DNA of 64,000 bases. Source: Candidatus Hydrogenedentota bacterium (GTDB lineage: Bacteria; Hydrogenedentota; Hydrogenedentia; Hydrogenedentales; JAEUWI01). Location of the stretch: the NCBI GenBank assembly GCA_016182605.1, contig JACPGE010000047.1, forward strand, positions 27,435 through 91,434, in the 5' to 3' direction. Position 1 is the stretch's first letter, and each line of letters opens with the position of its first letter. Position numbers and translations under genes: made by a program. The notes under the pieces are model-generated. The model did not search any database, was not told where the DNA came from, and saw only the letters and a list, made by a program, of their open reading frames with translations. Positions 1 through 64,000 of this stretch are shown one piece after another.

Positions 1-326
1 CCGGAGAGATAGACCGCATAGGAACGCTCCGCCACAGCCAGACTGTTCAATGTCGGAAATGCCGGGAAGTTCCCCTGAATCTGCATCGCGGTCGAACCGA
101 AAAAGGGCCCAAAATTGGGAACCAACCGCTCGATGGCGCCCGACTGCTTGTCCCCATTCGCCACCATCGAGGCCAGCGCCGCCCACATGCCATGCAAAGC
201 CTCTGGCTCCATGCCGGCCGCATTCACGGTGCCGCCCGGGCTGAATCCAATCGCCATTCCGAGGGAAATCAGCACTGCCATCAGCAATGCCTGAATCCGG
301 TGCCTTACTACCGCGCCCATAGCCAT
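1..326 (-). CDS. Secreted hypothetical protein, 3' part cut off by the window edge
   Basis: Minus-strand frame open from ATG at 326 to the window edge: MAMGAVVRHRIQALLMAVLISLGMAIGFSPGGTVNAAGMEPEALHGMWAALASMVANGDKQ...; hydrophobic N-terminus. Missing from the ORF track because it has no stop in the window. Confidence 0.65.
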   Translation of the reverse strand, partial: MAMGAVVRHRIQALLMAVLISLGMAIGFSPGGTVNAAGMEPEALHGMWAALASMVANGDKQSGAIERLVPNFGPFFGSTAMQIQGNFPAFPTLNSLAVAERSYAVYLS

Positions 327-568
327 CCCTTTGCCTGTATTTCCGCTGCCACGAGGGGCAGCCTGCCGCCACTGAGTTGACCCGCAAGTTCCGCCATACC
401 TTACACGGTTCCACGCAAATGCGGCAAATTTTGGCGAGGACGCGCTTCCCGGGCCCGCCGCTGGAACGGCCACTGCGCACGGCCCGCATCCTATGCTACC
501 ATGTGCGGGTCCAAAGTCCTGTGGCCAATGCAGTGCGGCGCCACGCGCCGCGCGGAAAGGGTGGGGAA

Positions 569-1669
569 ATGTCCAGTCTTCAACAAATCCTGGCGTATGC
601 CGTAAAGAATGGCGCCTCCGACATTCACCTGACTGTGGGCAGCCCGCCAGCCGTGCGCATCGACGGCTCCATCCGCTTCATCGAGACCGAAAACCTCACC
701 CCGGCCGACACGGAATCCTACGCCGAAGCGATGATGGACGAACTTCAGTTCGCAGCCTTCCGCGAACGGAACGACTTCGACCTCGCGTATGGCGTCTCCG
801 GACTCGGCCGATTCCGGGTCAACGTCCTGAAGCAGCGCGGCTCCATCGGCATTGTGATGCGGCACGTTAAGGGCAAGATTCTCGACTTCGACACCCTCAA
901 CCTTCCCCCCGCCATGGAAAAGATCGCCGCCATGGAGCGCGGGCTCGTCCTCATCACGGGAACCACCGGCAGCGGCAAGTCGACCACGCTCGCCTCCATC
1001 ATCGACTGGATCAACAAGCGCAAGCGCAGCCACATCATCACCCTCGAAGACCCAATCGAATTCCTGCACACGAACAAGAAATGCATCGTCACCCAGCGCG
1101 AAGTCTCCATCGACACCCGCGATTTCAGTTCCGCGCTGCGCGCCGCCATGCGCGAAGATCCCGACGTCATTCTCGTGGGCGAAATGCGCGACGCCGAAAC
1201 CTTCCAGGCCGCCATCTCCGCCGCGGAAACCGGCCACCTCGTCTTCTCCACCCTGCACACCACCAACATCATGCTCACCATCGACCGCATCATGGACATG
1301 TTCCCCTCCACCATGCACCAGCAAATCCGTTCCCAGTTGGCCCTGCAAATCCGCGCCTGCGTCGCGCAACGCCTCCTCCCCGCCGCAGACGGCAAAGGCC
1401 GCGTGCCCACCATCGAGATCATGTTCAACAACCCCGGCATCTCCCAGTTGATCCGGGAAAACGAACTCAAACAGATCCCCACCGCCATCGTCTCCGGCCG
1501 CGAAATGGGCATGCAAACCTTCAACATGAGCCTGGTGGAGTTGCTCAAGAAGAAACTGATCAAAAAAGAAGACGCCGAAATCGCCTCCGACAACCCCGAG
1601 GAACTGAACATGAACCTCCAGGGCATCTACCTCTCCCAGAATCGCGGCGGCATCCTGAAAAAGGGCTGA
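569..1669 (+). CDS. pilT: Type IV pilus retraction ATPase PilT/PilU family
   Basis: MSSLQQILAYAVKNGASDIHLTVGSPPAVRIDG, Walker A GTTGSGKSTT, HIITLEDPIEFLH, LVGEMRDAETFQAAISAAETGHLVFSTLHT. Start moved from 377 to the in-frame ATG at 569 preceding the conserved N-terminus. Confidence 0.93.
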   Translation: MSSLQQILAYAVKNGASDIHLTVGSPPAVRIDGSIRFIETENLTPADTESYAEAMMDELQFAAFRERNDFDLAYGVSGLGRFRVNVLKQRGSIGIVMRHVKGKILDFDTLNLPPAMEKIAAMERGLVLITGTTGSGKSTTLASIIDWINKRKRSHIITLEDPIEFLHTNKKCIVTQREVSIDTRDFSSALRAAMREDPDVILVGEMRDAETFQAAISAAETGHLVFSTLHTTNIMLTIDRIMDMFPSTMHQQIRSQLALQIRACVAQRLLPAADGKGRVPTIEIMFNNPGISQLIRENELKQIPTAIVSGREMGMQTFNMSLVELLKKKLIKKEDAEIASDNPEELNMNLQGIYLSQNRGGILKKG

Positions 1670-1710
1670 GCAACGCCCTGAAGCAATTGTTCAGCCCGAA
1701 TTTCCTTTTT

Positions 1711-4700
1711 TCAATTGGCGCTGTCGTCAGCGACCACAAGAAACTCGTCAAACCTGCACAATCCAGGATTCGGAGTGGGAGCTACAATTTCCAGGTGAAA
1801 ATCGGTAAGAGACGTGATTGCATAGGTATCGCTCACTTTGCTTCCAAAGAATTTGTGGACGCCACCATGCGCTATCCCCCAGTCCACCGAGACTCTGGTC
1901 AATCCACCTTGCGGGACGAATCGCAGTGTGATCTCCCACCATGCGTTCCTCAAATACACTTTGTGGGAATCCCCAATATCGGAGGAGAATGTGTATGTTT
2001 TGCTCTTATCTACAGCGGTATGCGTATCGAGTGACAATGTGGCCTTGTCACTACCCGAGACTTCAAAGTGCTCTACTGCCAATATCGTTGAGCTGAAATT
2101 GGGATTGTTGTCATCAAGTATAATCTTGAACTTTCCGAGTTCGGGAAGCTGATACTTAAACGTTATCATCAATTCCTCCCCGATATTCAGATTAATCCCG
2201 TGCTTTATCTTAGGCGAATTGCCACTTACTAGCCCCTCCATGAAGTAATTTGGCCCATTGATATTCCCCAGAATGCTTGGAGAACCAGCCGATCCGCAAC
2301 TCCCGGCAGCGTGCATATCGACCCAGAACTCTTGCGCCATAAAACTATCGAACTGCGCACCGGAAGCGGTGCCAGTTGTGTAGAAATACGAGTCCGCATT
2401 GCCCAACGGGCTTCCGGTCAGTTCAACATCAGGGGAAGTGTGCGCGCCGGCACCATTGTTCACGAAGGCATACTCATCGATATGGGCAGAGCAGATTGCC
2501 AAAGAAGTGAGGTTTCGCCGTGGTGTCAGCCAGATTTCATAGTCACCGGAGCTAGCCACATCCATAGTCATCTGCAGATAGCCACGCAAGTCTTCCTGAA
2601 CGGTCCTTTCCGGGGTGAAACCACTTTCGTCAAGCTCTGCCCAGAATTGAACTGTATCGTTGTCCTTCCACGTCCCTGCTTCGACTGTCCACCCTTGCTG
2701 AGAAAGCGTCGTTCCACTCCGGACTCCGCTACCGTTCAAGTCCTCAAAATCATCGTCCCAGGCCAAGTATTCTTTCATCGCATTTTCATCTGGATTTTCG
2801 CCCAAAAAGGCTTTTCCCCTCAGGTACAAATCGCCCTCGTCGGTTATGTACGCAAAAACAGCGGAACTCTGCGTCGATATATCTGTCGTTTCAAACTTAA
2901 AAGCAGAATTCGAAGGCGCAGGAAAAGGGCTTCCGGGCGTCCAGGGCCACTCATGAAGGGTACCTTCCAGATACATGTTTCCATCACCATCAATGAGGGC
3001 AACCACGCTATCGGCACTGTTCTTTATCACCAGTTCTTTTTCATTCTGCTGTTCCGTCAAGCCTTGCTGTGATTCATAAAGATTGCCGCGCAAGACCATG
3101 ATACCATCGGCGTAGTCACCTTCGACCGTTGTATTGTCATAACTGTAGCCGTCGTCAAAATCCCCATCGCTAAAGAATGACGCTAGAAACAAACCGTCGC
3201 TCCTGTTGACGACAAACCGGTTCCGCTTGGCCAAAGTAACGGCGGCCTCGGCGTCAAGCAGACCATATCCGGTATACCGATCCCGCCCCAAGGTGGCCTC
3301 TTCTTCAAAAGGATCGTCTTCATGAAAAGTGCCCCCTCCTGCATCAGCAATTGTCCGGGTCTCGGAGTAGTTCATATCTCTCGATGAGAACTGAAGCATC
3401 GCCTGGACCTCCAACGGATCGAGTGGTGTCCCTGCACTTTCTTTGTTTGCAGAAATGATTAATGCGGCGACGCCCGCAACTTGGGGTGTGGCCGACGAGG
3501 TTTTGCTGTAGTCAAAATTGTACTTATACAGGGGTGAGGAAGTAGTCGAGGTTACGCGAAATCCGTTCTCTGCGAATCGGGAAGCTGTGGTCCGGCCACC
3601 AAGCGCAGGCGCCATTACGTCGACTTGCCATCCATAATTGGATCCCCAGTTGTTTTGGGGGGGATTGCAGTTGCAGTCACAGTCACCTGGAGACCACTCT
3701 ACCGACCCCGGGCTTCCCGTGAAAGCCCCGAATTTCCGTTTCATTGGGTAACATTTATTCAATGCTCCAACACATATTACTTCCGGCAGGCGTCCCGGGT
3801 AAGCCGGATTCGGCTGGTCCCAATTGTGCGCCGCCGCCACCAGCACGACACCCGATGCCCGGGCGTCCCGAACCGTCTCGATAAGCGCGTCATTCACTTC
3901 ATACCAACCCAAACTCATCGTGATTACGGTCGCGCCATCGTCAGTGCCGGGATTGTTGTCCGGGTCGGCAGCAAAGTCGATGGCCGCAGCCACGTCGCCG
4001 GGTTGACCGATATACTCGTCCCACGCCACTACCGGCATAATCTTGACACCCACGTTTCCCACTGCATAGTCCCCGCCCGCAACCCCAGCGACGCCGATTT
4101 CATTGTTTCTGATGGCGCCCACAATACCAGCACTATTGGTGCCATGACCGGCGAGATTAAAGTCATCCGGGTCATCATCGTCCCAAACAAAGTCATAGCC
4201 ATCAACAAATTTGTTGGCACCGGCGAAATCCGGGTGTGTTTCATCCACCCCCGTGTCCAATACCGCCACGATAACGCTATTATTACCCACCGTGTGTTCC
4301 CACGCATCTTCGACATGGGTTATCCGTCTGTTTTCCTGTCCAGGATCGTTGTTCCCCCAACCGGCGGCATAGCTTGGCAAGTTACACCCGTCATTATGTG
4401 CCACGTTGCCCGTTGCGCACCAAGGTGTATCCGTTGTGGCTCCGGCAGTACCCGCATAATAAGGATCATTGGGAACGCCGGTCGCCAGCACCGAATACAT
4501 TGGAACGAATTGTGGGCTGGCTGCGGTTGTGGCCGCTTCATCGAAGATAGCATTTGATACCTCGATGGCGTCAGCATCCGGATCGATCAGGCGGGTCATA
4601 TACCCGACCTGTCCAATATTGCGATGTTCCAGTATCCGCTCGACCAGCAATCCGTATTTTTGCAGCAACCCATCCACGACTTGTTGTTCGATCAAATCGG

Positions 4701-5148
4701 AAAAGCTGACATAGATTCTGTCTGACAGAATCGCCTCTTTTCCCACCTCACACTCATAGACGGACCCTGCAATATCGATATCGTCTTGACCTCGCAGGTT
4801 GCCCATCAAATCCTTGAGTTGAGCCTTGTCAGCTCCCGCTCTGGTGGAGAATACTTGCTTCGACGTATCCGCCTGAGCAGCGGCCGCGATACGTCCCGAA
4901 AATGGCAAAAGCCGACTATGCTGATTGGCGATTTCCACCTTGCGTGCCGCACTGACGCCCTCCTTGAAGCGCACCCCCACCCGATCTGGAATTTTGATGA
5001 TTCGTTGCTCTCCCTCGTAGGCGGAGCGAATACGCGTTCCATCACCGCTCTGTTGCGCGACAGAAGCGGGAGCGAATACACTCAGTACGATAAGCATCGA
5101 GATAGGTTTCGCAAAGTGTCTCGACTTGCTAAACAACAAGTTCTTCAT
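1711..5148 (-). CDS. Secreted S8 (subtilisin-like) serine peptidase with long C-terminal extension
   Basis: Signal peptide; VAVLDTGVDETHPDF (Asp), GHGTNSAGIVGA (His), KTSSATPQVAGVAAL (Ser) motifs. Confidence 0.92.
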   Translation of the reverse strand: MKNLLFSKSRHFAKPISMLIVLSVFAPASVAQQSGDGTRIRSAYEGEQRIIKIPDRVGVRFKEGVSAARKVEIANQHSRLLPFSGRIAAAAQADTSKQVFSTRAGADKAQLKDLMGNLRGQDDIDIAGSVYECEVGKEAILSDRIYVSFSDLIEQQVVDGLLQKYGLLVERILEHRNIGQVGYMTRLIDPDADAIEVSNAIFDEAATTAASPQFVPMYSVLATGVPNDPYYAGTAGATTDTPWCATGNVAHNDGCNLPSYAAGWGNNDPGQENRRITHVEDAWEHTVGNNSVIVAVLDTGVDETHPDFAGANKFVDGYDFVWDDDDPDDFNLAGHGTNSAGIVGAIRNNEIGVAGVAGGDYAVGNVGVKIMPVVAWDEYIGQPGDVAAAIDFAADPDNNPGTDDGATVITMSLGWYEVNDALIETVRDARASGVVLVAAAHNWDQPNPAYPGRLPEVICVGALNKCYPMKRKFGAFTGSPGSVEWSPGDCDCNCNPPQNNWGSNYGWQVDVMAPALGGRTTASRFAENGFRVTSTTSSPLYKYNFDYSKTSSATPQVAGVAALIISANKESAGTPLDPLEVQAMLQFSSRDMNYSETRTIADAGGGTFHEDDPFEEEATLGRDRYTGYGLLDAEAAVTLAKRNRFVVNRSDGLFLASFFSDGDFDDGYSYDNTTVEGDYADGIMVLRGNLYESQQGLTEQQNEKELVIKNSADSVVALIDGDGNMYLEGTLHEWPWTPGSPFPAPSNSAFKFETTDISTQSSAVFAYITDEGDLYLRGKAFLGENPDENAMKEYLAWDDDFEDLNGSGVRSGTTLSQQGWTVEAGTWKDNDTVQFWAELDESGFTPERTVQEDLRGYLQMTMDVASSGDYEIWLTPRRNLTSLAICSAHIDEYAFVNNGAGAHTSPDVELTGSPLGNADSYFYTTGTASGAQFDSFMAQEFWVDMHAAGSCGSAGSPSILGNINGPNYFMEGLVSGNSPKIKHGINLNIGEELMITFKYQLPELGKFKIILDDNNPNFSSTILAVEHFEVSGSDKATLSLDTHTAVDKSKTYTFSSDIGDSHKVYLRNAWWEITLRFVPQGGLTRVSVDWGIAHGGVHKFFGSKVSDTYAITSLTDFHLEIVAPTPNPGLCRFDEFLVVADDSAN

Positions 5149-5441
5149 GGGATAATGCCTCCTGTTAAATTCGCAAACCTGCCTCGCAATTGCGCCAAGC
5201 GATGCGAACGGGTAGTTTTCCTAATTTCTGCCTGAAGCCCACGGCAGATTTTCCTTGTCAACACATCACCTTTAAACAAGCCTTCGATTGTTTCGAGTGA
5301 ACAACGCTCCCAGCGCATGGGATTGAACCATTCTGTTTCCGGCGTGAATCTATACGAACATGTTAGCGTGTTTCGGAAACTTGGCGGCACAGCGCTACCA
5401 GACAGCACAGACCGCTCTCAGCCATCATGGAAATCGTGAAT

Positions 5442-6515
5442 TAGTGGTTTGATTCAAGTTATACACAGCTTCTTAAATAATTGCGCATAATTTGCGCAGG
5501 GTTTCGTTTGGTTTGGACCAAGCCCCGAACTGGTCGCACACCGTCTCAATGAGTTCGTCCAAGGTTTTGAAATATCTGTTGTGGGTGCGCAGGCGCCGGG
5601 TCAGTTTCCATACGCGCTCGATTGCGTTCAAGTCGGGGCTGTATGGAGGCAGGTAGTCCAATCTGAGAACGTCCTTGTGGGTTTCGAGCCAAGGCCGCAA
5701 TTCGCGGCTTTTGTGCCAAGCGGCGTTGTCCACAATGACCACGATAGTTTTCCCCTTGCGTTTGTGGCGCATCACTTGGGTAAGGAATAGCTGGAAGGTC
5801 TCCGCGTTGAACGTGCTCATCAGACAACTCGCAAAGTGCCCGTCGGACACCCGGACCGCGCCAAATACGGCCACGGATTTTCGCGTGGGCGCGTGCAGCA
5901 GTATGGGGTCCTTGTTTTCCCGGGGAACCCACATTTTGCAGCGGGTTCCGTGTTGCTGGAAATGGCACTCATCCTGGAACCACAGGTCAAGGTCATCCCT
6001 TGCCGCCATCCGCCGGAGTTTTTTTATATGCCCTCTGGGCTTCCGGGTCGGCTTGGGCAATGACAGGCCGCGGTTTGCGCAAGCGAAATCCCAAACTCGT
6101 AAAAAGGCGCTGGCATTGCCGCACGCCCAACTGGGCGCCGTAGCGCTGAGCCAAGTGCACTTGAAGAAGCTTTCCGTCCCAAAGATTCTGCGCGTACCCG
6201 AAGTCAGTAGGAGCCTTGCGCAATTCCAGGCCCAGCGATTCCAGGTCTGCCTCGCCAAGAGCCGGCGGCCTCCCTGGGCGCTCGCCTTCGCGCAAACCTG
6301 CGAATCCGTCCTCATTGAAGCGGCGAACCCAGTATTGAACCAAGCGCACGGGTGCGCTTCGCCCACAAGACCGCTTCACAAGTGTTTCACGTTCTTCGTC
6401 GCTGAGTTCAATCCGAGGGCTATACGCATGGTTCCCTCTTTCGTTATGCCTGGGGCTTATATAGAGAGCACATCTCATTCGCAATAAACTCCTCCAACTA
6501 TGAATCAATCCACTA
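5442..6515 (-). mobile_element. IS630-family insertion sequence with imperfect TIRs
   Basis: Left end TAGTGGTTTGATTCAAGTT at 5442; reverse complement of right end TAGTGGATTGATTCATAGTT ending 6515 (14 of first 15 identical); both ends begin with TA; encloses the transposase. Confidence 0.8.
5473..6478 (-). CDS. IS630 family transposase in two overlapping frames (frameshift at an A7 run near 6034)
   Basis: N-terminal HTH frame (RRFNEDGFAGLREGERPGRPP...) and C-terminal DDE frame (DLWFQDECHFQ, VIVDNAAWHKS, LPPYSPDLNAIERVWK); a +1 (or -2) shift at AAAAAAA joins them as RAYKKLRRMAARDD. Confidence 0.85.
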
Positions 6516-6565
6516 CTTAATACCCTGAGCAACCTCCAAGATCCCGGTGCGGTGAAATTTCCGGG

Positions 6566-7267
6566 TTAAGAGCCCAATGTTATAATCACATCCCCGTTGT
6601 TCGTGCATTCGATGGAAGATTGCGCAGATGGGGTGGCCGCGCCATCCGAACTTCTCATCCTCACACTACCATCGCTGGCACATTCCACTTCACCTTGCAC
6701 ATTATTGACGTTGGTTCCATCGGTCGACCACATGGATATGCTACCGCTTGAATTTGCTCTCACCGAAGAATTCTTGCTGCTCTTAAGGAGGGCGTCTCCA
6801 TTTCCCAGCGCCTGAACATACGAACCATTATGCCCTCTCAGATATGCGTTACCATTGGTGTCGATAAGGAATTCAGCATTATTGACACCCCAATCCCCGT
6901 GCAGCCAAATCCTGCCACTACCATAAGCCCCAGGAGAACTATCTTGCCGGGCCATCGCAAAAGCACCCGTCGAAGTTTGTAATTGAGATTGGTTATTGGT
7001 CGTTGACAGATTATGCCGCGCATCGGCCGACATCATCGCGATTCCCCCCGATGAAGTATTAACAAATTTCAAGTAGGCAGCACTATCTTCTGTACCTATA
7101 TAGCCGTCTCCATTGAAGAATTCTATATTTCCCGTTGGTGTTGTGCCATCATCGGACTGCCAACCCAACTGGAGGAAGTCCGTCGCTGTACCTGCGGCAT
7201 ATGCGACGGATATACCGAATGCTATGGCCAACGCGGACATCCCAAGAGCTTTGACAAGTGTTTTCAT
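6566..7267 (-). CDS. Secreted hypothetical protein, 233 aa
   Basis: Signal peptide MKTLVKALGMSALAIAFGISVAYA; Gly/Ser/Asn-rich body with LIDTNGNAYLRG. Confidence 0.75.
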   Translation of the reverse strand: MKTLVKALGMSALAIAFGISVAYAAGTATDFLQLGWQSDDGTTPTGNIEFFNGDGYIGTEDSAAYLKFVNTSSGGIAMMSADARHNLSTTNNQSQLQTSTGAFAMARQDSSPGAYGSGRIWLHGDWGVNNAEFLIDTNGNAYLRGHNGSYVQALGNGDALLKSSKNSSVRANSSGSISMWSTDGTNVNNVQGEVECASDGSVRMRSSDGAATPSAQSSIECTNNGDVIITLGS

Positions 7268-7581
7268 GACACTAGATACCTTTCTGTTGTGCGCATATAT
7301 CGTGCGCTCCCTTGTAGGTTAAAGGAACATGCATTACTTGTCAAGTTTTTTATCTAATTCAAACATGAATATTCATTATCGTTTTAGTTCTCTTGGTCGA
7401 TTTAAGTTTCAGTATTACTAAATCAATCGTCATTCTCATAATGCCGGCATGAACCAGTCGAACCTTACGGGGTATCGGCGCAATTCATGATTCGCCAATC
7501 AAATGCGCCATGGCTGTTTTGAATACCAGATGACCGGTCGCTTCAAATGGCCGTGAAGAGGCCGTGGACACAAAGCAATGA

Positions 7582-7800
7582 ATGAGATACACTAGAGACT
7601 GGAACAACCACGATGCCTCGGAAAATCAGAGAGAACTTATTCACGATCTCCATGATGCAGGGTTCCGCGAGGTCCCGGGTGGTGGAAAAGGCGGGCGTCG
7701 CAAGTTCGCCCACGATAGATTCCAGGGTGCTGTTACCCTGAGTGGCAATTCTGGTGATGACGCAAAAGCGTATCAAGAAAAACAAGTACGTCACCATTGA
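7582..7800 (+). CDS. HicA-like type II toxin (mRNA interferase)
   Basis: NQRELIHDLHDAGFREVPGGGKGGRRKF...DDAKAYQEKQVRHH; small basic ORF directly upstream of a HicB-like ORF. Confidence 0.6.
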   Translation: MRYTRDWNNHDASENQRELIHDLHDAGFREVPGGGKGGRRKFAHDRFQGAVTLSGNSGDDAKAYQEKQVRHH

Positions 7801-7812
7801 ACAGGTGAACCA

Positions 7813-8025
7813 ATGAAAGCCAGCGATCAATACCTAAAGTGGGTCGAGTGGAGTGAAGAAGATCAAGTCTACATTGGCAAGTGCCCAGATTTAATTACGG
7901 GCATCCATGGCGACGATCCTATTCAGCTTTACAGCGAGCTGTGCGAAATTGTGGACGACGTGCTGCAGCACTTTAGCCTCGAAGGCCGGTTGCTTCCACC
8001 CCCGCGCATTCAGCCCGTCATATAA
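7813..8025 (+). CDS. HicB-like antitoxin (short form)
   Basis: YLKWVEWSEEDQVYIGKCPDLITGIHGDDPIQLYSELCEIVDD matches the HicB partial RNase H fold pattern; 12 bp after the HicA-like ORF. Confidence 0.65.
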   Translation: MKASDQYLKWVEWSEEDQVYIGKCPDLITGIHGDDPIQLYSELCEIVDDVLQHFSLEGRLLPPPRIQPVI

Positions 8026-8108
8026 GACCCTCCAGCAATTGCCATCGCTGGACAGCGTTTATCATATGAGGTAGAATTGAAACAACAGGTTAACCAGACA
8101 GGAAATCG

Positions 8109-8312
8109 GTGCGAATGATTTACAAAATCGCATTGTTGCAATCTGACGAAGGATTCAGCGTCTCCGTCCCCGGGCTTCCCGGGTGCTGGTCCCAGGGGGT
8201 GACAGAGGAAGAAGCCCTGGAAAACATCAAAGACGCAATCGGCGCCTATTTGTCCGTAGCCAATGAAATGCTGGAAGGCGCGGAGATCCGCGAAATTGAG
8301 GTCTTAAGCTAA
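8109..8312 (+). CDS. HicB family antitoxin
   Basis: MIYKIALLQSDEGFSVSVPGLPGCWSQGVTEEEALENIKDAIGAYL: HicB signature. Confidence 0.85.
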   Translation: MRMIYKIALLQSDEGFSVSVPGLPGCWSQGVTEEEALENIKDAIGAYLSVANEMLEGAEIREIEVLS

Positions 8313-8314
8313 AC

Positions 8315-8527
8315 GTGCCCAAGATCCCCGGCATTTCCCATCAGGCTGCCATCCGGGCGCTGGAAAAAGCGGGCTTTGTAGTCAAACGGCAGGGCAAGCA
8401 CATAGTCATGTCCGACGGCACTCGGATCATTACTATCCCCCGAGCCAATCCCATTGACGCATATACAATGGGCGGAATCGCCAAGGATGCTGGACTCACA
8501 GTTGAACAATTCAAAACGCTGTTGTGA
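8315..8527 (+). CDS. HicA family toxin
   Basis: GISHQAAIRALEKAGFVVKRQGKHIVMSDGTRIITIPRANPIDAYTMGGIAKDAGLTVEQF: HicA signature; 2 bp after hicB. Confidence 0.88.
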   Translation: MPKIPGISHQAAIRALEKAGFVVKRQGKHIVMSDGTRIITIPRANPIDAYTMGGIAKDAGLTVEQFKTLL

Positions 8528-8751
8528 ACGTCGTTGTCGTTATCGATCAAGTGTATATATGAAGGAATCACACTGGAACGGATAGGACCGTTTAACCCCA
8601 TTCCTGCTCCTCCCCCACCCCTAACCCCTTGATTCCGTTTGATCTCCCCCCCCGCCAGCCCCTACAATGACCGACCCATTCCCCGGCTAGGCCCTCCGCC
8701 AACCGTACCGGGGAAACACCCAAAACGACCCGTGTTTTACTGGAGACGATC

Positions 8752-10071
8752 GTGGACAAGCTGGTATCCCTCTGCAAACGTAAGGGCTTCATTTTTCAAT
8801 CGAGCGGCATCTATGGCGGCGTCAACGGCTGCTGGGACTTCGGTCCGCTCGGCGTGGAACTGAAGCGCAACCTGAAAAACGACTGGTGGTACAACTTCGT
8901 CCAGGTCCGCGACAACATGGTCGGCCTCGACGCAAGCATCATCATGCACCCGGATGTCTGGAAAGCCAGCGGCCACGTGGACGCCTTTCACGACATCGTC
9001 GTGGACTGCAAGGAATGCAAGAAGCGTTTCCGCGAAGATCACCTCGAATCCAAGGTCTGCCCGGAATGCGGCGGCGAACTCACCGAGCCGAAGCAGTTCA
9101 ACAGCATGCTGCGTACCCAGCTCGGCGTGAGTGAAGACACCGCCGTTAACACCTACCTCCGCCCCGAAACCTGCCAGTCCATCTTCGTCGACTTCAAGGA
9201 AATCTACTCCTCCTACCGTGTAAAGGTCCCCTTCGGTATTGCCCAGATCGGCAAGGCCTTCCGCAATGAGGTGAACCCGCGCAACTTCATCTTCCGCAGC
9301 CGCGAATTCGAACAGATGGAGATCGAGTTCTTCTGCCGCGAAGAGTCGGAAGAAGAGTGGTTCTCCTGGTGGCAGAAGGAGATCTGGCAGTGGTACCTCG
9401 ACCTCGGCATCGCCGAAAGCAAGCTCCGCTGGTATGAGCACCCGAAGGAATCCCTCGCCCACTACTCCAAGCGCACCGTCGACGTCGAATATGAATTCCC
9501 CTTCGGCTGGGGCGAATTGCAGGGCCTCGCCAACCGCGGCACCTTCGATCTCACCGCCCATTCCAAGGCCTCCGGCAAGGATCTCGCCTTCTTCGATCAG
9601 GAACAGAACGAACGCTACATCCCCACCGTGCTGGAACCCTCCGCCGGCGCGGATCGCACCACCCTCGCCGTGCTCTGTGAAGCCTACGACGAAGAAGAAG
9701 TCCCCACCAGCAAGGAAGGCGAAACAGAGACCCGCGTGGTCATGCGCCTCCATCCGAAGCTCGCCCCCATCAAGGCCGCCGTGCTGCCCCTCGTGAAGAA
9801 GGACGGCCTGGCCGAACTGGCCCAGGATCTCGAAGCGAAGCTCCGCCGCAAATTCCCCACCTACTACGATCACAGCGGAGCCATTGGCCGCCGCTACCGC
9901 CGACAGGACGAGATCGGCACCCCCTTCTGCGTCACCGTGGACTTCGACACCAAGGAAAAGGGCACCGTCACCGTGCGCGAACGCGATTCCATGGCCCAGG
10001 TCACCATTCCCATCGAAGAGGTGACGGCCTACATCGAAAAACGCGTCACCCTGGAGCGGCCCATCGGATAG
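8752..10071 (+). CDS. glyQS: Glycine--tRNA ligase, single-chain type
   Basis: VDKLVSLCKRKGFIFQSSGIYGGVNGCWDFGPLGVELKRN; RNEVNPRNFIFRSREFEQMEIEFF; GTG start. Confidence 0.95.
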   Translation: MDKLVSLCKRKGFIFQSSGIYGGVNGCWDFGPLGVELKRNLKNDWWYNFVQVRDNMVGLDASIIMHPDVWKASGHVDAFHDIVVDCKECKKRFREDHLESKVCPECGGELTEPKQFNSMLRTQLGVSEDTAVNTYLRPETCQSIFVDFKEIYSSYRVKVPFGIAQIGKAFRNEVNPRNFIFRSREFEQMEIEFFCREESEEEWFSWWQKEIWQWYLDLGIAESKLRWYEHPKESLAHYSKRTVDVEYEFPFGWGELQGLANRGTFDLTAHSKASGKDLAFFDQEQNERYIPTVLEPSAGADRTTLAVLCEAYDEEEVPTSKEGETETRVVMRLHPKLAPIKAAVLPLVKKDGLAELAQDLEAKLRRKFPTYYDHSGAIGRRYRRQDEIGTPFCVTVDFDTKEKGTVTVRERDSMAQVTIPIEEVTAYIEKRVTLERPIG

Positions 10072-10078
10072 GCAGCAC

Positions 10079-10128
10079 GAAGGGGACCGTCCTCTTTCCG
10101 AGATTCACGAGGAGAAGGGACTGTTCCG
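10079..10128. repeat. Dispersed repeat, copy A1 (AAGGGGACYGTCCTCTTTCCGAGWTTCACGAGGARAAGGGACTGT)
   Basis: Near-identical to 20195..20242. Confidence 0.75.
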
Positions 10129-10200
10129 AATGGCGCTTACTTAAGGACCATATTCGAAGAAATTCCGCGCCCTATCACATGAAGGACGTCAACATCCGCA

Positions 10201-10234
10201 CAAGTAGGCCTTCGCTCGCCGAGCGTAGGCATTT
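10201..10234. repeat. Dispersed repeat CAAGTAGGCCTTCGCTCGNNGAGCG
   Basis: Also at 27488..27525; contains the palindrome CGCTCGNNGAGCG. Confidence 0.65.
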
Positions 10235-10349
10235 CTACACGAATCAACCGCACTACACACTAACAATGTCGCTCCAAAAGTTGAAATGGTCCCCCTTCGA
10301 AAATGGAACCGACAAGAGTCTTAAATCGTCAACTTCAGCACCAAGTGGA

Positions 10350-10525
10350 TTGCCCAGGGGACTGTACCTGCCGGCATGCAACACCCCACGCACGCAGAAC
10401 CATTCTCCACCGGCAGGGACTGTACCCGGGAAGTAAACATTCGTGCCCAGGGGACTGTACCCGCCAGCCCGCATGAACATTCGCCGGGCTCAATACTCGT
10501 ACTGGCGGGGACTGTACCCGATCAC
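10350..10525. repeat. Cluster of four GGGACTGTACC units
   Basis: Visible near 10357, 10410, 10449 and 10507. Confidence 0.7.
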
Positions 10526-10546
10526 AAGCGTCAGGTAGTACCCAGT

Positions 10547-11281
10547 ATGGCCTTCGACTACGATCACATCGCACCTCACTACGACGTGCACCGGCGTGGC
10601 CGTGGCCCCTATTACGGCACCCTGCTGATGCTCTTGAACGAGGCCCGTGCCACGTCCGTGCTCGAAGTGGGCGCGGGCACGGGCAACAACACCCAGGCCA
10701 TCGTGCAGGATCATCCCTGCCAACTGACCGCCCTCGAGCGCTCTGCGGGCATGCTCGCCCAGGGCCGTTCCAAACTGGCCGGGGTGCAATGGGTTCAGGG
10801 CGATGCCATGGCCCTCCCTTTTTCCGCCGGGCGCTTCGATTTCGCCTACGCCACCTATGTGCTTCACCACCTCTCCGATCTGGACGCCTTCTTCCGCGAG
10901 GTGCGGCGTGTGCTTCGAAATGGCATAGCCGCCTTCGTCACCCTTCCCCGCCACTTCATCCTCGCCCACCCCATGAACGCCTACTTCCCCAGTTTCTCCG
11001 TGGTGGATGGCGCGCGTTTCCAGCATGAGGACGCCGTGGCCGCCAGCATGCAGCGGGCGGGCTTCTCGCATGTGACCCAATCCCTGCATCACGATGCGCC
11101 CCGCATCATCGACCAGGCCTATGCGGAGAAGGTCGCCGGGAAGTTCATCTCCACCTACGCCCTGCTGCCGGAAGACGAGTTCCAGGCGGGGCTTGCGCGG
11201 CTGCGTAACGAGATCGCCGGAAAAGGGGCATTGGATGTTACCATGGTACGGGAGGCCGTTACGGTCTGGGGACGGTGCTGA
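10547..11281 (+). CDS. Class I SAM-dependent methyltransferase
   Basis: VLEVGAGTGNNTQAI motif I, DLDAFFREVRRVLRNG; start moved to MAFDYDHIAPHYDVHRRGRGPYY. Confidence 0.88.
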   Translation: MAFDYDHIAPHYDVHRRGRGPYYGTLLMLLNEARATSVLEVGAGTGNNTQAIVQDHPCQLTALERSAGMLAQGRSKLAGVQWVQGDAMALPFSAGRFDFAYATYVLHHLSDLDAFFREVRRVLRNGIAAFVTLPRHFILAHPMNAYFPSFSVVDGARFQHEDAVAASMQRAGFSHVTQSLHHDAPRIIDQAYAEKVAGKFISTYALLPEDEFQAGLARLRNEIAGKGALDVTMVREAVTVWGRC

Positions 11282-11326
11282 GATGGAGTATACGCGGCCC
11301 CATAACACGGCGGCAGACGTTCAATC

Positions 11327-12412
11327 GTGAAAAAAAAGAAACTCAAAAGCAAGAACCAGCCCGTGCGCACGCGCAATTGGGAAGAGAATCACGAGCATTC
11401 TTTCACCCACGACCGTGCGCGGCACCGCCGTGCCCAGCCCGTGCGCTCGGAAACGGCGGAAGATCTCGATCCGCTTCCCAGCGTATTCGAGCCCAACGGC
11501 GAGGTCTTCTCCCATTCCAAAAAATGGGCCTTCGTCCTGAAAGACGGCGCAGAAATCCTTTGCATCATCGATGAGCGCCTCAAAGAGCAGAATGCAACCC
11601 TGCTGGTGCCAGGCGATCGCGTGCTGGTGGAGTATGAAGAGGGCCAGGCCATTGTGCGCGGGGTCGCGCCGCGTCTCACACGCCTGAGCCGCCCCGCCGG
11701 CGATCATGCGCGCGTGGGCGAACAGATCTTCGCGGCAAACCTCGACGTGCTGCTCATCGTCGCCGCCGCAAAGAACCCCATCTTCCGCCCCGGACTCGTG
11801 GACCGCTACCTTATCGCGGCCGAGCAGGGCGGTGTGGATGCCGTGCTCTGCCTCAACAAGATCGATCTCGTGGAGGAAATGCCGGAGGACCTGCAGCTCT
11901 ACCGCGACCTCGGCATGCCCGTCTTCCCCATCAGTTGCAAGACCGGCGCGGGCATCGACCCCTTGCTGGCACACATCCGCGGCAAGTTGTGCGTTCTCTC
12001 CGGTCACAGTGGCGTGGGCAAATCCACCCTGTTGAACCGGCTCGATCCGGACCTCGATCTGGACACCCAGGAGGTGAGTCAATCCACCCAGCGCGGACGC
12101 CACACCACCACCGCCTCCCGTCTCTACCAGTTGGGCGGCGGCACCCGCATCATCGACACCCCCGGCATCCGCGCACTCGGCCTCTGGCGCGTGGATCCGG
12201 AAGAGGTGGCCTTCTATTTCCCCGAGTTGGCTGCGGCCGCGGCAAACTGCCACTTCCGCAACTGCACCCACACCCACGAGCCCGACTGCGGCGTGAAAGC
12301 CGGCCTCGACGACGGCACCGTCCTGCCCCAGCGCTACGCGTCTTACCTGCGCATCCGCGCGAGCCTGGAATCCGACGAGAACATCACCCCCGGGCGCATG
12401 TTCGCCCTGTAG
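11327..12412 (+). CDS. rsgA: Small ribosomal subunit biogenesis GTPase RsgA
   Basis: Circularly permuted GTPase: NKIDLVEE, GHSGVGKSTLLNRL, DTPGIRALGLW, CHFRNCTHTHEPDCGV zinc motif; GTG start. Confidence 0.95.
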   Translation: MKKKKLKSKNQPVRTRNWEENHEHSFTHDRARHRRAQPVRSETAEDLDPLPSVFEPNGEVFSHSKKWAFVLKDGAEILCIIDERLKEQNATLLVPGDRVLVEYEEGQAIVRGVAPRLTRLSRPAGDHARVGEQIFAANLDVLLIVAAAKNPIFRPGLVDRYLIAAEQGGVDAVLCLNKIDLVEEMPEDLQLYRDLGMPVFPISCKTGAGIDPLLAHIRGKLCVLSGHSGVGKSTLLNRLDPDLDLDTQEVSQSTQRGRHTTTASRLYQLGGGTRIIDTPGIRALGLWRVDPEEVAFYFPELAAAAANCHFRNCTHTHEPDCGVKAGLDDGTVLPQRYASYLRIRASLESDENITPGRMFAL

Positions 12413-12440
12413 GGCGGCGCCCGATTCGCCCGAACTCCCC

Positions 12441-12481
12441 AAAAAAATGCGGCGCGCATCTCCGTTCGAGATACGCGCCGC
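12441..12481 (-). terminator. Rho-independent terminator for the 12496..17049 gene
   Basis: Minus strand GCGGCGCGTATCTC-GAAC-GGAGATGCGCGCCGC followed by ATTTTTTT. Confidence 0.8.
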
Positions 12482-12495
12482 AACCGTTTCTGATT

Positions 12496-15400
12496 TTATT
12501 TCGACAGGAATACCGGGCAGTAGCCGTCTTCGGAAGCGCTCTGCGAACACTGCGCGTAGCCGTCCGCGTTGAACATCTGGATGATGCGCAACAATTCCGT
12601 GAGGCTGACCTTCCAGTTCTGGGGCACGTAGTCCACATTGTGCGCGTTGCAACTGCACTCACCGGCATCCTGCGGCGCACCGGGGGCATAGCCGTCTTCG
12701 GTGCCGTTCTGGCAGTGGAAACCGTTCACGTTGAAGAACTGGATGATACGCAGCAGCTCGCTCAGGTCGATCGCCATGTTGCCATTGGTGTCCGCCATGT
12801 GAATCGGGCCGTGGCTCTTCTCGCCGCCCGTACAGAACCCGCCCGACCCCGCACCGCCGGGAGGCGTGAAGGGAAGGATATCCGGCACTACACTGACGCC
12901 AGACGTAAAGCGTATCGGCAGCGGGACGAGTCCATTGGGAAATTCCATTTCCACCATGAAGGCCGTCCACCCCGTCGGCGGCGCCGGCACACTGCCCACA
13001 TAGACGCCCGGGCTCTGTGGCGACAGCGTGGAACTGGTCCACGCCTGGCCAATGCTTTCCAGGCGGAAATCGCGCGCGTAGGGGTTGGTGGCCTTCCACA
13101 AACGGACCGCCGTGGGCTGCGTCGTCGTGCTCACGCGGATCTCCCCGTTCTCCAGGATCTCCCAATCGTATTTCGGACGCGCGGTCTTCGTCAGGAAAGC
13201 CGCATAGTAGGCGGTGAGATCTTCCACCGCCGTGGAGGTCTGGTCCAGACCGTGATCCGTGTTCGGCACATAGCGCACGTGCTTCTCGCCCCTCAGATCG
13301 TCGAAGTAGAACTGGGACGAATCGGGCAGGAAGAACTGATCGCCCGTGCTGTTGATCATAAACTTCGGCATCGTGAGCCGGTTCCGGTAGCTGTACGGCT
13401 CCACAATGTCCATGAGATCCGCAAAGGCGGGATCGTCGATGCGATCCATGATGCCCATGTCCACGTAGTCTTCCACCGAGGGTGCCCAGAAGCCGTACGC
13501 CGCATAGTGGTGCTGGAAACTCGGCACCAAATTCAGCAGGTCGATCACCAGTGGGGCGATGGCCCGGACCCGCGGATCGACCACGGCGGTGGTCCAGGTG
13601 GTCCAGCCGCGCTTCGAGGCCCCGGCCACCATGAATCCGGATACCGCAGGGAATACGTCCTGCACCGTGTCCATCGCGCGCACCACCGCCTTGGTCATCG
13701 GAAGGCGCGGCAGCCACAGGGGATCGCCCGTGGACATGAACTTGTCCCAGCAATACGCAATCAACTCGTCTTCCGTGCGGCCATTCGCCAAGTACCGCGG
13801 ATCCGTTTCATCGGCAAATTTGATCCGCTCATTCGGAATCATCTTGATTTCCGCCACGATCGAGCGGGTCTGTGCGGCCAGTTGCCCAAGCGTGGGATCG
13901 ACACCGCTGGGCGCGGAGCCGCCATTGCTCCCGCCGCTAATGAACATCATCGCCTCGTTAAACAAAAGCGAGTCCGGCACCGCAACCAGAAGCCAGTGCT
14001 CCCAGAGCGTCCGGTTCACTTCGTTCGCCGAACGCCACCGTTGCGAGGTCATGGAATAAACACGGGATGTATAGCCGTTACCGTCGCTCGTGGAGAGCAA
14101 CTGGTAACGGTAATTGTTGTCCGGCGTGTTCACATAGGTGTCGAGCGCGGTCAGTACGGGCTCGCCCTCGCCTTCCCCTTCACCCTCTCCTTCGCCCTCG
14201 CCTTCACCTTCGCCCTCGCCTTCACCTTCGCCCACAGGATCGCCGAAGCTCCCCGGGTCCGTCGGATCCGTATTCGCCAAGAACTCAGTATGGTTGAAGT
14301 ACGTGTCGCCGTCGCGGTCGAGCGCCACGCGCGTGGCGGTTCCCGCGGGAACCACTGTAAAGGTCAGCTTCGCACCCTCATCCAGCAGCGTGAAAAGCGT
14401 CGTCTGCGTCACCGGGCCGCCAGCGGCGTCCAACTGGAAGTTGCTCCCCCCAACAAAACGCGCACCACGCAGCCGCCCATCCATAAGACCAAAGCCCACC
14501 AGTTCAATGCGCGGAGAAGCCGTGACGAAATTCTTTAGATCGGCAAGCTGCGAATTATTCGGCTCGCTCTTTCCTGCCGTGACCTGCTGGCCAACAGCCG
14601 CATGCGCGTCGCGGCTCTCCACCCCCGGGGGATTGTCAAATGGGAGCAAGCCGGGCGACGGGGGACCGAAGCCGCTGCCTGAAAAGGCAAGCATGAGTGC
14701 GGTTAAATTGGCCAATTCCTGGGGGGAGTTGGTGGTGAACGCATTCTCCGAAAGGAATCGCTCCAGGGTATCCACACTGCCATCGTGCAGATACCCGAAT
14801 CCCGCGCGGCTCTCGGTGTGGATCATGTCCATCCCCACCTTGTCATACATATTGCGCAGTTGCGCCACCTTGATCGCGCGATTCGTCGATCCGTCGATGC
14901 TGACCAGCGCCAAGTGCCGCTCACCCAGTGGCCCCAGGGGTATTTCTTCATAAACCCCAGTGCTGTTATTGAACGTCGCATTCGAGCTGTTACCGCTGGG
15001 CAACGTATGGCAGGTCACGCACGATACAACGGTCTGATCGATGCGCCGTCCGTGGTCTCGATAGAGCGCAAGGCCAGCCACGGCATCGCCATTCGGCAGT
15101 TGGTTGCCCGCCCCGGGAAAACGCGGGGTAATGAAATGGCCGGGCAAAGGCAAGTTCGTCGGCAGAGAATTGTTCAGATTGCGGAACGGGTTGGGCGGAA
15201 AGTGAATGCTCGCCAGAAAGGCCTTGTACTCGTTCATCTCCTGATCCGTCAGGGTCGTGTCATCTCCCTGCAACCCCATGAACGCTCCTCTAAACTCTTC
15301 CAACCCGAGCCGGTCCCCGCGCCAATGGAAGGGCTCCTGACCAATAATACCCTGCAAGGTCTGGGTGCTCATCGGCCCTTTCATCGGATGGAAGGGCTCG

Positions 15401-17049
15401 ATGCCATCCGCAAGAAAAACGCTGCCGTCGAATTCTGCGTTCATGCCCAGATTGCGATTCTCGAGGCTGATCATCTCGCCGGCAGGATTCCCCAAGTCCC
15501 ACGCGAGCCGGTCCATACGGGAGTCGATATGGCAGGACCCGCAAGACGCCTGGCCGAGACCTGAGTTCTTGTGGGTATCATAGAGGTGCTTGCGGCCCAC
15601 CCTGATGGGCTCGGGCGTGGGATCGAAAAGCGGTACCACGTCCACCTCGGAACCAGCCACCGTGCCGCCGCCCTGGGTCTGAAGTGCGACCACCGAAATG
15701 GAGGCGTCGAAGCGGTTGAGGGCGTAGAGCACATTCCGTGCCTCGTCGAGTACAACGCCCGTGGGGCCTTCGCGCAATTCAATCGTGGACGTGGCGCCGA
15801 TGCGATCGCCCTCGGCATCGACCACGATGAGGTTGTTCGAACCCATGCCTGTGATGAAGGCCTGGGTGCCCGCGCTGTTCCAAACGATCCCGCGCGGATC
15901 CCCGATCGACTTGTTCCGGTCATTCTGCGGAATGCGGCGCACCGCATACGTCAGGTGCCCCCGATTCAAATCGACCACGCTCTCCGTGACCAAATCCAGC
16001 GGATCGCCTATGGCCAGGTTCACCCGCGCAAATATGCTGTTCACATTGGGCTCGAAACGCACTTCGTTGATGCCGTCGATACCAACCACCGTCACATCGC
16101 CCGACACCGGATTCACATCGATCGCCATACAGATGTTCATCATATGGTCGATGTAGGTGACCGGTGCGGCCAGATTGTTCGCATTGATCACGGCCACATC
16201 GTGATCGAGCAGCGTCCAGCCCTGGGGGCGCCCCGACAGGCCGGACTGCGGTCCGGAAACGAACTGTGTCCAATCCGTGCCGGTGTCGTCCAGCCATTGG
16301 CCCGCGTCGTTCTGCTTCACGATCATCCCCACCCGGGGCGGTGCGTCATTGTCCGGATTCTCGGCGGGATCGAAGCCATTGCCGTTGTTGTTTGAGGGTG
16401 GATTTGCAGTGCCGTGCGGAGTCTGCGCGTTCCCCACCACATTCGGCGGGAACGAGATGACACTGTTCCCTTCCGAGCCGCCGCCCAGCGCAGTCGAGCG
16501 GTTCCCCGATTCAAATATCGCCGCGTAGACCTTGGAGCCATCGGGGCTCACGGCAAGCGCACGGGGATCTTCTGCATTGATGGCAATATTCGTCGGGTTG
16601 GCCGTGGGATCGCCCGGGCTCACCACCTGAATCAGGTTGGCCTGCGAGCAGGATATAAAGGCGCGCCCCTGGGTCCCGGCGAAGACCACGTCCGCGGGCT
16701 CGTCGGCCGTGCGGACTGTATTGACAATGGCGCCCACGGAAATATCTACGATACTGACCGAATCGGAAATCTGGTTCACGACCCACACTTCCGTATTGGT
16801 CCGGAAACGCGCGGTTACGGGGTCGATGCCCACGGGAATGGATTGCTCCAATTCGGGCGCACCACCGCCAAGAGAGAAGATCTCAACCCGCCCGTCGGCC
16901 GTGTTACAGACCGCCAAATGCGCCCCGTCTGGACTGAGGTCCATCGGATGGACTTGGGGCGTTTCGAAGTTGACAAAATTGTCCTGGGCGAAGGCATGGC
17001 CCAGCGTCAACAAGACGGTAAAAAATAGAACTGCGCATCGCAAGCCCAT
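12496..17049 (-). CDS. Large secreted multidomain protein: beta-propeller/di-heme cytochrome region, GEGEGE linker, PhoPQ-activated-pathogenicity-related-like domain, dockerin/EF-hand-like C-terminus
   Basis: Signal peptide MGLRCAVLFFTVLLTLGHAFAQ; CGSCH and CVTCH heme motifs; (EG)n linker; VSGFMVAGASKRGWTTWTTAVVDPRVRAIAPLVIDLLNL; two LSELLRIIQFFN/LTELLRIIQMFN repeats. Confidence 0.82.
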   Translation of the reverse strand: MGLRCAVLFFTVLLTLGHAFAQDNFVNFETPQVHPMDLSPDGAHLAVCNTADGRVEIFSLGGGAPELEQSIPVGIDPVTARFRTNTEVWVVNQISDSVSIVDISVGAIVNTVRTADEPADVVFAGTQGRAFISCSQANLIQVVSPGDPTANPTNIAINAEDPRALAVSPDGSKVYAAIFESGNRSTALGGGSEGNSVISFPPNVVGNAQTPHGTANPPSNNNGNGFDPAENPDNDAPPRVGMIVKQNDAGQWLDDTGTDWTQFVSGPQSGLSGRPQGWTLLDHDVAVINANNLAAPVTYIDHMMNICMAIDVNPVSGDVTVVGIDGINEVRFEPNVNSIFARVNLAIGDPLDLVTESVVDLNRGHLTYAVRRIPQNDRNKSIGDPRGIVWNSAGTQAFITGMGSNNLIVVDAEGDRIGATSTIELREGPTGVVLDEARNVLYALNRFDASISVVALQTQGGGTVAGSEVDVVPLFDPTPEPIRVGRKHLYDTHKNSGLGQASCGSCHIDSRMDRLAWDLGNPAGEMISLENRNLGMNAEFDGSVFLADGIEPFHPMKGPMSTQTLQGIIGQEPFHWRGDRLGLEEFRGAFMGLQGDDTTLTDQEMNEYKAFLASIHFPPNPFRNLNNSLPTNLPLPGHFITPRFPGAGNQLPNGDAVAGLALYRDHGRRIDQTVVSCVTCHTLPSGNSSNATFNNSTGVYEEIPLGPLGERHLALVSIDGSTNRAIKVAQLRNMYDKVGMDMIHTESRAGFGYLHDGSVDTLERFLSENAFTTNSPQELANLTALMLAFSGSGFGPPSPGLLPFDNPPGVESRDAHAAVGQQVTAGKSEPNNSQLADLKNFVTASPRIELVGFGLMDGRLRGARFVGGSNFQLDAAGGPVTQTTLFTLLDEGAKLTFTVVPAGTATRVALDRDGDTYFNHTEFLANTDPTDPGSFGDPVGEGEGEGEGEGEGEGEGEGEGEGEPVLTALDTYVNTPDNNYRYQLLSTSDGNGYTSRVYSMTSQRWRSANEVNRTLWEHWLLVAVPDSLLFNEAMMFISGGSNGGSAPSGVDPTLGQLAAQTRSIVAEIKMIPNERIKFADETDPRYLANGRTEDELIAYCWDKFMSTGDPLWLPRLPMTKAVVRAMDTVQDVFPAVSGFMVAGASKRGWTTWTTAVVDPRVRAIAPLVIDLLNLVPSFQHHYAAYGFWAPSVEDYVDMGIMDRIDDPAFADLMDIVEPYSYRNRLTMPKFMINSTGDQFFLPDSSQFYFDDLRGEKHVRYVPNTDHGLDQTSTAVEDLTAYYAAFLTKTARPKYDWEILENGEIRVSTTTQPTAVRLWKATNPYARDFRLESIGQAWTSSTLSPQSPGVYVGSVPAPPTGWTAFMVEMEFPNGLVPLPIRFTSGVSVVPDILPFTPPGGAGSGGFCTGGEKSHGPIHMADTNGNMAIDLSELLRIIQFFNVNGFHCQNGTEDGYAPGAPQDAGECSCNAHNVDYVPQNWKVSLTELLRIIQMFNADGYAQCSQSASEDGYCPVFLSK

Positions 17050-17284
17050 AACGTAACGTACTCCTACGGCGAAGCCGCCGTTCTCCCTTGTCGTTGACCC
17101 GCTAAGGATAATGCATTCCGGCACATTTGACAAGTTTACGGCTTCATGGCAAGAATCCACCGGTCCAAGGGGGTTCCGGCGGGCTTGCAGCACCCCTCCC
17201 GGACTGCTAAACTTCCGGAACACAACACGTTAGCTGCCAGCAGAGAGATAACGGCCCACAGCGCGGCCAAGGATGCGCCATACC

Positions 17285-18034
17285 ATGATTTCAGCAGAAG
17301 GGCTGCGGAAAGTCTTCTACGCCTCGCGCGGCCTGGAAGTCGTGGCGGTAAAGGGCGCAACCTTCTCCGTCGACGCCGGAGAGGTCTTCGGGCTGCTCGG
17401 CCCGAACGGCGCCGGAAAAACCACCCTCCTGCGCATGCTGGGCACCATCATCACCCCCACCTCGGGCATCTGCCGGATCAATGGACAGATTACCGAGAAC
17501 GCGCCGGACAGCATCCGCAAGGAGATCGGGTTTCTCTCGGGAAATACCAAGCTCTACGGACGCCTGACCGCGCGCGAACTCTTGCGCTACTTTGGACGTC
17601 TCTACGACATGGCCGACCCCGCCATCGCCATCCGCACGGCAGAACTGGCGGAACTGCTCCAGATGCACGATTTCCTCGACCGCCGCTGCGAGGCCCTAAG
17701 CACCGGCCAGACGCAGAAGGTCTCCATTGCACGGGTCATCCTCCACGATCCGAAGGTCTTGATCCTCGACGAACCCACCCTCGGACTCGACATCATGACC
17801 AGCCGGAGCATCCTCGACTTCATTCTCCTGGCGAAAGGGCGGGGCCACTCCATCATTTTCAGCACCCACCACATGAGCGAGGCCGACTACCTCTGCGACC
17901 GCGTGGGACTCATCTACGAGGGCGAACTCATGGCCGTGGACGAAAAAGCCGCGCTCCTCGCAGGGCGCGGAGTGAACAATTTGCACGACGCCTTCCTCTC
18001 GCTCGTCGATGAACGGGAGCGGCAAGCCTCATGA
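17285..18034 (+). CDS. ABC transporter ATP-binding protein (NatA-like)
   Basis: GLLGPNGAGKTTLLRMLGT; LSTGQTQKVSIARVILHDPKVLILDEPT. Confidence 0.92.
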   Translation: MISAEGLRKVFYASRGLEVVAVKGATFSVDAGEVFGLLGPNGAGKTTLLRMLGTIITPTSGICRINGQITENAPDSIRKEIGFLSGNTKLYGRLTARELLRYFGRLYDMADPAIAIRTAELAELLQMHDFLDRRCEALSTGQTQKVSIARVILHDPKVLILDEPTLGLDIMTSRSILDFILLAKGRGHSIIFSTHHMSEADYLCDRVGLIYEGELMAVDEKAALLAGRGVNNLHDAFLSLVDERERQAS

Positions 18035-20079
18035 GACGCCGTATCGTACTGACCATTCTCAAGAAGGAACTGCTGGACACCATCCGCGACAAGCGCACCC
18101 TGATCATGATGGTGGGCGTACCCATTGTGCTCTATCCCGCGATGATGATCATCAGCATGCAGGCCATGCTCGTGCAACAGACCGGCATGGAGGACCGGAC
18201 CTCCAAGGTCGCGGTGATGGGCGAAGGCGCGGCACAGGTGAAGACCTGGCTCAAGAGCGTGGAGAAGCTCGAGGTGTCGGAACCCGGGGATCCCGCGGCC
18301 GCCTTGTCCTCCGAAGAGATTGACGTGCTGGTGAAAGTGGAAGGCAATCCCGAGGGTGTTGCCAACGGCACAGGCAACGTCCAGATCGCAATCCAGTTCG
18401 ACGGCGCGGAGATCGATTCGCGCAAGGCTTCGGATCGGGTTGAAGACGGGCTGCGCAAGGTCTCGGAAAAACTGCGCGATGCGCGCCTGGCCACCGCTGG
18501 GCTGAAGCCAGACTTCATCGAGCCGTTGAAGTTGAAGACGGAGAATGTGGCGCCGGCCACCAAGACCACCGGCACGATCCTGGGCAGTGTGCTGCCCATG
18601 TTGCTGATTCTCATGATTGCCGTCGGCGCGTTCTATCCCGCGGTGGACGTAACCGCGGGCGAAAAGGAACGCGGCACCTTCGAGACGCTCCTCTCCACAC
18701 CAACGACCAAGAGCGAGATCGTCACTGGTAAATTTCTCACAGTCTTCGCCCTCGCCATGCTCGTCGGACTCCTCAACCTGACCAGCATGGCCGCGACCAT
18801 GGCCTTCATGCTCAATCAATTGTCGAGCCAGCTCGACAAGGCCATCCCCGTGGAGATCCAGTTCCCGCCAATGGCCGCGGTAGCCATGGTGCTGGTCATG
18901 CTCCCCCTGAGCTTCTTCATTACCGCCGTCATGATGTGCATCGCTGTCTTCGCAAAAAGCTTCAAAGAAGCCCAAAACTACGTGACGCCCTTCCTGATGG
19001 TCCTTCTCTTCCCCGCCATGCTCGGCAGCTTCCCCGGGGTCGAACTTACAAACGCCACGCAATTCATCCCCGTTACCAACGTGGTGCTGCTGTTCCGGGA
19101 ACTCCTGACTGGAAGCGTCACCGCCGATCAGTTCTTCTCCGTCTTCATGAGCACCTTCGCCTTCGCCCTGCTCGCGCTGCAATTCGCATCATGGCTCTTC
19201 CAGCGCGAAGAAGTCATCCTCTCCGAAGACAAAGGCTTCCCGCTCTCGCTGAACCGCAAATACTTCCGGCCCCGCGCAAGCATGGGGGCCTCAATGGCGC
19301 TCGGCTACTTCGCCATACTGCTCATTGTCCTCTTCTACCTCGCCTCGCTCGTGCAGCAATGGGATCTCATCTGGGGCCTCTTTATCACCCAGTGGGTCTT
19401 CCTGCTGGCGCCCACGGTGCTCCTGCTGTGGTTTGTAAAGGTCGACCTGAAAGAAGCGCTCAGCCTGCGCCGCCCCCCCTTGGCCGGTCTGCTCGGCACC
19501 GTTTGCATGGCCGCCTCCGCCCTGCCCCTCCTGATCCAGTTCGACATCTATCAAAACAAGGTCTTGCCGGTGCCCAAGGAGTTTGAAGAAGCGTTCGCCC
19601 AGTTGCTTTCCTCTGGAGCTTCCAACACCGGCCTCTTCACCCTGCTCTTTGTTGTGGCCTTCTCCCCCGCCGTCTGCGAAGAGGTGGTCTTTCGCGGCGC
19701 GCTGCTTTCCGGGCTGCGCGAACGCCTCAACCCCTGGGTGGCCATGATCGCCGTGGGGCTGCTTTTCGGCCTCTTCCACCTCTCCATCTTCCGCATCGTC
19801 CCCACCGCGCTGCTTGGCATGGTGCTCACCTACGCCGTGGTGCGCACCGGCTCCCTCTACACCGGCATACTCATGCACTTCATCAACAACGCCGCAAGTA
19901 TTCTCTTGGCCACCGGCAGCGTGCAATCCTGGATCGACGTCTCCGCCCTGGAAAAAGACGGGCTGCCCGCCTGGGCCTTGGCAGGTGCCGCAGCGCTCTT
20001 CGCCGTGGGCGTGATCCTCGTGGAGACCGGCGCCCGCAATAGCAGATCCCCCGCCCCGCCAAGACCCCAATCAGATTAG
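18031..20079 (+). CDS. ABC-2 permease (NatB-like) fused to CPBP/CAAX-type intramembrane protease domain
   Basis: MRRRIVLTILKKELLDTIRDKRTL; AGEKERGTFETLLSTPTTKSEIVTGKF; C-terminal EEVVFRGALLSGLRERL and GLLFGLFHLS; overlaps the upstream ATPase gene. Confidence 0.9.
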   Translation: MRRRIVLTILKKELLDTIRDKRTLIMMVGVPIVLYPAMMIISMQAMLVQQTGMEDRTSKVAVMGEGAAQVKTWLKSVEKLEVSEPGDPAAALSSEEIDVLVKVEGNPEGVANGTGNVQIAIQFDGAEIDSRKASDRVEDGLRKVSEKLRDARLATAGLKPDFIEPLKLKTENVAPATKTTGTILGSVLPMLLILMIAVGAFYPAVDVTAGEKERGTFETLLSTPTTKSEIVTGKFLTVFALAMLVGLLNLTSMAATMAFMLNQLSSQLDKAIPVEIQFPPMAAVAMVLVMLPLSFFITAVMMCIAVFAKSFKEAQNYVTPFLMVLLFPAMLGSFPGVELTNATQFIPVTNVVLLFRELLTGSVTADQFFSVFMSTFAFALLALQFASWLFQREEVILSEDKGFPLSLNRKYFRPRASMGASMALGYFAILLIVLFYLASLVQQWDLIWGLFITQWVFLLAPTVLLLWFVKVDLKEALSLRRPPLAGLLGTVCMAASALPLLIQFDIYQNKVLPVPKEFEEAFAQLLSSGASNTGLFTLLFVVAFSPAVCEEVVFRGALLSGLRERLNPWVAMIAVGLLFGLFHLSIFRIVPTALLGMVLTYAVVRTGSLYTGILMHFINNAASILLATGSVQSWIDVSALEKDGLPAWALAGAAALFAVGVILVETGARNSRSPAPPRPQSD

Positions 20080-20153
20080 AATCGACGTTGATTTCGGATC
20101 ATCCCCCCCTGGGATCGCCGTTTGTACTCGGCCCCTCCTCTCCCCCTGGGATG

Positions 20154-20242
20154 ATGGAACCGACAAAAGCCTCGCAACGACAACGTCGAGCACCAAGGGG
20201 ACTGTCCTCTTTCCGAGTTTCACGAGGAAAAGGGACTGTCCC
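20154..20242. repeat. Dispersed repeat block (copies A2 and B2)
   Basis: GGAACCGACAAAAGCCTCGCAACGACAACGTCGAGCACCAAGGGGACTGTCCTCTTTCCGAG...; matches 10303..10348 and 10079..10128. Confidence 0.75.
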
Positions 20243-20356
20243 CCGCACCGCCAACACGCACGACCCCGCAACGGACGTACTTTTGTCGGCCTCGTCTGGG
20301 ATCGCCGTTTGCACTCGGCAAGACTTACGGAACCGGCCACGCACAAGCCTGAGGAC

Positions 20357-20549
20357 TCCCCCTACACCTCGTTCGCCAGCATCTGTTCCAGGGTCTGCCG
20401 CTCGCGGATCACCCGGTAGTTCCCCGCCCCGTCCCGCAAGACTTCCGCACACACCGGAAACGCATTGTAGTTCTTTGCCGACATGCCAGAGCAGTACGCG
20501 CCCGCGCCATCAATGATCAGCACGTCCCCAATCTCCGCCTCCGGCAGGC
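20357..20549 (-). pseudogene. Displaced second copy of the lysA 3' end, in frame to its stop
   Basis: About 95% identical to 21257..21449 at a constant 900 bp offset; 9 substitutions, 7 at third codon positions and synonymous. Confidence 0.9.
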
Positions 20550-20557
20550 TTGCGCGA

Positions 20558-20899
20558 TCATGGCGCCTCGGGAAGGGCCAGTCGCTCCAACTGCGCGATC
20601 AGGGATTGAAGCTGGCCGTCCACGACCGCCCAGATCTTCGGCAACTCAATGCGCGGATAATCGTGTACCAATCGGTGTCGAAGTCCGACAATACGATCCC
20701 AGGGGATCTCGGGATGGACGCTGCGATACTCAGGCGATACCCGTGAGGCCGCTTCGCCAATGACCTGTAGTGCGTAACGCGTGGCAAGTTGCCGTTGAGG
20801 ATCCGAAACAAAGCGCTCCAATTCACCATCCCTGTTGAATTCGACCGCGTGCCTGGCATAGATGAGCATGTCCAGCACATGGGCTTCGTCACGCCACAT
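20558..20899 (-). CDS. HEPN domain (HepT-like, DUF86) toxin ribonuclease
   Basis: MWRDEAHVLDMLIYARHAVEFN...VIGEAASRVSPEYRSVHPEIPWDRIVGLRHRLVHDYPRIELPKIW; R-X4-H-X-Y motif (RHRLVHDY). Confidence 0.9.
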   Translation of the reverse strand: MWRDEAHVLDMLIYARHAVEFNRDGELERFVSDPQRQLATRYALQVIGEAASRVSPEYRSVHPEIPWDRIVGLRHRLVHDYPRIELPKIWAVVDGQLQSLIAQLERLALPEAP

Positions 20900-21203
20900 A
20901 GAGGATCTGCGCGGAGTCGAGGATGTGTTTGCGGCGTATGTAATTTTCGCTGCCCTCAACGGCCCGCTTGTCCACCACATCCACTTTCCGCCCCAGCAAA
21001 CCGCCAAGCGCCGCTTCCAAAGCGCCAAACTTGCTCAGCCACGGACCGGCGTCCTCGTCGCGGAACACCACCAGAAAATCGACATCGCTTTCTGGACTGA
21101 AATCATCCCGCGTTACCGACCCAAAAAGGGCCAGTTCAGCAACCCCGAATTCCCGGCAGATTCTGGCGATAGCTTCCGCAGGAATTTCTATGGCCGTACT
21201 CAT
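20889..21203 (-). CDS. MNT-type minimal nucleotidyltransferase antitoxin (MntA-like)
   Basis: LALFGSVTRDDFSPESDVDFLVVF nucleotidyltransferase motif; overlaps the HEPN gene. Confidence 0.9.
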   Translation of the reverse strand: MSTAIEIPAEAIARICREFGVAELALFGSVTRDDFSPESDVDFLVVFRDEDAGPWLSKFGALEAALGGLLGRKVDVVDKRAVEGSENYIRRKHILDSAQILYVA

Positions 21204-21261
21204 GATAGGCAAGCGCTCCTGCCTCAAAGTATATCACACACCGGACTCCACGCCCCGCCCC

Positions 21262-22509
21262 CTACACCTCGTTCGCCAGCATCTGTTCCAGGGTCTGCCG
21301 CTCGCGGATCACCCGGTAGTTCCCCGCCCCGTCCCGCAATACCTCCGCACACACCGGAAACGCATTGTAGTTTTTCGCCGACATGCCAGAGCAGTACGCG
21401 CCCGCGCCATCAATAATCAGCACATCCCCAATCTGCGCCTCCTGCAGACTGCGCGCTTTCGGCGTCTCGGGATCGCCCGGCGCAGGCGTGAGGATGTCCC
21501 CGCTTTCGCAGCAATGCCCCACCACCAGATAATCCACCACCTCGCCCACGCGCCCATCCTGCGTCGCCAGCGCGATCGGGTGCTGCGCGCCATAAAGACT
21601 CGGCCGCAATATCTCCGTCATCCCCGTGTCGGCCTTGATAAACCGGTAGCCTTCCGCACCCGTATGCACCACGTCCATCACCCGGCTCAGAAGCGCCCCG
21701 GCATTCGCCACCAAAAAAGTCCCCGGCTCAATCTCAAGATGCAGTTTGCGCCCGTGCGTCTGCGCGAAGGCCTCGAAACGCGGCACCACCGCCCGCCCTA
21801 TCGCCTGCATGTCCGCCGGCTTCTCTTCGGGCATGCGCGCAATCTTGTAGCCGCCACCCAGGCTCAGACGCGTCACCTCCGGCAGGCGTTCCGCTATTTC
21901 GAGCGCCATGCCCGCGCAGTGCACCCATGTCTCCGGGTCGGACCCGGAACCGATGTGGGTGTGCATGCCGGTGATGCGCAGCCCGTGCTCCGTTGCAAGA
22001 GCCCGCACCTCGGGCAACAACTCATGCCAGATCCCAAAGCTCGAAGAAGGCCCCCCCACATTCGTCCGGTTGCTGTGCCCCGAACCCAGCCCGGGATTGA
22101 TACGCACGGAGACTTCCGCACCCGGAAAAATCGCGCCGTAGGCCCGAAGCTGATTCAGCGAACACGCGTTAAACAGCACGCCCTTTGATACGAGTTCCTG
22201 GAGGTTCTTCGGCAGTTCCTGCGCCGTGATCTGGATGCGATCCGCCGGTATGCCCGCGCGCAGTGCCCGCTCCGCTTCATAGCCGCTGCTCGCGTCCATA
22301 TGCAGCCCGGATTCGTGAAAAAGGCGCAGCACCGCCGCTGTCGGCAGGGCCTTCATCGCATAACGCACCGTCAACCCAAACGCATTGGGGAAAGCAAGGG
22401 CGCTGGAGGCCATCTCCCAGAGACGCGCCGCGTCATAGACAAAGAGGGGAGTGCCATAGGTGGCGGCAAGTTCACGGGCTTCGTCGAGGCTGAGGAACGA
22501 TGGGTGCAT
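21262..22509 (-). CDS. lysA: Diaminopimelate decarboxylase-type PLP fold III enzyme
   Basis: YGTPLFVYDAARLWEMA; VRYAMKALPTAAVLRLF; GMHTHIGSGSD; CCESGDILTP; GAYCSGMSAKNYNAFP. Confidence 0.87.
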   Translation of the reverse strand: MHPSFLSLDEARELAATYGTPLFVYDAARLWEMASSALAFPNAFGLTVRYAMKALPTAAVLRLFHESGLHMDASSGYEAERALRAGIPADRIQITAQELPKNLQELVSKGVLFNACSLNQLRAYGAIFPGAEVSVRINPGLGSGHSNRTNVGGPSSSFGIWHELLPEVRALATEHGLRITGMHTHIGSGSDPETWVHCAGMALEIAERLPEVTRLSLGGGYKIARMPEEKPADMQAIGRAVVPRFEAFAQTHGRKLHLEIEPGTFLVANAGALLSRVMDVVHTGAEGYRFIKADTGMTEILRPSLYGAQHPIALATQDGRVGEVVDYLVVGHCCESGDILTPAPGDPETPKARSLQEAQIGDVLIIDGAGAYCSGMSAKNYNAFPVCAEVLRDGAGNYRVIRERQTLEQMLANEV

Positions 22510-22816
22510 GGGGCAAGCCTTTATTCGGATGCGGGTTGGCGGGACATTGGACGGCCTAAACCGCCATTTCGGGGCAGGAGCCTAACACACCCCGGCCTGC
22601 GGGTGCACATTTTCCCTTCGGAATAACCCCTAAATTGTGCGTCGCCAGTCCTTTATGTTAAGGTTAGCCAGAGACGGAATGGCCGTCTCCCCTACTTCTG
22701 CAATGCTATGCACACCATGGGAAACTGGGCACGATTGAAGACCCCTGACTGGAGGCCGGAGAAGACCCCCCGTGCGCTTGGCGGGCATGCCCCCGCCCAA
22801 AGCCCGGAGTGCCGCC

Positions 22817-24178
22817 ATGTCTAAGGCAAAATCCGAGTTTCTCTGCGAATCCTGCGGTGCCGTGAGCCCCCGCTGGGCCGGCAAATGCCCCGATTGCCAG
22901 GAGTGGAACACGATGGTGGAGCATGTGGTGGAGGAGAAAGGCAAGCACGAGCGCGCAAGTATCGTGCGCAACGCAAAACCCATCCCCGTGACCGACGGCG
23001 CCACGGCACCCCCCGCGCGCATGCGCACCGGCATCGCGGAGATGGACCGCGTCCTCGGCGGCGGTATCGTGCCGGGTTCGCTCACGCTGGTCGGTGGCGA
23101 TCCAGGCATCGGCAAATCGACCCTCATGCTCCAAATCTCCCAGCGCATCGCCGAGTCCGTGGGGCCCGTGCTCTACGTCTCCGGCGAAGAATCGTTCACT
23201 CAGGCTCAACTGCGCGCGCGGCGCCTCGGCGTCGCGACAGCCCGCCTCATGATTCTCACCGAAACGGCCGTGAACGCCATCTCCCGCACCATTCGCGAAG
23301 GCAACTTCGCCTTCGTCGTTATCGATTCCATCCAGTCCGTCTACTCCCCCGACGTCGGCGCCGTGCCCGGCAGCGTGAGCCAGGTGCGCGAATGCGCCTG
23401 CGAATTCCTGCGCGTGTCGAAGGGCGAAGACGTGCCCATCTTTCTCGTCGGCCACGTGACCAAAGACGGCGCCATCGCCGGTCCACGCATGCTCGAACAC
23501 CTCGTCGACACCGTCCTCTACTTCGAGGGCGAGGGCAAGCAGGCCTTGCGCATCCTGCGCACCACCAAGAACCGCTTCGGCTCCACCAACGAAATCGGCG
23601 TCTTCGAAATGCGCGACACCGGCCTCCACGAAGTCGCCAACCCCAGCGCACTCTTCCTCAACGAGCGCCCCGAGGGCGTGAGCGGCTCGGTCGTCTTTCC
23701 CAGCATCGAGGGCACCCGGCCCCTCCTCGTCGAAGTGCAGGCACTCGTGGGCGACGCCCACGCAGGCTCCCCCCGGCGCACCGTCACCGGCATGAACCCC
23801 AACCGCATCTCGCTCATCCTCGCCGTGCTCGAAAAACACGCCGGCCTCCACTTCTCCGATCGCGATGTCTTCGTCAATGTGGCTGGGGGCGTTAAACTGG
23901 ACGAACCTGCGGCAGACGTCGCGGCGGCGCTTGCCCTCGTCTCCAGCTTTCGCGGGGTGCCAGTGCTGGAGCACGTGGTGGCCTTTGGGGAGATTGGGCT
24001 CGCGGGCGAGATCCGCGCGGTGGACATGGCGCGTCAACGCGTGGCGGAAGCGGCCAAATTCGGATTTCAGGCCGGATTGGTTCCAAAAGCCTCCGCGCGG
24101 GATATACAGCAGGACGGGTTTGAAGTGTGGAGCGTGGCCGCCGTCGCGGATGCGCTACCCTTGGCCATGGAGGTTTAG
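22817..24178 (+). CDS. radA: DNA repair protein RadA/Sms
   Basis: CESCGAVSPRWAGKCPDCQEWNT zinc finger; GGDPGIGKSTLM; KNRFGSTNEIGVFEM. Confidence 0.96.
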   Translation: MSKAKSEFLCESCGAVSPRWAGKCPDCQEWNTMVEHVVEEKGKHERASIVRNAKPIPVTDGATAPPARMRTGIAEMDRVLGGGIVPGSLTLVGGDPGIGKSTLMLQISQRIAESVGPVLYVSGEESFTQAQLRARRLGVATARLMILTETAVNAISRTIREGNFAFVVIDSIQSVYSPDVGAVPGSVSQVRECACEFLRVSKGEDVPIFLVGHVTKDGAIAGPRMLEHLVDTVLYFEGEGKQALRILRTTKNRFGSTNEIGVFEMRDTGLHEVANPSALFLNERPEGVSGSVVFPSIEGTRPLLVEVQALVGDAHAGSPRRTVTGMNPNRISLILAVLEKHAGLHFSDRDVFVNVAGGVKLDEPAADVAAALALVSSFRGVPVLEHVVAFGEIGLAGEIRAVDMARQRVAEAAKFGFQAGLVPKASARDIQQDGFEVWSVAAVADALPLAMEV

Positions 24179-24179
24179 A

Positions 24180-25262
24180 ATGGCACGTAAACGCAAAAAG
24201 ACATCGGACGAGGCCTTCCGCGATGCATTGCTGGTCGTGGCGCCGGGCACCCTGATCCGCGAGGCCGTCAGCGCCATCATCCAGAGCGGCACCGGCGCGC
24301 TCCTCTGCTTCGGCGAGCCCCGGCGGCTGCTCAACCTTTCGGAAGGCGGCGTCATGCTCGACGAACCGGTGACCCCGCAAATCCTCTACGAACTCTCCAA
24401 AATGGACGGTGCGATCCTCCTGGACGAAACCGGCACGCGCATCCTCTCCGCGAACCGCTTCCTGAAACCAAACGCAAAAATTCACAGCGACGAAACCGGC
24501 ACGCGACACCGCACCGCCCAGCGCCTCGCCGCCCAGGCGCAGTGTGTCGTCATCGCCGTCTCCCAGCGCCGCTCCAGCGTCACCCTCTATTGCCACGACA
24601 AGCGCCACGTCCTCGACACCATCTCCACCCTCATGAACAAGGCCATGCAGGCCGTCGCCACACTCGAAAAATACATGAGCGTGCTGCACCAGGCCATGCA
24701 GGAATTGACCACCCGCGAATTTCAGGACGTCGTTACTATTTTCGACGTGTGCAAAGCCATTCAGCGCACGGAAATGGTCGTCCGCATCGCAAAGGAAATC
24801 GAACCCTATATCCTCGAACTGGGCACCGAAGGCCGCCTCATCGATCTACAGCTTCGCGAACTGCTCCTCCCCGTCCAGGAAGCCAAGCTCGTCGTGAAAG
24901 ACTACGCCCGCGACAAACCCGGCGCCTCCGGCAAAACCGCCCTGGATAAAGTCAGCGTCATCCCGCAACAAGACCTGCTCCACCTCGGCAATATCAGCCA
25001 GGCACTGGGCTATGGCCCCAACCTGCGCAGCATCGACACCTACCTGTCCCCCCGGGGTTACCGCGTGCTGACCGCGACGCACCGCCTGCAGCCCCAGATC
25101 ATCGAAAACCTCGTCATGCGCTTCGGCAGCCTCCAGGCCGTCATGCGCGCGCCGAAGGATGACCTGGTGGAGGTCGACGGCGTCGGCGAAGTCCTCGCGG
25201 AACGCGTGCGCGTCAGCCTGAACCTCCTGCGGAACCAACTGGTGGTGGATGAACGGAGATAA
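24180..25262 (+). CDS. disA: Diadenylate cyclase DisA (c-di-AMP synthase)
   Basis: ELSKMDGAILLDETGTRILSANRFLKP, DETGTRHRTAQRLAAQ (DGA and RHR motifs), C-terminal helix-hairpin-helix. Confidence 0.95.
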   Translation: MARKRKKTSDEAFRDALLVVAPGTLIREAVSAIIQSGTGALLCFGEPRRLLNLSEGGVMLDEPVTPQILYELSKMDGAILLDETGTRILSANRFLKPNAKIHSDETGTRHRTAQRLAAQAQCVVIAVSQRRSSVTLYCHDKRHVLDTISTLMNKAMQAVATLEKYMSVLHQAMQELTTREFQDVVTIFDVCKAIQRTEMVVRIAKEIEPYILELGTEGRLIDLQLRELLLPVQEAKLVVKDYARDKPGASGKTALDKVSVIPQQDLLHLGNISQALGYGPNLRSIDTYLSPRGYRVLTATHRLQPQIIENLVMRFGSLQAVMRAPKDDLVEVDGVGEVLAERVRVSLNLLRNQLVVDERR

Positions 25263-25264
25263 TC

Positions 25265-26056
25265 ATGCCTTACCTCAGCGAGTGTGAAGTCACCTCTCAC
25301 CATGAACTGTCGCCGGGACACTACCGCCTCGTGCTGCACTGCCCGGAGATCGCGCAAGACGCGCAGGCCGGCCAGTTCTGCATGCTCGAAGTGCAGCAGG
25401 GCTACTACCCCTTCCTGCGCCGCCCCATGTGCTTCGAACGCATCTTCAAAGACAGCGTCTCGATCCTCTACAAGATCGAAGGCGAAGGCACACGGCTGCT
25501 CTCGGCACTTTCGCCCGGACAGTCGATCAATGTGCAGGGGCCTCTGGGCAAACCCTTTCCGCTGGAGGCAAACCACGCGCGCCACATCATGGTGGCGGGC
25601 GGCATCGGCATCGCACCCTTCCCCGCGCTCGCCGAGGCCATCATCGCGAAACTCGGGGTCACCCCGGAGATCATCATCGCCGCGCGCACGGACTCCATGC
25701 TCCTGTGCGAACGGGAATTTCAACAGATGGGTTGCAAAATCCATCTCGCCACCGACGACGGTTCCGCAGGGCAAAAGGCTTTCGCCTCGGAGGTCCTGCG
25801 CGCCCTCGCGCCCGGACCCGATACCATCGCCTACTGTTGCGGACCCATGCCCATGATGAAGGCCACGCACCGCGTGTGCGAAGATCTCGGCGTACGCTGC
25901 CTCGCCTCCCTTGAAGCGGAAATGGCCTGCGGCGACGGCGTCTGCCTCGGCTGCGTGGTGGAGGCCAAAGTGGAGATCGAAGCGGAGCGCATGGTGCGCG
26001 TCTGTTACGACGGTCCGGTCTTCGATTCTGCATTGATCAACTGGGACAACTACTGA
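25265..26056 (+). CDS. pyrK: Dihydroorotate dehydrogenase B, electron transfer subunit
   Basis: FAD/NAD-binding pattern and C-terminal MACGDGVCLGCVVE 2Fe-2S cysteines; adjacent to pyrD. Confidence 0.9.
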   Translation: MPYLSECEVTSHHELSPGHYRLVLHCPEIAQDAQAGQFCMLEVQQGYYPFLRRPMCFERIFKDSVSILYKIEGEGTRLLSALSPGQSINVQGPLGKPFPLEANHARHIMVAGGIGIAPFPALAEAIIAKLGVTPEIIIAARTDSMLLCEREFQQMGCKIHLATDDGSAGQKAFASEVLRALAPGPDTIAYCCGPMPMMKATHRVCEDLGVRCLASLEAEMACGDGVCLGCVVEAKVEIEAERMVRVCYDGPVFDSALINWDNY

Positions 26057-26083
26057 GCGCAAGCACAGGACAGAGATTACATC

Positions 26084-27013
26084 ATGCCGGCTAATTTACA
26101 GGTAAACGTGGGCGGTCTCCTTATGAAGAACCCCGTGACCGTGGGCTCCGGAACCTTCGCCTATGGCCAGGAATACGACCGCTACTTCGATGTCTCGCGG
26201 CTCGGCGCCGTCACCACGAAAAGCCTCTCCCTCAAGCCCCGCGCGGGCAACAAACCCCCGCGTCTGGTGGAAACGCCGTCCGGCATGCTCAACGCCATCG
26301 GCCTGCAAAACGTCGGCATCGACGTCTACCTGCGCGAGAAGGCGCCCTGGCTGCGCAACAAGGGCTGCACCATCATCGGCAACATCTACGGCTACAGCCC
26401 GGAAGAATATGCCGAGCTTGCGCGCCGCCTCGAAGCCGAAGGCGCCGCGGACGCCATCGAAGCCAACCTCTCCTGCCCCAACGTCCACGATGCCCGAACC
26501 GCACGCGGCTGCACCCTCGTCGCCCAGGACCCACAGCAGGTCACTGCCTACACCCAGGCCATCCGCGCCGCCACAAAGCTCCCACTCTTCATCAAGCTCA
26601 CCCCCAACGTCCTCGACATCGCCGAGCCCGCCCTCGCCGCAGAAGCCGCCGGCGCAGACGGCATCGCCATCATCAACACCCTCCTCGGCATGGGCATCGA
26701 CCCCGAAACGCGCCGCCCCATCCTCTCCAACATCGTCGGCGGACTCAGTGGCCCCGCCATCCGGCCCGTCGCCGTTAAAATGGTCTGGGACGTCGCCAAA
26801 GTGGTCAAGATTCCCATCATCGGCATGGGCGGCATCTGCACCGCCGCAGACGCCCTGCAATTCATCCTCGCCGGCGCCACCGCCGTCGCCGTCGGCTCCT
26901 ACTCCTTCCGCCAGCCCGATGCCTCCATGAAAGTCATCGAAGGCCTCGCCGAATACTGCGAACGCCACAGCGTCGCCAACATCACCGAACTCATCGGCGC
27001 CATGAAAGTCTAG
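26084..27013 (+). CDS. pyrD: Dihydroorotate dehydrogenase B, catalytic subunit
   Basis: LMKNPVTVGSGTFAYGQEY; EANLSCPNVHDARTA; IPIIGMGGICTAADALQFILAGATAVAVGS. Confidence 0.95.
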   Translation: MPANLQVNVGGLLMKNPVTVGSGTFAYGQEYDRYFDVSRLGAVTTKSLSLKPRAGNKPPRLVETPSGMLNAIGLQNVGIDVYLREKAPWLRNKGCTIIGNIYGYSPEEYAELARRLEAEGAADAIEANLSCPNVHDARTARGCTLVAQDPQQVTAYTQAIRAATKLPLFIKLTPNVLDIAEPALAAEAAGADGIAIINTLLGMGIDPETRRPILSNIVGGLSGPAIRPVAVKMVWDVAKVVKIPIIGMGGICTAADALQFILAGATAVAVGSYSFRQPDASMKVIEGLAEYCERHSVANITELIGAMKV

Positions 27014-27019
27014 CCCGGA

Positions 27020-27115
27020 TAAATCACGGGCTCCAAACGATGTAGTCAGAACGCAGGTTCACACATATCGTTGCCTCAACTTCAAGTCTGAGAATCACAA
27101 TCAGCCCGTGATTTA
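27020..27115 (+). repeat. TIR-bounded element, family T, copy 1 (96 bp)
   Basis: TAAATCACGGGCT ... AGCCCGTGATTTA perfect 13 bp TIRs, divergent core. Confidence 0.85.
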
Positions 27116-27155
27116 GCCTGCCCACTGAACGCCAGCACCATCGTCACGCTGAGCA

Positions 27156-27251
27156 TAAATCACGGGCTCCAGCCGACGGAGACATAACTCCCACTCACAC
27201 TTGTTGTTGCCCAAACCTTGGATCCGGAAATAACAGACAGCCCGTGATTTA
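27156..27251 (+). repeat. TIR-bounded element, family T, copy 2 (96 bp)
   Basis: Same 13 bp TIRs and same right flank (GCCTGCCCASTGAACGCCAGCA) as copy 1; divergent core. Confidence 0.85.
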
Positions 27252-27515
27252 GCCTGCCCAGTGAACGCCAGCATCGACGTTGCGCTGAGCATATTTCACC
27301 ACGTTGCCAATCCGAATGCGATCCGGAGGTCGCAAAGTGGCTTGGCGTCTTTGCGTGAATCCCCTTCCTGGGATCGCCGAGTTGCACTCGGCCTTGATCC
27401 CCCTCAACTTTGCTTGCTGCCATACCGCGCCAAGCTCACCCCAGTCACGCCGCTCGGCGAGCAGCGTGCTACTATTTAGGCACGCCCCAAGTAGGCCTTC
27501 GCTCGATGAGCGCAG

Positions 27516-27647
27516 ACATTCCTGTCCGAGTCCTACAAAGGATCTTGGACATTCCTGTCCGAGTCCTACAAAGGATCTTGGACATTCCTGTCCGAGCCCA
27601 ACAAAGGATCTTGGACATTCCTGTCCGAGTCTTCCCTGGAAGCTCTT
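27516..27647. repeat. 33 bp tandem repeat, three full units plus a diverged fourth
   Basis: Unit ACATTCCTGTCCGAGTCCTACAAAGGATCTTGG; inverted single copy at about 27780..27808. Confidence 0.9.
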
Positions 27648-27965
27648 GGACATTCCGAGGTATCCCCGCTGTCGCGTTAACAAGGCGCTGCGAAGCCCCA
27701 AAGCCGTCGGCACGCCCGGTATAATCCAACGTCCCTTTCGATTGTTTGGTTTCATTTCCCCCGTCCTCGCACAGTCCCGCTCGGACAGGAATGTCCAAGA
27801 TCCTTTGGCCCGCGGTCCGCGAAGCGCCTTCCCCTTCTCCCCCCCGCTGTCATCTCGAACGAAGTGAGAGATCCCCTTTCCCTTCCCCCACCCCCGCACC
27901 TCCCATACCCGTGTTTTCACATGCTATACTTCCCCGAATCAGCAACCCCCGATAAGGAACGAACC

Positions 27966-28658
27966 GTGTCCCACCAAACCGAACTCATCACCGTGCTCGA
28001 CGTTGATACGACGGAGGAGGCCCTCCACATCATCGAGGCAAGCGCGGGCTGTGCCTGGTATAAGATCGGCTCGCAGCTCTTCACCCGCTGCGGCCCCGCC
28101 ATCGTCGAACTCGTCCTCGGCATGGGCCGCCGGGTCATGCTCGACCTCAAATACCACGACATCCCCAATACCGTGGAACACGCCGCGGCAGGCGCCACCG
28201 CCCTCGGCGCGGGCCTCTTCACCCTCCATGCCAGCGGCGGTCGCGCCATGATCGCCGCCGCACGCAAGGCCGTCGAAGGCGCCCCAACCCAGATTCTCGC
28301 AGTCACCATCCTCACCAGCTTCGACGACGCCACCCTCAAGAGCGACATCGGCCTCCACGAGACCGCCGCCCAAGCCGTGCCGCGCCTGGCGAAACTCGCC
28401 GTGGAAAGCGGCGCCCACGGCATCGTCTGTTCCCCCCAGGAAATCACCCTGGTCCGCGCCGCCGTCGGCCCCGGCCCCCTCATCGTCACCCCCGGCATCC
28501 GCCCCGCCTGGTCCACCAAAGACGACCAGGCGCGCATCATGACCCCCGCACAGGCACGCGATGCCGGCGCCTCCATGATTGTCGTCGGACGCCCCATTCT
28601 CAAGCACGCCAATCCCGCCGAAGCAGTGCGGTTGATCCAGGAGGAATTGAATTCATGA
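27966..28658 (+). CDS. pyrF: Orotidine 5'-phosphate decarboxylase
   Basis: VMLDLKYHDIPNTVEHAA; VTPGIRPAWSTKDDQARIMTPAQARDAGASMIVVGRPI; GTG start at 27966. Confidence 0.95.
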   Translation: MSHQTELITVLDVDTTEEALHIIEASAGCAWYKIGSQLFTRCGPAIVELVLGMGRRVMLDLKYHDIPNTVEHAAAGATALGAGLFTLHASGGRAMIAAARKAVEGAPTQILAVTILTSFDDATLKSDIGLHETAAQAVPRLAKLAVESGAHGIVCSPQEITLVRAAVGPGPLIVTPGIRPAWSTKDDQARIMTPAQARDAGASMIVVGRPILKHANPAEAVRLIQEELNS

Positions 28659-29245
28659 GCCAGGATTTTGTCATCGAAGCCTTCAAGGCCTGCGGCGCCC
28701 TGCTGGAAGGGCATTTCATCTACGCCAGCGGACGCCACGGTCGCCACTTCCTCCAGGCCGCACGGGTCCTCCAATTCCCCGTACACACCGAGACCCTCTG
28801 CCGCGCCATGGCGGAAAAATTCCAGGACACGCCCATCGACGTGGTCATTGGGCCCGCCACCGGCGGCATCATCCTCGCCTATGAAACCGCGCGCCACGTG
28901 GGCTGCCGCTCCGCCTTCACCGAGAAGGACGGCGAGGGCGGCTTCGCCCTCAAACGCGGCTTCGCCCTGAAACCGGGCACCCGCGTCCTCGTCGTCGAAG
29001 ACATCGTCACCACCGGCGGCTCGGTAAAGGAAACCATCGCCCACCTGCGCGGCCGCGGCGCGGAAATTGTTGGCGTCAGCGTCCTCATCGACCGCAGCGG
29101 CGGCAAAGCCGAATTCGACTGCGAATACCGGCCCCTCTGCCACTTCACGTTGGAAAGCTGGCCGGCGGACGAGGTCCCCGCCGCATTGCAGGCCATCCCC
29201 GTCACCGAGCCCGACGACCTCATCAACGCGGGGATAGCGCCATGA
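28655..29245 (+). CDS. pyrE: Orotate phosphoribosyltransferase
   Basis: DVVIGPATGGIILAYETAR; RVLVVEDIVTTGGSVKETI PRPP loop; overlaps pyrF by 4 nt. Confidence 0.95.
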   Translation: MSQDFVIEAFKACGALLEGHFIYASGRHGRHFLQAARVLQFPVHTETLCRAMAEKFQDTPIDVVIGPATGGIILAYETARHVGCRSAFTEKDGEGGFALKRGFALKPGTRVLVVEDIVTTGGSVKETIAHLRGRGAEIVGVSVLIDRSGGKAEFDCEYRPLCHFTLESWPADEVPAALQAIPVTEPDDLINAGIAP

Positions 29246-29261
29246 TTCTCAGGACCGCTGC

Positions 29262-32177
29262 TCAATTCTCCAATTGAAATAAAGGAAATCGCGTAATATT
29301 TTCCAGCCCGGGCGTCGTGGGATGCTGTTTGCCATTGGACAGTTCCTTTACCCGATCCATCACGAAGCTGCTCAATTCATGGGCATAAATAATGCCATCC
29401 TTCTTCTGATCCGCCATTTTGTCCCGCAACCCTTCCAGGATTGCGTGCGTAAACACCCCGTGTCCAAGAGACTCTCGCTCCTGGGCCACCTCCCGCCCTG
29501 TGCACGAGGCCATCACCACCACCCCATGCTGCGGCGAGGCCAATTCGCGGAGGGCCTCGGTGTTGTTGACGCGATCGCCCCGGGTCAATACATCAAAATC
29601 CGGCAGGGCGCCGCTGTGGCACGAATCCACAATGACCAGATTCTTCGACGGAAGATTCCCCAATACATCCACTAGATCCCGCCAATTCACCGCCGTACTC
29701 CGCAACTTCTCCGGGTCGCCTTCATACGGCAGTAAATAATAATTGCCGTTCTCATTGTACCCATGGGCCGCCACACTGAGTATCACCACATCCTTCTGCG
29801 TGGCCTGCGATTCCACCCACTCCAGGGCTCCCAGTATCGCATCCCGCGAGGCGTTATCATTCACCAACGGCCGAACCTCTACCTTGCGGAACAGCCGACC
29901 CCGCTGCGTTTCGAACAATTGGGCCAGGGACTCCGCATCGGCATCCGCAAAATTCAGCGACAGAGACGGGTCCGCGTATCGCGAAATCCCGATATTCACC
30001 AGGTACAAATCGGACTGATACGGATCTTCGTGATGATAGGTCACCAGTTTCTTCGCAGAGAGCGCGTTGGCGTCCAGGTGGGCCGCATAGATCTCGATCG
30101 TGTTTTCTCCCGCCTCCAGCGGCGCGTCGAATACCACCACCTTCTGCCGTTCCGCGTCATCGGCACCGAACTGCAAGTCCGCCATGTCCGCCACCACCCG
30201 GCCATTCACAAGCACCTTAATCTCCGTTAGTTTCTCCCCCGCTGTTACCACAGCCCGGATTGGAATGTGTGCCTCCTCAGTTTCTACCCTGAATTGAACC
30301 GGAGCCTCCCACATGATCTCGGGTGGCATCAGCGTCTTGGGTGAAGCAATCATCTCCTTTTCCGGCTCCGCGGCCTGAAGCTCAGCCCACGCACGATCAA
30401 AAGAGTGGAGTTCCGCCGTACGCTGCACCAGTTCGGGCCGGTAGAAGCGCCGCCGGTAGGAATAGGCCGGATAAAACTCCGCAAGCTGATCCCAGCCCCG
30501 GTTGATCTGCCAACCCAAGTACTGCTCGCCCCCCGCCGATGCCGCGTAATAACCTTGTGGCGTCCAGCACACCCACTCGTGATCCTCCGCTACAAAAAGT
30601 GTAGCCAGCAATTCCCTGCTGTCCAGACTCCACAGTCGAACTGTCTGATCATCGCTCGCCGACGCCAAAAGCCGCCCATCCTGCGATACAGACACGGCCC
30701 AGACTATGCCCATGTGTCCCACGAATTCGTGAAGCAACTCGCCCGCGCCGCTGTAAAGTTTGAGACTAAAATCTCTGCCGATCACAACCTGTCCTGATGG
30801 CGTAAAAGCAGAGTACAGAATCCGACCATCCACCCTTGCATCAGCCTCAATCACGACGTCCTCGCCGACCACCAGTTTATACTCCCCTTCCTGGCGAATC
30901 GATACGGGTCCCAAGGTACGCTGCGCACGATGATATTGGGATTCCGGGATCGGACCCGGATCCAGCGCGATGCCAGCGAAATCAAAAGCCTGCTCTATGG
31001 GCCCTCTATTATTTTCATCGGCAAACTTATTCTTCTGGCCAAAACCCACCTTTAGTCCTGGCCCGAATCCGGCAGCCCAAACCGGACGGCCCTTGCCCAC
31101 AAGGCAACGCTGCTCCGTACCGCTTTGCGCGTCCCAGATCCGGATCTCATGGTCATCGCCACCGGCACTGGCCACCCAATCCCCGCTCAACGGAATGGCC
31201 GAATAGACCGTATTGCTGTGGCCCTCGAATCGCGTGACTTCCGCACCACTGGGAACCTCGAAGACCACGGCTGGATTGCCCGAGCCCGCCCCCACCACCC
31301 GGGAGCCGTCTCCCAAGAAGGACACGGTCACTACTTTGCCAGAAAGACGGCCCAATTCCTTGACAAGGTCGCCCTGGCGATCCCAAAGCAAAACGCGCTC
31401 ATCATGACCGCCAGACACGATGTAGTCCCCTTTGGGCGACCACACCACGCACCGCGCCCCTTCGGAGTGACCCTCCATCACCTTCGAGTTTCCAGATTCA
31501 AAACTGCCGTCAACACCCCGCCGCCAGAGCCGGCAACTATGATCATAAGAAGCTGAAACCAGGGCTGACCCGTCGGGCGCAAAGTCCACATCGTAAACAT
31601 CATCCGTGTGCCCCTCTAACGTGGCCACGCAGCGGATGCCTTCCGGTTTTTCTGCGACACCGCCAACATCCCAGATGCGCACGTCGGTGTCTGCAGACCC
31701 GCTGGCGAGATAGCGCCCATCCGCCGACCATGCCAGCGCATTTACGGTATTGGTGTGACCCGACAAGGTGCCCACCTGCCGGTCCGCGGCGATATCGATG
31801 ATCTGTATAGGAGTGTCGCCCTTTGGGGTGCCATAGCCTCCAACCGCTAGAAATCGGCCGTCGGGCGAGAGGGCCGCGGCAAAGAGCTGACCTTCGGGCC
31901 CCGCACCGGCCTGCCCCCGTAGTGTTTTTACCAAAATCCCCGTACCCACATCCCAGAATCGAATCGCCTTGTCGTCGGAAACGGAAATCAGGGTCCGCCC
32001 ATCGGGTGTGCAAGCCAAGTCGTTGACACGCCCCGAATGCCCGTGCGGATCGATCACCAACACCGGGTCCCCTGGCGCCCCGAAGAGATCGCACGCAACG
32101 AGCAACACCAAGCCCCACACTGCCACCGGGCGTCGCTTTCCCATCCAAGTTCCGGCGCCATTCAGTCTGCTCTCCAT
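29262..32177 (-). CDS. WD40-repeat protein with C-terminal caspase-like (C14) peptidase domain, N-terminal signal or anchor
   Basis: Multiple WD40 blades (GHTNTVNALAWSADGRYLASGSADTDVRIWD); VVILSVAAHGYNENGNYYLLPYEGDP (His) and NLVIVDSCHSGALPDF (Cys); hydrophobic N-terminus. Confidence 0.92.
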   Translation of the reverse strand: MESRLNGAGTWMGKRRPVAVWGLVLLVACDLFGAPGDPVLVIDPHGHSGRVNDLACTPDGRTLISVSDDKAIRFWDVGTGILVKTLRGQAGAGPEGQLFAAALSPDGRFLAVGGYGTPKGDTPIQIIDIAADRQVGTLSGHTNTVNALAWSADGRYLASGSADTDVRIWDVGGVAEKPEGIRCVATLEGHTDDVYDVDFAPDGSALVSASYDHSCRLWRRGVDGSFESGNSKVMEGHSEGARCVVWSPKGDYIVSGGHDERVLLWDRQGDLVKELGRLSGKVVTVSFLGDGSRVVGAGSGNPAVVFEVPSGAEVTRFEGHSNTVYSAIPLSGDWVASAGGDDHEIRIWDAQSGTEQRCLVGKGRPVWAAGFGPGLKVGFGQKNKFADENNRGPIEQAFDFAGIALDPGPIPESQYHRAQRTLGPVSIRQEGEYKLVVGEDVVIEADARVDGRILYSAFTPSGQVVIGRDFSLKLYSGAGELLHEFVGHMGIVWAVSVSQDGRLLASASDDQTVRLWSLDSRELLATLFVAEDHEWVCWTPQGYYAASAGGEQYLGWQINRGWDQLAEFYPAYSYRRRFYRPELVQRTAELHSFDRAWAELQAAEPEKEMIASPKTLMPPEIMWEAPVQFRVETEEAHIPIRAVVTAGEKLTEIKVLVNGRVVADMADLQFGADDAERQKVVVFDAPLEAGENTIEIYAAHLDANALSAKKLVTYHHEDPYQSDLYLVNIGISRYADPSLSLNFADADAESLAQLFETQRGRLFRKVEVRPLVNDNASRDAILGALEWVESQATQKDVVILSVAAHGYNENGNYYLLPYEGDPEKLRSTAVNWRDLVDVLGNLPSKNLVIVDSCHSGALPDFDVLTRGDRVNNTEALRELASPQHGVVVMASCTGREVAQERESLGHGVFTHAILEGLRDKMADQKKDGIIYAHELSSFVMDRVKELSNGKQHPTTPGLENITRFPLFQLEN

Positions 32178-32180
32178 AAG

Positions 32181-32663
32181 CTATTCTCCCCTGCCGGCCG
32201 CTGTGGCCTTCTTCGTGCCCTCGGGCTGGGCGAAGTAATAGCCAATCGCACCCGCCACCAGCCACGCAAAAAGCGCCCCGGTATCCTTGATCGTATCCAT
32301 CGCATCGGGAATGTTGTCCACAAACATCAGCAGGAACACCACCATCAGATTCCACAGTAACGAGCCCGCAAAGGCGACCCAGAACGGAACGCTGACCTTC
32401 CCTGTGCCCGCACGCTGCCAGGAACCCCACACGTAGAGCAACATGGCCCCGAGATACGGCGCGTACACCGCATTGAGTTCATAGAGCGACGACTTGAGTG
32501 TATCCAGTTCAATCCAGTGCCACGCGAAAAACAGCAGTAGTACCCCCAGATTGAAGACAAAAAAAGCCCCCCAGAGCGCCAGGAGCACCACCCGTGCCCA
32601 CCAAGGGCTAAATCCCCGCCTACTTGCCATGGAGCCGCTCCAGTTCCCGCACGATCTGACCAT
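32181..32663 (-). CDS. Multi-pass membrane protein, unknown function
   Basis: Several hydrophobic segments; 3 bp upstream of the WD40-caspase gene and overlapping the next gene. Start may be MASRRGFSPW. Confidence 0.75.
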   Translation of the reverse strand: MVRSCGNWSGSMASRRGFSPWWARVVLLALWGAFFVFNLGVLLLFFAWHWIELDTLKSSLYELNAVYAPYLGAMLLYVWGSWQRAGTGKVSVPFWVAFAGSLLWNLMVVFLLMFVDNIPDAMDTIKDTGALFAWLVAGAIGYYFAQPEGTKKATAAGRGE

Positions 32664-33336
32664 TCAACCAGTCCGTCCCCAACTTGTAGTACGTACTTTC
32701 AGGCTCCACGCGCCAGTTCTTCTCCTTCTCGAGCTTATACTCGACCCGCGCCTTCAGTTCGCATTTGCACTTACCCTCCGGATCCGTTTCTTTCGGCATG
32801 GAAACCCAAAAGGCCACCCGTCGGGCTCGGATGGCATCCCCCGGCTGCGTGAAAACTCCATTCGCCACCAGGGGCATGGTGACAAAAATCATGCGCTCGG
32901 TCAGCAGGTCCCACATGGCGAATACTTCGAAACCCGAATTCTTCAACACTGCCTGAAACGTGTCCTGAAGTGTGGTCAGTTCCGAGGCAACGAAACTGTA
33001 GGGGTAGCCATGGGAAAAATCCGACGCATGCAGTAGCCCATTTCCTCGCGTGCCCCCCAGTGTATACGCCTCCGCTTGCACGTTGACCCCTGCCTCCGAC
33101 TCCGCCACAAGGGCAAACCCTTTCAACTCTGGCTGATAATCGACTTCCAGTTTCCCCGTGTTCTCCACCTTGCCCACGTTGGTAATATACACTGACGTGG
33201 CCTCCGGCACGTTCCACTCCAGGGTCACCTTGCCTCCACCATCTCCCACCGGAGTCCCTATGTCGAACTTCTCAATCGCCGGTCCCGCCGGGGCCGCCAA
33301 AATCGAAAAAAACATCAATGCTACAATTGCGTTCAT
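32620..33336 (-). CDS. Secreted hypothetical protein, 238 aa
   Basis: Signal-like N-terminus MNAIVALMFFSILAAPAGPA; translationally coupled to the downstream membrane protein gene. Confidence 0.75.
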   Translation of the reverse strand: MNAIVALMFFSILAAPAGPAIEKFDIGTPVGDGGGKVTLEWNVPEATSVYITNVGKVENTGKLEVDYQPELKGFALVAESEAGVNVQAEAYTLGGTRGNGLLHASDFSHGYPYSFVASELTTLQDTFQAVLKNSGFEVFAMWDLLTERMIFVTMPLVANGVFTQPGDAIRARRVAFWVSMPKETDPEGKCKCELKARVEYKLEKEKNWRVEPESTYYKLGTDWLNGQIVRELERLHGK

Positions 33337-33551
33337 CGAGTTACGCCCTCCAAAGTCGAGATAGCCGGATGCACCGGATCAAGGCAGGAGCTGCAAATTC
33401 CAAACCGTGCGAGCAGCCCTTGGTTTTTCATGCGGAGCGCCCCACATTACACACACTGCCATGCGCTGAGCCACCTTACCAAGTTATCGTGTAAATAACA
33501 AGCGTAATTTAGCCCCAGAGGACTCGGTACTGCCCGCGCACAAACATGGTA

Positions 33552-33653
33552 CTCTGCCACTTCCAGCTCGAAAGCTGGCCGGCGGACGAGGTCCCCGCGG
33601 CATTGCTGGCCATCCCCGTCACCGAGCCCGACGACCTCATCAACGCGGGATAG
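33552..33653 (+). pseudogene. Displaced second copy of the pyrE 3' end, in frame to a TAG stop
   Basis: CTCTGCCACTTC...GAAAGCTGGCCGGCGGACGAGGTCCCCGCGGCATTG...CTCATCAACGCGGGATAG vs 29135..29237; about 94% identical. Confidence 0.9.
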
Positions 33654-33827
33654 TCCAAAACCGATTTCGAACTCATGCTCAACCGATCGGGCTGATCCGC
33701 CGGATCCGTCCGATCATTTCACACACCAGCGCACTTCCCCCCTTTCGGTCCTTTTGCTCACTTCAGTCCTTTTTGTCCTTTTCCCCCAAGCTGGATTCCG
33801 CACCCAGACCCCGTTACCATAGCCCCC

Positions 33828-35168
33828 ATGCACACCCTGATCGCAGCCATTCTCCTCGCACTGGCCGCCACACCCGGCGCCAGGCATCCCGATCCTGCCG
33901 TCCGCCTGGGTGAGCGCCTCTTCGCCGACACGCGCTTCAGCAACTCCAATGGCGACATGGCGACTTCATGCGTCTCCTGCCACATGCCGGCCGACGTGCA
34001 GGGCGACCGCGCCTTCACCCAGTTCCTCTCCCGAAGCTGGCGCCCCTCGCGCACGGAGGACCCCGCGCGCGAAACCCTCCGCAACGCCCCCACTCTCTTC
34101 GACACCGCACAGATGCCCCTCCTCCACCACGACGGGCAGTTCACCTCCCTCGAAGAGCAAACCCGCGAAACCCTGATCGGCCGGAACATGGGCTGGCTTC
34201 CCGAAGAACGCGGCGCAGCGCTCGATCATCTCAAGGCCATCCTGCAAGAAGACGCCGCCTACCGCCAGGATTTCTCCGCGGCAATGCAGGTCGATGTGGA
34301 TGCCGACACCGCGGAAGCCCTCACCGATGCCGCGGCCCGCGCTGTCGCCGCGTTCATGCGCACCCTCGAATCGCCCCGCGATACGCCCTACGACACCTTC
34401 ATCGCCGCAAACGGATTCGACCCCGGGCCCAAACCGGGCGAGCCGCCCTCCAAATACGGCGAACGCATGCTCTGGGCCGTCATCGAACGCATGCAGAACG
34501 GCACGCTCACTCGTCCAGCCGGGTTCTCCGAAGAAGCGATCGCGGGATACAAAGTTTTCCTCCGCACCTCGGGCGCCACACAGGCGGGAAATTGTGTCGC
34601 ATGCCACGTGCCCCCGGCCTTCTCCGATTTTCAGTTCCACAACACCGGCGTGGCCCAGGAGGAATATGAGCGCACCCACGGCGAGAGCACATTTCTCAGC
34701 CTATCCATTCCCGCGGCCGCGGCGGCCCAACGCCCATCGCCCCAATTCATGGCGCGCCCGGGCGCGGACTGCGCGGAGTGCGCCGACCTGGGGTACTGGA
34801 ACTTCGCCCGCGCTTCCGAAGGGGAAGCGATCGACGATACGGCATTGACAAAAGCGATAGGCGCCTTCAAGACGCCCTCCCTGCGCCACCTCGCCTCCAC
34901 CGCACCCTACATGCACAACGGGAAATACCTCACGCTGGAGGCCGTGATCTTGCAAAAAGCGCGCGCGGGAAATAGCGTCCGCGACGGCGGCAGCCGCAAT
35001 CCCGATCCGGAGATCGCCGCCATCCGGCTTGATGAAAACGATGTGCGCAACCTCTTCGCGTTTCTCAATACGCTCAACGCACCCGGCGGACGCCGCGCCA
35101 GCCCCGCACCGCTCGAAGACGATTCCAGCCTCCTGGCAACACAGGCCGCACCCTACCGCGGATATTAA
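33828..35168 (+). CDS. Di-heme cytochrome c peroxidase family protein
   Basis: CVSCH and CVACH motifs, FKTPSLRHLASTAPYMHNGKYLTLEAVI. Confidence 0.9.
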   Translation: MHTLIAAILLALAATPGARHPDPAVRLGERLFADTRFSNSNGDMATSCVSCHMPADVQGDRAFTQFLSRSWRPSRTEDPARETLRNAPTLFDTAQMPLLHHDGQFTSLEEQTRETLIGRNMGWLPEERGAALDHLKAILQEDAAYRQDFSAAMQVDVDADTAEALTDAAARAVAAFMRTLESPRDTPYDTFIAANGFDPGPKPGEPPSKYGERMLWAVIERMQNGTLTRPAGFSEEAIAGYKVFLRTSGATQAGNCVACHVPPAFSDFQFHNTGVAQEEYERTHGESTFLSLSIPAAAAAQRPSPQFMARPGADCAECADLGYWNFARASEGEAIDDTALTKAIGAFKTPSLRHLASTAPYMHNGKYLTLEAVILQKARAGNSVRDGGSRNPDPEIAAIRLDENDVRNLFAFLNTLNAPGGRRASPAPLEDDSSLLATQAAPYRGY

Positions 35169-35196
35169 TTTCGCGCCTTCGCGCCCAATCGCCGCA

Positions 35197-37104
35197 CTAC
35201 ACGGTAAACTGCCCCACCAGCTTCGCCAAGTGCTTCGACAGCCCGGCAAGTTCATCGGCGAGACCGTTGAGGTTGTCCGCGTTTTGCCGCGACTCTTCGG
35301 AAGCGCCACGCACCGTGGAGACGCCTTGATTCGCGCTGGCTATGCTCTGCGCCACCTCGCGCACGTTGCGCGCGATGCCGTTCGCCTCCCGGGCCAGTTC
35401 GCCCATTTTCGTGGTGATGCCCCCCATCCGGGAATCGGCCTGCTGCACATTGCGGGAAACCTGTGCGGTGCCCTGCGCCGTTTGTTGCAGGTTGCGCGAC
35501 ACGTCATCCGTGCCCTTGGCGGCTTCGGCAACATTGCGCGCAATTTCATTCACGGTCACGGTCTGTTCTTCGATGGTTGCGGCAATGGTGGAAAAAGTCT
35601 GATTCAAATGCTGAATCACAGAGACAATCTCGGAGATGGCCGCCATCGCAAGCCCGGTATTGCGCTGCATGTCCTCCACTTGGCCGCGGATGTCCCCCGT
35701 GGCATTGCCCGTCTGCTTGGCGAGTTCCTTCACTTCGCTGGCCACAACGGCAAAGCCCTTGCCCGCCTCCCCGGCGGATGCCGCTTCAATCGTGGCGTTG
35801 AGCGCGAGCAGGTTCGTCTGCTCGGCAATCGCCGTAATGATGTCAATGACCTTGTAGATCTTCTGGGCGGACTGCCCCAAATCGTCCACCACGGAAGCCG
35901 TGGAACCCGCCTTGTCCGACGCGGTGCTGGCCATCGCCGCCGCCTGCGCCGTGCTCCCGGAAACCTCATTGAGCGATGCGGACATTTCCTCCACCGCCAC
36001 GGCGACCGTGTTCACATTCGCCGACAACTGCTCAATGGCCGCCGCGATCGTGCTCACTTGGCCCGACATCTCTTCCATGGCAGCGCTGGCACTGTTGAGA
36101 TTCTGCGAGGCGTCCTGCGCGGCCTGTGCCGCCTCGGTGGAATTCGCACTCACCTGTTCAATGCCCCGGGTAACCGATTCCACACTGGCCGAGGCATCCG
36201 TCATGATGGAACTTGTTTTCTGCGTCTCCTCCGCCATGCCCCGGGTCCGGTCGGCCATGGAATGGGAATTGGTCAGCATGGATTGCGATGCCTTGGAAAG
36301 GGTGCCGGTGCTCTCGGCCACCTGCTGGATAATCTTCTGGAGCTTTTCCAGGAAAAGATTGAGCCAGTGCGCAAGCTGCCCCAGCTCGTCCGCACGATCC
36401 AGTTTAATGCGTACCGTCAGATCGCCGGCGCCCTGGGAGACATCTGCAAGCAGCGCCACCAGCGAGTGAATCGGCACTGTGATACTCCGGGTAATAAAAA
36501 ACGACAGGAGCGCCAGCACCACGAACGCGACGGCAAGCAGGGCAAGCAGATTGCGGCGGAACGCGGCGACGGCGCCCAATTGCTGTTCCTGAGCGGCATC
36601 CATGCTCGCGGCCAAGCTGTCGCTCACCGCTCCCATCTTGTCTTCCAATTCCCCGAATACGGTGAGGAATTCCCCCAAGTTCGCCTTTGCGGCCACGGGA
36701 TCCGCGAAACCGGCCTCCACATGTTTCGCCGCCGATTCCATGTACGCATTCAGATCGGGCAATACATCGCTCAATGCTTTCTCGACTTCGGGGCTAAGTT
36801 CCAGCTTCTCGTTTTCGGCCACGCTAAGACGGAAATTTTCGGCATGGTCCTTCAATTCCGCGCTCACCTCATCCCGCTGCGCCCGATCGGCCGCCAACAG
36901 GGATGCGAGGACGTCCGCCCGAATCGCGTCGTGCATCATATCGCTTTCCATATGATGCTGAAGAGCGGTTGCCGTGCGTGTCACGGCCGCCATGCCGCTC
37001 CCGATATTTTTACTGCCGAAGTAGCCCGCCAGCCCAATGGCAACAAGAAACAGCAGACTGACGCCACTCAGAACGTATAGCTTCGATCCGATAGTCCATT
37101 TCAT
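35197..37104 (-). CDS. Methyl-accepting chemotaxis protein
   Basis: [36 protein letters not shown]-like region, hairpin [40 protein letters not shown]. Confidence 0.95.
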
Positions 37105-37180
37105 TTTGCGATCCCTTCCAGGCTCATTCCAGTATGTGCACATTAGCCTCAACCGCACGCGTCAGCACGGAACCCGGACT

Positions 37181-38632
37181 CTAAAATGAAATCTGTGTCC
37201 GGAACCCCGCCACAAAGGTCTCCTTGTTACCCGTGCCTCCGGGATTAACGATGTATTGCAGATCCGGCTTGATATTGAACCAGGGCGCGATCTGTGCCAG
37301 GTAGTAGAACTCAATCGCCGTCTCGTGGCGTTTCTCGAAATCGGCCTCGCTGCTCAGCAGAACATGGAAGACCCCCAAACCGAGTATGTCGGCATCGCGG
37401 CCGGGCAGCGCGCCGATCCATTGCACGCCCAAACCATGGTACTGCTCCGCTTCCAGCACATCGTCATCGGACCAGCCAAACTGCGCAAAGAGGCCGATAC
37501 CCTGCTGGTCGTCATCGTCCTCCTGAATCTCCTTGTAAAGTTCCTGATCCCACGTCGCATAAAAACCGTAACTGTGGTCCTTCGTGGAATTCCGAGGGAA
37601 TATACGTCCGCTCAATTCCTCCACAATGCTCCCGCCAACGAAGCCCGTCAACTCCGTCAGAAACGTGCTCAACAACCCGGTCGTACGCACGGAATCCGTG
37701 AGCCCAAGCCAACCCGCAGGATCGGGGCCTGCTTCGGCGTCCTCCGGCGCAAGTTTCTCGAAGCGATCGCCGTTCCACCAGAACCCCAGGCGCAACGTGC
37801 CCGGGTGTCCCGCAAGGGTGTAATAGAAGGCTGGCTCCACCATCACCATCGGGCCATAGAGATGGTCGAGCGTGCTGCCCAACGATTGGCCTCCGTCAGG
37901 CCGGCCCTGATAGACCCCCACGTTCATGGAAAACCACTCCACCGGCTGCATGCCGAGCACCACCCCCCAATCCTGATCGGGATAGGTGACCAACGGTATG
38001 GTCGGACTGAAACCGGGCGAAGATGCGCTGAACACGCCGCCGTAATCCACGAAGGCAAAGTCGGCGTTGCCTTCCAACTTGCCCAGCTTCAACGTGAGTT
38101 TCCCGTCGAGAAAGATGTGCTGATACCAGAACTCGGAAATCTGAAAGTAGTCGTCCGCATCGATATTCGACAGGGTCTGGAAATCGAGCACGTGCTTTTC
38201 CGTGAGACTGTCCCCATGCTGCCCCTGCAAGTAAACGAAAAAGGCGCCGTCCTCCCACCAGCCCGCCGCGCCCGTATCCACCGTAAAGGTAAGGCTCAGG
38301 TCCGCACGATAGCGGGAACCGGTCTGCTCTCCCCCATGGAGATTCCAGAGTTGTTCCGCAGTGTATACCGCTTCGAAGCTGTAGCCCCGCTCGGCCAGCC
38401 GCGTGCGCAATCCGCCCCAATCGCCCGTTAGATAGTCACGCTCGCGCAAGCCGCCTGCCCCCGACGCCACCGGTACGAGGAGAAGTAGAAGTAGAAGTAG
38501 AAGTAGAAGCAGGAACTGCAGCACCCGGGCTTCCCGCCGGCGCAGCGGCCACAAGATGACTTCCAAGAGAGTATGTTGTGGCATGGACATCTCCTCTGAG
38601 GTATCGAAATACCCAATGGTGCAAGAAAGCAT
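37181..38632 (-). CDS. OprB-family carbohydrate-selective porin
   Basis: LTGDWGGLRTRLAERGYSFEAVYTAEQLWNLHGG; IEFYYLAQIAPWFNIKPDLQYIVNPGGTGN; terminal RTQISF. Confidence 0.88.
   Translation of the reverse strand: MLSCTIGYFDTSEEMSMPQHTLLEVILWPLRRREARVLQFLLLLLLLLLLLLVPVASGAGGLRERDYLTGDWGGLRTRLAERGYSFEAVYTAEQLWNLHGGEQTGSRYRADLSLTFTVDTGAAGWWEDGAFFVYLQGQHGDSLTEKHVLDFQTLSNIDADDYFQISEFWYQHIFLDGKLTLKLGKLEGNADFAFVDYGGVFSASSPGFSPTIPLVTYPDQDWGVVLGMQPVEWFSMNVGVYQGRPDGGQSLGSTLDHLYGPMVMVEPAFYYTLAGHPGTLRLGFWWNGDRFEKLAPEDAEAGPDPAGWLGLTDSVRTTGLLSTFLTELTGFVGGSIVEELSGRIFPRNSTKDHSYGFYATWDQELYKEIQEDDDDQQGIGLFAQFGWSDDDVLEAEQYHGLGVQWIGALPGRDADILGLGVFHVLLSSEADFEKRHETAIEFYYLAQIAPWFNIKPDLQYIVNPGGTGNKETFVAGFRTQISF
38482..38510. 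repeat. Hexanucleotide microsatellite inside the porin signal peptide
   Basis: (AGAAGT)n on the + strand, translated on minus as a Leu/Leu run (LLLLLLLLLLLL). Confidence 0.8.
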
Positions 38633-38708
38633 GTTTGATTGCCGGTGAACTCACAGCTCGCATGGATGCGAGGAAATCCCCTCGGCGGCTTCGGCAGATG
38701 GGCCGGTA

Positions 38709-38819
38709 TTATTGCGGCGCAACACCGAATATCCCCAGCAGGAGTTCCAGCAGGGTTCCACTGAGCAAATCGACAAAGAAGCTAAGTGCGAATTCAATCA
38801 AAGCGGCAAAAAAGTTCAT
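38709..38819 (-). CDS. Putative small hydrophobic (single-TM) protein, 36 aa
   Basis: MNFFAALIEFALSFFVDLLSGTLLELLLGIFGVAPQ; below the ORF track cutoff; weak upstream AAGGG. Confidence 0.4.
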   Translation of the reverse strand: MNFFAALIEFALSFFVDLLSGTLLELLLGIFGVAPQ

Positions 38820-39404
38820 TGGGTGCTACCCTTCCCCGTGGTGGAGGCGTTTGGACAAGTCCGACAACTGAAGAAACTCATTAAAGCAATTATCAATTCC
38901 CCGATTATCCTTGGTCCGCAGTTGGATTTTAGGGATTTTGAACGGATGTGTCAAGGCTAAAACAGAGGCATTCGCACCTGGCAAAGTGCGATGAGGAGGC
39001 ATGGAGAAGGCACAAGAGGCACGTTAGCAAAATTATTAATAAGAGTCAATATAAAAATTAGTGGTGACAAATTTTAGCGGCCTCCGACCCTGATGCAGGT
39101 TGTGCCAGAAAGGAACGCGGGGATGCTTACTCAGGAGACCCAAAACCTACAGTTAGGTTTGTTCGCCTGCCACATTGCACCTTCCGGTAGGTTTGGATGC
39201 GGGTGCGTCCGGTATAGCCGCCTACTATATAGGGTATTTTTCAGGCGTTTTCCTCAATTTTTCTACTCCATCACGATTTGGCATAAGGGTTGCTCTTGAG
39301 GAGCCAGGAACACACACCTTACGGAAATGTTGGCCGAGCAAAATCAGGGAAAGGAGGATCGCCTAACGTCAAACACGAGTATACGCTTAGAGTCTCCCAG
39401 AGAC

Positions 39405-39446
39405 CCGGCAACGGGCGCGAGCCCCCGACCTTGAGCCCGTTGCCGG
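39405..39446. other. Perfect 12 bp inverted repeat (hairpin) in a long non-coding region
   Basis: CCGGCAACGGGC - 18 nt - GCCCGTTGCCGG. Confidence 0.75.
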
Positions 39447-39630
39447 AGGCTCCGGGTGAGTGAACGGAAAGTTGAAGCACGATTTTTTGAAGCAGACGCG
39501 CTGGCGGCGTCAAGTCAACTCAGGTTGGCCCGCATATTTCACCACTTCAAGCTTTCTTACAACACGCTCCTCTTGAGAGGTGGTGAAATATGCTCAGCGT
39601 GACGATGGTGCTGGCGTTCACTGGGCAGGC

Positions 39631-39725
39631 TAAATCACGGGCTGTCTGGCGATACCGCTGTGCATGTTGTGACCATTGTGGGTCTAAGAAGGGTTATGGA
39701 ACAAACGCATGGAGCCCGTGATTTA
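39631..39725 (-). repeat. TIR-bounded element, family T, copy 3 (95 bp), inverted
   Basis: TAAATCACGGGCT/AGCCCGTGATTTA TIRs; on minus the flanks CCCGGATAAATC and GCCTGCCCAGTGAACGCCAGCACCATCGTCACGCTGAGCATATTTCACCAC match copies 1/2. Confidence 0.85.
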
Positions 39726-39747
39726 TCCGGGTTAGGAAAAGCAGTAC

Positions 39748-40563
39748 ATGAGCCGCATTGGATTCTTGATAGACATGGATGGGGTGGTCTACCGCAGCAG
39801 CGAAGTGATTCCCGGCGCGGAACATTTCGTGAACATGCTGGTGGCGGCGCAGATCCCGTTCCGCTTCCTGACCAACAACAGCCAGCGCACCCGGCGCGAT
39901 ATCAAGGCCAAGCTGCACCGCCTCGGATTCAACATCGAAGAGGAACACATTTACACGTGCGCCATGGCAACGGCGCGGTTCCTGGCGCAGCAAAAACCCG
40001 GAGGCACCGCCTTCGTGATTGGTGAAGGTGGATTGCTCAACGCCCTGCACCGCAACGGCTACGCAATCGTGGATCATCAGCCCGACTACGTGGTGGTGGG
40101 AGAAGGCCGCACCCTCAACTTTGAGATCATAGAGCACGCGGTAAACCTGATTTTGAAAGGGGCCAAGTTGGTGGCGACCAACCTGGACCCAAACTGTCCG
40201 ACATCGCATGGGACACGGCCCGGCTGTGGAGCCATCGTGGCGATGCTGGAAAACGCAACCGGAGTCAAGGCATTTAGCGTAGGCAAGCCCAGCCCCATCA
40301 TGATGCGGGCCGCACGGACGGAGCTGGGCACAAGGACGGCGGAAACCGTCATGATTGGAGACACCATGGAAACGGACATCTTGGGCGGCGTGCAGATGGG
40401 ATACAAAACGGTTCTGGTTCTGAGTGGCGGAACACAGGCCTCCCAACTCGCCAAGTACGCCTACCGTCCGGACATCGTGGTGAATTCCATCGCGGATTTG
40501 CGCAACTCGGAACTGCTTCTCGAACACATCCCCGCGCTCACCGCACGGGTCAGCAATTTCTAA
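39748..40563 (+). CDS. HAD-IIA family (NagD-like) sugar/nucleotide phosphatase
   Basis: GFLIDMDGVVYR motif I, FLTNNSQRTRRD, MIGDTMETDILGGVQMGYKTVLVLSG. Confidence 0.92.
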   Translation: MSRIGFLIDMDGVVYRSSEVIPGAEHFVNMLVAAQIPFRFLTNNSQRTRRDIKAKLHRLGFNIEEEHIYTCAMATARFLAQQKPGGTAFVIGEGGLLNALHRNGYAIVDHQPDYVVVGEGRTLNFEIIEHAVNLILKGAKLVATNLDPNCPTSHGTRPGCGAIVAMLENATGVKAFSVGKPSPIMMRAARTELGTRTAETVMIGDTMETDILGGVQMGYKTVLVLSGGTQASQLAKYAYRPDIVVNSIADLRNSELLLEHIPALTARVSNF

Positions 40564-40601
40564 GCCTGCGGCAGCGTCCGCAACACACAGTTTAACAGTA
40601 G

Positions 40602-40777
40602 AACCGGCGCCCGGGTACTGTCCCTGTAACGTCTCCCCAGAGCCGCGATTCCGGCACCCCTCTCCTGCCGTCATCGCGCCGTCTCTGCCCGCTACAGCCC
40701 TTCAGCCCGGGGCCAGGGCGGAGGCCATGCAACGTGTCACAGCCCATCAGCCAGCCCATCGTGCCCGGGCGCCGGTT
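40602..40777. repeat. TIR-bounded element, family G, copy 1 (176 bp)
   Basis: AACCGGCGCCCGG ... CCGGGCGCCGGTT. Confidence 0.85.
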
Positions 40778-40851
40778 TTGCAAAGCACATCAGCAACCAA
40801 CCGTTTTAGTGATCGGCGGCGATAGCAATCGCCGCAACCCACAGAAAGTAG

Positions 40852-41023
40852 AATCGGCGCCCGGTACCCCCCCAACCCGATGAGCTCTGCTCAGGCCGCC
40901 CCGCCCGGACCTCTCTCCTTCCGGCCGGCAGCCCCTCTCCAGAGCGGCGTTCTAGCCCAGCGACCGCTGAGAGGTCAACTACGTGTCACAGCCCAATAGC
41001 CAGCCCAATACCGGGCGCCGATT
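40852..41023. repeat. TIR-bounded element, family G, copy 2 (172 bp)
   Basis: AATCGGCGCCCGG ... CCGGGCGCCGATT (paired change in both ends). Confidence 0.85.
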
Positions 41024-41071
41024 CTGCAAATCTTCCGGCGACAGTGCTCGCCAAAACAATTTTAATAGTGG

Positions 41072-41242
41072 AACCGGCGTCCGGTACCCCCCAACCCGAT
41101 GAGCTCTGCTCAGGCCGCCCCGCCCGGACCTCTCTCCTTCCGGCCGGCAGCCCCCCTCCAGAGCGGCGTTCTAGCCCAGCGACCGCTGAGGGGTCAATTA
41201 CGTGTCACAGCCCAACAGCCAGCCCAAAGCCGGGCGCCGGTT
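41072..41242. repeat. TIR-bounded element, family G, copy 3 (171 bp)
   Basis: AACCGGCGTCCGG ... CCGGGCGCCGGTT; interior nearly identical to copy 2. Confidence 0.85.
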
Positions 41243-41425
41243 CCACAATGCAATTCCACCCGGCATCCCCCCTCCCCTTCCGCGCCATTTGCGTACATTG
41301 ACAGTTCCCTACAATCTGCGTAAGATCGGCACATAAGACTACGGGCGGCGGGGCTGCAATTTGGGGAATCTCCACGGCGCTGTTACGCTAATGCGCCATT
41401 CAGTCCTGTGCCAATGGGGAGCTTG

Positions 41426-44400
41426 GCTATGGCAATGACTGGCGGCAAGGTCTACGGGCGCATGCTCGCTGCACTCCTCACCCTCTCCCTCGCGGGCTTT
41501 GCCGCCGCACAGGTGCAAACCCTGCCTGTCGTAGGGCAGATCGGCGGTGCGGTTGATGGAAAAGTTTCCGTTCAGGGTAACTACGCCTACATCCAGGAAG
41601 GCGCCCGATTACGCATCGTGGACGTCAGTAATCCGGCCAACCCCACGCCAGCCGGTAGCATTCTATTTGAGGGCTCGGTACATGGCGTTTTTGCGCTAGA
41701 CTCGCGCATCCTTGTAGGAACATCGGTTGGGTTCTATATCGCCGACGCAAGCGATCCTGAGTCCCCACGAATCGCTGGCACACTTTCCCTTCCATCAGGA
41801 GATGTATTCGCCGTTGGCAACATCGCCTACGTATGCTCTGATATTTTCCTTCATATGGTAAACATATCCAACCCCGCCAACCCGCTGTTGCTTGGATCGT
41901 ATACGTCGCTTCAGGGTCCTTGCTACATAGTGAAGGTTCTCAATGGCTACGCATACATCGTTACCGGATCGGAAACCGTGGATATCGTCGATGTTTCGAA
42001 TCCGTCAGCCCCGGCCGGCTTAGCCGTCGCCCAAATACCTGATGTTGATCTACAAAATATCTCCGTGGCAGGCGGCTATATGTACGCTGCGGGATGGTAT
42101 GGCGGCTTCAAAGCCGTTGACATATCCAATGCGTCTGCACCCCTGCTTGTCGGTTCCTTTGCCACTCTAGGGGTCGCCTATGCTGTTGCCGTTCAAGGAC
42201 ACTATGCCTTTGTCGCGGTTAATAATTTGGGGCTTGAAATTCTGGATATCACGAACCCTATGAATCCCGAATCTGTTGGCAATCTAGCCAGCGGGCCATA
42301 TACCCACAATCTGACCGTGGCTGGGGATTATGCTTACTTGACAGGCAATGGGCAAGGAGGCTTGATGGTTGTTGACATTACAAGTCTCACGGCCCCAACC
42401 TTGGCCGGCGTCTATCGATCCGATGCTGATTCGATAATGGATATAGTCAAGATTGGAAATTACGCATATGCTTCGTCCATCACGGATGGCCTCTATGTTC
42501 TGGATGTTTCTCAACCGGACCATCCCGTAACGGTGGCAACAGAAAACTCCCACGGCAGCACACGTCTGGCAATTCGAGGTTCAAACCTCTATATTGCGTC
42601 CGATCGTCTGGGGTTTCGCGTTTTTGATGTCGGAGTTCCAGAACTTCCGCTGCATATTGCAACGTACTCTTCCGGTGGGGACGGATCGGGGTTGTGCCTC
42701 CGAGGTTCCTTCTGTTACTTCAGCGATACCACAACCCTCCTGGATATTGTCGATTGTAGTGACCCCTCAACTCCTTTGAGAGTGGGCTCGTTGGGTATTG
42801 CCGGGGGCGTCGGTCGTGGGCCTTTTGTAGACGGCAATATCGCGTATATCCCCACCTCCAATCCCGATCGTCTCTACGTTGTCGATGTTTCCGACCCCCA
42901 GGCGCCTTTCATGCTCACTGCGATTACGCCCACTGAGCCGCTCCACTCCGTCTTCGTGGATAATGGTGTTGCGTATGTGGGCGGGAGCACCACCCTCTTC
43001 ACATACGACATCTCCAATCCGGCAACCCCCAGCCCTATTGGGAGTCTGGCATTCGGCGATCCGGTGCGGGGATTAAACCTCTCAGAGGGCGCACTCTTCG
43101 TCTCCGCCGGGAATGTCTATGTGTTGGACATCTCCAATCCTGCGGTGCCGTCCATTTCAGCTCAGTTTACCTCCCCATACGAGGCGTTAGCTGTTCAGGC
43201 AGCCGAACTCGGCTACGTCGCCGCAAGTGCCGCCGGCATATACATCCTCGCCATCCCGCCCCCGGCGCCACTCGTCAACCCCGTGGTGCGCTACATCAAC
43301 GCGGACACCATCACCGTCACCGGCACGGCCACCGCGGGCTCCTTCGTCACCGTCGGCGGCGGGGCCTTCCCGCGCTTCCAGCAACTGGCCGAGGGCGCGA
43401 CCGCTTTCTCCATCCCCATGGACCTGAAGCAGGAGGCCGTCAACACGCTCTCCGTCACCACCATGAACGAGTTCGGCCTCGTGAGCCTGCCCTCTATCCA
43501 CCGCGTGGTCGAGGGCGTCGCCTTCCCCGCCACCATCCAGACCGTCGCCGCACTCGCCGTAACCCCCACGACCGCCACCGTGCCCCTCTTCGGCTCGCAG
43601 GCCTTCGTGTGCGAAGCCACCTTCTCCAACGCCGCCACAGCGCAGGTGACACCCTTCGTATCCTGGAACGAACTGGCCAACGGCGAACTCATCACCTCCG
43701 GCGGCCTCTACGTCAACACCGCCACGGGCGCCGCAACCGTCCAGGCCTCTGACGCCGGCGTGCTCAGCAACACCGTCACTGTCAACGACGGCGCAAAACT
43801 CGCCGGTGCAAAGGCCGATCGGGGCATAATCGCAGGGCGGGTCTTCGATCACTTCACCGGCCTGGGCCTGGGCCCCTCCGTGCAGGCCATCGTGCGCGGC
43901 TACCCGCCATTCGTCACCGAACCCGCCGCGCAGTATCCACTGCTCGTCGAGACCGGCAACTACCACTTCGACCTCGACGAGGGCAACTACACCTTCGAGG
44001 GCGCATCCGCCAATTACCGGCCAGAGTCCGTTTTCTTCCAGCCCATCCGCTTGGACACCCCCCTGAAACAGGACTTTGCCCTGCGCCGCGTCGACAACGA
44101 GCCGCCCGTGGTCACCTTCATCGAGCCCCTCAACGGCCAGGTCACCGGCGCGCCGGAAGTCGGCATCACCGCCATCGTATTCGACGAACTCTCGGAACTC
44201 GCCGAGGCCCAGCTCATCGTCAATGGCGAGTCCTTCCCCATCCGCGTGGAGGAACCCCAGCCCGCCATCTCCTTCGAAGGCTTCTACCGTACCGTCTGGC
44301 CCGTGTCCGGCGGCAACAACACCTTCCAGATCCGCGCCGTGGACACCGAGGGCAACGAGACCACCTCCCCGATGCTCTCCACAAGCTACGACGCCACCCC

Positions 44401-46522
44401 ATTCACCGTGAACAGCGCCGTCGCCACCTCCTCCACCGAAGTGGAGGTCACCTTCAGCCGCGCCGTGCCCCACGCAGACGCGCTGGACCCCGCGCACTAC
44501 GCGATCAAGAACGCCGCCCAGGCCCCCCTCGCCGTCACGCAGGTGAAGCGCCTCGCCGCGGACAAGGTCCTCCTCACCACCGCCGCACAGACCAATGGCG
44601 CCGCCTACACCCTCACCGTCTTCGCCATCACCGATGCCCATGCCCTCGGCGTGAGTGTCGCGCACACCGCAGGCTTCACCGGCTCCGCAGTCACCCCGCA
44701 AGACACCGACGGCGACGGCATGCCCAACGCCTGGGAAACCGCCAATAGCCTCAACCCGGCCGTCAACGACGCCGCGGGCAACCCCGACAACGACGGCCTG
44801 AGCAACCTCAACGAATTCCTCCACCGCACCAATCCCCAGGACAACGACACGGACAACGACGGCCTCACCGATGGCGCGGAAGTCAACACCCACAACACCC
44901 ATCCCCTGCTCGCCGACACCGACCGCGACGGCCTCGACGATGGATGGGAAGTCCTCCACGGCCTCAATCCCCTCACCGACAGCGCCGCCCTCGACAACGA
45001 TGGCGACGGCCTCAACAACACCGTGGAACACACCCTCGGCACCGACCCGGGCGATGCCGACAGCGACAACGACGGACTCACCGACGGCCAGGAACGCGAC
45101 CAGTACGGCACCGACCCCAACGACGCCGACAGCGACAACGACTCCCTCGGCGATGGCGATGAAGCCGCCAACGGACACAACCCCCTCGCCGACAGCAGCG
45201 TCCACGCCGCCGTCATGGCGCCCCAGGACGGTGCATCCGTCACCGGCGATCGCGTCACCGTCGCCGCAGCCATCGTCTCCGGCCGCGAGGCCGACGTGGC
45301 CACGCTACGCTTCGAGGTCAAGGGCCCCGGCACCGGCAACCTCTTCGCCGAACTGGACACCCTCACCACTCCCCCCTTCCTCACCCACTGGAACGCGAGC
45401 GGCATGGGCGACGGCGCCTACGAACTGCGCGCTATCGTCACGAGCCGTGCCGGCCTGGTCGACCCGGCGCCCCAGGTCACCAACGTTACCGTCTCCGCCG
45501 CCGCGCCGATCGTCGAGGGCGAAGTCGGCGGCGAACACACCCAGGACACGCCCGTCAACACAGCCCTCGGCAACGAAGTCGTCAGCGCCGACTCCAACGC
45601 CCCCGTCAACGTCGAGGTGACCCTCCCCGGCGATGCCCTCACCAGCAACACCACCCTGCGCATCGTCTTCCTCAGCGCCTCGAAGTACATCGTCGAACTC
45701 GACGAACGCGAAGCCGCCACCGGCATCGCGATCGAACTCACCCTCCTCAGCGGACAGACCGCACTCGCCAACGGCGAGTCGGCCACCATCCTCCTGGGCT
45801 ACCCCGACGCCAACAACGACGGCTACCTCGACAACACCCTCCTCGACGAGGACCTGCTGGTCCTCAAGTACCTCAACCCCGGCACCAACGAATTGGAGCG
45901 GCTCGTAAGTTCCGAGGTGGATGCCCGCGCCAACACCGTCACCGCCGTGACCGATCACTTCAGCACCTTCGTCCTCGTCGCCGAAGTCCCCCTGCCCCCC
46001 CTCGACATCACCACCGCCTCCCTGCCCTACGGCTTCCCCGGCGAGCCCTACAACCATACCCTCACCGCATCCGGCGGTGAAGGCCCCTACACTTGGCAGC
46101 TCACCGTCGGCGAACTGCCCAACGGACTCGCCCTCACCGGCGGCGCCATCACCGGCACCCCCACCGAAGGCGGCGCCTTCGGATTCGGCATCCGCGTACT
46201 CGACGCACAGGCCCCCGCGGAAAAGAAAACCCGCGGATTCTCCCTCAAAATCGCCACCAGCGAAGACGACGCAGACAACGACGGCATCCCCGACGACTAC
46301 GAAGGCTCCGGCGACCCCGACGGAGACACCATACCCAACTACCTCGACCTCGACTCCGACAACGACGGCGTCAACGACAGCACCGAATACAACTTCGGCT
46401 ACGACCCCTACGACAACAGCAGCACCCCTAACTTAAGCCTCGCCCTGTGGACGACAATTCTCATGATAATGAGTCTTGGAGCGCTGCTTCTGCATTCGGC
46501 AAATAGAATCCGTATGCGGTGA
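41426..46522 (+). CDS. Very large secreted protein: LVIVD-type propeller repeats, Ig-like domains, thrombospondin type-3-like repeats, C-terminal TM anchor
   Basis: Repeated LxVVDVSNPxxP blocks; DTDGDGMPNAWE, DSDNDGLTDGQE repeats; Ig motif LPYGFPGEPYNHTLTASGGEGPYTW; C-term LSLALWTTILMIMSLGALLLHSANRIRMR. Confidence 0.9.
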   Translation, partial: AMAMTGGKVYGRMLAALLTLSLAGFAAAQVQTLPVVGQIGGAVDGKVSVQGNYAYIQEGARLRIVDVSNPANPTPAGSILFEGSVHGVFALDSRILVGTSVGFYIADASDPESPRIAGTLSLPSGDVFAVGNIAYVCSDIFLHMVNISNPANPLLLGSYTSLQGPCYIVKVLNGYAYIVTGSETVDIVDVSNPSAPAGLAVAQIPDVDLQNISVAGGYMYAAGWYGGFKAVDISNASAPLLVGSFATLGVAYAVAVQGHYAFVAVNNLGLEILDITNPMNPESVGNLASGPYTHNLTVAGDYAYLTGNGQGGLMVVDITSLTAPTLAGVYRSDADSIMDIVKIGNYAYASSITDGLYVLDVSQPDHPVTVATENSHGSTRLAIRGSNLYIASDRLGFRVFDVGVPELPLHIATYSSGGDGSGLCLRGSFCYFSDTTTLLDIVDCSDPSTPLRVGSLGIAGGVGRGPFVDGNIAYIPTSNPDRLYVVDVSDPQAPFMLTAITPTEPLHSVFVDNGVAYVGGSTTLFTYDISNPATPSPIGSLAFGDPVRGLNLSEGALFVSAGNVYVLDISNPAVPSISAQFTSPYEALAVQAAELGYVAASAAGIYILAIPPPAPLVNPVVRYINADTITVTGTATAGSFVTVGGGAFPRFQQLAEGATAFSIPMDLKQEAVNTLSVTTMNEFGLVSLPSIHRVVEGVAFPATIQTVAALAVTPTTATVPLFGSQAFVCEATFSNAATAQVTPFVSWNELANGELITSGGLYVNTATGAATVQASDAGVLSNTVTVNDGAKLAGAKADRGIIAGRVFDHFTGLGLGPSVQAIVRGYPPFVTEPAAQYPLLVETGNYHFDLDEGNYTFEGASANYRPESVFFQPIRLDTPLKQDFALRRVDNEPPVVTFIEPLNGQVTGAPEVGITAIVFDELSELAEAQLIVNGESFPIRVEEPQPAISFEGFYRTVWPVSGGNNTFQIRAVDTEGNETTSPMLSTSYDATPFTVNSAVATSSTEVEVTFSRAVPHADALDPAHYAIKNAAQAPLAVTQVKRLAADKVLLTTAAQTNGAAYTLTVFAITDAHALGVSVAHTAGFTGSAVTPQDTDGDGMPNAWETANSLNPAVNDAAGNPDNDGLSNLNEFLHRTNPQDNDTDNDGLTDGAEVNTHNTHPLLADTDRDGLDDGWEVLHGLNPLTDSAALDNDGDGLNNTVEHTLGTDPGDADSDNDGLTDGQERDQYGTDPNDADSDNDSLGDGDEAANGHNPLADSSVHAAVMAPQDGASVTGDRVTVAAAIVSGREADVATLRFEVKGPGTGNLFAELDTLTTPPFLTHWNASGMGDGAYELRAIVTSRAGLVDPAPQVTNVTVSAAAPIVEGEVGGEHTQDTPVNTALGNEVVSADSNAPVNVEVTLPGDALTSNTTLRIVFLSASKYIVELDEREAATGIAIELTLLSGQTALANGESATILLGYPDANNDGYLDNTLLDEDLLVLKYLNPGTNELERLVSSEVDARANTVTAVTDHFSTFVLVAEVPLPPLDITTASLPYGFPGEPYNHTLTASGGEGPYTWQLTVGELPNGLALTGGAITGTPTEGGAFGFGIRVLDAQAPAEKKTRGFSLKIATSEDDADNDGIPDDYEGSGDPDGDTIPNYLDLDSDNDGVNDSTEYNFGYDPYDNSSTPNLSLALWTTILMIMSLGALLLHSANRIRMR

Positions 46523-46558
46523 GACAGCCGGACTTCGAACGCCATATCATAAAAATAG

Positions 46559-46585
46559 GGGCGTCAGGGAAATGTCCTGACGCCC
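46559..46585 (-). terminator. Intrinsic terminator between convergent genes
   Basis: GGGCGTCAGG-7 nt-CCTGACGCCC; on minus followed by CTATTTTTATG. Confidence 0.65.
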
Positions 46586-46616
46586 AAACCCGGTCAATCT
46601 TGATGCGCTATCGACT

Positions 46617-47609
46617 TCAGCCGAAGAAGCTGGTCAATCCCGCAAAACTGCGGTTTGCTGGGAATCCCTCCGGATAACGGAAGAAATCAGCATGCCCATC
46701 CAGATAGAGGACATTCGCCCCTCCTGGCACGTGGTTATAGAGCCCCAGAGCGCTGTCGGCGCCCGTGAACACCGCTGCCTCATTGGAAGCCACTATGTCC
46801 CACATGATCGGCAGCTCGCTCTGCGCTATGGCACTTCCGCCCGGATTATTGATATCCGTGATCATGAACCGTTCAATCCCCTCGCGCAACCGGTAGATTG
46901 TGCTGCCGCTGCTGTTGCCGATACCCATCCCGTCGAACATCGGCCCAAATGCAGTGATATCGGCCACGTCACAATCTTCATCGAGAGGGCCATCGTTGGT
47001 GGGATCTGCATCTCCAAATCCACCGTCCACCTGCGCATAGGCAAGCAACGCGGCCAATTGGGCATTCACTTGAACTCCCGCGCCCAAGCCCAGCGTGCCC
47101 GAGTCGATAGTCGGGTCGTCGTCCTGCACCTTGTCCACCGCGTATCCAATGTATACGTAGCTTTCATCGCCTTGCGTTATGGCCCCCAGGCAGATTGTTG
47201 GGCAAGTGCCACTGCCATCATCCCGAACCCATCCCGCACTGGCCTCAATCGACTCTTCCAAACCCGCATCCGACGGACAGAGGATAACGCCTGGGTCGGT
47301 CAAATACTCGGGATGAAGCGCATACATGCTGGCGCAGAAATCGGCATCGTCGAGTTCGTTCTCGCAACCCGTACAGTTGTCATCGGCGCCGTACACTTCG
47401 TCACCATGAACCGGCGGCATACGCTCACCCTTGGATTCGTTGGCGTACATTTTGAGAACGATGCCCATCTGCTTCAGGTTGTTCTGGCAACTGGCGCGTC
47501 GCGCCGCCTCACGAGCACGTGCGAGCGCGGGCAACAGAATCGCTGCCAGAATGCCAATGATCGCAATGACCACCAGCAATTCAATCAGGGTAAATCCTTG
47601 CTTTTTCAT
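46617..47609 (-). CDS. Prepilin-type N-terminal cleavage/methylation domain protein (pseudopilin-like)
   Basis: [66 protein letters not shown]; start moved from TTG at 47828. Confidence 0.93.
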
Positions 47610-48182
47610 GGTACTGCCTCTCAGATTTTTTGCCAGGAATTCACAGTCAACTATCTGGCCTCCTTCCGCAAAAATTCCGATTCCAGGATCTGGACCCCAG
47701 CGTAGAACCTCCTTTCTGACAGCGCCCGGACTGGAAACGAAGTTACCAGACCCGATGAACAGCCTGCGGTCCAAATCGAAGCACGATCCATTTATGTCAA
47801 CAAATGACCGGCACAATCTATGCCGCAATTGTTTCCCGAAACAAAAAAATCAAAACCGGCAGATTTCTCCAGGTTCTCGAAAAGCGGATTGGATAACAAT
47901 ATGGTGAGGCAGCGCACCGAGAAACCGCTATCTAAAGTATTATCGTCTGGAAACGGCGAAGCCTCCACAGGAAACTAAAGAGGAACTCGGAGTTCCCGCA
48001 GGATTCAAAGCAAAAAAAGCGTGCGATCGCAGATTTCATATAGATGATGTTTTTGGTATTTTGTGCCAACGCCCAATCGAGGCATTTTTGGAGGAGGATT
48101 ACGGCCAGCTTCATCTTGGCGGCGCCGGCTTGGCGATGCCGCGGGCCTGGTGACCTGCATCGGACACAAGGTACAACCGGAT

Positions 48183-51083
48183 TCAATAACGCCGTCTATC
48201 TGAATCCATCCCAACTAGAACTGCGATGGCCATCCCCAATACCAGCATGTTGCCGAGCCAGCCCCCAACGCTCTTCCTCACATAGGCTTTCGCCGAATTG
48301 CAGCCTTCAGGTCCGGCAGGATTTAAGAATTCGTTCAAATCCGTCCGCGTCAGTCCTTCGGCCAAGTCACCGCCAATCTGCTCGAATCGCTCAGTCGACA
48401 AAGTGGGCAAGAAATCTGATGCCTCTTCAAACGTTATGCGGCCATCATCATTAGAATCCACGATCTCAAACTGACTTAGTAACAGCGCTGCAATTTGCCG
48501 GGAGGTCTGCTCACCCTCACCCTCACCCTCACCCTCACCTTCGCCCTCACCTTCGCCCTCACCTTCGCCCTCACCTGTCAAAGATTCATTCAGGGAAATC
48601 ACGATGGGACGAATATCGCCCGCACGCAACGTCGCCCCGACCGTCACCGAATCGTAGGCCATCGCAGCACCGAACACCTCAAACGACCCGGGTTCCAGTC
48701 CCAGAAAGATCGCGAGGCCCGATCGATCTGCGGGAACCTCGACCCCCCGTACGCGCGCATAAGGTTGCTGCGTCAGCGGTATGACCTCTCCGGACACAGC
48801 GTCCAGCAATTGCACCGCGACCGAGTTGGAGACCAGCGACTTCTCCACAAAGGGCGCAATAATCACCTGGTCAGCGCCCGCCTTGCCCGAAGGCACGTCC
48901 AATTGGGCGCGGATCTCACTCTCGGTGTAAACCCCCCAGTCGTTGTACTGCGCATACGTCAATGCGGGATTCACATTGTCGTACTTGATGAAGTTGTCAT
49001 CCACATCGCGGAAGCGGTTAAAACCCGTCGTGGTGATGTCGTCCGCATCCCCCAGCAACGGTGTCGAACCTTCGCCCTGCTTGACCGTGAATCCCACAAA
49101 GACCGCGTCCCGCCGGATATTGTCGAAGACGTTCTGGGTCACGTTCACCTGTGAATCCACCGCATGCAGCCCGCGCTCCAGATTCGTAAACGTGCATTGC
49201 CGGACCATCGAACCCGAGGAATCCGCCCCCGTGATAAAAACGCCCGTGGGCGTCGCAATCCCGATCGTGCCATCGATGATCACATCCTCCACCAGCGCGG
49301 TCACATTCTCGATACGGATGAGCACCGGCGCACCCGTAATACCGATCGGGATCGTGACCGTGCACGCGGACAGCACGCTGCCCTCGGCCAGCGCCACCGC
49401 GGGCGCATCCTGGGCATCCAACGGCGGCAGCAGCGTCGTCATGGCGGGCGCGTCCGCATCGCCCCCCCGAAGCGTCACATGCGGCATCAACTGCACCCGC
49501 TCCTGGTACGCACCCGCCGCCAGGTGCACCGTCACGGCAAAATCCTCCGTCCCTTCCGGCACCGCGCTCATGGCGAAAGCAATGGTTTTCCACGGGTTCT
49601 CCTGCGTGCCGTTCCCCGCCAGATCGCTCCCCGCGCCCGAAACATAGAATACGGATTGCGGATCCTGATCGTCGCGCGGAGATGTCCCGCGACGGAACTC
49701 CTCGATATTGTCCAGGCCATCCTCATCCGAATCGATCGCGTCGTCCTCACCAGACTCCGGATTCAACTCATATTCCCGCTCATAATCATCCGGCAATCCG
49801 CCCTCGTCGCTGTCCTCGCCAAATTCAAACGCGCCCATGTCCGGACCATCATTCTGTGGCCGCACCGCCCCCACAAGATCAATCGCGGGCGCATTCGCAG
49901 AAGCCGCGTCAATCGCGGACGAAGTCGCACTCAACATATAGGGAAACGGTACCGCCGTCAGCCGGAATACCGGGTCCGCCAGCACGTTTCCATCGCCCGC
50001 TGTGGCCTCCTGCACGATGGACGCGCGGACAGTGGCGCTGCTGCCCTCATAATTGAAAACGCCGGCCGGCACATTCCCCGCAAAGATCGCGTTCTCCACG
50101 TCCACACTGGACATAAACTCGTTCGCGACAGCCCCGCCATTCGACCCCGCCTGATTCGCAGCCACCGTGCAGTTCAACAGCGTTGCCATGGTCTGTGAAC
50201 TGTTGTACATGCCGCCACCATCGACCGCGGCCGTGTTCTCCGCAATCACGCAATTGCTCAGCGACGGCGCGGATCCGCTCAACGCCGCAATCCCGCCGCC
50301 GATAGCGGCAGCGTTGTTCAGGATCAGGCATTGTGCCGCCGGCCAGCCGCTCCGCTGCGTGAACACAGCCCCGCCCACGCCACTCGCGGTGTTCTCCTCC
50401 AGCCTGCACCTCAAGAGGATGAAGTTGGAGTCTACGGCATATACCGCCCCCCCGGATGCACCGGCCGTGGCCCTGTTCGCCGTAAACACACAGTCGGCGA
50501 AAGCCGCGGCCGAATCCTTCATATACACGCCGCCGCCCAATTGACGCGTCTCGTTCCCCGTGATTGTGCAGTGGGCGATAACGGGCGATGTGCCGTTCAA
50601 ATAGATCCCTCCGCCCGTTCCCAGCCCCGGATTCTCCTGCGTGGCCGTCGCAGTGGCACGGCCACCCGTAATCGTAAACCCTTCGAGATGCACGTCGTTT
50701 GCACCCGTCACCACGTGATTGGGCGCGGCGATGCCACTTGCGTCAATGCTGGTCACGTTCACCGCAGCATCACGCTGAGAACGTTCGGTCTCCACCCCCG
50801 CGAAACCGCCGTAAAGATCGACCCCCTCCACCAGCACGATCGTCTGGGGATAGACCGCGCCCGCCACCCAGATTTCATCCCCCGGCGCCGCACTGGCCAA
50901 GGCGTCGCCGATCGTGGCAAACGCGCGCTCCCACGTGGACCCATCCCTCGGGGTTTCCACAGCGTCCGGCTTCACGCGAAGGGTGGCGGCAGAGGCCTGC
51001 ACACAAAAGAGCAACAACGCAACCGCAATGGCCGGCATGTTGCGCGAAGTTTTCACGATTGCTTCCTCCAATTCACCCCTCAT
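48183..51083 (-). CDS. Secreted right-handed beta-helix protein with EF-hand-like motif, GEGEGE linker and C-terminal TM
   Basis: Repeated GGGIYxNGTSPVIAHCTITGN-type coils; (GE)n linker; IVDSNDDGRITFEEASDFL; C-term hydrophobic segment plus DRRRY. Confidence 0.88.
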   Translation of the reverse strand: MRGELEEAIVKTSRNMPAIAVALLLFCVQASAATLRVKPDAVETPRDGSTWERAFATIGDALASAAPGDEIWVAGAVYPQTIVLVEGVDLYGGFAGVETERSQRDAAVNVTSIDASGIAAPNHVVTGANDVHLEGFTITGGRATATATQENPGLGTGGGIYLNGTSPVIAHCTITGNETRQLGGGVYMKDSAAAFADCVFTANRATAGASGGAVYAVDSNFILLRCRLEENTASGVGGAVFTQRSGWPAAQCLILNNAAAIGGGIAALSGSAPSLSNCVIAENTAAVDGGGMYNSSQTMATLLNCTVAANQAGSNGGAVANEFMSSVDVENAIFAGNVPAGVFNYEGSSATVRASIVQEATAGDGNVLADPVFRLTAVPFPYMLSATSSAIDAASANAPAIDLVGAVRPQNDGPDMGAFEFGEDSDEGGLPDDYEREYELNPESGEDDAIDSDEDGLDNIEEFRRGTSPRDDQDPQSVFYVSGAGSDLAGNGTQENPWKTIAFAMSAVPEGTEDFAVTVHLAAGAYQERVQLMPHVTLRGGDADAPAMTTLLPPLDAQDAPAVALAEGSVLSACTVTIPIGITGAPVLIRIENVTALVEDVIIDGTIGIATPTGVFITGADSSGSMVRQCTFTNLERGLHAVDSQVNVTQNVFDNIRRDAVFVGFTVKQGEGSTPLLGDADDITTTGFNRFRDVDDNFIKYDNVNPALTYAQYNDWGVYTESEIRAQLDVPSGKAGADQVIIAPFVEKSLVSNSVAVQLLDAVSGEVIPLTQQPYARVRGVEVPADRSGLAIFLGLEPGSFEVFGAAMAYDSVTVGATLRAGDIRPIVISLNESLTGEGEGEGEGEGEGEGEGEGEGEQTSRQIAALLLSQFEIVDSNDDGRITFEEASDFLPTLSTERFEQIGGDLAEGLTRTDLNEFLNPAGPEGCNSAKAYVRKSVGGWLGNMLVLGMAIAVLVGMDSDRRRY

Positions 51084-51101
51084 AACCCAGGGCCCGCAAG
51101 A

Positions 51102-52601
51102 TTAGAAGTAGACCACCGTCGACAACAGAAATCGGTGCTGGTAGAAATCTTCCCTGAATCCCGAAACGCCCCGAAGGAAGTCCCGATTCACATCCGGCCC
51201 GTAACGAAGCTGATACGCCAGATCGATATTCACCCGTTGGCTCAACAGCAGCCCCACACCCAATCCCGCCCCATAGAACTGATCCGGTTCGCCGCTCCCC
51301 CGATTGTAGGACGAGTTCAGGAAGCTGCGGATGCCCGCGAGCCCGGGGTCGGGCAACGCCACGCGAAAGCCATTGTCCCGGCCCGAGGCGGGCTCTTCAT
51401 CATAAAAGACACCACCGCGCAACGTCCAGAGCCTGTTGAGCGTCTCCCGGGGTTCGCGCGGCACGAATACATACTCCGCGCCCAGCCGCACCGTATACGT
51501 GGGATCCATGCGCGTCCTGGAACGCGGGTCGCCAAGATCGCTCGCATCCACCAGCGATGTCCGGTTGCCGCGGCTGTCCTTCAGGTAAAAATCGTTCCAA
51601 TCCGTCCGAGTCACATCCAGCGATACCGTGAGGCGATCGTTGTGCCGGTAAGCCACCCCCAGCGCGAGCGAATCGGGAAAATGCACTTCGCGCCGTTCCT
51701 CTTCCAGAAGCCCCTCGACATTCAGCGTACCGTTGTTGAAGCGGCTGACGAATCCGCGGCGCCGGTACTTCACATCGCCCGTAAACGCCGTGTCATAGCG
51801 CAGGCCCGCCTTCCAATGCTCGTTGATCTCCCACAGCAGGCCCAGCGTCAGGTTCTCGCCCTTGAAGTTTTCGAAGGACTCGTATTGATTGCGCAGGGCA
51901 AAGGCCTGTGCCGTCAACAGACTCGCACCCACCGTGTCCCGCGTGCGCTGCGTCCAGTCGTTGTCCGACAAAAACGAACTGCGCCACAGATTCACCGTCA
52001 CCCCCAGGGAAAGACGCTGCGTCAACTCGATCGCGATTGCGGGACTAATCGCGCTCAAGCTCCCCTGCTGAACAAAGTTGAGTTGCTCCTGCTGATTGAA
52101 GAAGGCCAGGCGGCCAGACAGGGTCACCGGCTGCGACTGGTGGTATCGCAACTGAAAGTCCCGCGTAAAATCATACTTCTGCTGGTACGCGATCCCCACC
52201 GTAACGTTCCGGCCCAGCACCAGAAACGGCAACGGATGCACATACGAAAGGTAGTTGAGGGCCAGCGCATCAGAGCTGTGCCGGTCCTCGGCTTCCGGAA
52301 AGCGCGCATCCGCCTCGAAATAGTCCACCACACGGTTATACGACTGGACAAAGGAAAACTCGGGCCGCTCCAGTTGAACCAGCCCGGCAGGATTCCAGGA
52401 GGCCGCCGTGGCATCGTCCGCGATCGCCACAAACGCATTCGCCATGCCCGCAGCACGTGCGCCCGACCCCACCGGCGACGGCGAGACAGAGGGCTCCAGG
52501 TCCTGCGCAAGAAGCCGCGGCCCGGCACACAGCATCGCAATGGCCAGCAATACGGCCCGGATGGGAAGTTTACTTGAGCACGACATAATGCCCCCGCTCA
52601 A
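51102..52601 (-). CDS. Outer membrane protein, OmpP1/FadL-like
   Basis: VGSGARAAGMANAFVAIADDATAASWNPAGLVQLERPEFSFVQSYN; beta-barrel pattern; C-terminal FLLSTVVYF. Confidence 0.8.
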   Translation of the reverse strand: MSGGIMSCSSKLPIRAVLLAIAMLCAGPRLLAQDLEPSVSPSPVGSGARAAGMANAFVAIADDATAASWNPAGLVQLERPEFSFVQSYNRVVDYFEADARFPEAEDRHSSDALALNYLSYVHPLPFLVLGRNVTVGIAYQQKYDFTRDFQLRYHQSQPVTLSGRLAFFNQQEQLNFVQQGSLSAISPAIAIELTQRLSLGVTVNLWRSSFLSDNDWTQRTRDTVGASLLTAQAFALRNQYESFENFKGENLTLGLLWEINEHWKAGLRYDTAFTGDVKYRRRGFVSRFNNGTLNVEGLLEEERREVHFPDSLALGVAYRHNDRLTVSLDVTRTDWNDFYLKDSRGNRTSLVDASDLGDPRSRTRMDPTYTVRLGAEYVFVPREPRETLNRLWTLRGGVFYDEEPASGRDNGFRVALPDPGLAGIRSFLNSSYNRGSGEPDQFYGAGLGVGLLLSQRVNIDLAYQLRYGPDVNRDFLRGVSGFREDFYQHRFLLSTVVYF

Positions 52602-54600
52602 TGGGCGCTACGGCTTCTCCGGAAGCACGCACGATCTCCACCACACTCGTCGCCGCCGTAACATCGGCCAGAAACCCCTCGGCGATCACCTCGGGGATCG
52701 TATACTCCTGACCGCCGAGCGACTCCGTCACGATCCGATACACAAGGCACTTCCGGTTGTTTTCCGCACCGCCCGTGGGCGACAGCGTGCAAACCGGCCT
52801 GGATGGATCGGGGCGCAACACCTGGCCCGGAGCACGCACGAATTCCTGCTGGAGCCGCGTAACCAAATCGGCAATGAGACGATCTTGCTCCTCCACCGGA
52901 CCAGCCACGTCGACATGGGTGGCAATGCGCCGGATGCGCTCCGAGCTGTCGCCATCGACGACAATCTCGAGCACACCATTCTCCAGGCTCGTGCGCACCC
53001 AGAAGAAGGCTTCCGCGGGAATAATCTTCTGGGTCAGCAACTGCCGCTCCTTATCGCCCACCAGGCTGGCCAGTTCCTGCTCATTCAACAGCGTGTCTAT
53101 CGTGTCCCGGGCCACCACCTCAAAGCGGCTGCCAAAATCCGCGTTGCTGTTAATCAGGTCTACAACCCCCCGCGTGCTTGCCACGCCCGTCTGATCGAGA
53201 TTCGATACCAGCGCGACGGAAAGTTTGCGACCGGGCAGTTCCAGCGCGTTCGCCTCCCGCGTCACCGTCCGCGTGGCACGCGCCGTGTTTCCCGCTTCGT
53301 CGCTTGCCGCGGCCTCGATCGTATTCGCCCCCGCATTCAATGCGATGCGCCGGGTAAACACCTGCGTTGTGCGATTCGGATTCACCGGAACAGGCTCACC
53401 CAGCACCGATACTTCCCGGATCGAAGCTGTGGCCTCCACCTTGAGAGCAACGACGATCTCGTCCTGATAGAATTTGCCGCCCTCCTCAAGGTTGGTGAGC
53501 GCTATGCCGATCGGTTCCGCAGCCACAGGCGTCGCGCCTGGGCCGCTCAACAGCGCAGGCAGCCACATGGACACGCCCTCTCCCGCCGCGGCAATCCGCA
53601 CGGACTCGTGTTGCAGCCATCCCGTGACTACGGAATCAGAAAGCGCACCCCGGGTTATATTTCCCAGCCGATCTTCGCATTCGAAGATCAACGGCGCATT
53701 GCCTGGCGCGGAAGCGGGCTCAAACTCGAACCGCACCTGGGTATCCCCACCCCGCACGAGCCGGGCCTCTGTGCCATTCACACGAAAGACCTGAACCCCG
53801 GAAGGATCGTACGCCACCCCCGCGATCAAACCCGTTGCCCGCTCAACAGGGTCAAAACTCACCGCCGGACCGTCTACATCGTTTGCAAGCACCACTTCCG
53901 ATCGTGTCTCCTTGCCAAGCAGGTCGCGCACCGTTAGCTCCACCACGTTCTTCCCGGGCGCCAGCGCAATCTCCTGACGGAACGCCACCTCAGGCGCCGC
54001 GCGCAATACGCTCACCGGCACCCCGTTAATCGCTATCGCCGCCACGAAGGTGTCGTCAAAAGCCTGCCCCTCCACGGTGAATCGGGTCTCGCTCACGGCA
54101 TCTGCCGCCGTCTTGATCGTGATCCACGGCGCCTTCTGATCCGCGTTCGTCTCCTGAAGCCACGCCGTGCGCGCCATTCCCGCATAATATTCCGCACGCG
54201 CGGAAAACTGCTGGTTCAGGCTCTTCTCCAGCGCATCTTTGCCCTCTTCGACGCGCCCCTGGAGAAAAAGCGTAATCCCGAGTTCCCGGTTCGGAAAATA
54301 TTCCGGCAGAAAATGCATGCCGTAGCTGCGCGGCCATAGGCTGTCCTGGCTGCGTGTCAGAAGTGCAGTGCGGAAATCGGCCTCCGCCTCTTCAAAAAAT
54401 CCGCCGCCCTGAAACGACCGGCCGCGCTCGTAATAGTTCCACCAACGCCCCCGGAAGCGCCCTTCCGTCACGCCATAGCGAACTCCATCGCGCTCATAGA
54501 CGGCGCCCGTCTCTGGCGCGGTCTGACAGCCCGTGAGGCCCGCCACCAACGACGACGCTATCGCCAGTGCAAGCAGTCTGCGGCCCGCCCCGGATCTCAT
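52570..54600 (-). CDS. Lipoprotein with Ig-like/FlgT- or CsgG-like C-terminal region, 676 aa
   Basis: Lipobox LVAGLTGCQ; repeated PVSVLRAAPEVAFRQEIALAPGKNVVELTVRD-type segments; RDTIDTLLNEQELASL segment. Confidence 0.75.
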   Translation of the reverse strand: MRSGAGRRLLALAIASSLVAGLTGCQTAPETGAVYERDGVRYGVTEGRFRGRWWNYYERGRSFQGGGFFEEAEADFRTALLTRSQDSLWPRSYGMHFLPEYFPNRELGITLFLQGRVEEGKDALEKSLNQQFSARAEYYAGMARTAWLQETNADQKAPWITIKTAADAVSETRFTVEGQAFDDTFVAAIAINGVPVSVLRAAPEVAFRQEIALAPGKNVVELTVRDLLGKETRSEVVLANDVDGPAVSFDPVERATGLIAGVAYDPSGVQVFRVNGTEARLVRGGDTQVRFEFEPASAPGNAPLIFECEDRLGNITRGALSDSVVTGWLQHESVRIAAAGEGVSMWLPALLSGPGATPVAAEPIGIALTNLEEGGKFYQDEIVVALKVEATASIREVSVLGEPVPVNPNRTTQVFTRRIALNAGANTIEAAASDEAGNTARATRTVTREANALELPGRKLSVALVSNLDQTGVASTRGVVDLINSNADFGSRFEVVARDTIDTLLNEQELASLVGDKERQLLTQKIIPAEAFFWVRTSLENGVLEIVVDGDSSERIRRIATHVDVAGPVEEQDRLIADLVTRLQQEFVRAPGQVLRPDPSRPVCTLSPTGGAENNRKCLVYRIVTESLGGQEYTIPEVIAEGFLADVTAATSVVEIVRASGEAVAPIERGHYVVLK

Positions 54601-56669
54601 ACCGCGGGCGTCTCCGGCATAATCTGCACAAAAAGCCCCTCGCCCGGACTGGCAGGAAGTTCCTCCAGGGGAATCCCCGTAACATCCACCACCGCCGTTG
54701 CCGCCATCACCGGCCCGGAAACCGCCACCGCAGCCCCTGCCAGGGGTGTCAGATCGGCCCGGGGCCGCACATCGAATCGCATGCCGGATCCCAGCCGTAC
54801 ATTCTGGCCCAGATTGATCTCCGCGTGATCCTCCACCCGGTAGAGCCGCCCCTTAAGGGGATACTTGCCAAGCACCGCCGTGCGAATGGCGTCGCGCGCC
54901 GCATCCAGCAGGGCCTCGGGCGAGGCATAGTCCCCCACAGTCAGTGGCCCCGCGGAGAATCGGCTGCTGTCCTCCACGTCCTGCAGAGATATCACCAGTT
55001 TCTCCGGCGCGTTCAGCCCCAGTTTGGTGAAGGTGCATTTGATCATCAAACGCGCACCAATGAGTTTCCCGAGCTGCAACTGCGTCGTATCGCTGCTGAG
55101 ATTGGCGGAAAGCTCCTGTTCCTGAACCAGCGCGGCAATCTGATCCCGATCCGTGAAGTCCATGAAATCGAGTCCCAGGAGCACTTCGTCCAAGGCGATA
55201 TCCACAACCTCCACGCTAAGACCATTCCCCGGAACGTACTCGCTGTTCCCGCTGATCGCGCAAGGCAGCACAAAAAAAGAAAGTGGCCGGCTCGTCCAGC
55301 CATCATTCTGTACCGGCTCGATCTGGCCCGAATCCAGACGATCCCGGATGCGCCTGGAAACCTCCAGCGTATCCGCGCTCAGGCCGGGCTTTTCCTTCTC
55401 CTCGATCAATTTAAGGTAGGCGGTCACGATCAGATCGTCGCCGCCCGAGGCCGCCTGCGCCGCGTCCAATTTCTCCCGCGCCGCGTCATACTGGCCCGTT
55501 TCCACATCCTCGCGCACATCCGCATACACGGCCCGCGAATCCGCCGCATGCGCGCCCCCCGCGCCCGGCTCCGCACCCTGTAGCGCGCCCAGTATGTACA
55601 GACCGCCCGCAATCGCAGCGACGGACGCCACGGCGACCAGCACCACCGTATAGCGCCTGGGAGCCGGAACTTTCCTGATCGTGTCCACCTGGCCCTTGCG
55701 CTCAATCTCGTGCAGCACGTTGCGCAGGTCGCGCGCAAACTCTTTCGCCGTCGCATAGCGGGCATTCGGTTCATGCGCCGTGGCCCTGTCCACGATTGCC
55801 ACTATGCGTTGCGGCAAATCATTGCGCCGCTGCGGCAAGGGCACACGTTCGTTCTTCCGGATATTGGACATCACCTGCTGGGCAGAACGCCCCTCAAACG
55901 GCCGCGCGCCACAGAGCAACTGATACAGCGTCACCCCCAGCGAAAAAATATCGCTCCGCGCGTCCAGTTCATCCCCCGTCGCCTGCTCCGGCGACATGTA
56001 CGGCGGCGATCCGCTGATCCCGCCGGTAAGGCTCATCTCGCTATCCACGCTTACCCGCGCGAGCCCAAAATCCGCCAGCTTTGCCCGCCCGGTGTGGCCG
56101 TCCACCAGGATGTTCGCCGGCTTGATGTCCCGGTGCAGTATGCCTTGCCCATGGGCAAAGGCAAGCGCCTCCGCACAATCCGCGGCCAATTGCAGGGCCC
56201 GCGCAATGGGCAGGCCTTCGGGATAATCTTCGAGCAGCTTCTCCGTGCTGCCATCCACCAGTTCCAGCACCAGGTAGACCACATCGCCGCGATGGCCCCA
56301 CTGGTAGATCTCGACAATGCCCGCCTCTTTGCTCAATGCCGCGAGTGCGCGGGCCTCGCGCTCGAAAAGCTTCCGGGCCTGGCCCTGAAGCGGGCCGTGC
56401 AAAAACTTCAGGGCCACTTCCCGCCCCAGGTTCAGGTCCATCGCTTTATAGACTGCGCCAAAACCGCCGCTGCCGAGCAGGCTCAAGACCCTGAAATTGT
56501 CCACGGTCTGGCCCACAAGATCTTCCAACGCCCCAAGCGTCGATCCGGAGAGGCGGCTGCTGTCCACCAAGTCTGGATTGAGTGCGGTCACATTGGGAGG
56601 GGGCGGATTGGAGCCCGTCGGGGCCTGATGCTCTGGAATGGACGGCCTGTCGGCGCTTGGATCCATCAT
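54597..56669 (-). CDS. Serine/threonine protein kinase, single TM, C-terminal CsgG-like periplasmic region
   Basis: LGSGGFGAVYKAMDLNLGREVALKFLH, HRDIKPANILVDG, ADFGLARVS, SPPYMSPEQATG; TM VVLVAVASVAAIAGGLYILGAL; DFTDRDQIAALVQEQELSANLSSDTTQLQLGKLIGARLMIKC. Confidence 0.93.
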   Translation of the reverse strand: MMDPSADRPSIPEHQAPTGSNPPPPNVTALNPDLVDSSRLSGSTLGALEDLVGQTVDNFRVLSLLGSGGFGAVYKAMDLNLGREVALKFLHGPLQGQARKLFEREARALAALSKEAGIVEIYQWGHRGDVVYLVLELVDGSTEKLLEDYPEGLPIARALQLAADCAEALAFAHGQGILHRDIKPANILVDGHTGRAKLADFGLARVSVDSEMSLTGGISGSPPYMSPEQATGDELDARSDIFSLGVTLYQLLCGARPFEGRSAQQVMSNIRKNERVPLPQRRNDLPQRIVAIVDRATAHEPNARYATAKEFARDLRNVLHEIERKGQVDTIRKVPAPRRYTVVLVAVASVAAIAGGLYILGALQGAEPGAGGAHAADSRAVYADVREDVETGQYDAAREKLDAAQAASGGDDLIVTAYLKLIEEKEKPGLSADTLEVSRRIRDRLDSGQIEPVQNDGWTSRPLSFFVLPCAISGNSEYVPGNGLSVEVVDIALDEVLLGLDFMDFTDRDQIAALVQEQELSANLSSDTTQLQLGKLIGARLMIKCTFTKLGLNAPEKLVISLQDVEDSSRFSAGPLTVGDYASPEALLDAARDAIRTAVLGKYPLKGRLYRVEDHAEINLGQNVRLGSGMRFDVRPRADLTPLAGAAVAVSGPVMAATAVVDVTGIPLEELPASPGEGLFVQIMPETPAV

Positions 56670-57221
56670 GACGGAGATCGCTCCATTACGGAGACGGGAA
56701 GCAAGTCATGCAGGCTGCCCCCCGGCAGAACCGTTAACCTGTAAACCACGCTGTTCTTCCTGAGACAGTATACCATACTGGATGCAAATGCAAGCGCGCG
56801 TTCCGGGCAAGCCCTGTTGCTGGCAGGGCAACTCGTGCGGCGGCGCATACGCGCGCACAACCGGTTTCAGACTGCCCAACGGGCGTTTTCCAGCGCAGCC
56901 GCAATGCCACCGTGTTTACGGTGCGCATCGAGTCCGGCAAGATCCGAGCGTTCCGAATGCATCGCCGGCCAGCGCACCGAATAGTGAATTATGATTCCCC
57001 GCGCGTGCGCACACCACTTTCGTCAATTCGTTTGCGTTTGACTTTCGTTTCGTTCGAACGGTAGCCTTTTTGACGAGTAGGAGCGACGACAACGCGCAAC
57101 TGCCGTGAGCAATCAACGCAGCTTGCCGCAGCCTGACAGGGACGAATCATCGCCATCGGAGGCAGAATCCGGGGTGACTTGACCGGAGGGCGCATTACAG
57201 GCATGGGAGGATGAGACCGGC

Positions 57222-58469
57222 ATGATCGAGAGGATCACGATCCTTGGTGGAAGCAGTGTTTACATTCCGGAGTTCATTCTTTCGGTCATAGCCCGCAACT
57301 TGAACGTCAAGGAGATTATGCTGCACGGCCAGCCCGGCCGCAAGCTGGATCTGGTGACGAACTTTTCCCAGCGGCTCCTCAAGAAAAGCGGCTTTCCCGC
57401 ACAGGTCAACTCCTCGACCAATGTCCAAGAGGCCGTGGAACGGGCGGATTATGTGCTCAACCACATTCGTGTGGGGGGCATGCAGGCCCGCATGCGCGAC
57501 GAGATGCTCCCGCCGAAATTCGACATGATCGGCGACGAAAACATTGGCGCCGGGGGCATTACGAATGCCCTGCGCACGCTCCCCGTGGTCTTCGAATACG
57601 CGCGGGAGATCGAAGAGGCGAATCCCGACTGTCTCTTCATCAACCTCACCAATCCCATGGGCATTGTCGTGGAAGGGCTCATCAAGTATTCCACGCTGAA
57701 TGTTGCCGGGGTCTGCGATGTGGCCGGCGCCTATGCAAAAAAAGTGGCGGGCGTTTTGCAGCAGGACCTGGATGCCTTGAAGGTGGACTATGTGGGCATC
57801 AACCACTTGGGATGGATTCAAGACGTCAAAATTGAGAACCGCTCGTACATGAGCCAACTGCTCGATCTTCTCGAGACCCAGGAAGAAGACGGATTCGACC
57901 GGAATCTGATCGATCTGTTTCGCATGATCCCGACGCGGGGCACCGGCGCCTACTTCAACCGGGGCGAAGTATTGAAGAAGCAAAAATCCTGCGCGCGCTT
58001 CCGCTCCGAGATCCTGCACGAGGCCGAGCAGCGCATCCTCAAGCTCTATGAAGACGAACACTTGACGGAGATCCCCGATCTGACGCGCCAGCGCAATGCC
58101 GTGTGGTATGAAGAAACCATCCTCCCGCTTATCGAGGCCTTCGAGCAGACGAAGGAACAGCCGATTATTCTGTGCGTGAAAAACGAGGACGCCATCCGGG
58201 ACCTGCCCCCGGAGAGTGCGGTGGAAGTCTCCACCTTGGTGAGCAAGAAGGGCATCAAGGCCCGGAAGGTGGGCAGCCTCCCAAAATTCTTGCGGGGCCT
58301 GTTCCTTGCCTCGGCGGAGAGCGATCGCCTCACGGTGGAGGCCGCGCGGCACCGCTCCTACGAGTATGCCCTGCAGGCCCTGACGATCAACCCCTTTGTT
58401 CCCTCGTACGATACCGCGAAAAAATACCTGGACCGCGTTATCCGCGAGGAAAAACTCGATCTCCATTAG
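57222..58469 (+). CDS. Glycoside hydrolase family 4 (6-phospho-alpha/beta-glucosidase-like)
   Basis: ITILGGSSVYIPEFI NAD motif, DYVLNHIRVGGMQARMRDE, FINLTNPMGIV, GVCDVAG, GINHLGW. Confidence 0.93.
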   Translation: MIERITILGGSSVYIPEFILSVIARNLNVKEIMLHGQPGRKLDLVTNFSQRLLKKSGFPAQVNSSTNVQEAVERADYVLNHIRVGGMQARMRDEMLPPKFDMIGDENIGAGGITNALRTLPVVFEYAREIEEANPDCLFINLTNPMGIVVEGLIKYSTLNVAGVCDVAGAYAKKVAGVLQQDLDALKVDYVGINHLGWIQDVKIENRSYMSQLLDLLETQEEDGFDRNLIDLFRMIPTRGTGAYFNRGEVLKKQKSCARFRSEILHEAEQRILKLYEDEHLTEIPDLTRQRNAVWYEETILPLIEAFEQTKEQPIILCVKNEDAIRDLPPESAVEVSTLVSKKGIKARKVGSLPKFLRGLFLASAESDRLTVEAARHRSYEYALQALTINPFVPSYDTAKKYLDRVIREEKLDLH

Positions 58470-58574
58470 GCGTTACATTCCGCCTCTCAATGTATTACAC
58501 TACCTGTGCGCCGCCGGTCTGCCCCAGGGTCTTCCCTCCCGCCGGCCCGCAAGAGAATGAAGGAGATTCCGGAT

Positions 58575-59936
58575 ATGCGACGACTCATTGCCTCCCTGCT
58601 CCTGTGCTGCTTCACACCGCTCTGTCTGGCGGCCCCGCTCCGGGTCACCGGCCCGTCCGGGCAGAGCCTGGAGAGCCTGGTGGGGTCGGACACCCTGATA
58701 ACCGTAGTCCTCAAGGCCAAAGGCGCCGAAGACCCGAATCTGAAACTGCACAGCCTGGGCGACACCTACTTCGTCGTCATCACGGACGCCAACAAGCGGG
58801 TGACCTACCCCTACGACATGGTGGACTCCATCCGGGTGCAGGAAGGCGCCGTGGAGAAGCCCGAGTTCAAGCTCGATCCCAGCCGCGGACTTACCGCCAA
58901 CGATCAGGAAGTGGTCGATCGCGCAATTCAGCGCCTCGAAGGCCTCTTCACAGGCAGCGATACCAGTCAGGAGCGCAAAGTAAAGGCCGCGACGCTGTTG
59001 GCTTTGAACGGCAACGCCGGGGCCGAGGCCTATCTTGATTCGCTGGTGAACTCCAACGATCTCCCCACCCAGTTCGACGGCGCCATTGCCTACTACATGC
59101 TGAACAAGGAGTTTAGCCGCAAGTTGCTCCGCGAAGGGCTGGAAAGCGGCAACCGCCAGATTCGCGCCACCGCAGCCCTGCTCGCGGGGCTGGGCGGCGC
59201 CTCCGAATTCACCCCGGAACTCATGAGCATGTTGAATGACCGCTCCGCGGAACATGTGGCTCCAGCCGCCATCGCCCTGGCCCATTTGAACAGCCGCGAG
59301 GCGATTCCCCAGCTCATCAGCCTCCTTTCCAGCCTGAATGAAGAGAAAAATGAAGCCTCCGTCAGAGCGCTTACCATTCTTGGCGGAGACGATCTCGTCG
59401 AACAATTGGAAGCACGGGCAAAGAACACCTCGGGCCAGGAGCTGTTCCGTATTGCCCAGGTCCTTATTGCCCTGGGAAATGAAACGGGCCTCAAGATGAT
59501 GAAGCACGTCTTCAATGACCAGCCCACCATTACGCCCCAGGCCGCGCTCTTTCTCGCGCCCGCGGGAGATTACGACGCGGAACAGTACCTGCGCGATCAG
59601 ATCAAGCGGCGCATTACCGAGGATGAGCCGAATCTCGTCTACCGCGCGCAAAACGCCGGCGCCCTGATCGCCGCGGGCGACAGTTCCGCACAGGCCGTCT
59701 TCCAGCAATTGCTCCGCCTTTCCACCGTGGACAAAGGCAGGGAGAACCTCGCCTATCAAAATGTGAAATCGGCCGTCTTCGAAGAATTCATCAAACTGCA
59801 GGAACGGGGACTGCTCACCATTCTCTACCCAAGCCTGGAAGATAGCGATCCCTGGGTCACCCTCGACGCCTGCAATGCTGCAATCGCGCTGGTCAAACCC
59901 GAGTACCGCGAACGCTATCTCAAGTTCCCCCACTGA
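58575..59936 (+). CDS. Secreted HEAT-repeat-like protein, unknown function
   Basis: Signal peptide MRRLIASLLLCCFTPLCLA; helical repeats (SAEHVAPAAIALAHLNSREAIPQLISLLSSLNEEKNEASVRALTILGG). Confidence 0.75.
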   Translation: MRRLIASLLLCCFTPLCLAAPLRVTGPSGQSLESLVGSDTLITVVLKAKGAEDPNLKLHSLGDTYFVVITDANKRVTYPYDMVDSIRVQEGAVEKPEFKLDPSRGLTANDQEVVDRAIQRLEGLFTGSDTSQERKVKAATLLALNGNAGAEAYLDSLVNSNDLPTQFDGAIAYYMLNKEFSRKLLREGLESGNRQIRATAALLAGLGGASEFTPELMSMLNDRSAEHVAPAAIALAHLNSREAIPQLISLLSSLNEEKNEASVRALTILGGDDLVEQLEARAKNTSGQELFRIAQVLIALGNETGLKMMKHVFNDQPTITPQAALFLAPAGDYDAEQYLRDQIKRRITEDEPNLVYRAQNAGALIAAGDSSAQAVFQQLLRLSTVDKGRENLAYQNVKSAVFEEFIKLQERGLLTILYPSLEDSDPWVTLDACNAAIALVKPEYRERYLKFPH

Positions 59937-59941
59937 TCCTG

Positions 59942-60217
59942 ATGCCCGCCATCCGGCAACACCTCCTTATCGAGGGGCGCGTTCAGGGCGTGGGATTCCG
60001 CTATGCCGCCTTTCAACGGGCCACGGCTCTGGGCCTGAGCGGATGGGTGCGCAATTTGCCCGGCGGCCGGGTAGAGGCCCTCATCGAAGGAGAAGAGGCC
60101 AGCGTGAACGCCATGATTGCGTGGTGCCAGAAAGGTCCCGCCTTTGCCCAGGTGCGTCTGGTACGCGTGAATCCCGCGCCGGATTCGCCGCCAAGCGAAG
60201 GCTTTTCAATACGTTGA
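59942..60217 (+). CDS. acyP: Acylphosphatase
   Basis: LIEGRVQGVGFRYAAFQRATALGLSGWVRNLPGGRVEALIEGEEASV signature. Confidence 0.95.
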   Translation: MPAIRQHLLIEGRVQGVGFRYAAFQRATALGLSGWVRNLPGGRVEALIEGEEASVNAMIAWCQKGPAFAQVRLVRVNPAPDSPPSEGFSIR

Positions 60218-60289
60218 GCGCGGCAGCCGGTTCTGCCGCGCGTGTATGGTATAGTTACAGGGCCAAGGATGGAAACCAGTATCGGGATC

Positions 60290-60883
60290 ATGAGTAATTT
60301 AAAGTATTCCCTTGAGATCAAACGCGCACAGTTGATGGAACAACATGCGCAAAATGTCGAGAGCCTGAACCAGATCCAGGAACTGCTCCGGAAGGCCGAC
60401 CTGCGCCGTGTCCAAGAGGCGGACAATCCCCGGAAGTGGGACAAGATCCTGGACAATCTGGAAGAGTCCCTTACGCAGGCCAAGGTTCGCGTGGAAGTTT
60501 CCTCCCTCGACCTGAAACGCATCGAGCGGGAGATTGGAACCCTCGCCCAAACCCAGCCACCCGCGCAGGAAGCGGATGACGGCAATCCCCCTTCCTTTGC
60601 AGCCCAGGACGCCCAAGACCTTGTGGAAGCCGGCGCCATGCCCAGCGATGCCCAGGATAAGGAGCGCGCCCGCCGCACCCACTTCGTGCTGCGCTCCGCC
60701 CTGGAGAAGATCCAGCTCAACCGCATCGACGACATGACGCCGCCCGAAATCCAGATTACCCACGCCTGTTACAAGAACCTCTCCAACATGAAGAACCTTT
60801 CCCCCAAGAACGAACGCCTCAAACGCATCATCACCGCGGCCGTCAAGATCCTCAACCGCCGCGCCCAAGAGCGCCCCGCCTGA
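60290..60883 (+). CDS. Hypothetical coiled-coil cytoplasmic protein
   Basis: Helical, charged; open frame 60242..60883, start uncertain. Confidence 0.6.
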   Translation: MSNLKYSLEIKRAQLMEQHAQNVESLNQIQELLRKADLRRVQEADNPRKWDKILDNLEESLTQAKVRVEVSSLDLKRIEREIGTLAQTQPPAQEADDGNPPSFAAQDAQDLVEAGAMPSDAQDKERARRTHFVLRSALEKIQLNRIDDMTPPEIQITHACYKNLSNMKNLSPKNERLKRIITAAVKILNRRAQERPA

Positions 60884-60954
60884 GCGTGCGCCCCGTGCGT
60901 GTTTGGTGTTGGCGCCCAAAAGCGCTACACTAGCTCCAAGTCTGCAATTCCAGT

Positions 60955-63858
60955 ATGGCTGTGGCCATCGACTTGGAGGATTCTCGCGTGCGGCGTCTCT
61001 TTGCCTTTTTTTTAACCATATTCATTTCCGTGCCCATGGGCGCATCCGCTGCGCCAGCCCTTCCCCCCATTGACGGCATCCCGCCGCAGCCGCTCATGGC
61101 GCAGGCGCTGCGCATTGTGGACGCGCTCTCCTTCCTTGGCAGTACCCTGAGCGATGCCGACGCCGCGCGTATTCGTGAACTCGAAGATGCCGCCCACACC
61201 CCGGAACTTGCCCACGAGTTGCAGGAAATTCTGGACCGCTACTGTCTCGCCGTGGTAAACATCAACCCGGAATCGCGGGTAAAACTCGATCCCGGCCCTG
61301 CGGATCCAAACCTGATCCAGGATGGCTGGAAGGTCTTTCTGATCAAAGTCCATAACGAAGCCGCAACACGCGCAGCCATGCGGTGGGAGTCCCCCAACGC
61401 GGAACCCTCCCTCCACGTTTCAAGCGGCGCACCGGAACCCAAACCCGAATCCCTCATCACCCCGGGACAACTCGGCAACCGCTTCCTCACGATGGCCTTC
61501 CACGAAAAGCGCCCCATGACCCGTGAGTTGACCGGATTCCCCCTCGAATACAAGATCCTTCAGATATACGCCAGTGCCGCCGGGCCGCGCGAAGCGCAAA
61601 TCTCCTTCAACGTGGGGTCGGGAACCGAAGATCTGGGCTACCGCAACGCGCTGCCCGTGCTCTTCGACTGCAAGCCCAGCGTGAAGGTCGTACTCGATGT
61701 GCGCGATGAGGACGATGCCCCCGTGATGGCCGGCTTCGTCATTCGAGACAATGTGGACCGCCTGGATCCGGAGGACCCCAAGATCGCCAAAGACTACCGC
61801 CTGAATAAAGCCCTCTCCGCGCCCTGGCAGCGGCAGGGTCTCGACACGCGGCCGCTCGTCGGCGTTTACCCCCTGCCCGCGCGCCGCGTCGCCGCGACGG
61901 ATCCCTACCCCGATTTTTTCTTTCAGCCACAGATCTACCGCAAGACCGGCGAGCACGTCATGCTCCCGCCGGGCGATTACGAGTTCACCGTGACGCGCGG
62001 CCCGGAATACCTTTCTGAAACGCGCACTGTAAACATCCCGGACGACGGCGACACCTACACGGTTAACTTCAAGCTGAAACGCTGGATTCACATGAAGGAA
62101 AAAGGCTGGTTCAGCGCCGATCACCACGTGCACGCCGGCGGCTGCAGCCACTATGAGAGCCCCGAAGCCGGCGTCAAGCCTGCCGCCATGATGCGCCAGG
62201 CCGAAGGCGAAGACCTCAATGTCGCCTGCGTCCTCACTTGGGGCCCCTGCTGGTACCACCAGAAAACCTTCTTCGAAGGCAAGGTCAGCGATCTCTCCTC
62301 GAAGGAGTACCAGATGCGCTACGACGTCGAGGTCTCGGGCTTTCCCTCCTCCCACGCCGGCCACCTCTGCCTCTTGCGCCTCTCCGAAGACGACTACCCC
62401 GGCACCACAAAAATCGAGGAATGGCCCAGTTGGACCCTACCCGTCCTCCAGTGGGGCAAGGATCAGGGCGGCGTCGTGGGCTATTCCCACTCGGGATGGG
62501 GCCTCGAACCGATGGCGCCCACGGATGAACTCCCCAACTACGTCACGCCGAAGTTCGACGGTATCGGCGCCAACGAATACATCGTCACGGCGGTACACGA
62601 TGCCGTCGACTTCATCTCCGCGGGCGACACGCCCCTCACGATGGAGTTGAACATCTGGTACCACATCCTCAACTGCGGCTTCCGCACCGCCATCAGCGGT
62701 GAAACGGATTATCCCTGCATCTTCGACGATCGCGTCGGCATGGCGCGCAGTTACGCCAAGGTCGAAGGCGGCCTGAGCTTCGACGCCTTCATGGATCACA
62801 TCAAGGCAGGCGCCAACTACGTTTCCGACGGGCGCTCCCATCTCTACAACTTCAGCGTGAACGGCGCCGCCCTCACAACAAACGGCAACGAAATCCAGCT
62901 CGCGCAGCCCGGCACGCTTTCCATCACCGCCGAAGCCGCAGCCTACTTGCCCGAACAGCAGGATGAGGCCGGCGCGCGCATCGCGGCCAGCGGCGTGATC
63001 GGGCGTCCCTACTGGCACATCGAAAAGGCCCGCGTCGGCGTCTCGCGAAAAGTGCCCGTCGAACTCGTCGTCAATGGCTACGCCGTGGACAAGGTCGAGA
63101 TCGAGGCGGACGGCTCGCCCCAGCCCATCGCCTTCCAACACACCATCGACAAGAGCAGTTGGGTGGCCCTGCGCATTCTCTACAGTGCCCACACGAATCC
63201 TGTGTACGCAATCGTCGCGGACCAACCCGTGCGCGCCTCGAAACGCAGCGCCCAATGGTGCATCGACGCCGTGGACCAGTGCTTCACCATGAAGGAGCCC
63301 GCCATCCGCAAGGAGGAAAAGAAGGCGGCCCTGGAGGCCTACGACCGCGCACGGCAAGCCTATCAATTAATCCTTGATGAGGCCTACGACGATCGCGTGG
63401 CCGCACCCGGCGTGGTGACGTCCGTGCAGTTGCTTCCGCCACGGCCCCAGCCGGAAAAAGGAGAGCTCGTCGGCGTGCAATCCGGCAACGTGACCCACAC
63501 CCAGGGCTGGCTCTTTTCCTACGCGAACAACTCCAGCTTCGAAGGCTACGGCTACTGGACCCTGAAGGGCGCCGGTTCCGAAACCTTCACCTGGGACTGT
63601 CAGGGCGTGACGCCCGGCATCTACGAGGTGCACGCATGGGTGCAAAACGACCCGAGAAAAGATCACGCCACGAACGCGCACTACCACGTGCTCAGTGCGG
63701 ACGGCGCCTTTGACGCCTTCGTCGACCAGACCAAGGACTACCAGACTTGGCACCGCCTCGGACAATTCCGCCTCAGCCCGCACAGCAAAATCATTCTGGA
63801 CAACAACGCCGACGGCAATGTCGTCGCCGACGCCCTCCTCCTCATCCCCGCAAACTAA
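60955..63858 (+). CDS. Secreted CehA/McbA family (PHP-like) metallohydrolase
   Basis: KGWFSADHHVHAGGCSHYESPEAGVKPAAMMRQAEGEDLNVACVLTWG; GYSHSGWGLEP; signal peptide. Confidence 0.87.
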   Translation: MAVAIDLEDSRVRRLFAFFLTIFISVPMGASAAPALPPIDGIPPQPLMAQALRIVDALSFLGSTLSDADAARIRELEDAAHTPELAHELQEILDRYCLAVVNINPESRVKLDPGPADPNLIQDGWKVFLIKVHNEAATRAAMRWESPNAEPSLHVSSGAPEPKPESLITPGQLGNRFLTMAFHEKRPMTRELTGFPLEYKILQIYASAAGPREAQISFNVGSGTEDLGYRNALPVLFDCKPSVKVVLDVRDEDDAPVMAGFVIRDNVDRLDPEDPKIAKDYRLNKALSAPWQRQGLDTRPLVGVYPLPARRVAATDPYPDFFFQPQIYRKTGEHVMLPPGDYEFTVTRGPEYLSETRTVNIPDDGDTYTVNFKLKRWIHMKEKGWFSADHHVHAGGCSHYESPEAGVKPAAMMRQAEGEDLNVACVLTWGPCWYHQKTFFEGKVSDLSSKEYQMRYDVEVSGFPSSHAGHLCLLRLSEDDYPGTTKIEEWPSWTLPVLQWGKDQGGVVGYSHSGWGLEPMAPTDELPNYVTPKFDGIGANEYIVTAVHDAVDFISAGDTPLTMELNIWYHILNCGFRTAISGETDYPCIFDDRVGMARSYAKVEGGLSFDAFMDHIKAGANYVSDGRSHLYNFSVNGAALTTNGNEIQLAQPGTLSITAEAAAYLPEQQDEAGARIAASGVIGRPYWHIEKARVGVSRKVPVELVVNGYAVDKVEIEADGSPQPIAFQHTIDKSSWVALRILYSAHTNPVYAIVADQPVRASKRSAQWCIDAVDQCFTMKEPAIRKEEKKAALEAYDRARQAYQLILDEAYDDRVAAPGVVTSVQLLPPRPQPEKGELVGVQSGNVTHTQGWLFSYANNSSFEGYGYWTLKGAGSETFTWDCQGVTPGIYEVHAWVQNDPRKDHATNAHYHVLSADGAFDAFVDQTKDYQTWHRLGQFRLSPHSKIILDNNADGNVVADALLLIPAN

Positions 63859-64000
63859 TCCACCAAGGGGACTGTTAGCATGCATAGGCGTGGTTTTTTC
63901 AAGCGGAGATGAAAAAGTGGGAAGCCTCCGGGCAATATTCGCAAATCGAATGGCGTGGACCGACGGGTCGGCCACGAAACCCAAGGAGACTTCCCATGAA

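What the first reader, a model, noticed from the sequence alone, without database searches (positions are those of the whole stretch)
29135..33653. WD40-caspase operon flanked by a duplicated, in-frame pyrE 3' end: second case of the same architecture
The last roughly 100 bp of pyrE (29135..29237) recur at 33552..33653 with about 6 substitutions. The frame is open to a stop (...DDLINAG*), while the intact gene ends ...DDLINAGIAP* because of one extra G at the junction. The intervening 4.3 kb holds one three-gene minus-strand operon (secreted protein, membrane protein, WD40-caspase). The layout matches the lysA/HEPN-MNT locus 8 kb away: accessory module, biosynthetic gene 3' end, diverged tail duplicate, no integrase. 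Two independent instances suggest a general cassette-acquisition route, not chance.
Basis: partly seen in the sequence, partly recalled or inferred. Interest (0 to 1): 0.85.

Follow-up and report, generated by a model that had tools for sequence, protein, structure and literature searches.

The report
Foreign operons flanked by gene-tail copies
In this uncultured bacterium (phylum Hydrogenedentota), small foreign operons such as toxin-antitoxin pairs and a caspase-like operon repeatedly sit right behind ordinary genes, with a slightly different spare copy of the gene's last 60-215 bases on the far side: a scar showing how such operons get in, of a kind known mainly from restriction-modification genes in Helicobacter.

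Summary
The last ~100 bp of pyrE (29135-29237) recur at 33552-33653 (6 substitutions, 1 indel) and flank one three-gene WD40-caspase operon; the lysA/HEPN-MNT locus has the same layout. It is not a pair of coincidences. A scan of 2.35 Mb of the genome gave nine gene 3'-end copies downstream of an intact gene, against one 5'-end copy and one internal (Rhs-like) copy. The cargo between includes HEPN-MNT (twice), a ParE toxin pair, DUF3800, an SDH-type protease, a 537-aa orphan and the caspase operon; all 13 cargo genes measured have GC below the genome median. None encodes a recombinase. Relatives have uninterrupted pyrE and lysA sites. Misassembly is unlikely: the assembly k-mer appears to be 141, longer than any exact match between copies. 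The best reading is displacement of a gene's 3' end by homology-driven additive integration of donor DNA carrying gene tail plus foreign operon, matching 'insertion with long target duplication' (R-M genes, H. pylori) and Rhs C-terminal displacement. New here: many non-R-M cargoes at housekeeping genes in one genome, with boundaries often 0-4 nt from the stop codon. The mechanism is inferred, not shown. None was found in ~0.9 Mb of relatives.

The parts
28655..29245 (+). pyrE, intact; ends ...DDLINAGIAP*
   Evidence: PF00156 3e-18; alignment with relatives
29135..29237 (+). pyrE 3' tail, first copy (T1)
   Evidence: repeat D7
29262..32177 (-). WD40-caspase gene (971 aa; probable lipoprotein signal after an internal ATG); cargo
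   Evidence: PF00400 and PF00656 2.8e-17; PADLOC caspase 5e-6; signal read by eye
32181..32588 (-). membrane protein gene, cargo (longest ORF to 32663)
   Evidence: ORF and gene call; no Pfam match
32620..33336 (-). secreted protein gene, first of the cargo operon; absent from 67 other genomes of the phylum searched
33552..33653 (+). pyrE 3' tail, second, truncated copy (T2); ends exactly at an in-frame TAG
21262..22509 (-). lysA, intact (second instance)
   Evidence: best PDB match 7jpj diaminopimelate decarboxylase 5e-139
21258..21472 (-). lysA 3' tail, copy inside the intact gene
20889..21227 (-). MNT antitoxin-type nucleotidyltransferase gene, cargo
   Evidence: PF01909 5.5e-13
20558..21028 (-). 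HEPN (HepT-like) toxin gene, cargo (likely start near 20899); its last codons lie in lysA-like sequence
   Evidence: PF01934 8e-21
20358..20573 (-). lysA 3' tail, truncated copy; homology ends 4 nt after the stop

Best explanation
Each locus is the scar of one horizontal acquisition. Donor DNA carried the 3' end of a shared gene followed by a foreign operon. The shared tail paired with the resident gene and recombined there by homology. The other end joined inside the same resident gene, either because the donor DNA was circular (single crossover) or by an illegitimate joint as in homology-facilitated illegitimate recombination. The gene received a donor-type 3' end and stayed whole, the operon came to lie behind it, and the displaced resident tail was left on the far side. 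Shown: the repeat structure, its recurrence, its strong bias to gene 3' ends, foreign cargo, empty sites in relatives, absence of recombinase genes in the cargo. Inferred: donor origin of the tail, the joining step, natural transformation as the route.
For: Nine 3'-tail copies downstream of intact genes in 2.35 Mb / 1702 called genes (pyrE, lysA, ceramidase-like, PfkB kinase, an unassigned 205-aa gene, surE, Gfo/Idh, YhdP/AsmA, GntR), 1 five-prime copy, 1 internal. Two rows first counted otherwise were reassigned by inspection: surE is a 3' case on the other strand, and the C13 row pair is one tandem event. Cargo: HEPN-MNT x2, ParE pair, DUF3800, SDH protease, WD40-caspase operon, orphan ORFs; all 13 measured cargo genes are below median GC. 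Target genes, tail lengths (62-215 nt) and inner edges all differ. In lysA the T1/T2 differences are mostly synonymous (7 of 9 changed codons), as expected for two functional alleles. At the lysA inner joint the end of the HEPN gene (TCCCGAGGCGCC) resembles lysA (TCCCGAGACGCC). Uninterrupted sites: L193 pyrE-HAD, L190 pyrE-glycosidase, L205 ABC permease converging on lysA. ComEC and DprA homologues are present, but both are widespread in bacteria. In E. coli, single crossover of a circularised molecule gave 109-950 bp gene-end duplications (PMC3240628); Rhs tips are displaced in the same geometry (PMC2935791).
Against: No donor genome was found, so T1 as the imported copy is unproven; in lysA the family alignment does not tell which copy is ancestral. 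Pooled over loci, 14 of 33 changed codons are synonymous, against 0.24-0.29 expected under neutrality (P 0.01-0.07), so the allele argument rests mainly on lysA. Abrupt ends at the stop codon in four loci are not required by this model. None was found in ~0.9 Mb of relatives. Microhomology at the other inner joints was not demonstrated.
Confidence: 0.55

Rival explanations
1. Site-specific integration: recombinase-less integrative elements that carry a replacement 3' end for their target gene are inserted by an integrase supplied in trans (or since lost), as prophage e14 does at icd.
For: The geometry is that of e14/icdC: the same scan run on E. coli K-12 recovers a 165-nt, 92.7% identical icd tail ending at the stop. 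An element must rebuild its target gene, which would explain ends at stop codon or terminator. Five tyrosine recombinase matches exist elsewhere in the genome.
Against: Nine unrelated target genes with no common core at the inner edges and tails of 62-215 nt; no recombinase in any cargo; cargo types unrelated; a 5'-end mirror case exists (C29).
Confidence: 0.15
2. Insertion of a foreign operon with a long duplication of the target made in situ (staggered break, template switch or break-induced replication); the two tails were identical at first and the spare one is decaying.
For: Pooled differences are only weakly biased to synonymous changes; long, variable (~100 bp) target duplications are described for R-M systems (PMC3874152); some copies are almost identical (C24: 66 nt exact).
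Against: lysA differences are mostly synonymous; the pyrE and surE copies keep their frame; lengths vary; selection for an intact gene is still needed to explain the 3' bias.
Confidence: 0.2
3. Assembly artefact: two strain alleles laid end to end.
For: Metagenome-type draft of 130 contigs; ~5-7% divergence looks allelic; one locus (C13) is a tandem copy of a larger segment.
Against: Contig ends share exact 141-mers, the mark of a de Bruijn graph at k=141, while the copies share at most 26-104 exact bases; no N runs at these loci (only three fully masked contigs read N); contamination 1.4%; the artefact would not favour gene 3' ends or foreign cargo.
Confidence: 0.05
4. Chance or ordinary repeats: paralogues or dispersed repeats that happen to end in genes.
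For: The genome has dispersed ~211-bp repeats, which account for the C30 and probably the C1 hits; the C29 GIY-YIG match (77%, 8.6 kb away) and perhaps C43 (79%, low complexity) are weak.
Against: E-values 1e-8 to 1e-87 within one contig; the pyrE tail has only two places in the genome; nine of eleven copies are anchored at a 3' end (P about 1e-10 if 5% were expected).
Confidence: 0.05

Closest known systems
Insertion with long target duplication (Nobusato et al. 2000, R-M genes in Helicobacter pylori; cited in PMC1643837, PMC3874152)
   Same: Accessory gene unit without its own recombinase, flanked by a direct repeat of about 100 bp of the target; variable length; addictive cargo.
   Different: Here the cargo is not R-M (HEPN-MNT, ParE pair, DUF3800, SDH protease, WD40-caspase), the repeats are 3' ends of housekeeping genes that stay intact, there are many in one genome, and the copies differ by up to about 20%.
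Rhs/CDI C-terminal displacement and V. cholerae T6SS immunity arrays (PMC2935791, PMC5361080)
   Same: Intact gene with a new 3' end, new cargo behind it, old 3' end left downstream; homology on one side; circular intermediate or homology-facilitated illegitimate recombination proposed. This genome has an Rhs-like example too (C42).
   Different: Those displace a variable toxin tip under selection; here the conserved tail of a metabolic gene is replaced by an equivalent tail.
Prophage e14 at icd in E. coli K-12
   Same: Alternative gene 3' end of 165 nt, 92.7% identical, ending at the stop codon.
   Different: e14 carries intE/xisE and uses one specific target; these loci carry no recombinase and use nine different genes.
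Gene-end duplication by single crossover of a circularised incoming molecule in E. coli (PMC3240628)
   Same: Duplication of 109-950 bp of the shared gene end flanking the inserted DNA.
   Different: Laboratory conjugation of a suicide plasmid, not natural cassettes.

Membership tests
Insertion with long target duplication | Accessory unit flanked by a long (order of 100 bp), variable direct repeat of the target | tested here: met
   62-215 nt repeats at nine loci
Insertion with long target duplication | Empty site with a single target copy in a relative | tested here: met
   L190, L193 (pyrE) and L205 (lysA) have one tail and no cargo; these are other genera of the phylum, not sister strains
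Insertion with long target duplication | Cargo is a restriction-modification unit | tested here: not met
   No R-M cargo recognised; toxin-antitoxin pairs, caspase operon and others
Site-specific integrative element (e14 type) | Recombinase gene in the element | tested here: not met
   None in any cargo
Site-specific integrative element (e14 type) | Common core sequence at the crossover | tested here: not met
   Inner edges unrelated across loci
Homology-facilitated illegitimate recombination / additive crossover | Homology on one side of the insert, in the anchor gene | tested here: met
   Tail homology
Homology-facilitated illegitimate recombination / additive crossover | 3-10 bp microhomology at the illegitimate joint | tested here: inconclusive
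   Suggestive at lysA/HEPN; other joints ambiguous
Homology-facilitated illegitimate recombination / additive crossover | Natural competence of the host | tested here: inconclusive
   ComEC and DprA homologues present, but both are widespread; competence itself untested
Integron gene cassette | attC-like recombination site shared between cassettes | tested here: inconclusive
   Inner edges share no sequence; attC sites are defined mostly by structure, and no structural or integron-integrase search was made

The most novel reading that the evidence does not exclude
A dedicated, so far undescribed integration process in this lineage places single foreign operons immediately after the stop codon or terminator of housekeeping genes, copying 60-215 bp of the gene end to the far side.
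Probability: 0.12. Interest if true: 0.85.

Novelty: new variant of a known kind. Interest (0 to 1): 0.5.

Why it matters
How toxin-antitoxin and similar small operons move without transposases or integrases is a standing question. Here one genome preserves several such events with readable scars, so the entry points, tail lengths and cargo can be compared, and a simple scan (gene 3' end copied downstream of an intact gene) can look for them in any genome. It also warns that partial gene copies next to accessory operons can be insertion footprints rather than decayed paralogues.

Tried and rejected
Donor search for the cargo: the secreted protein has no relative in 67 other genomes of the phylum. 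Which tail is ancestral: relatives too distant to decide. Codon-position test of decay versus allelic divergence: clear only for lysA. Common core motif at inner edges: none seen (by eye). C30 hits rejected as a dispersed repeat, C1 73 as probably one, C29 GIY-YIG as a likely paralogue, C19 as reciprocal hits between genes on opposite strands. The C24 '5-prime' hit turned out to be the 3' end of surE on the other strand. Most ParE loci and one HepT locus of this genome show no flanking tail copy, so the scar is not universal for such cargo. Furuta et al. 2010 is not held.

Full report
Observation. The pyrE 3' end at 29135-29237 recurs at 33552-33653 with 6 substitutions and one indel, and nowhere else in the 6.76-Mb genome. 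The copy ends exactly at an in-frame TAG (...DDLINAG*). The intact gene has an extra G, loses that stop and ends ...DDLINAGIAP*; relatives mostly end near DDL(I/V). The 4.3 kb between contains three minus-strand genes, from a secreted protein (32620-33336) through a membrane protein to a WD40-caspase (PF00400, PF00656). By eye the caspase carries His (AAHGYN) and Cys (DSCHSG) motifs and, from an internal ATG, a lipoprotein-like signal, so it is probably exported. lysA at 21262-22509 has the same layout around HEPN-MNT.

Scan. Stretches totalling 2.35 Mb of the genome were taken, genes called with a codon model (1702), and each gene compared with its own neighbourhood. Copies outside genes, on the same strand and not dispersed repeats: nine at the 3' end, downstream of the intact gene (pyrE; lysA; ceramidase-like C2:131590; PfkB kinase C18:46571; 205-aa gene C24:36059; surE C24:121431; Gfo/Idh C35:10127; YhdP/AsmA C43:47046; GntR C13:8236), one at the 5' end, upstream (C29:62640), and one internal (Rhs-like C42:7823). 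surE and Rhs-like are named by eye from the sequence. The raw tally for copies outside genes reads ten 3'-downstream, three 3'-upstream, two 5'-upstream and three internal rows. surE was first listed as a 5' case and was reassigned after reading the other strand; C13 gives two rows for one tandem event; a 77% GIY-YIG match 8.6 kb away was dropped; the three 3'-upstream rows are dispersed or likely repeats; two internal rows (C19) are reciprocal hits between opposite-strand genes. C43 (79%, low-complexity tail) is the weakest of the nine. These reassignments were made after seeing the hits, so the 3' bias should be retested blind. The same scan recovers the e14/icdC tail in E. coli K-12. It finds none in 0.4 Mb of two relatives, 0.51 Mb of Hydrogenedentota contigs around pyrE or 0.71 Mb of other phyla. 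The contrast, 9 of 1702 against 0 of 1298 genes, has Fisher P 0.007; against Hydrogenedentota alone P 0.07. These comparison sets are small and fragmented, so rarity elsewhere is only indicated.

Cargo. HEPN-MNT at lysA and at YhdP, a ParE toxin with a small partner at Gfo/Idh, DUF3800 at the kinase, an SDH/ClpP-like protease, a 537-aa orphan of 48% GC at surE, a small membrane-like ORF at C2, and the caspase operon. All 13 cargo genes measured are below the genome's median GC. No cargo gene is a recombinase. C13 differs: its cargo is a diverged tandem copy of the neighbouring ABC genes.

Boundaries. The homology stops 0 to 4 nt after the stop codon in pyrE, C2, C24 and lysA, about 45 nt after it in surE, and 59 nt after it, at the end of an intrinsic-terminator-like hairpin and T run, at Gfo/Idh. 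In C18 and C43 the detectable homology stops before the stop codon. Inner edges share no motif seen by eye. At lysA the end of the HEPN gene runs into lysA-like sequence, which suggests an illegitimate joint rather than a cassette border.

Relatives. The core order lysA-radA-disA-pyrK-pyrD-pyrF-pyrE is conserved. In same-family contigs pyrE is followed directly by the HAD gene (L193) or a glycosidase (L190), and in L205 the ABC permease converges directly on lysA: sites without cargo or second tail. In the window the HAD gene lies 10.5 kb from pyrE, so other DNA (MauG, chemoreceptor and porin genes) also lies in that gap. The cargo's secreted protein is absent from 67 other genomes of the phylum.

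Artefact. Contig ends share exact 141-mers, as in de Bruijn assembly at k=141, while the paired copies share at most 26-104 exact bases (10 in C43), so the graph should separate them. Reads were not available.

Mechanism. The preferred model is displacement of the gene's 3' end by additive, homology-driven integration of donor DNA. Its experimental parallel is the 109-950 bp gene-end duplication produced by single crossover of a circularised molecule (PMC3240628); its evolutionary parallels are Rhs tip displacement (PMC2935791), T6SS immunity arrays (PMC5361080) and insertion with long target duplication (PMC1643837, PMC3874152). lysA, where 7 of 9 changed codons are synonymous, speaks for two functional alleles; the pooled data speak only weakly. 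Insertion at a 3' end leaves the gene and its promoter intact, which would explain the 3' bias by selection; events whose far joint falls outside the gene would leave no scar, so the count is a lower bound. In-situ target duplication and an integrase acting in trans remain open.

Noticed in passing
window 27102-27302 and 39580-39648 (inverted); also C10, C24 and C30 of the genome: Dispersed repeats; a family of about 211-214 bp occurs several times in the genome at 93-98% identity, and the window has related-looking short inverted copies. Not identified.
   Followed up: partly
window 40847-41243: A 178-bp unit present twice, 220 bp apart (93.8%), upstream of a very long ORF; no gene tail involved.
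   Followed up: partly
L112 (C42) 13749-13825 and 15707-15783: Internal fragment of a 2447-aa Rhs-like gene copied behind a 176-aa gene: looks like classic C-terminal displacement in the same genome.
   Followed up: partly
L046 (C13) 8236-13909: Tandem duplication of an ABC-transporter gene pair (95% and 80% identical) starting inside a GntR regulator tail.
   Followed up: partly
window 29262-32177: The WD40-caspase appears to be an exported lipoprotein, which does not fit a cytoplasmic abortive-infection role.
   Followed up: no
window 33828-38632: MauG-type peroxidase, chemoreceptor and porin genes lie between pyrE and the HAD gene that directly follows pyrE in a same-family relative (L193).
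   Followed up: partly
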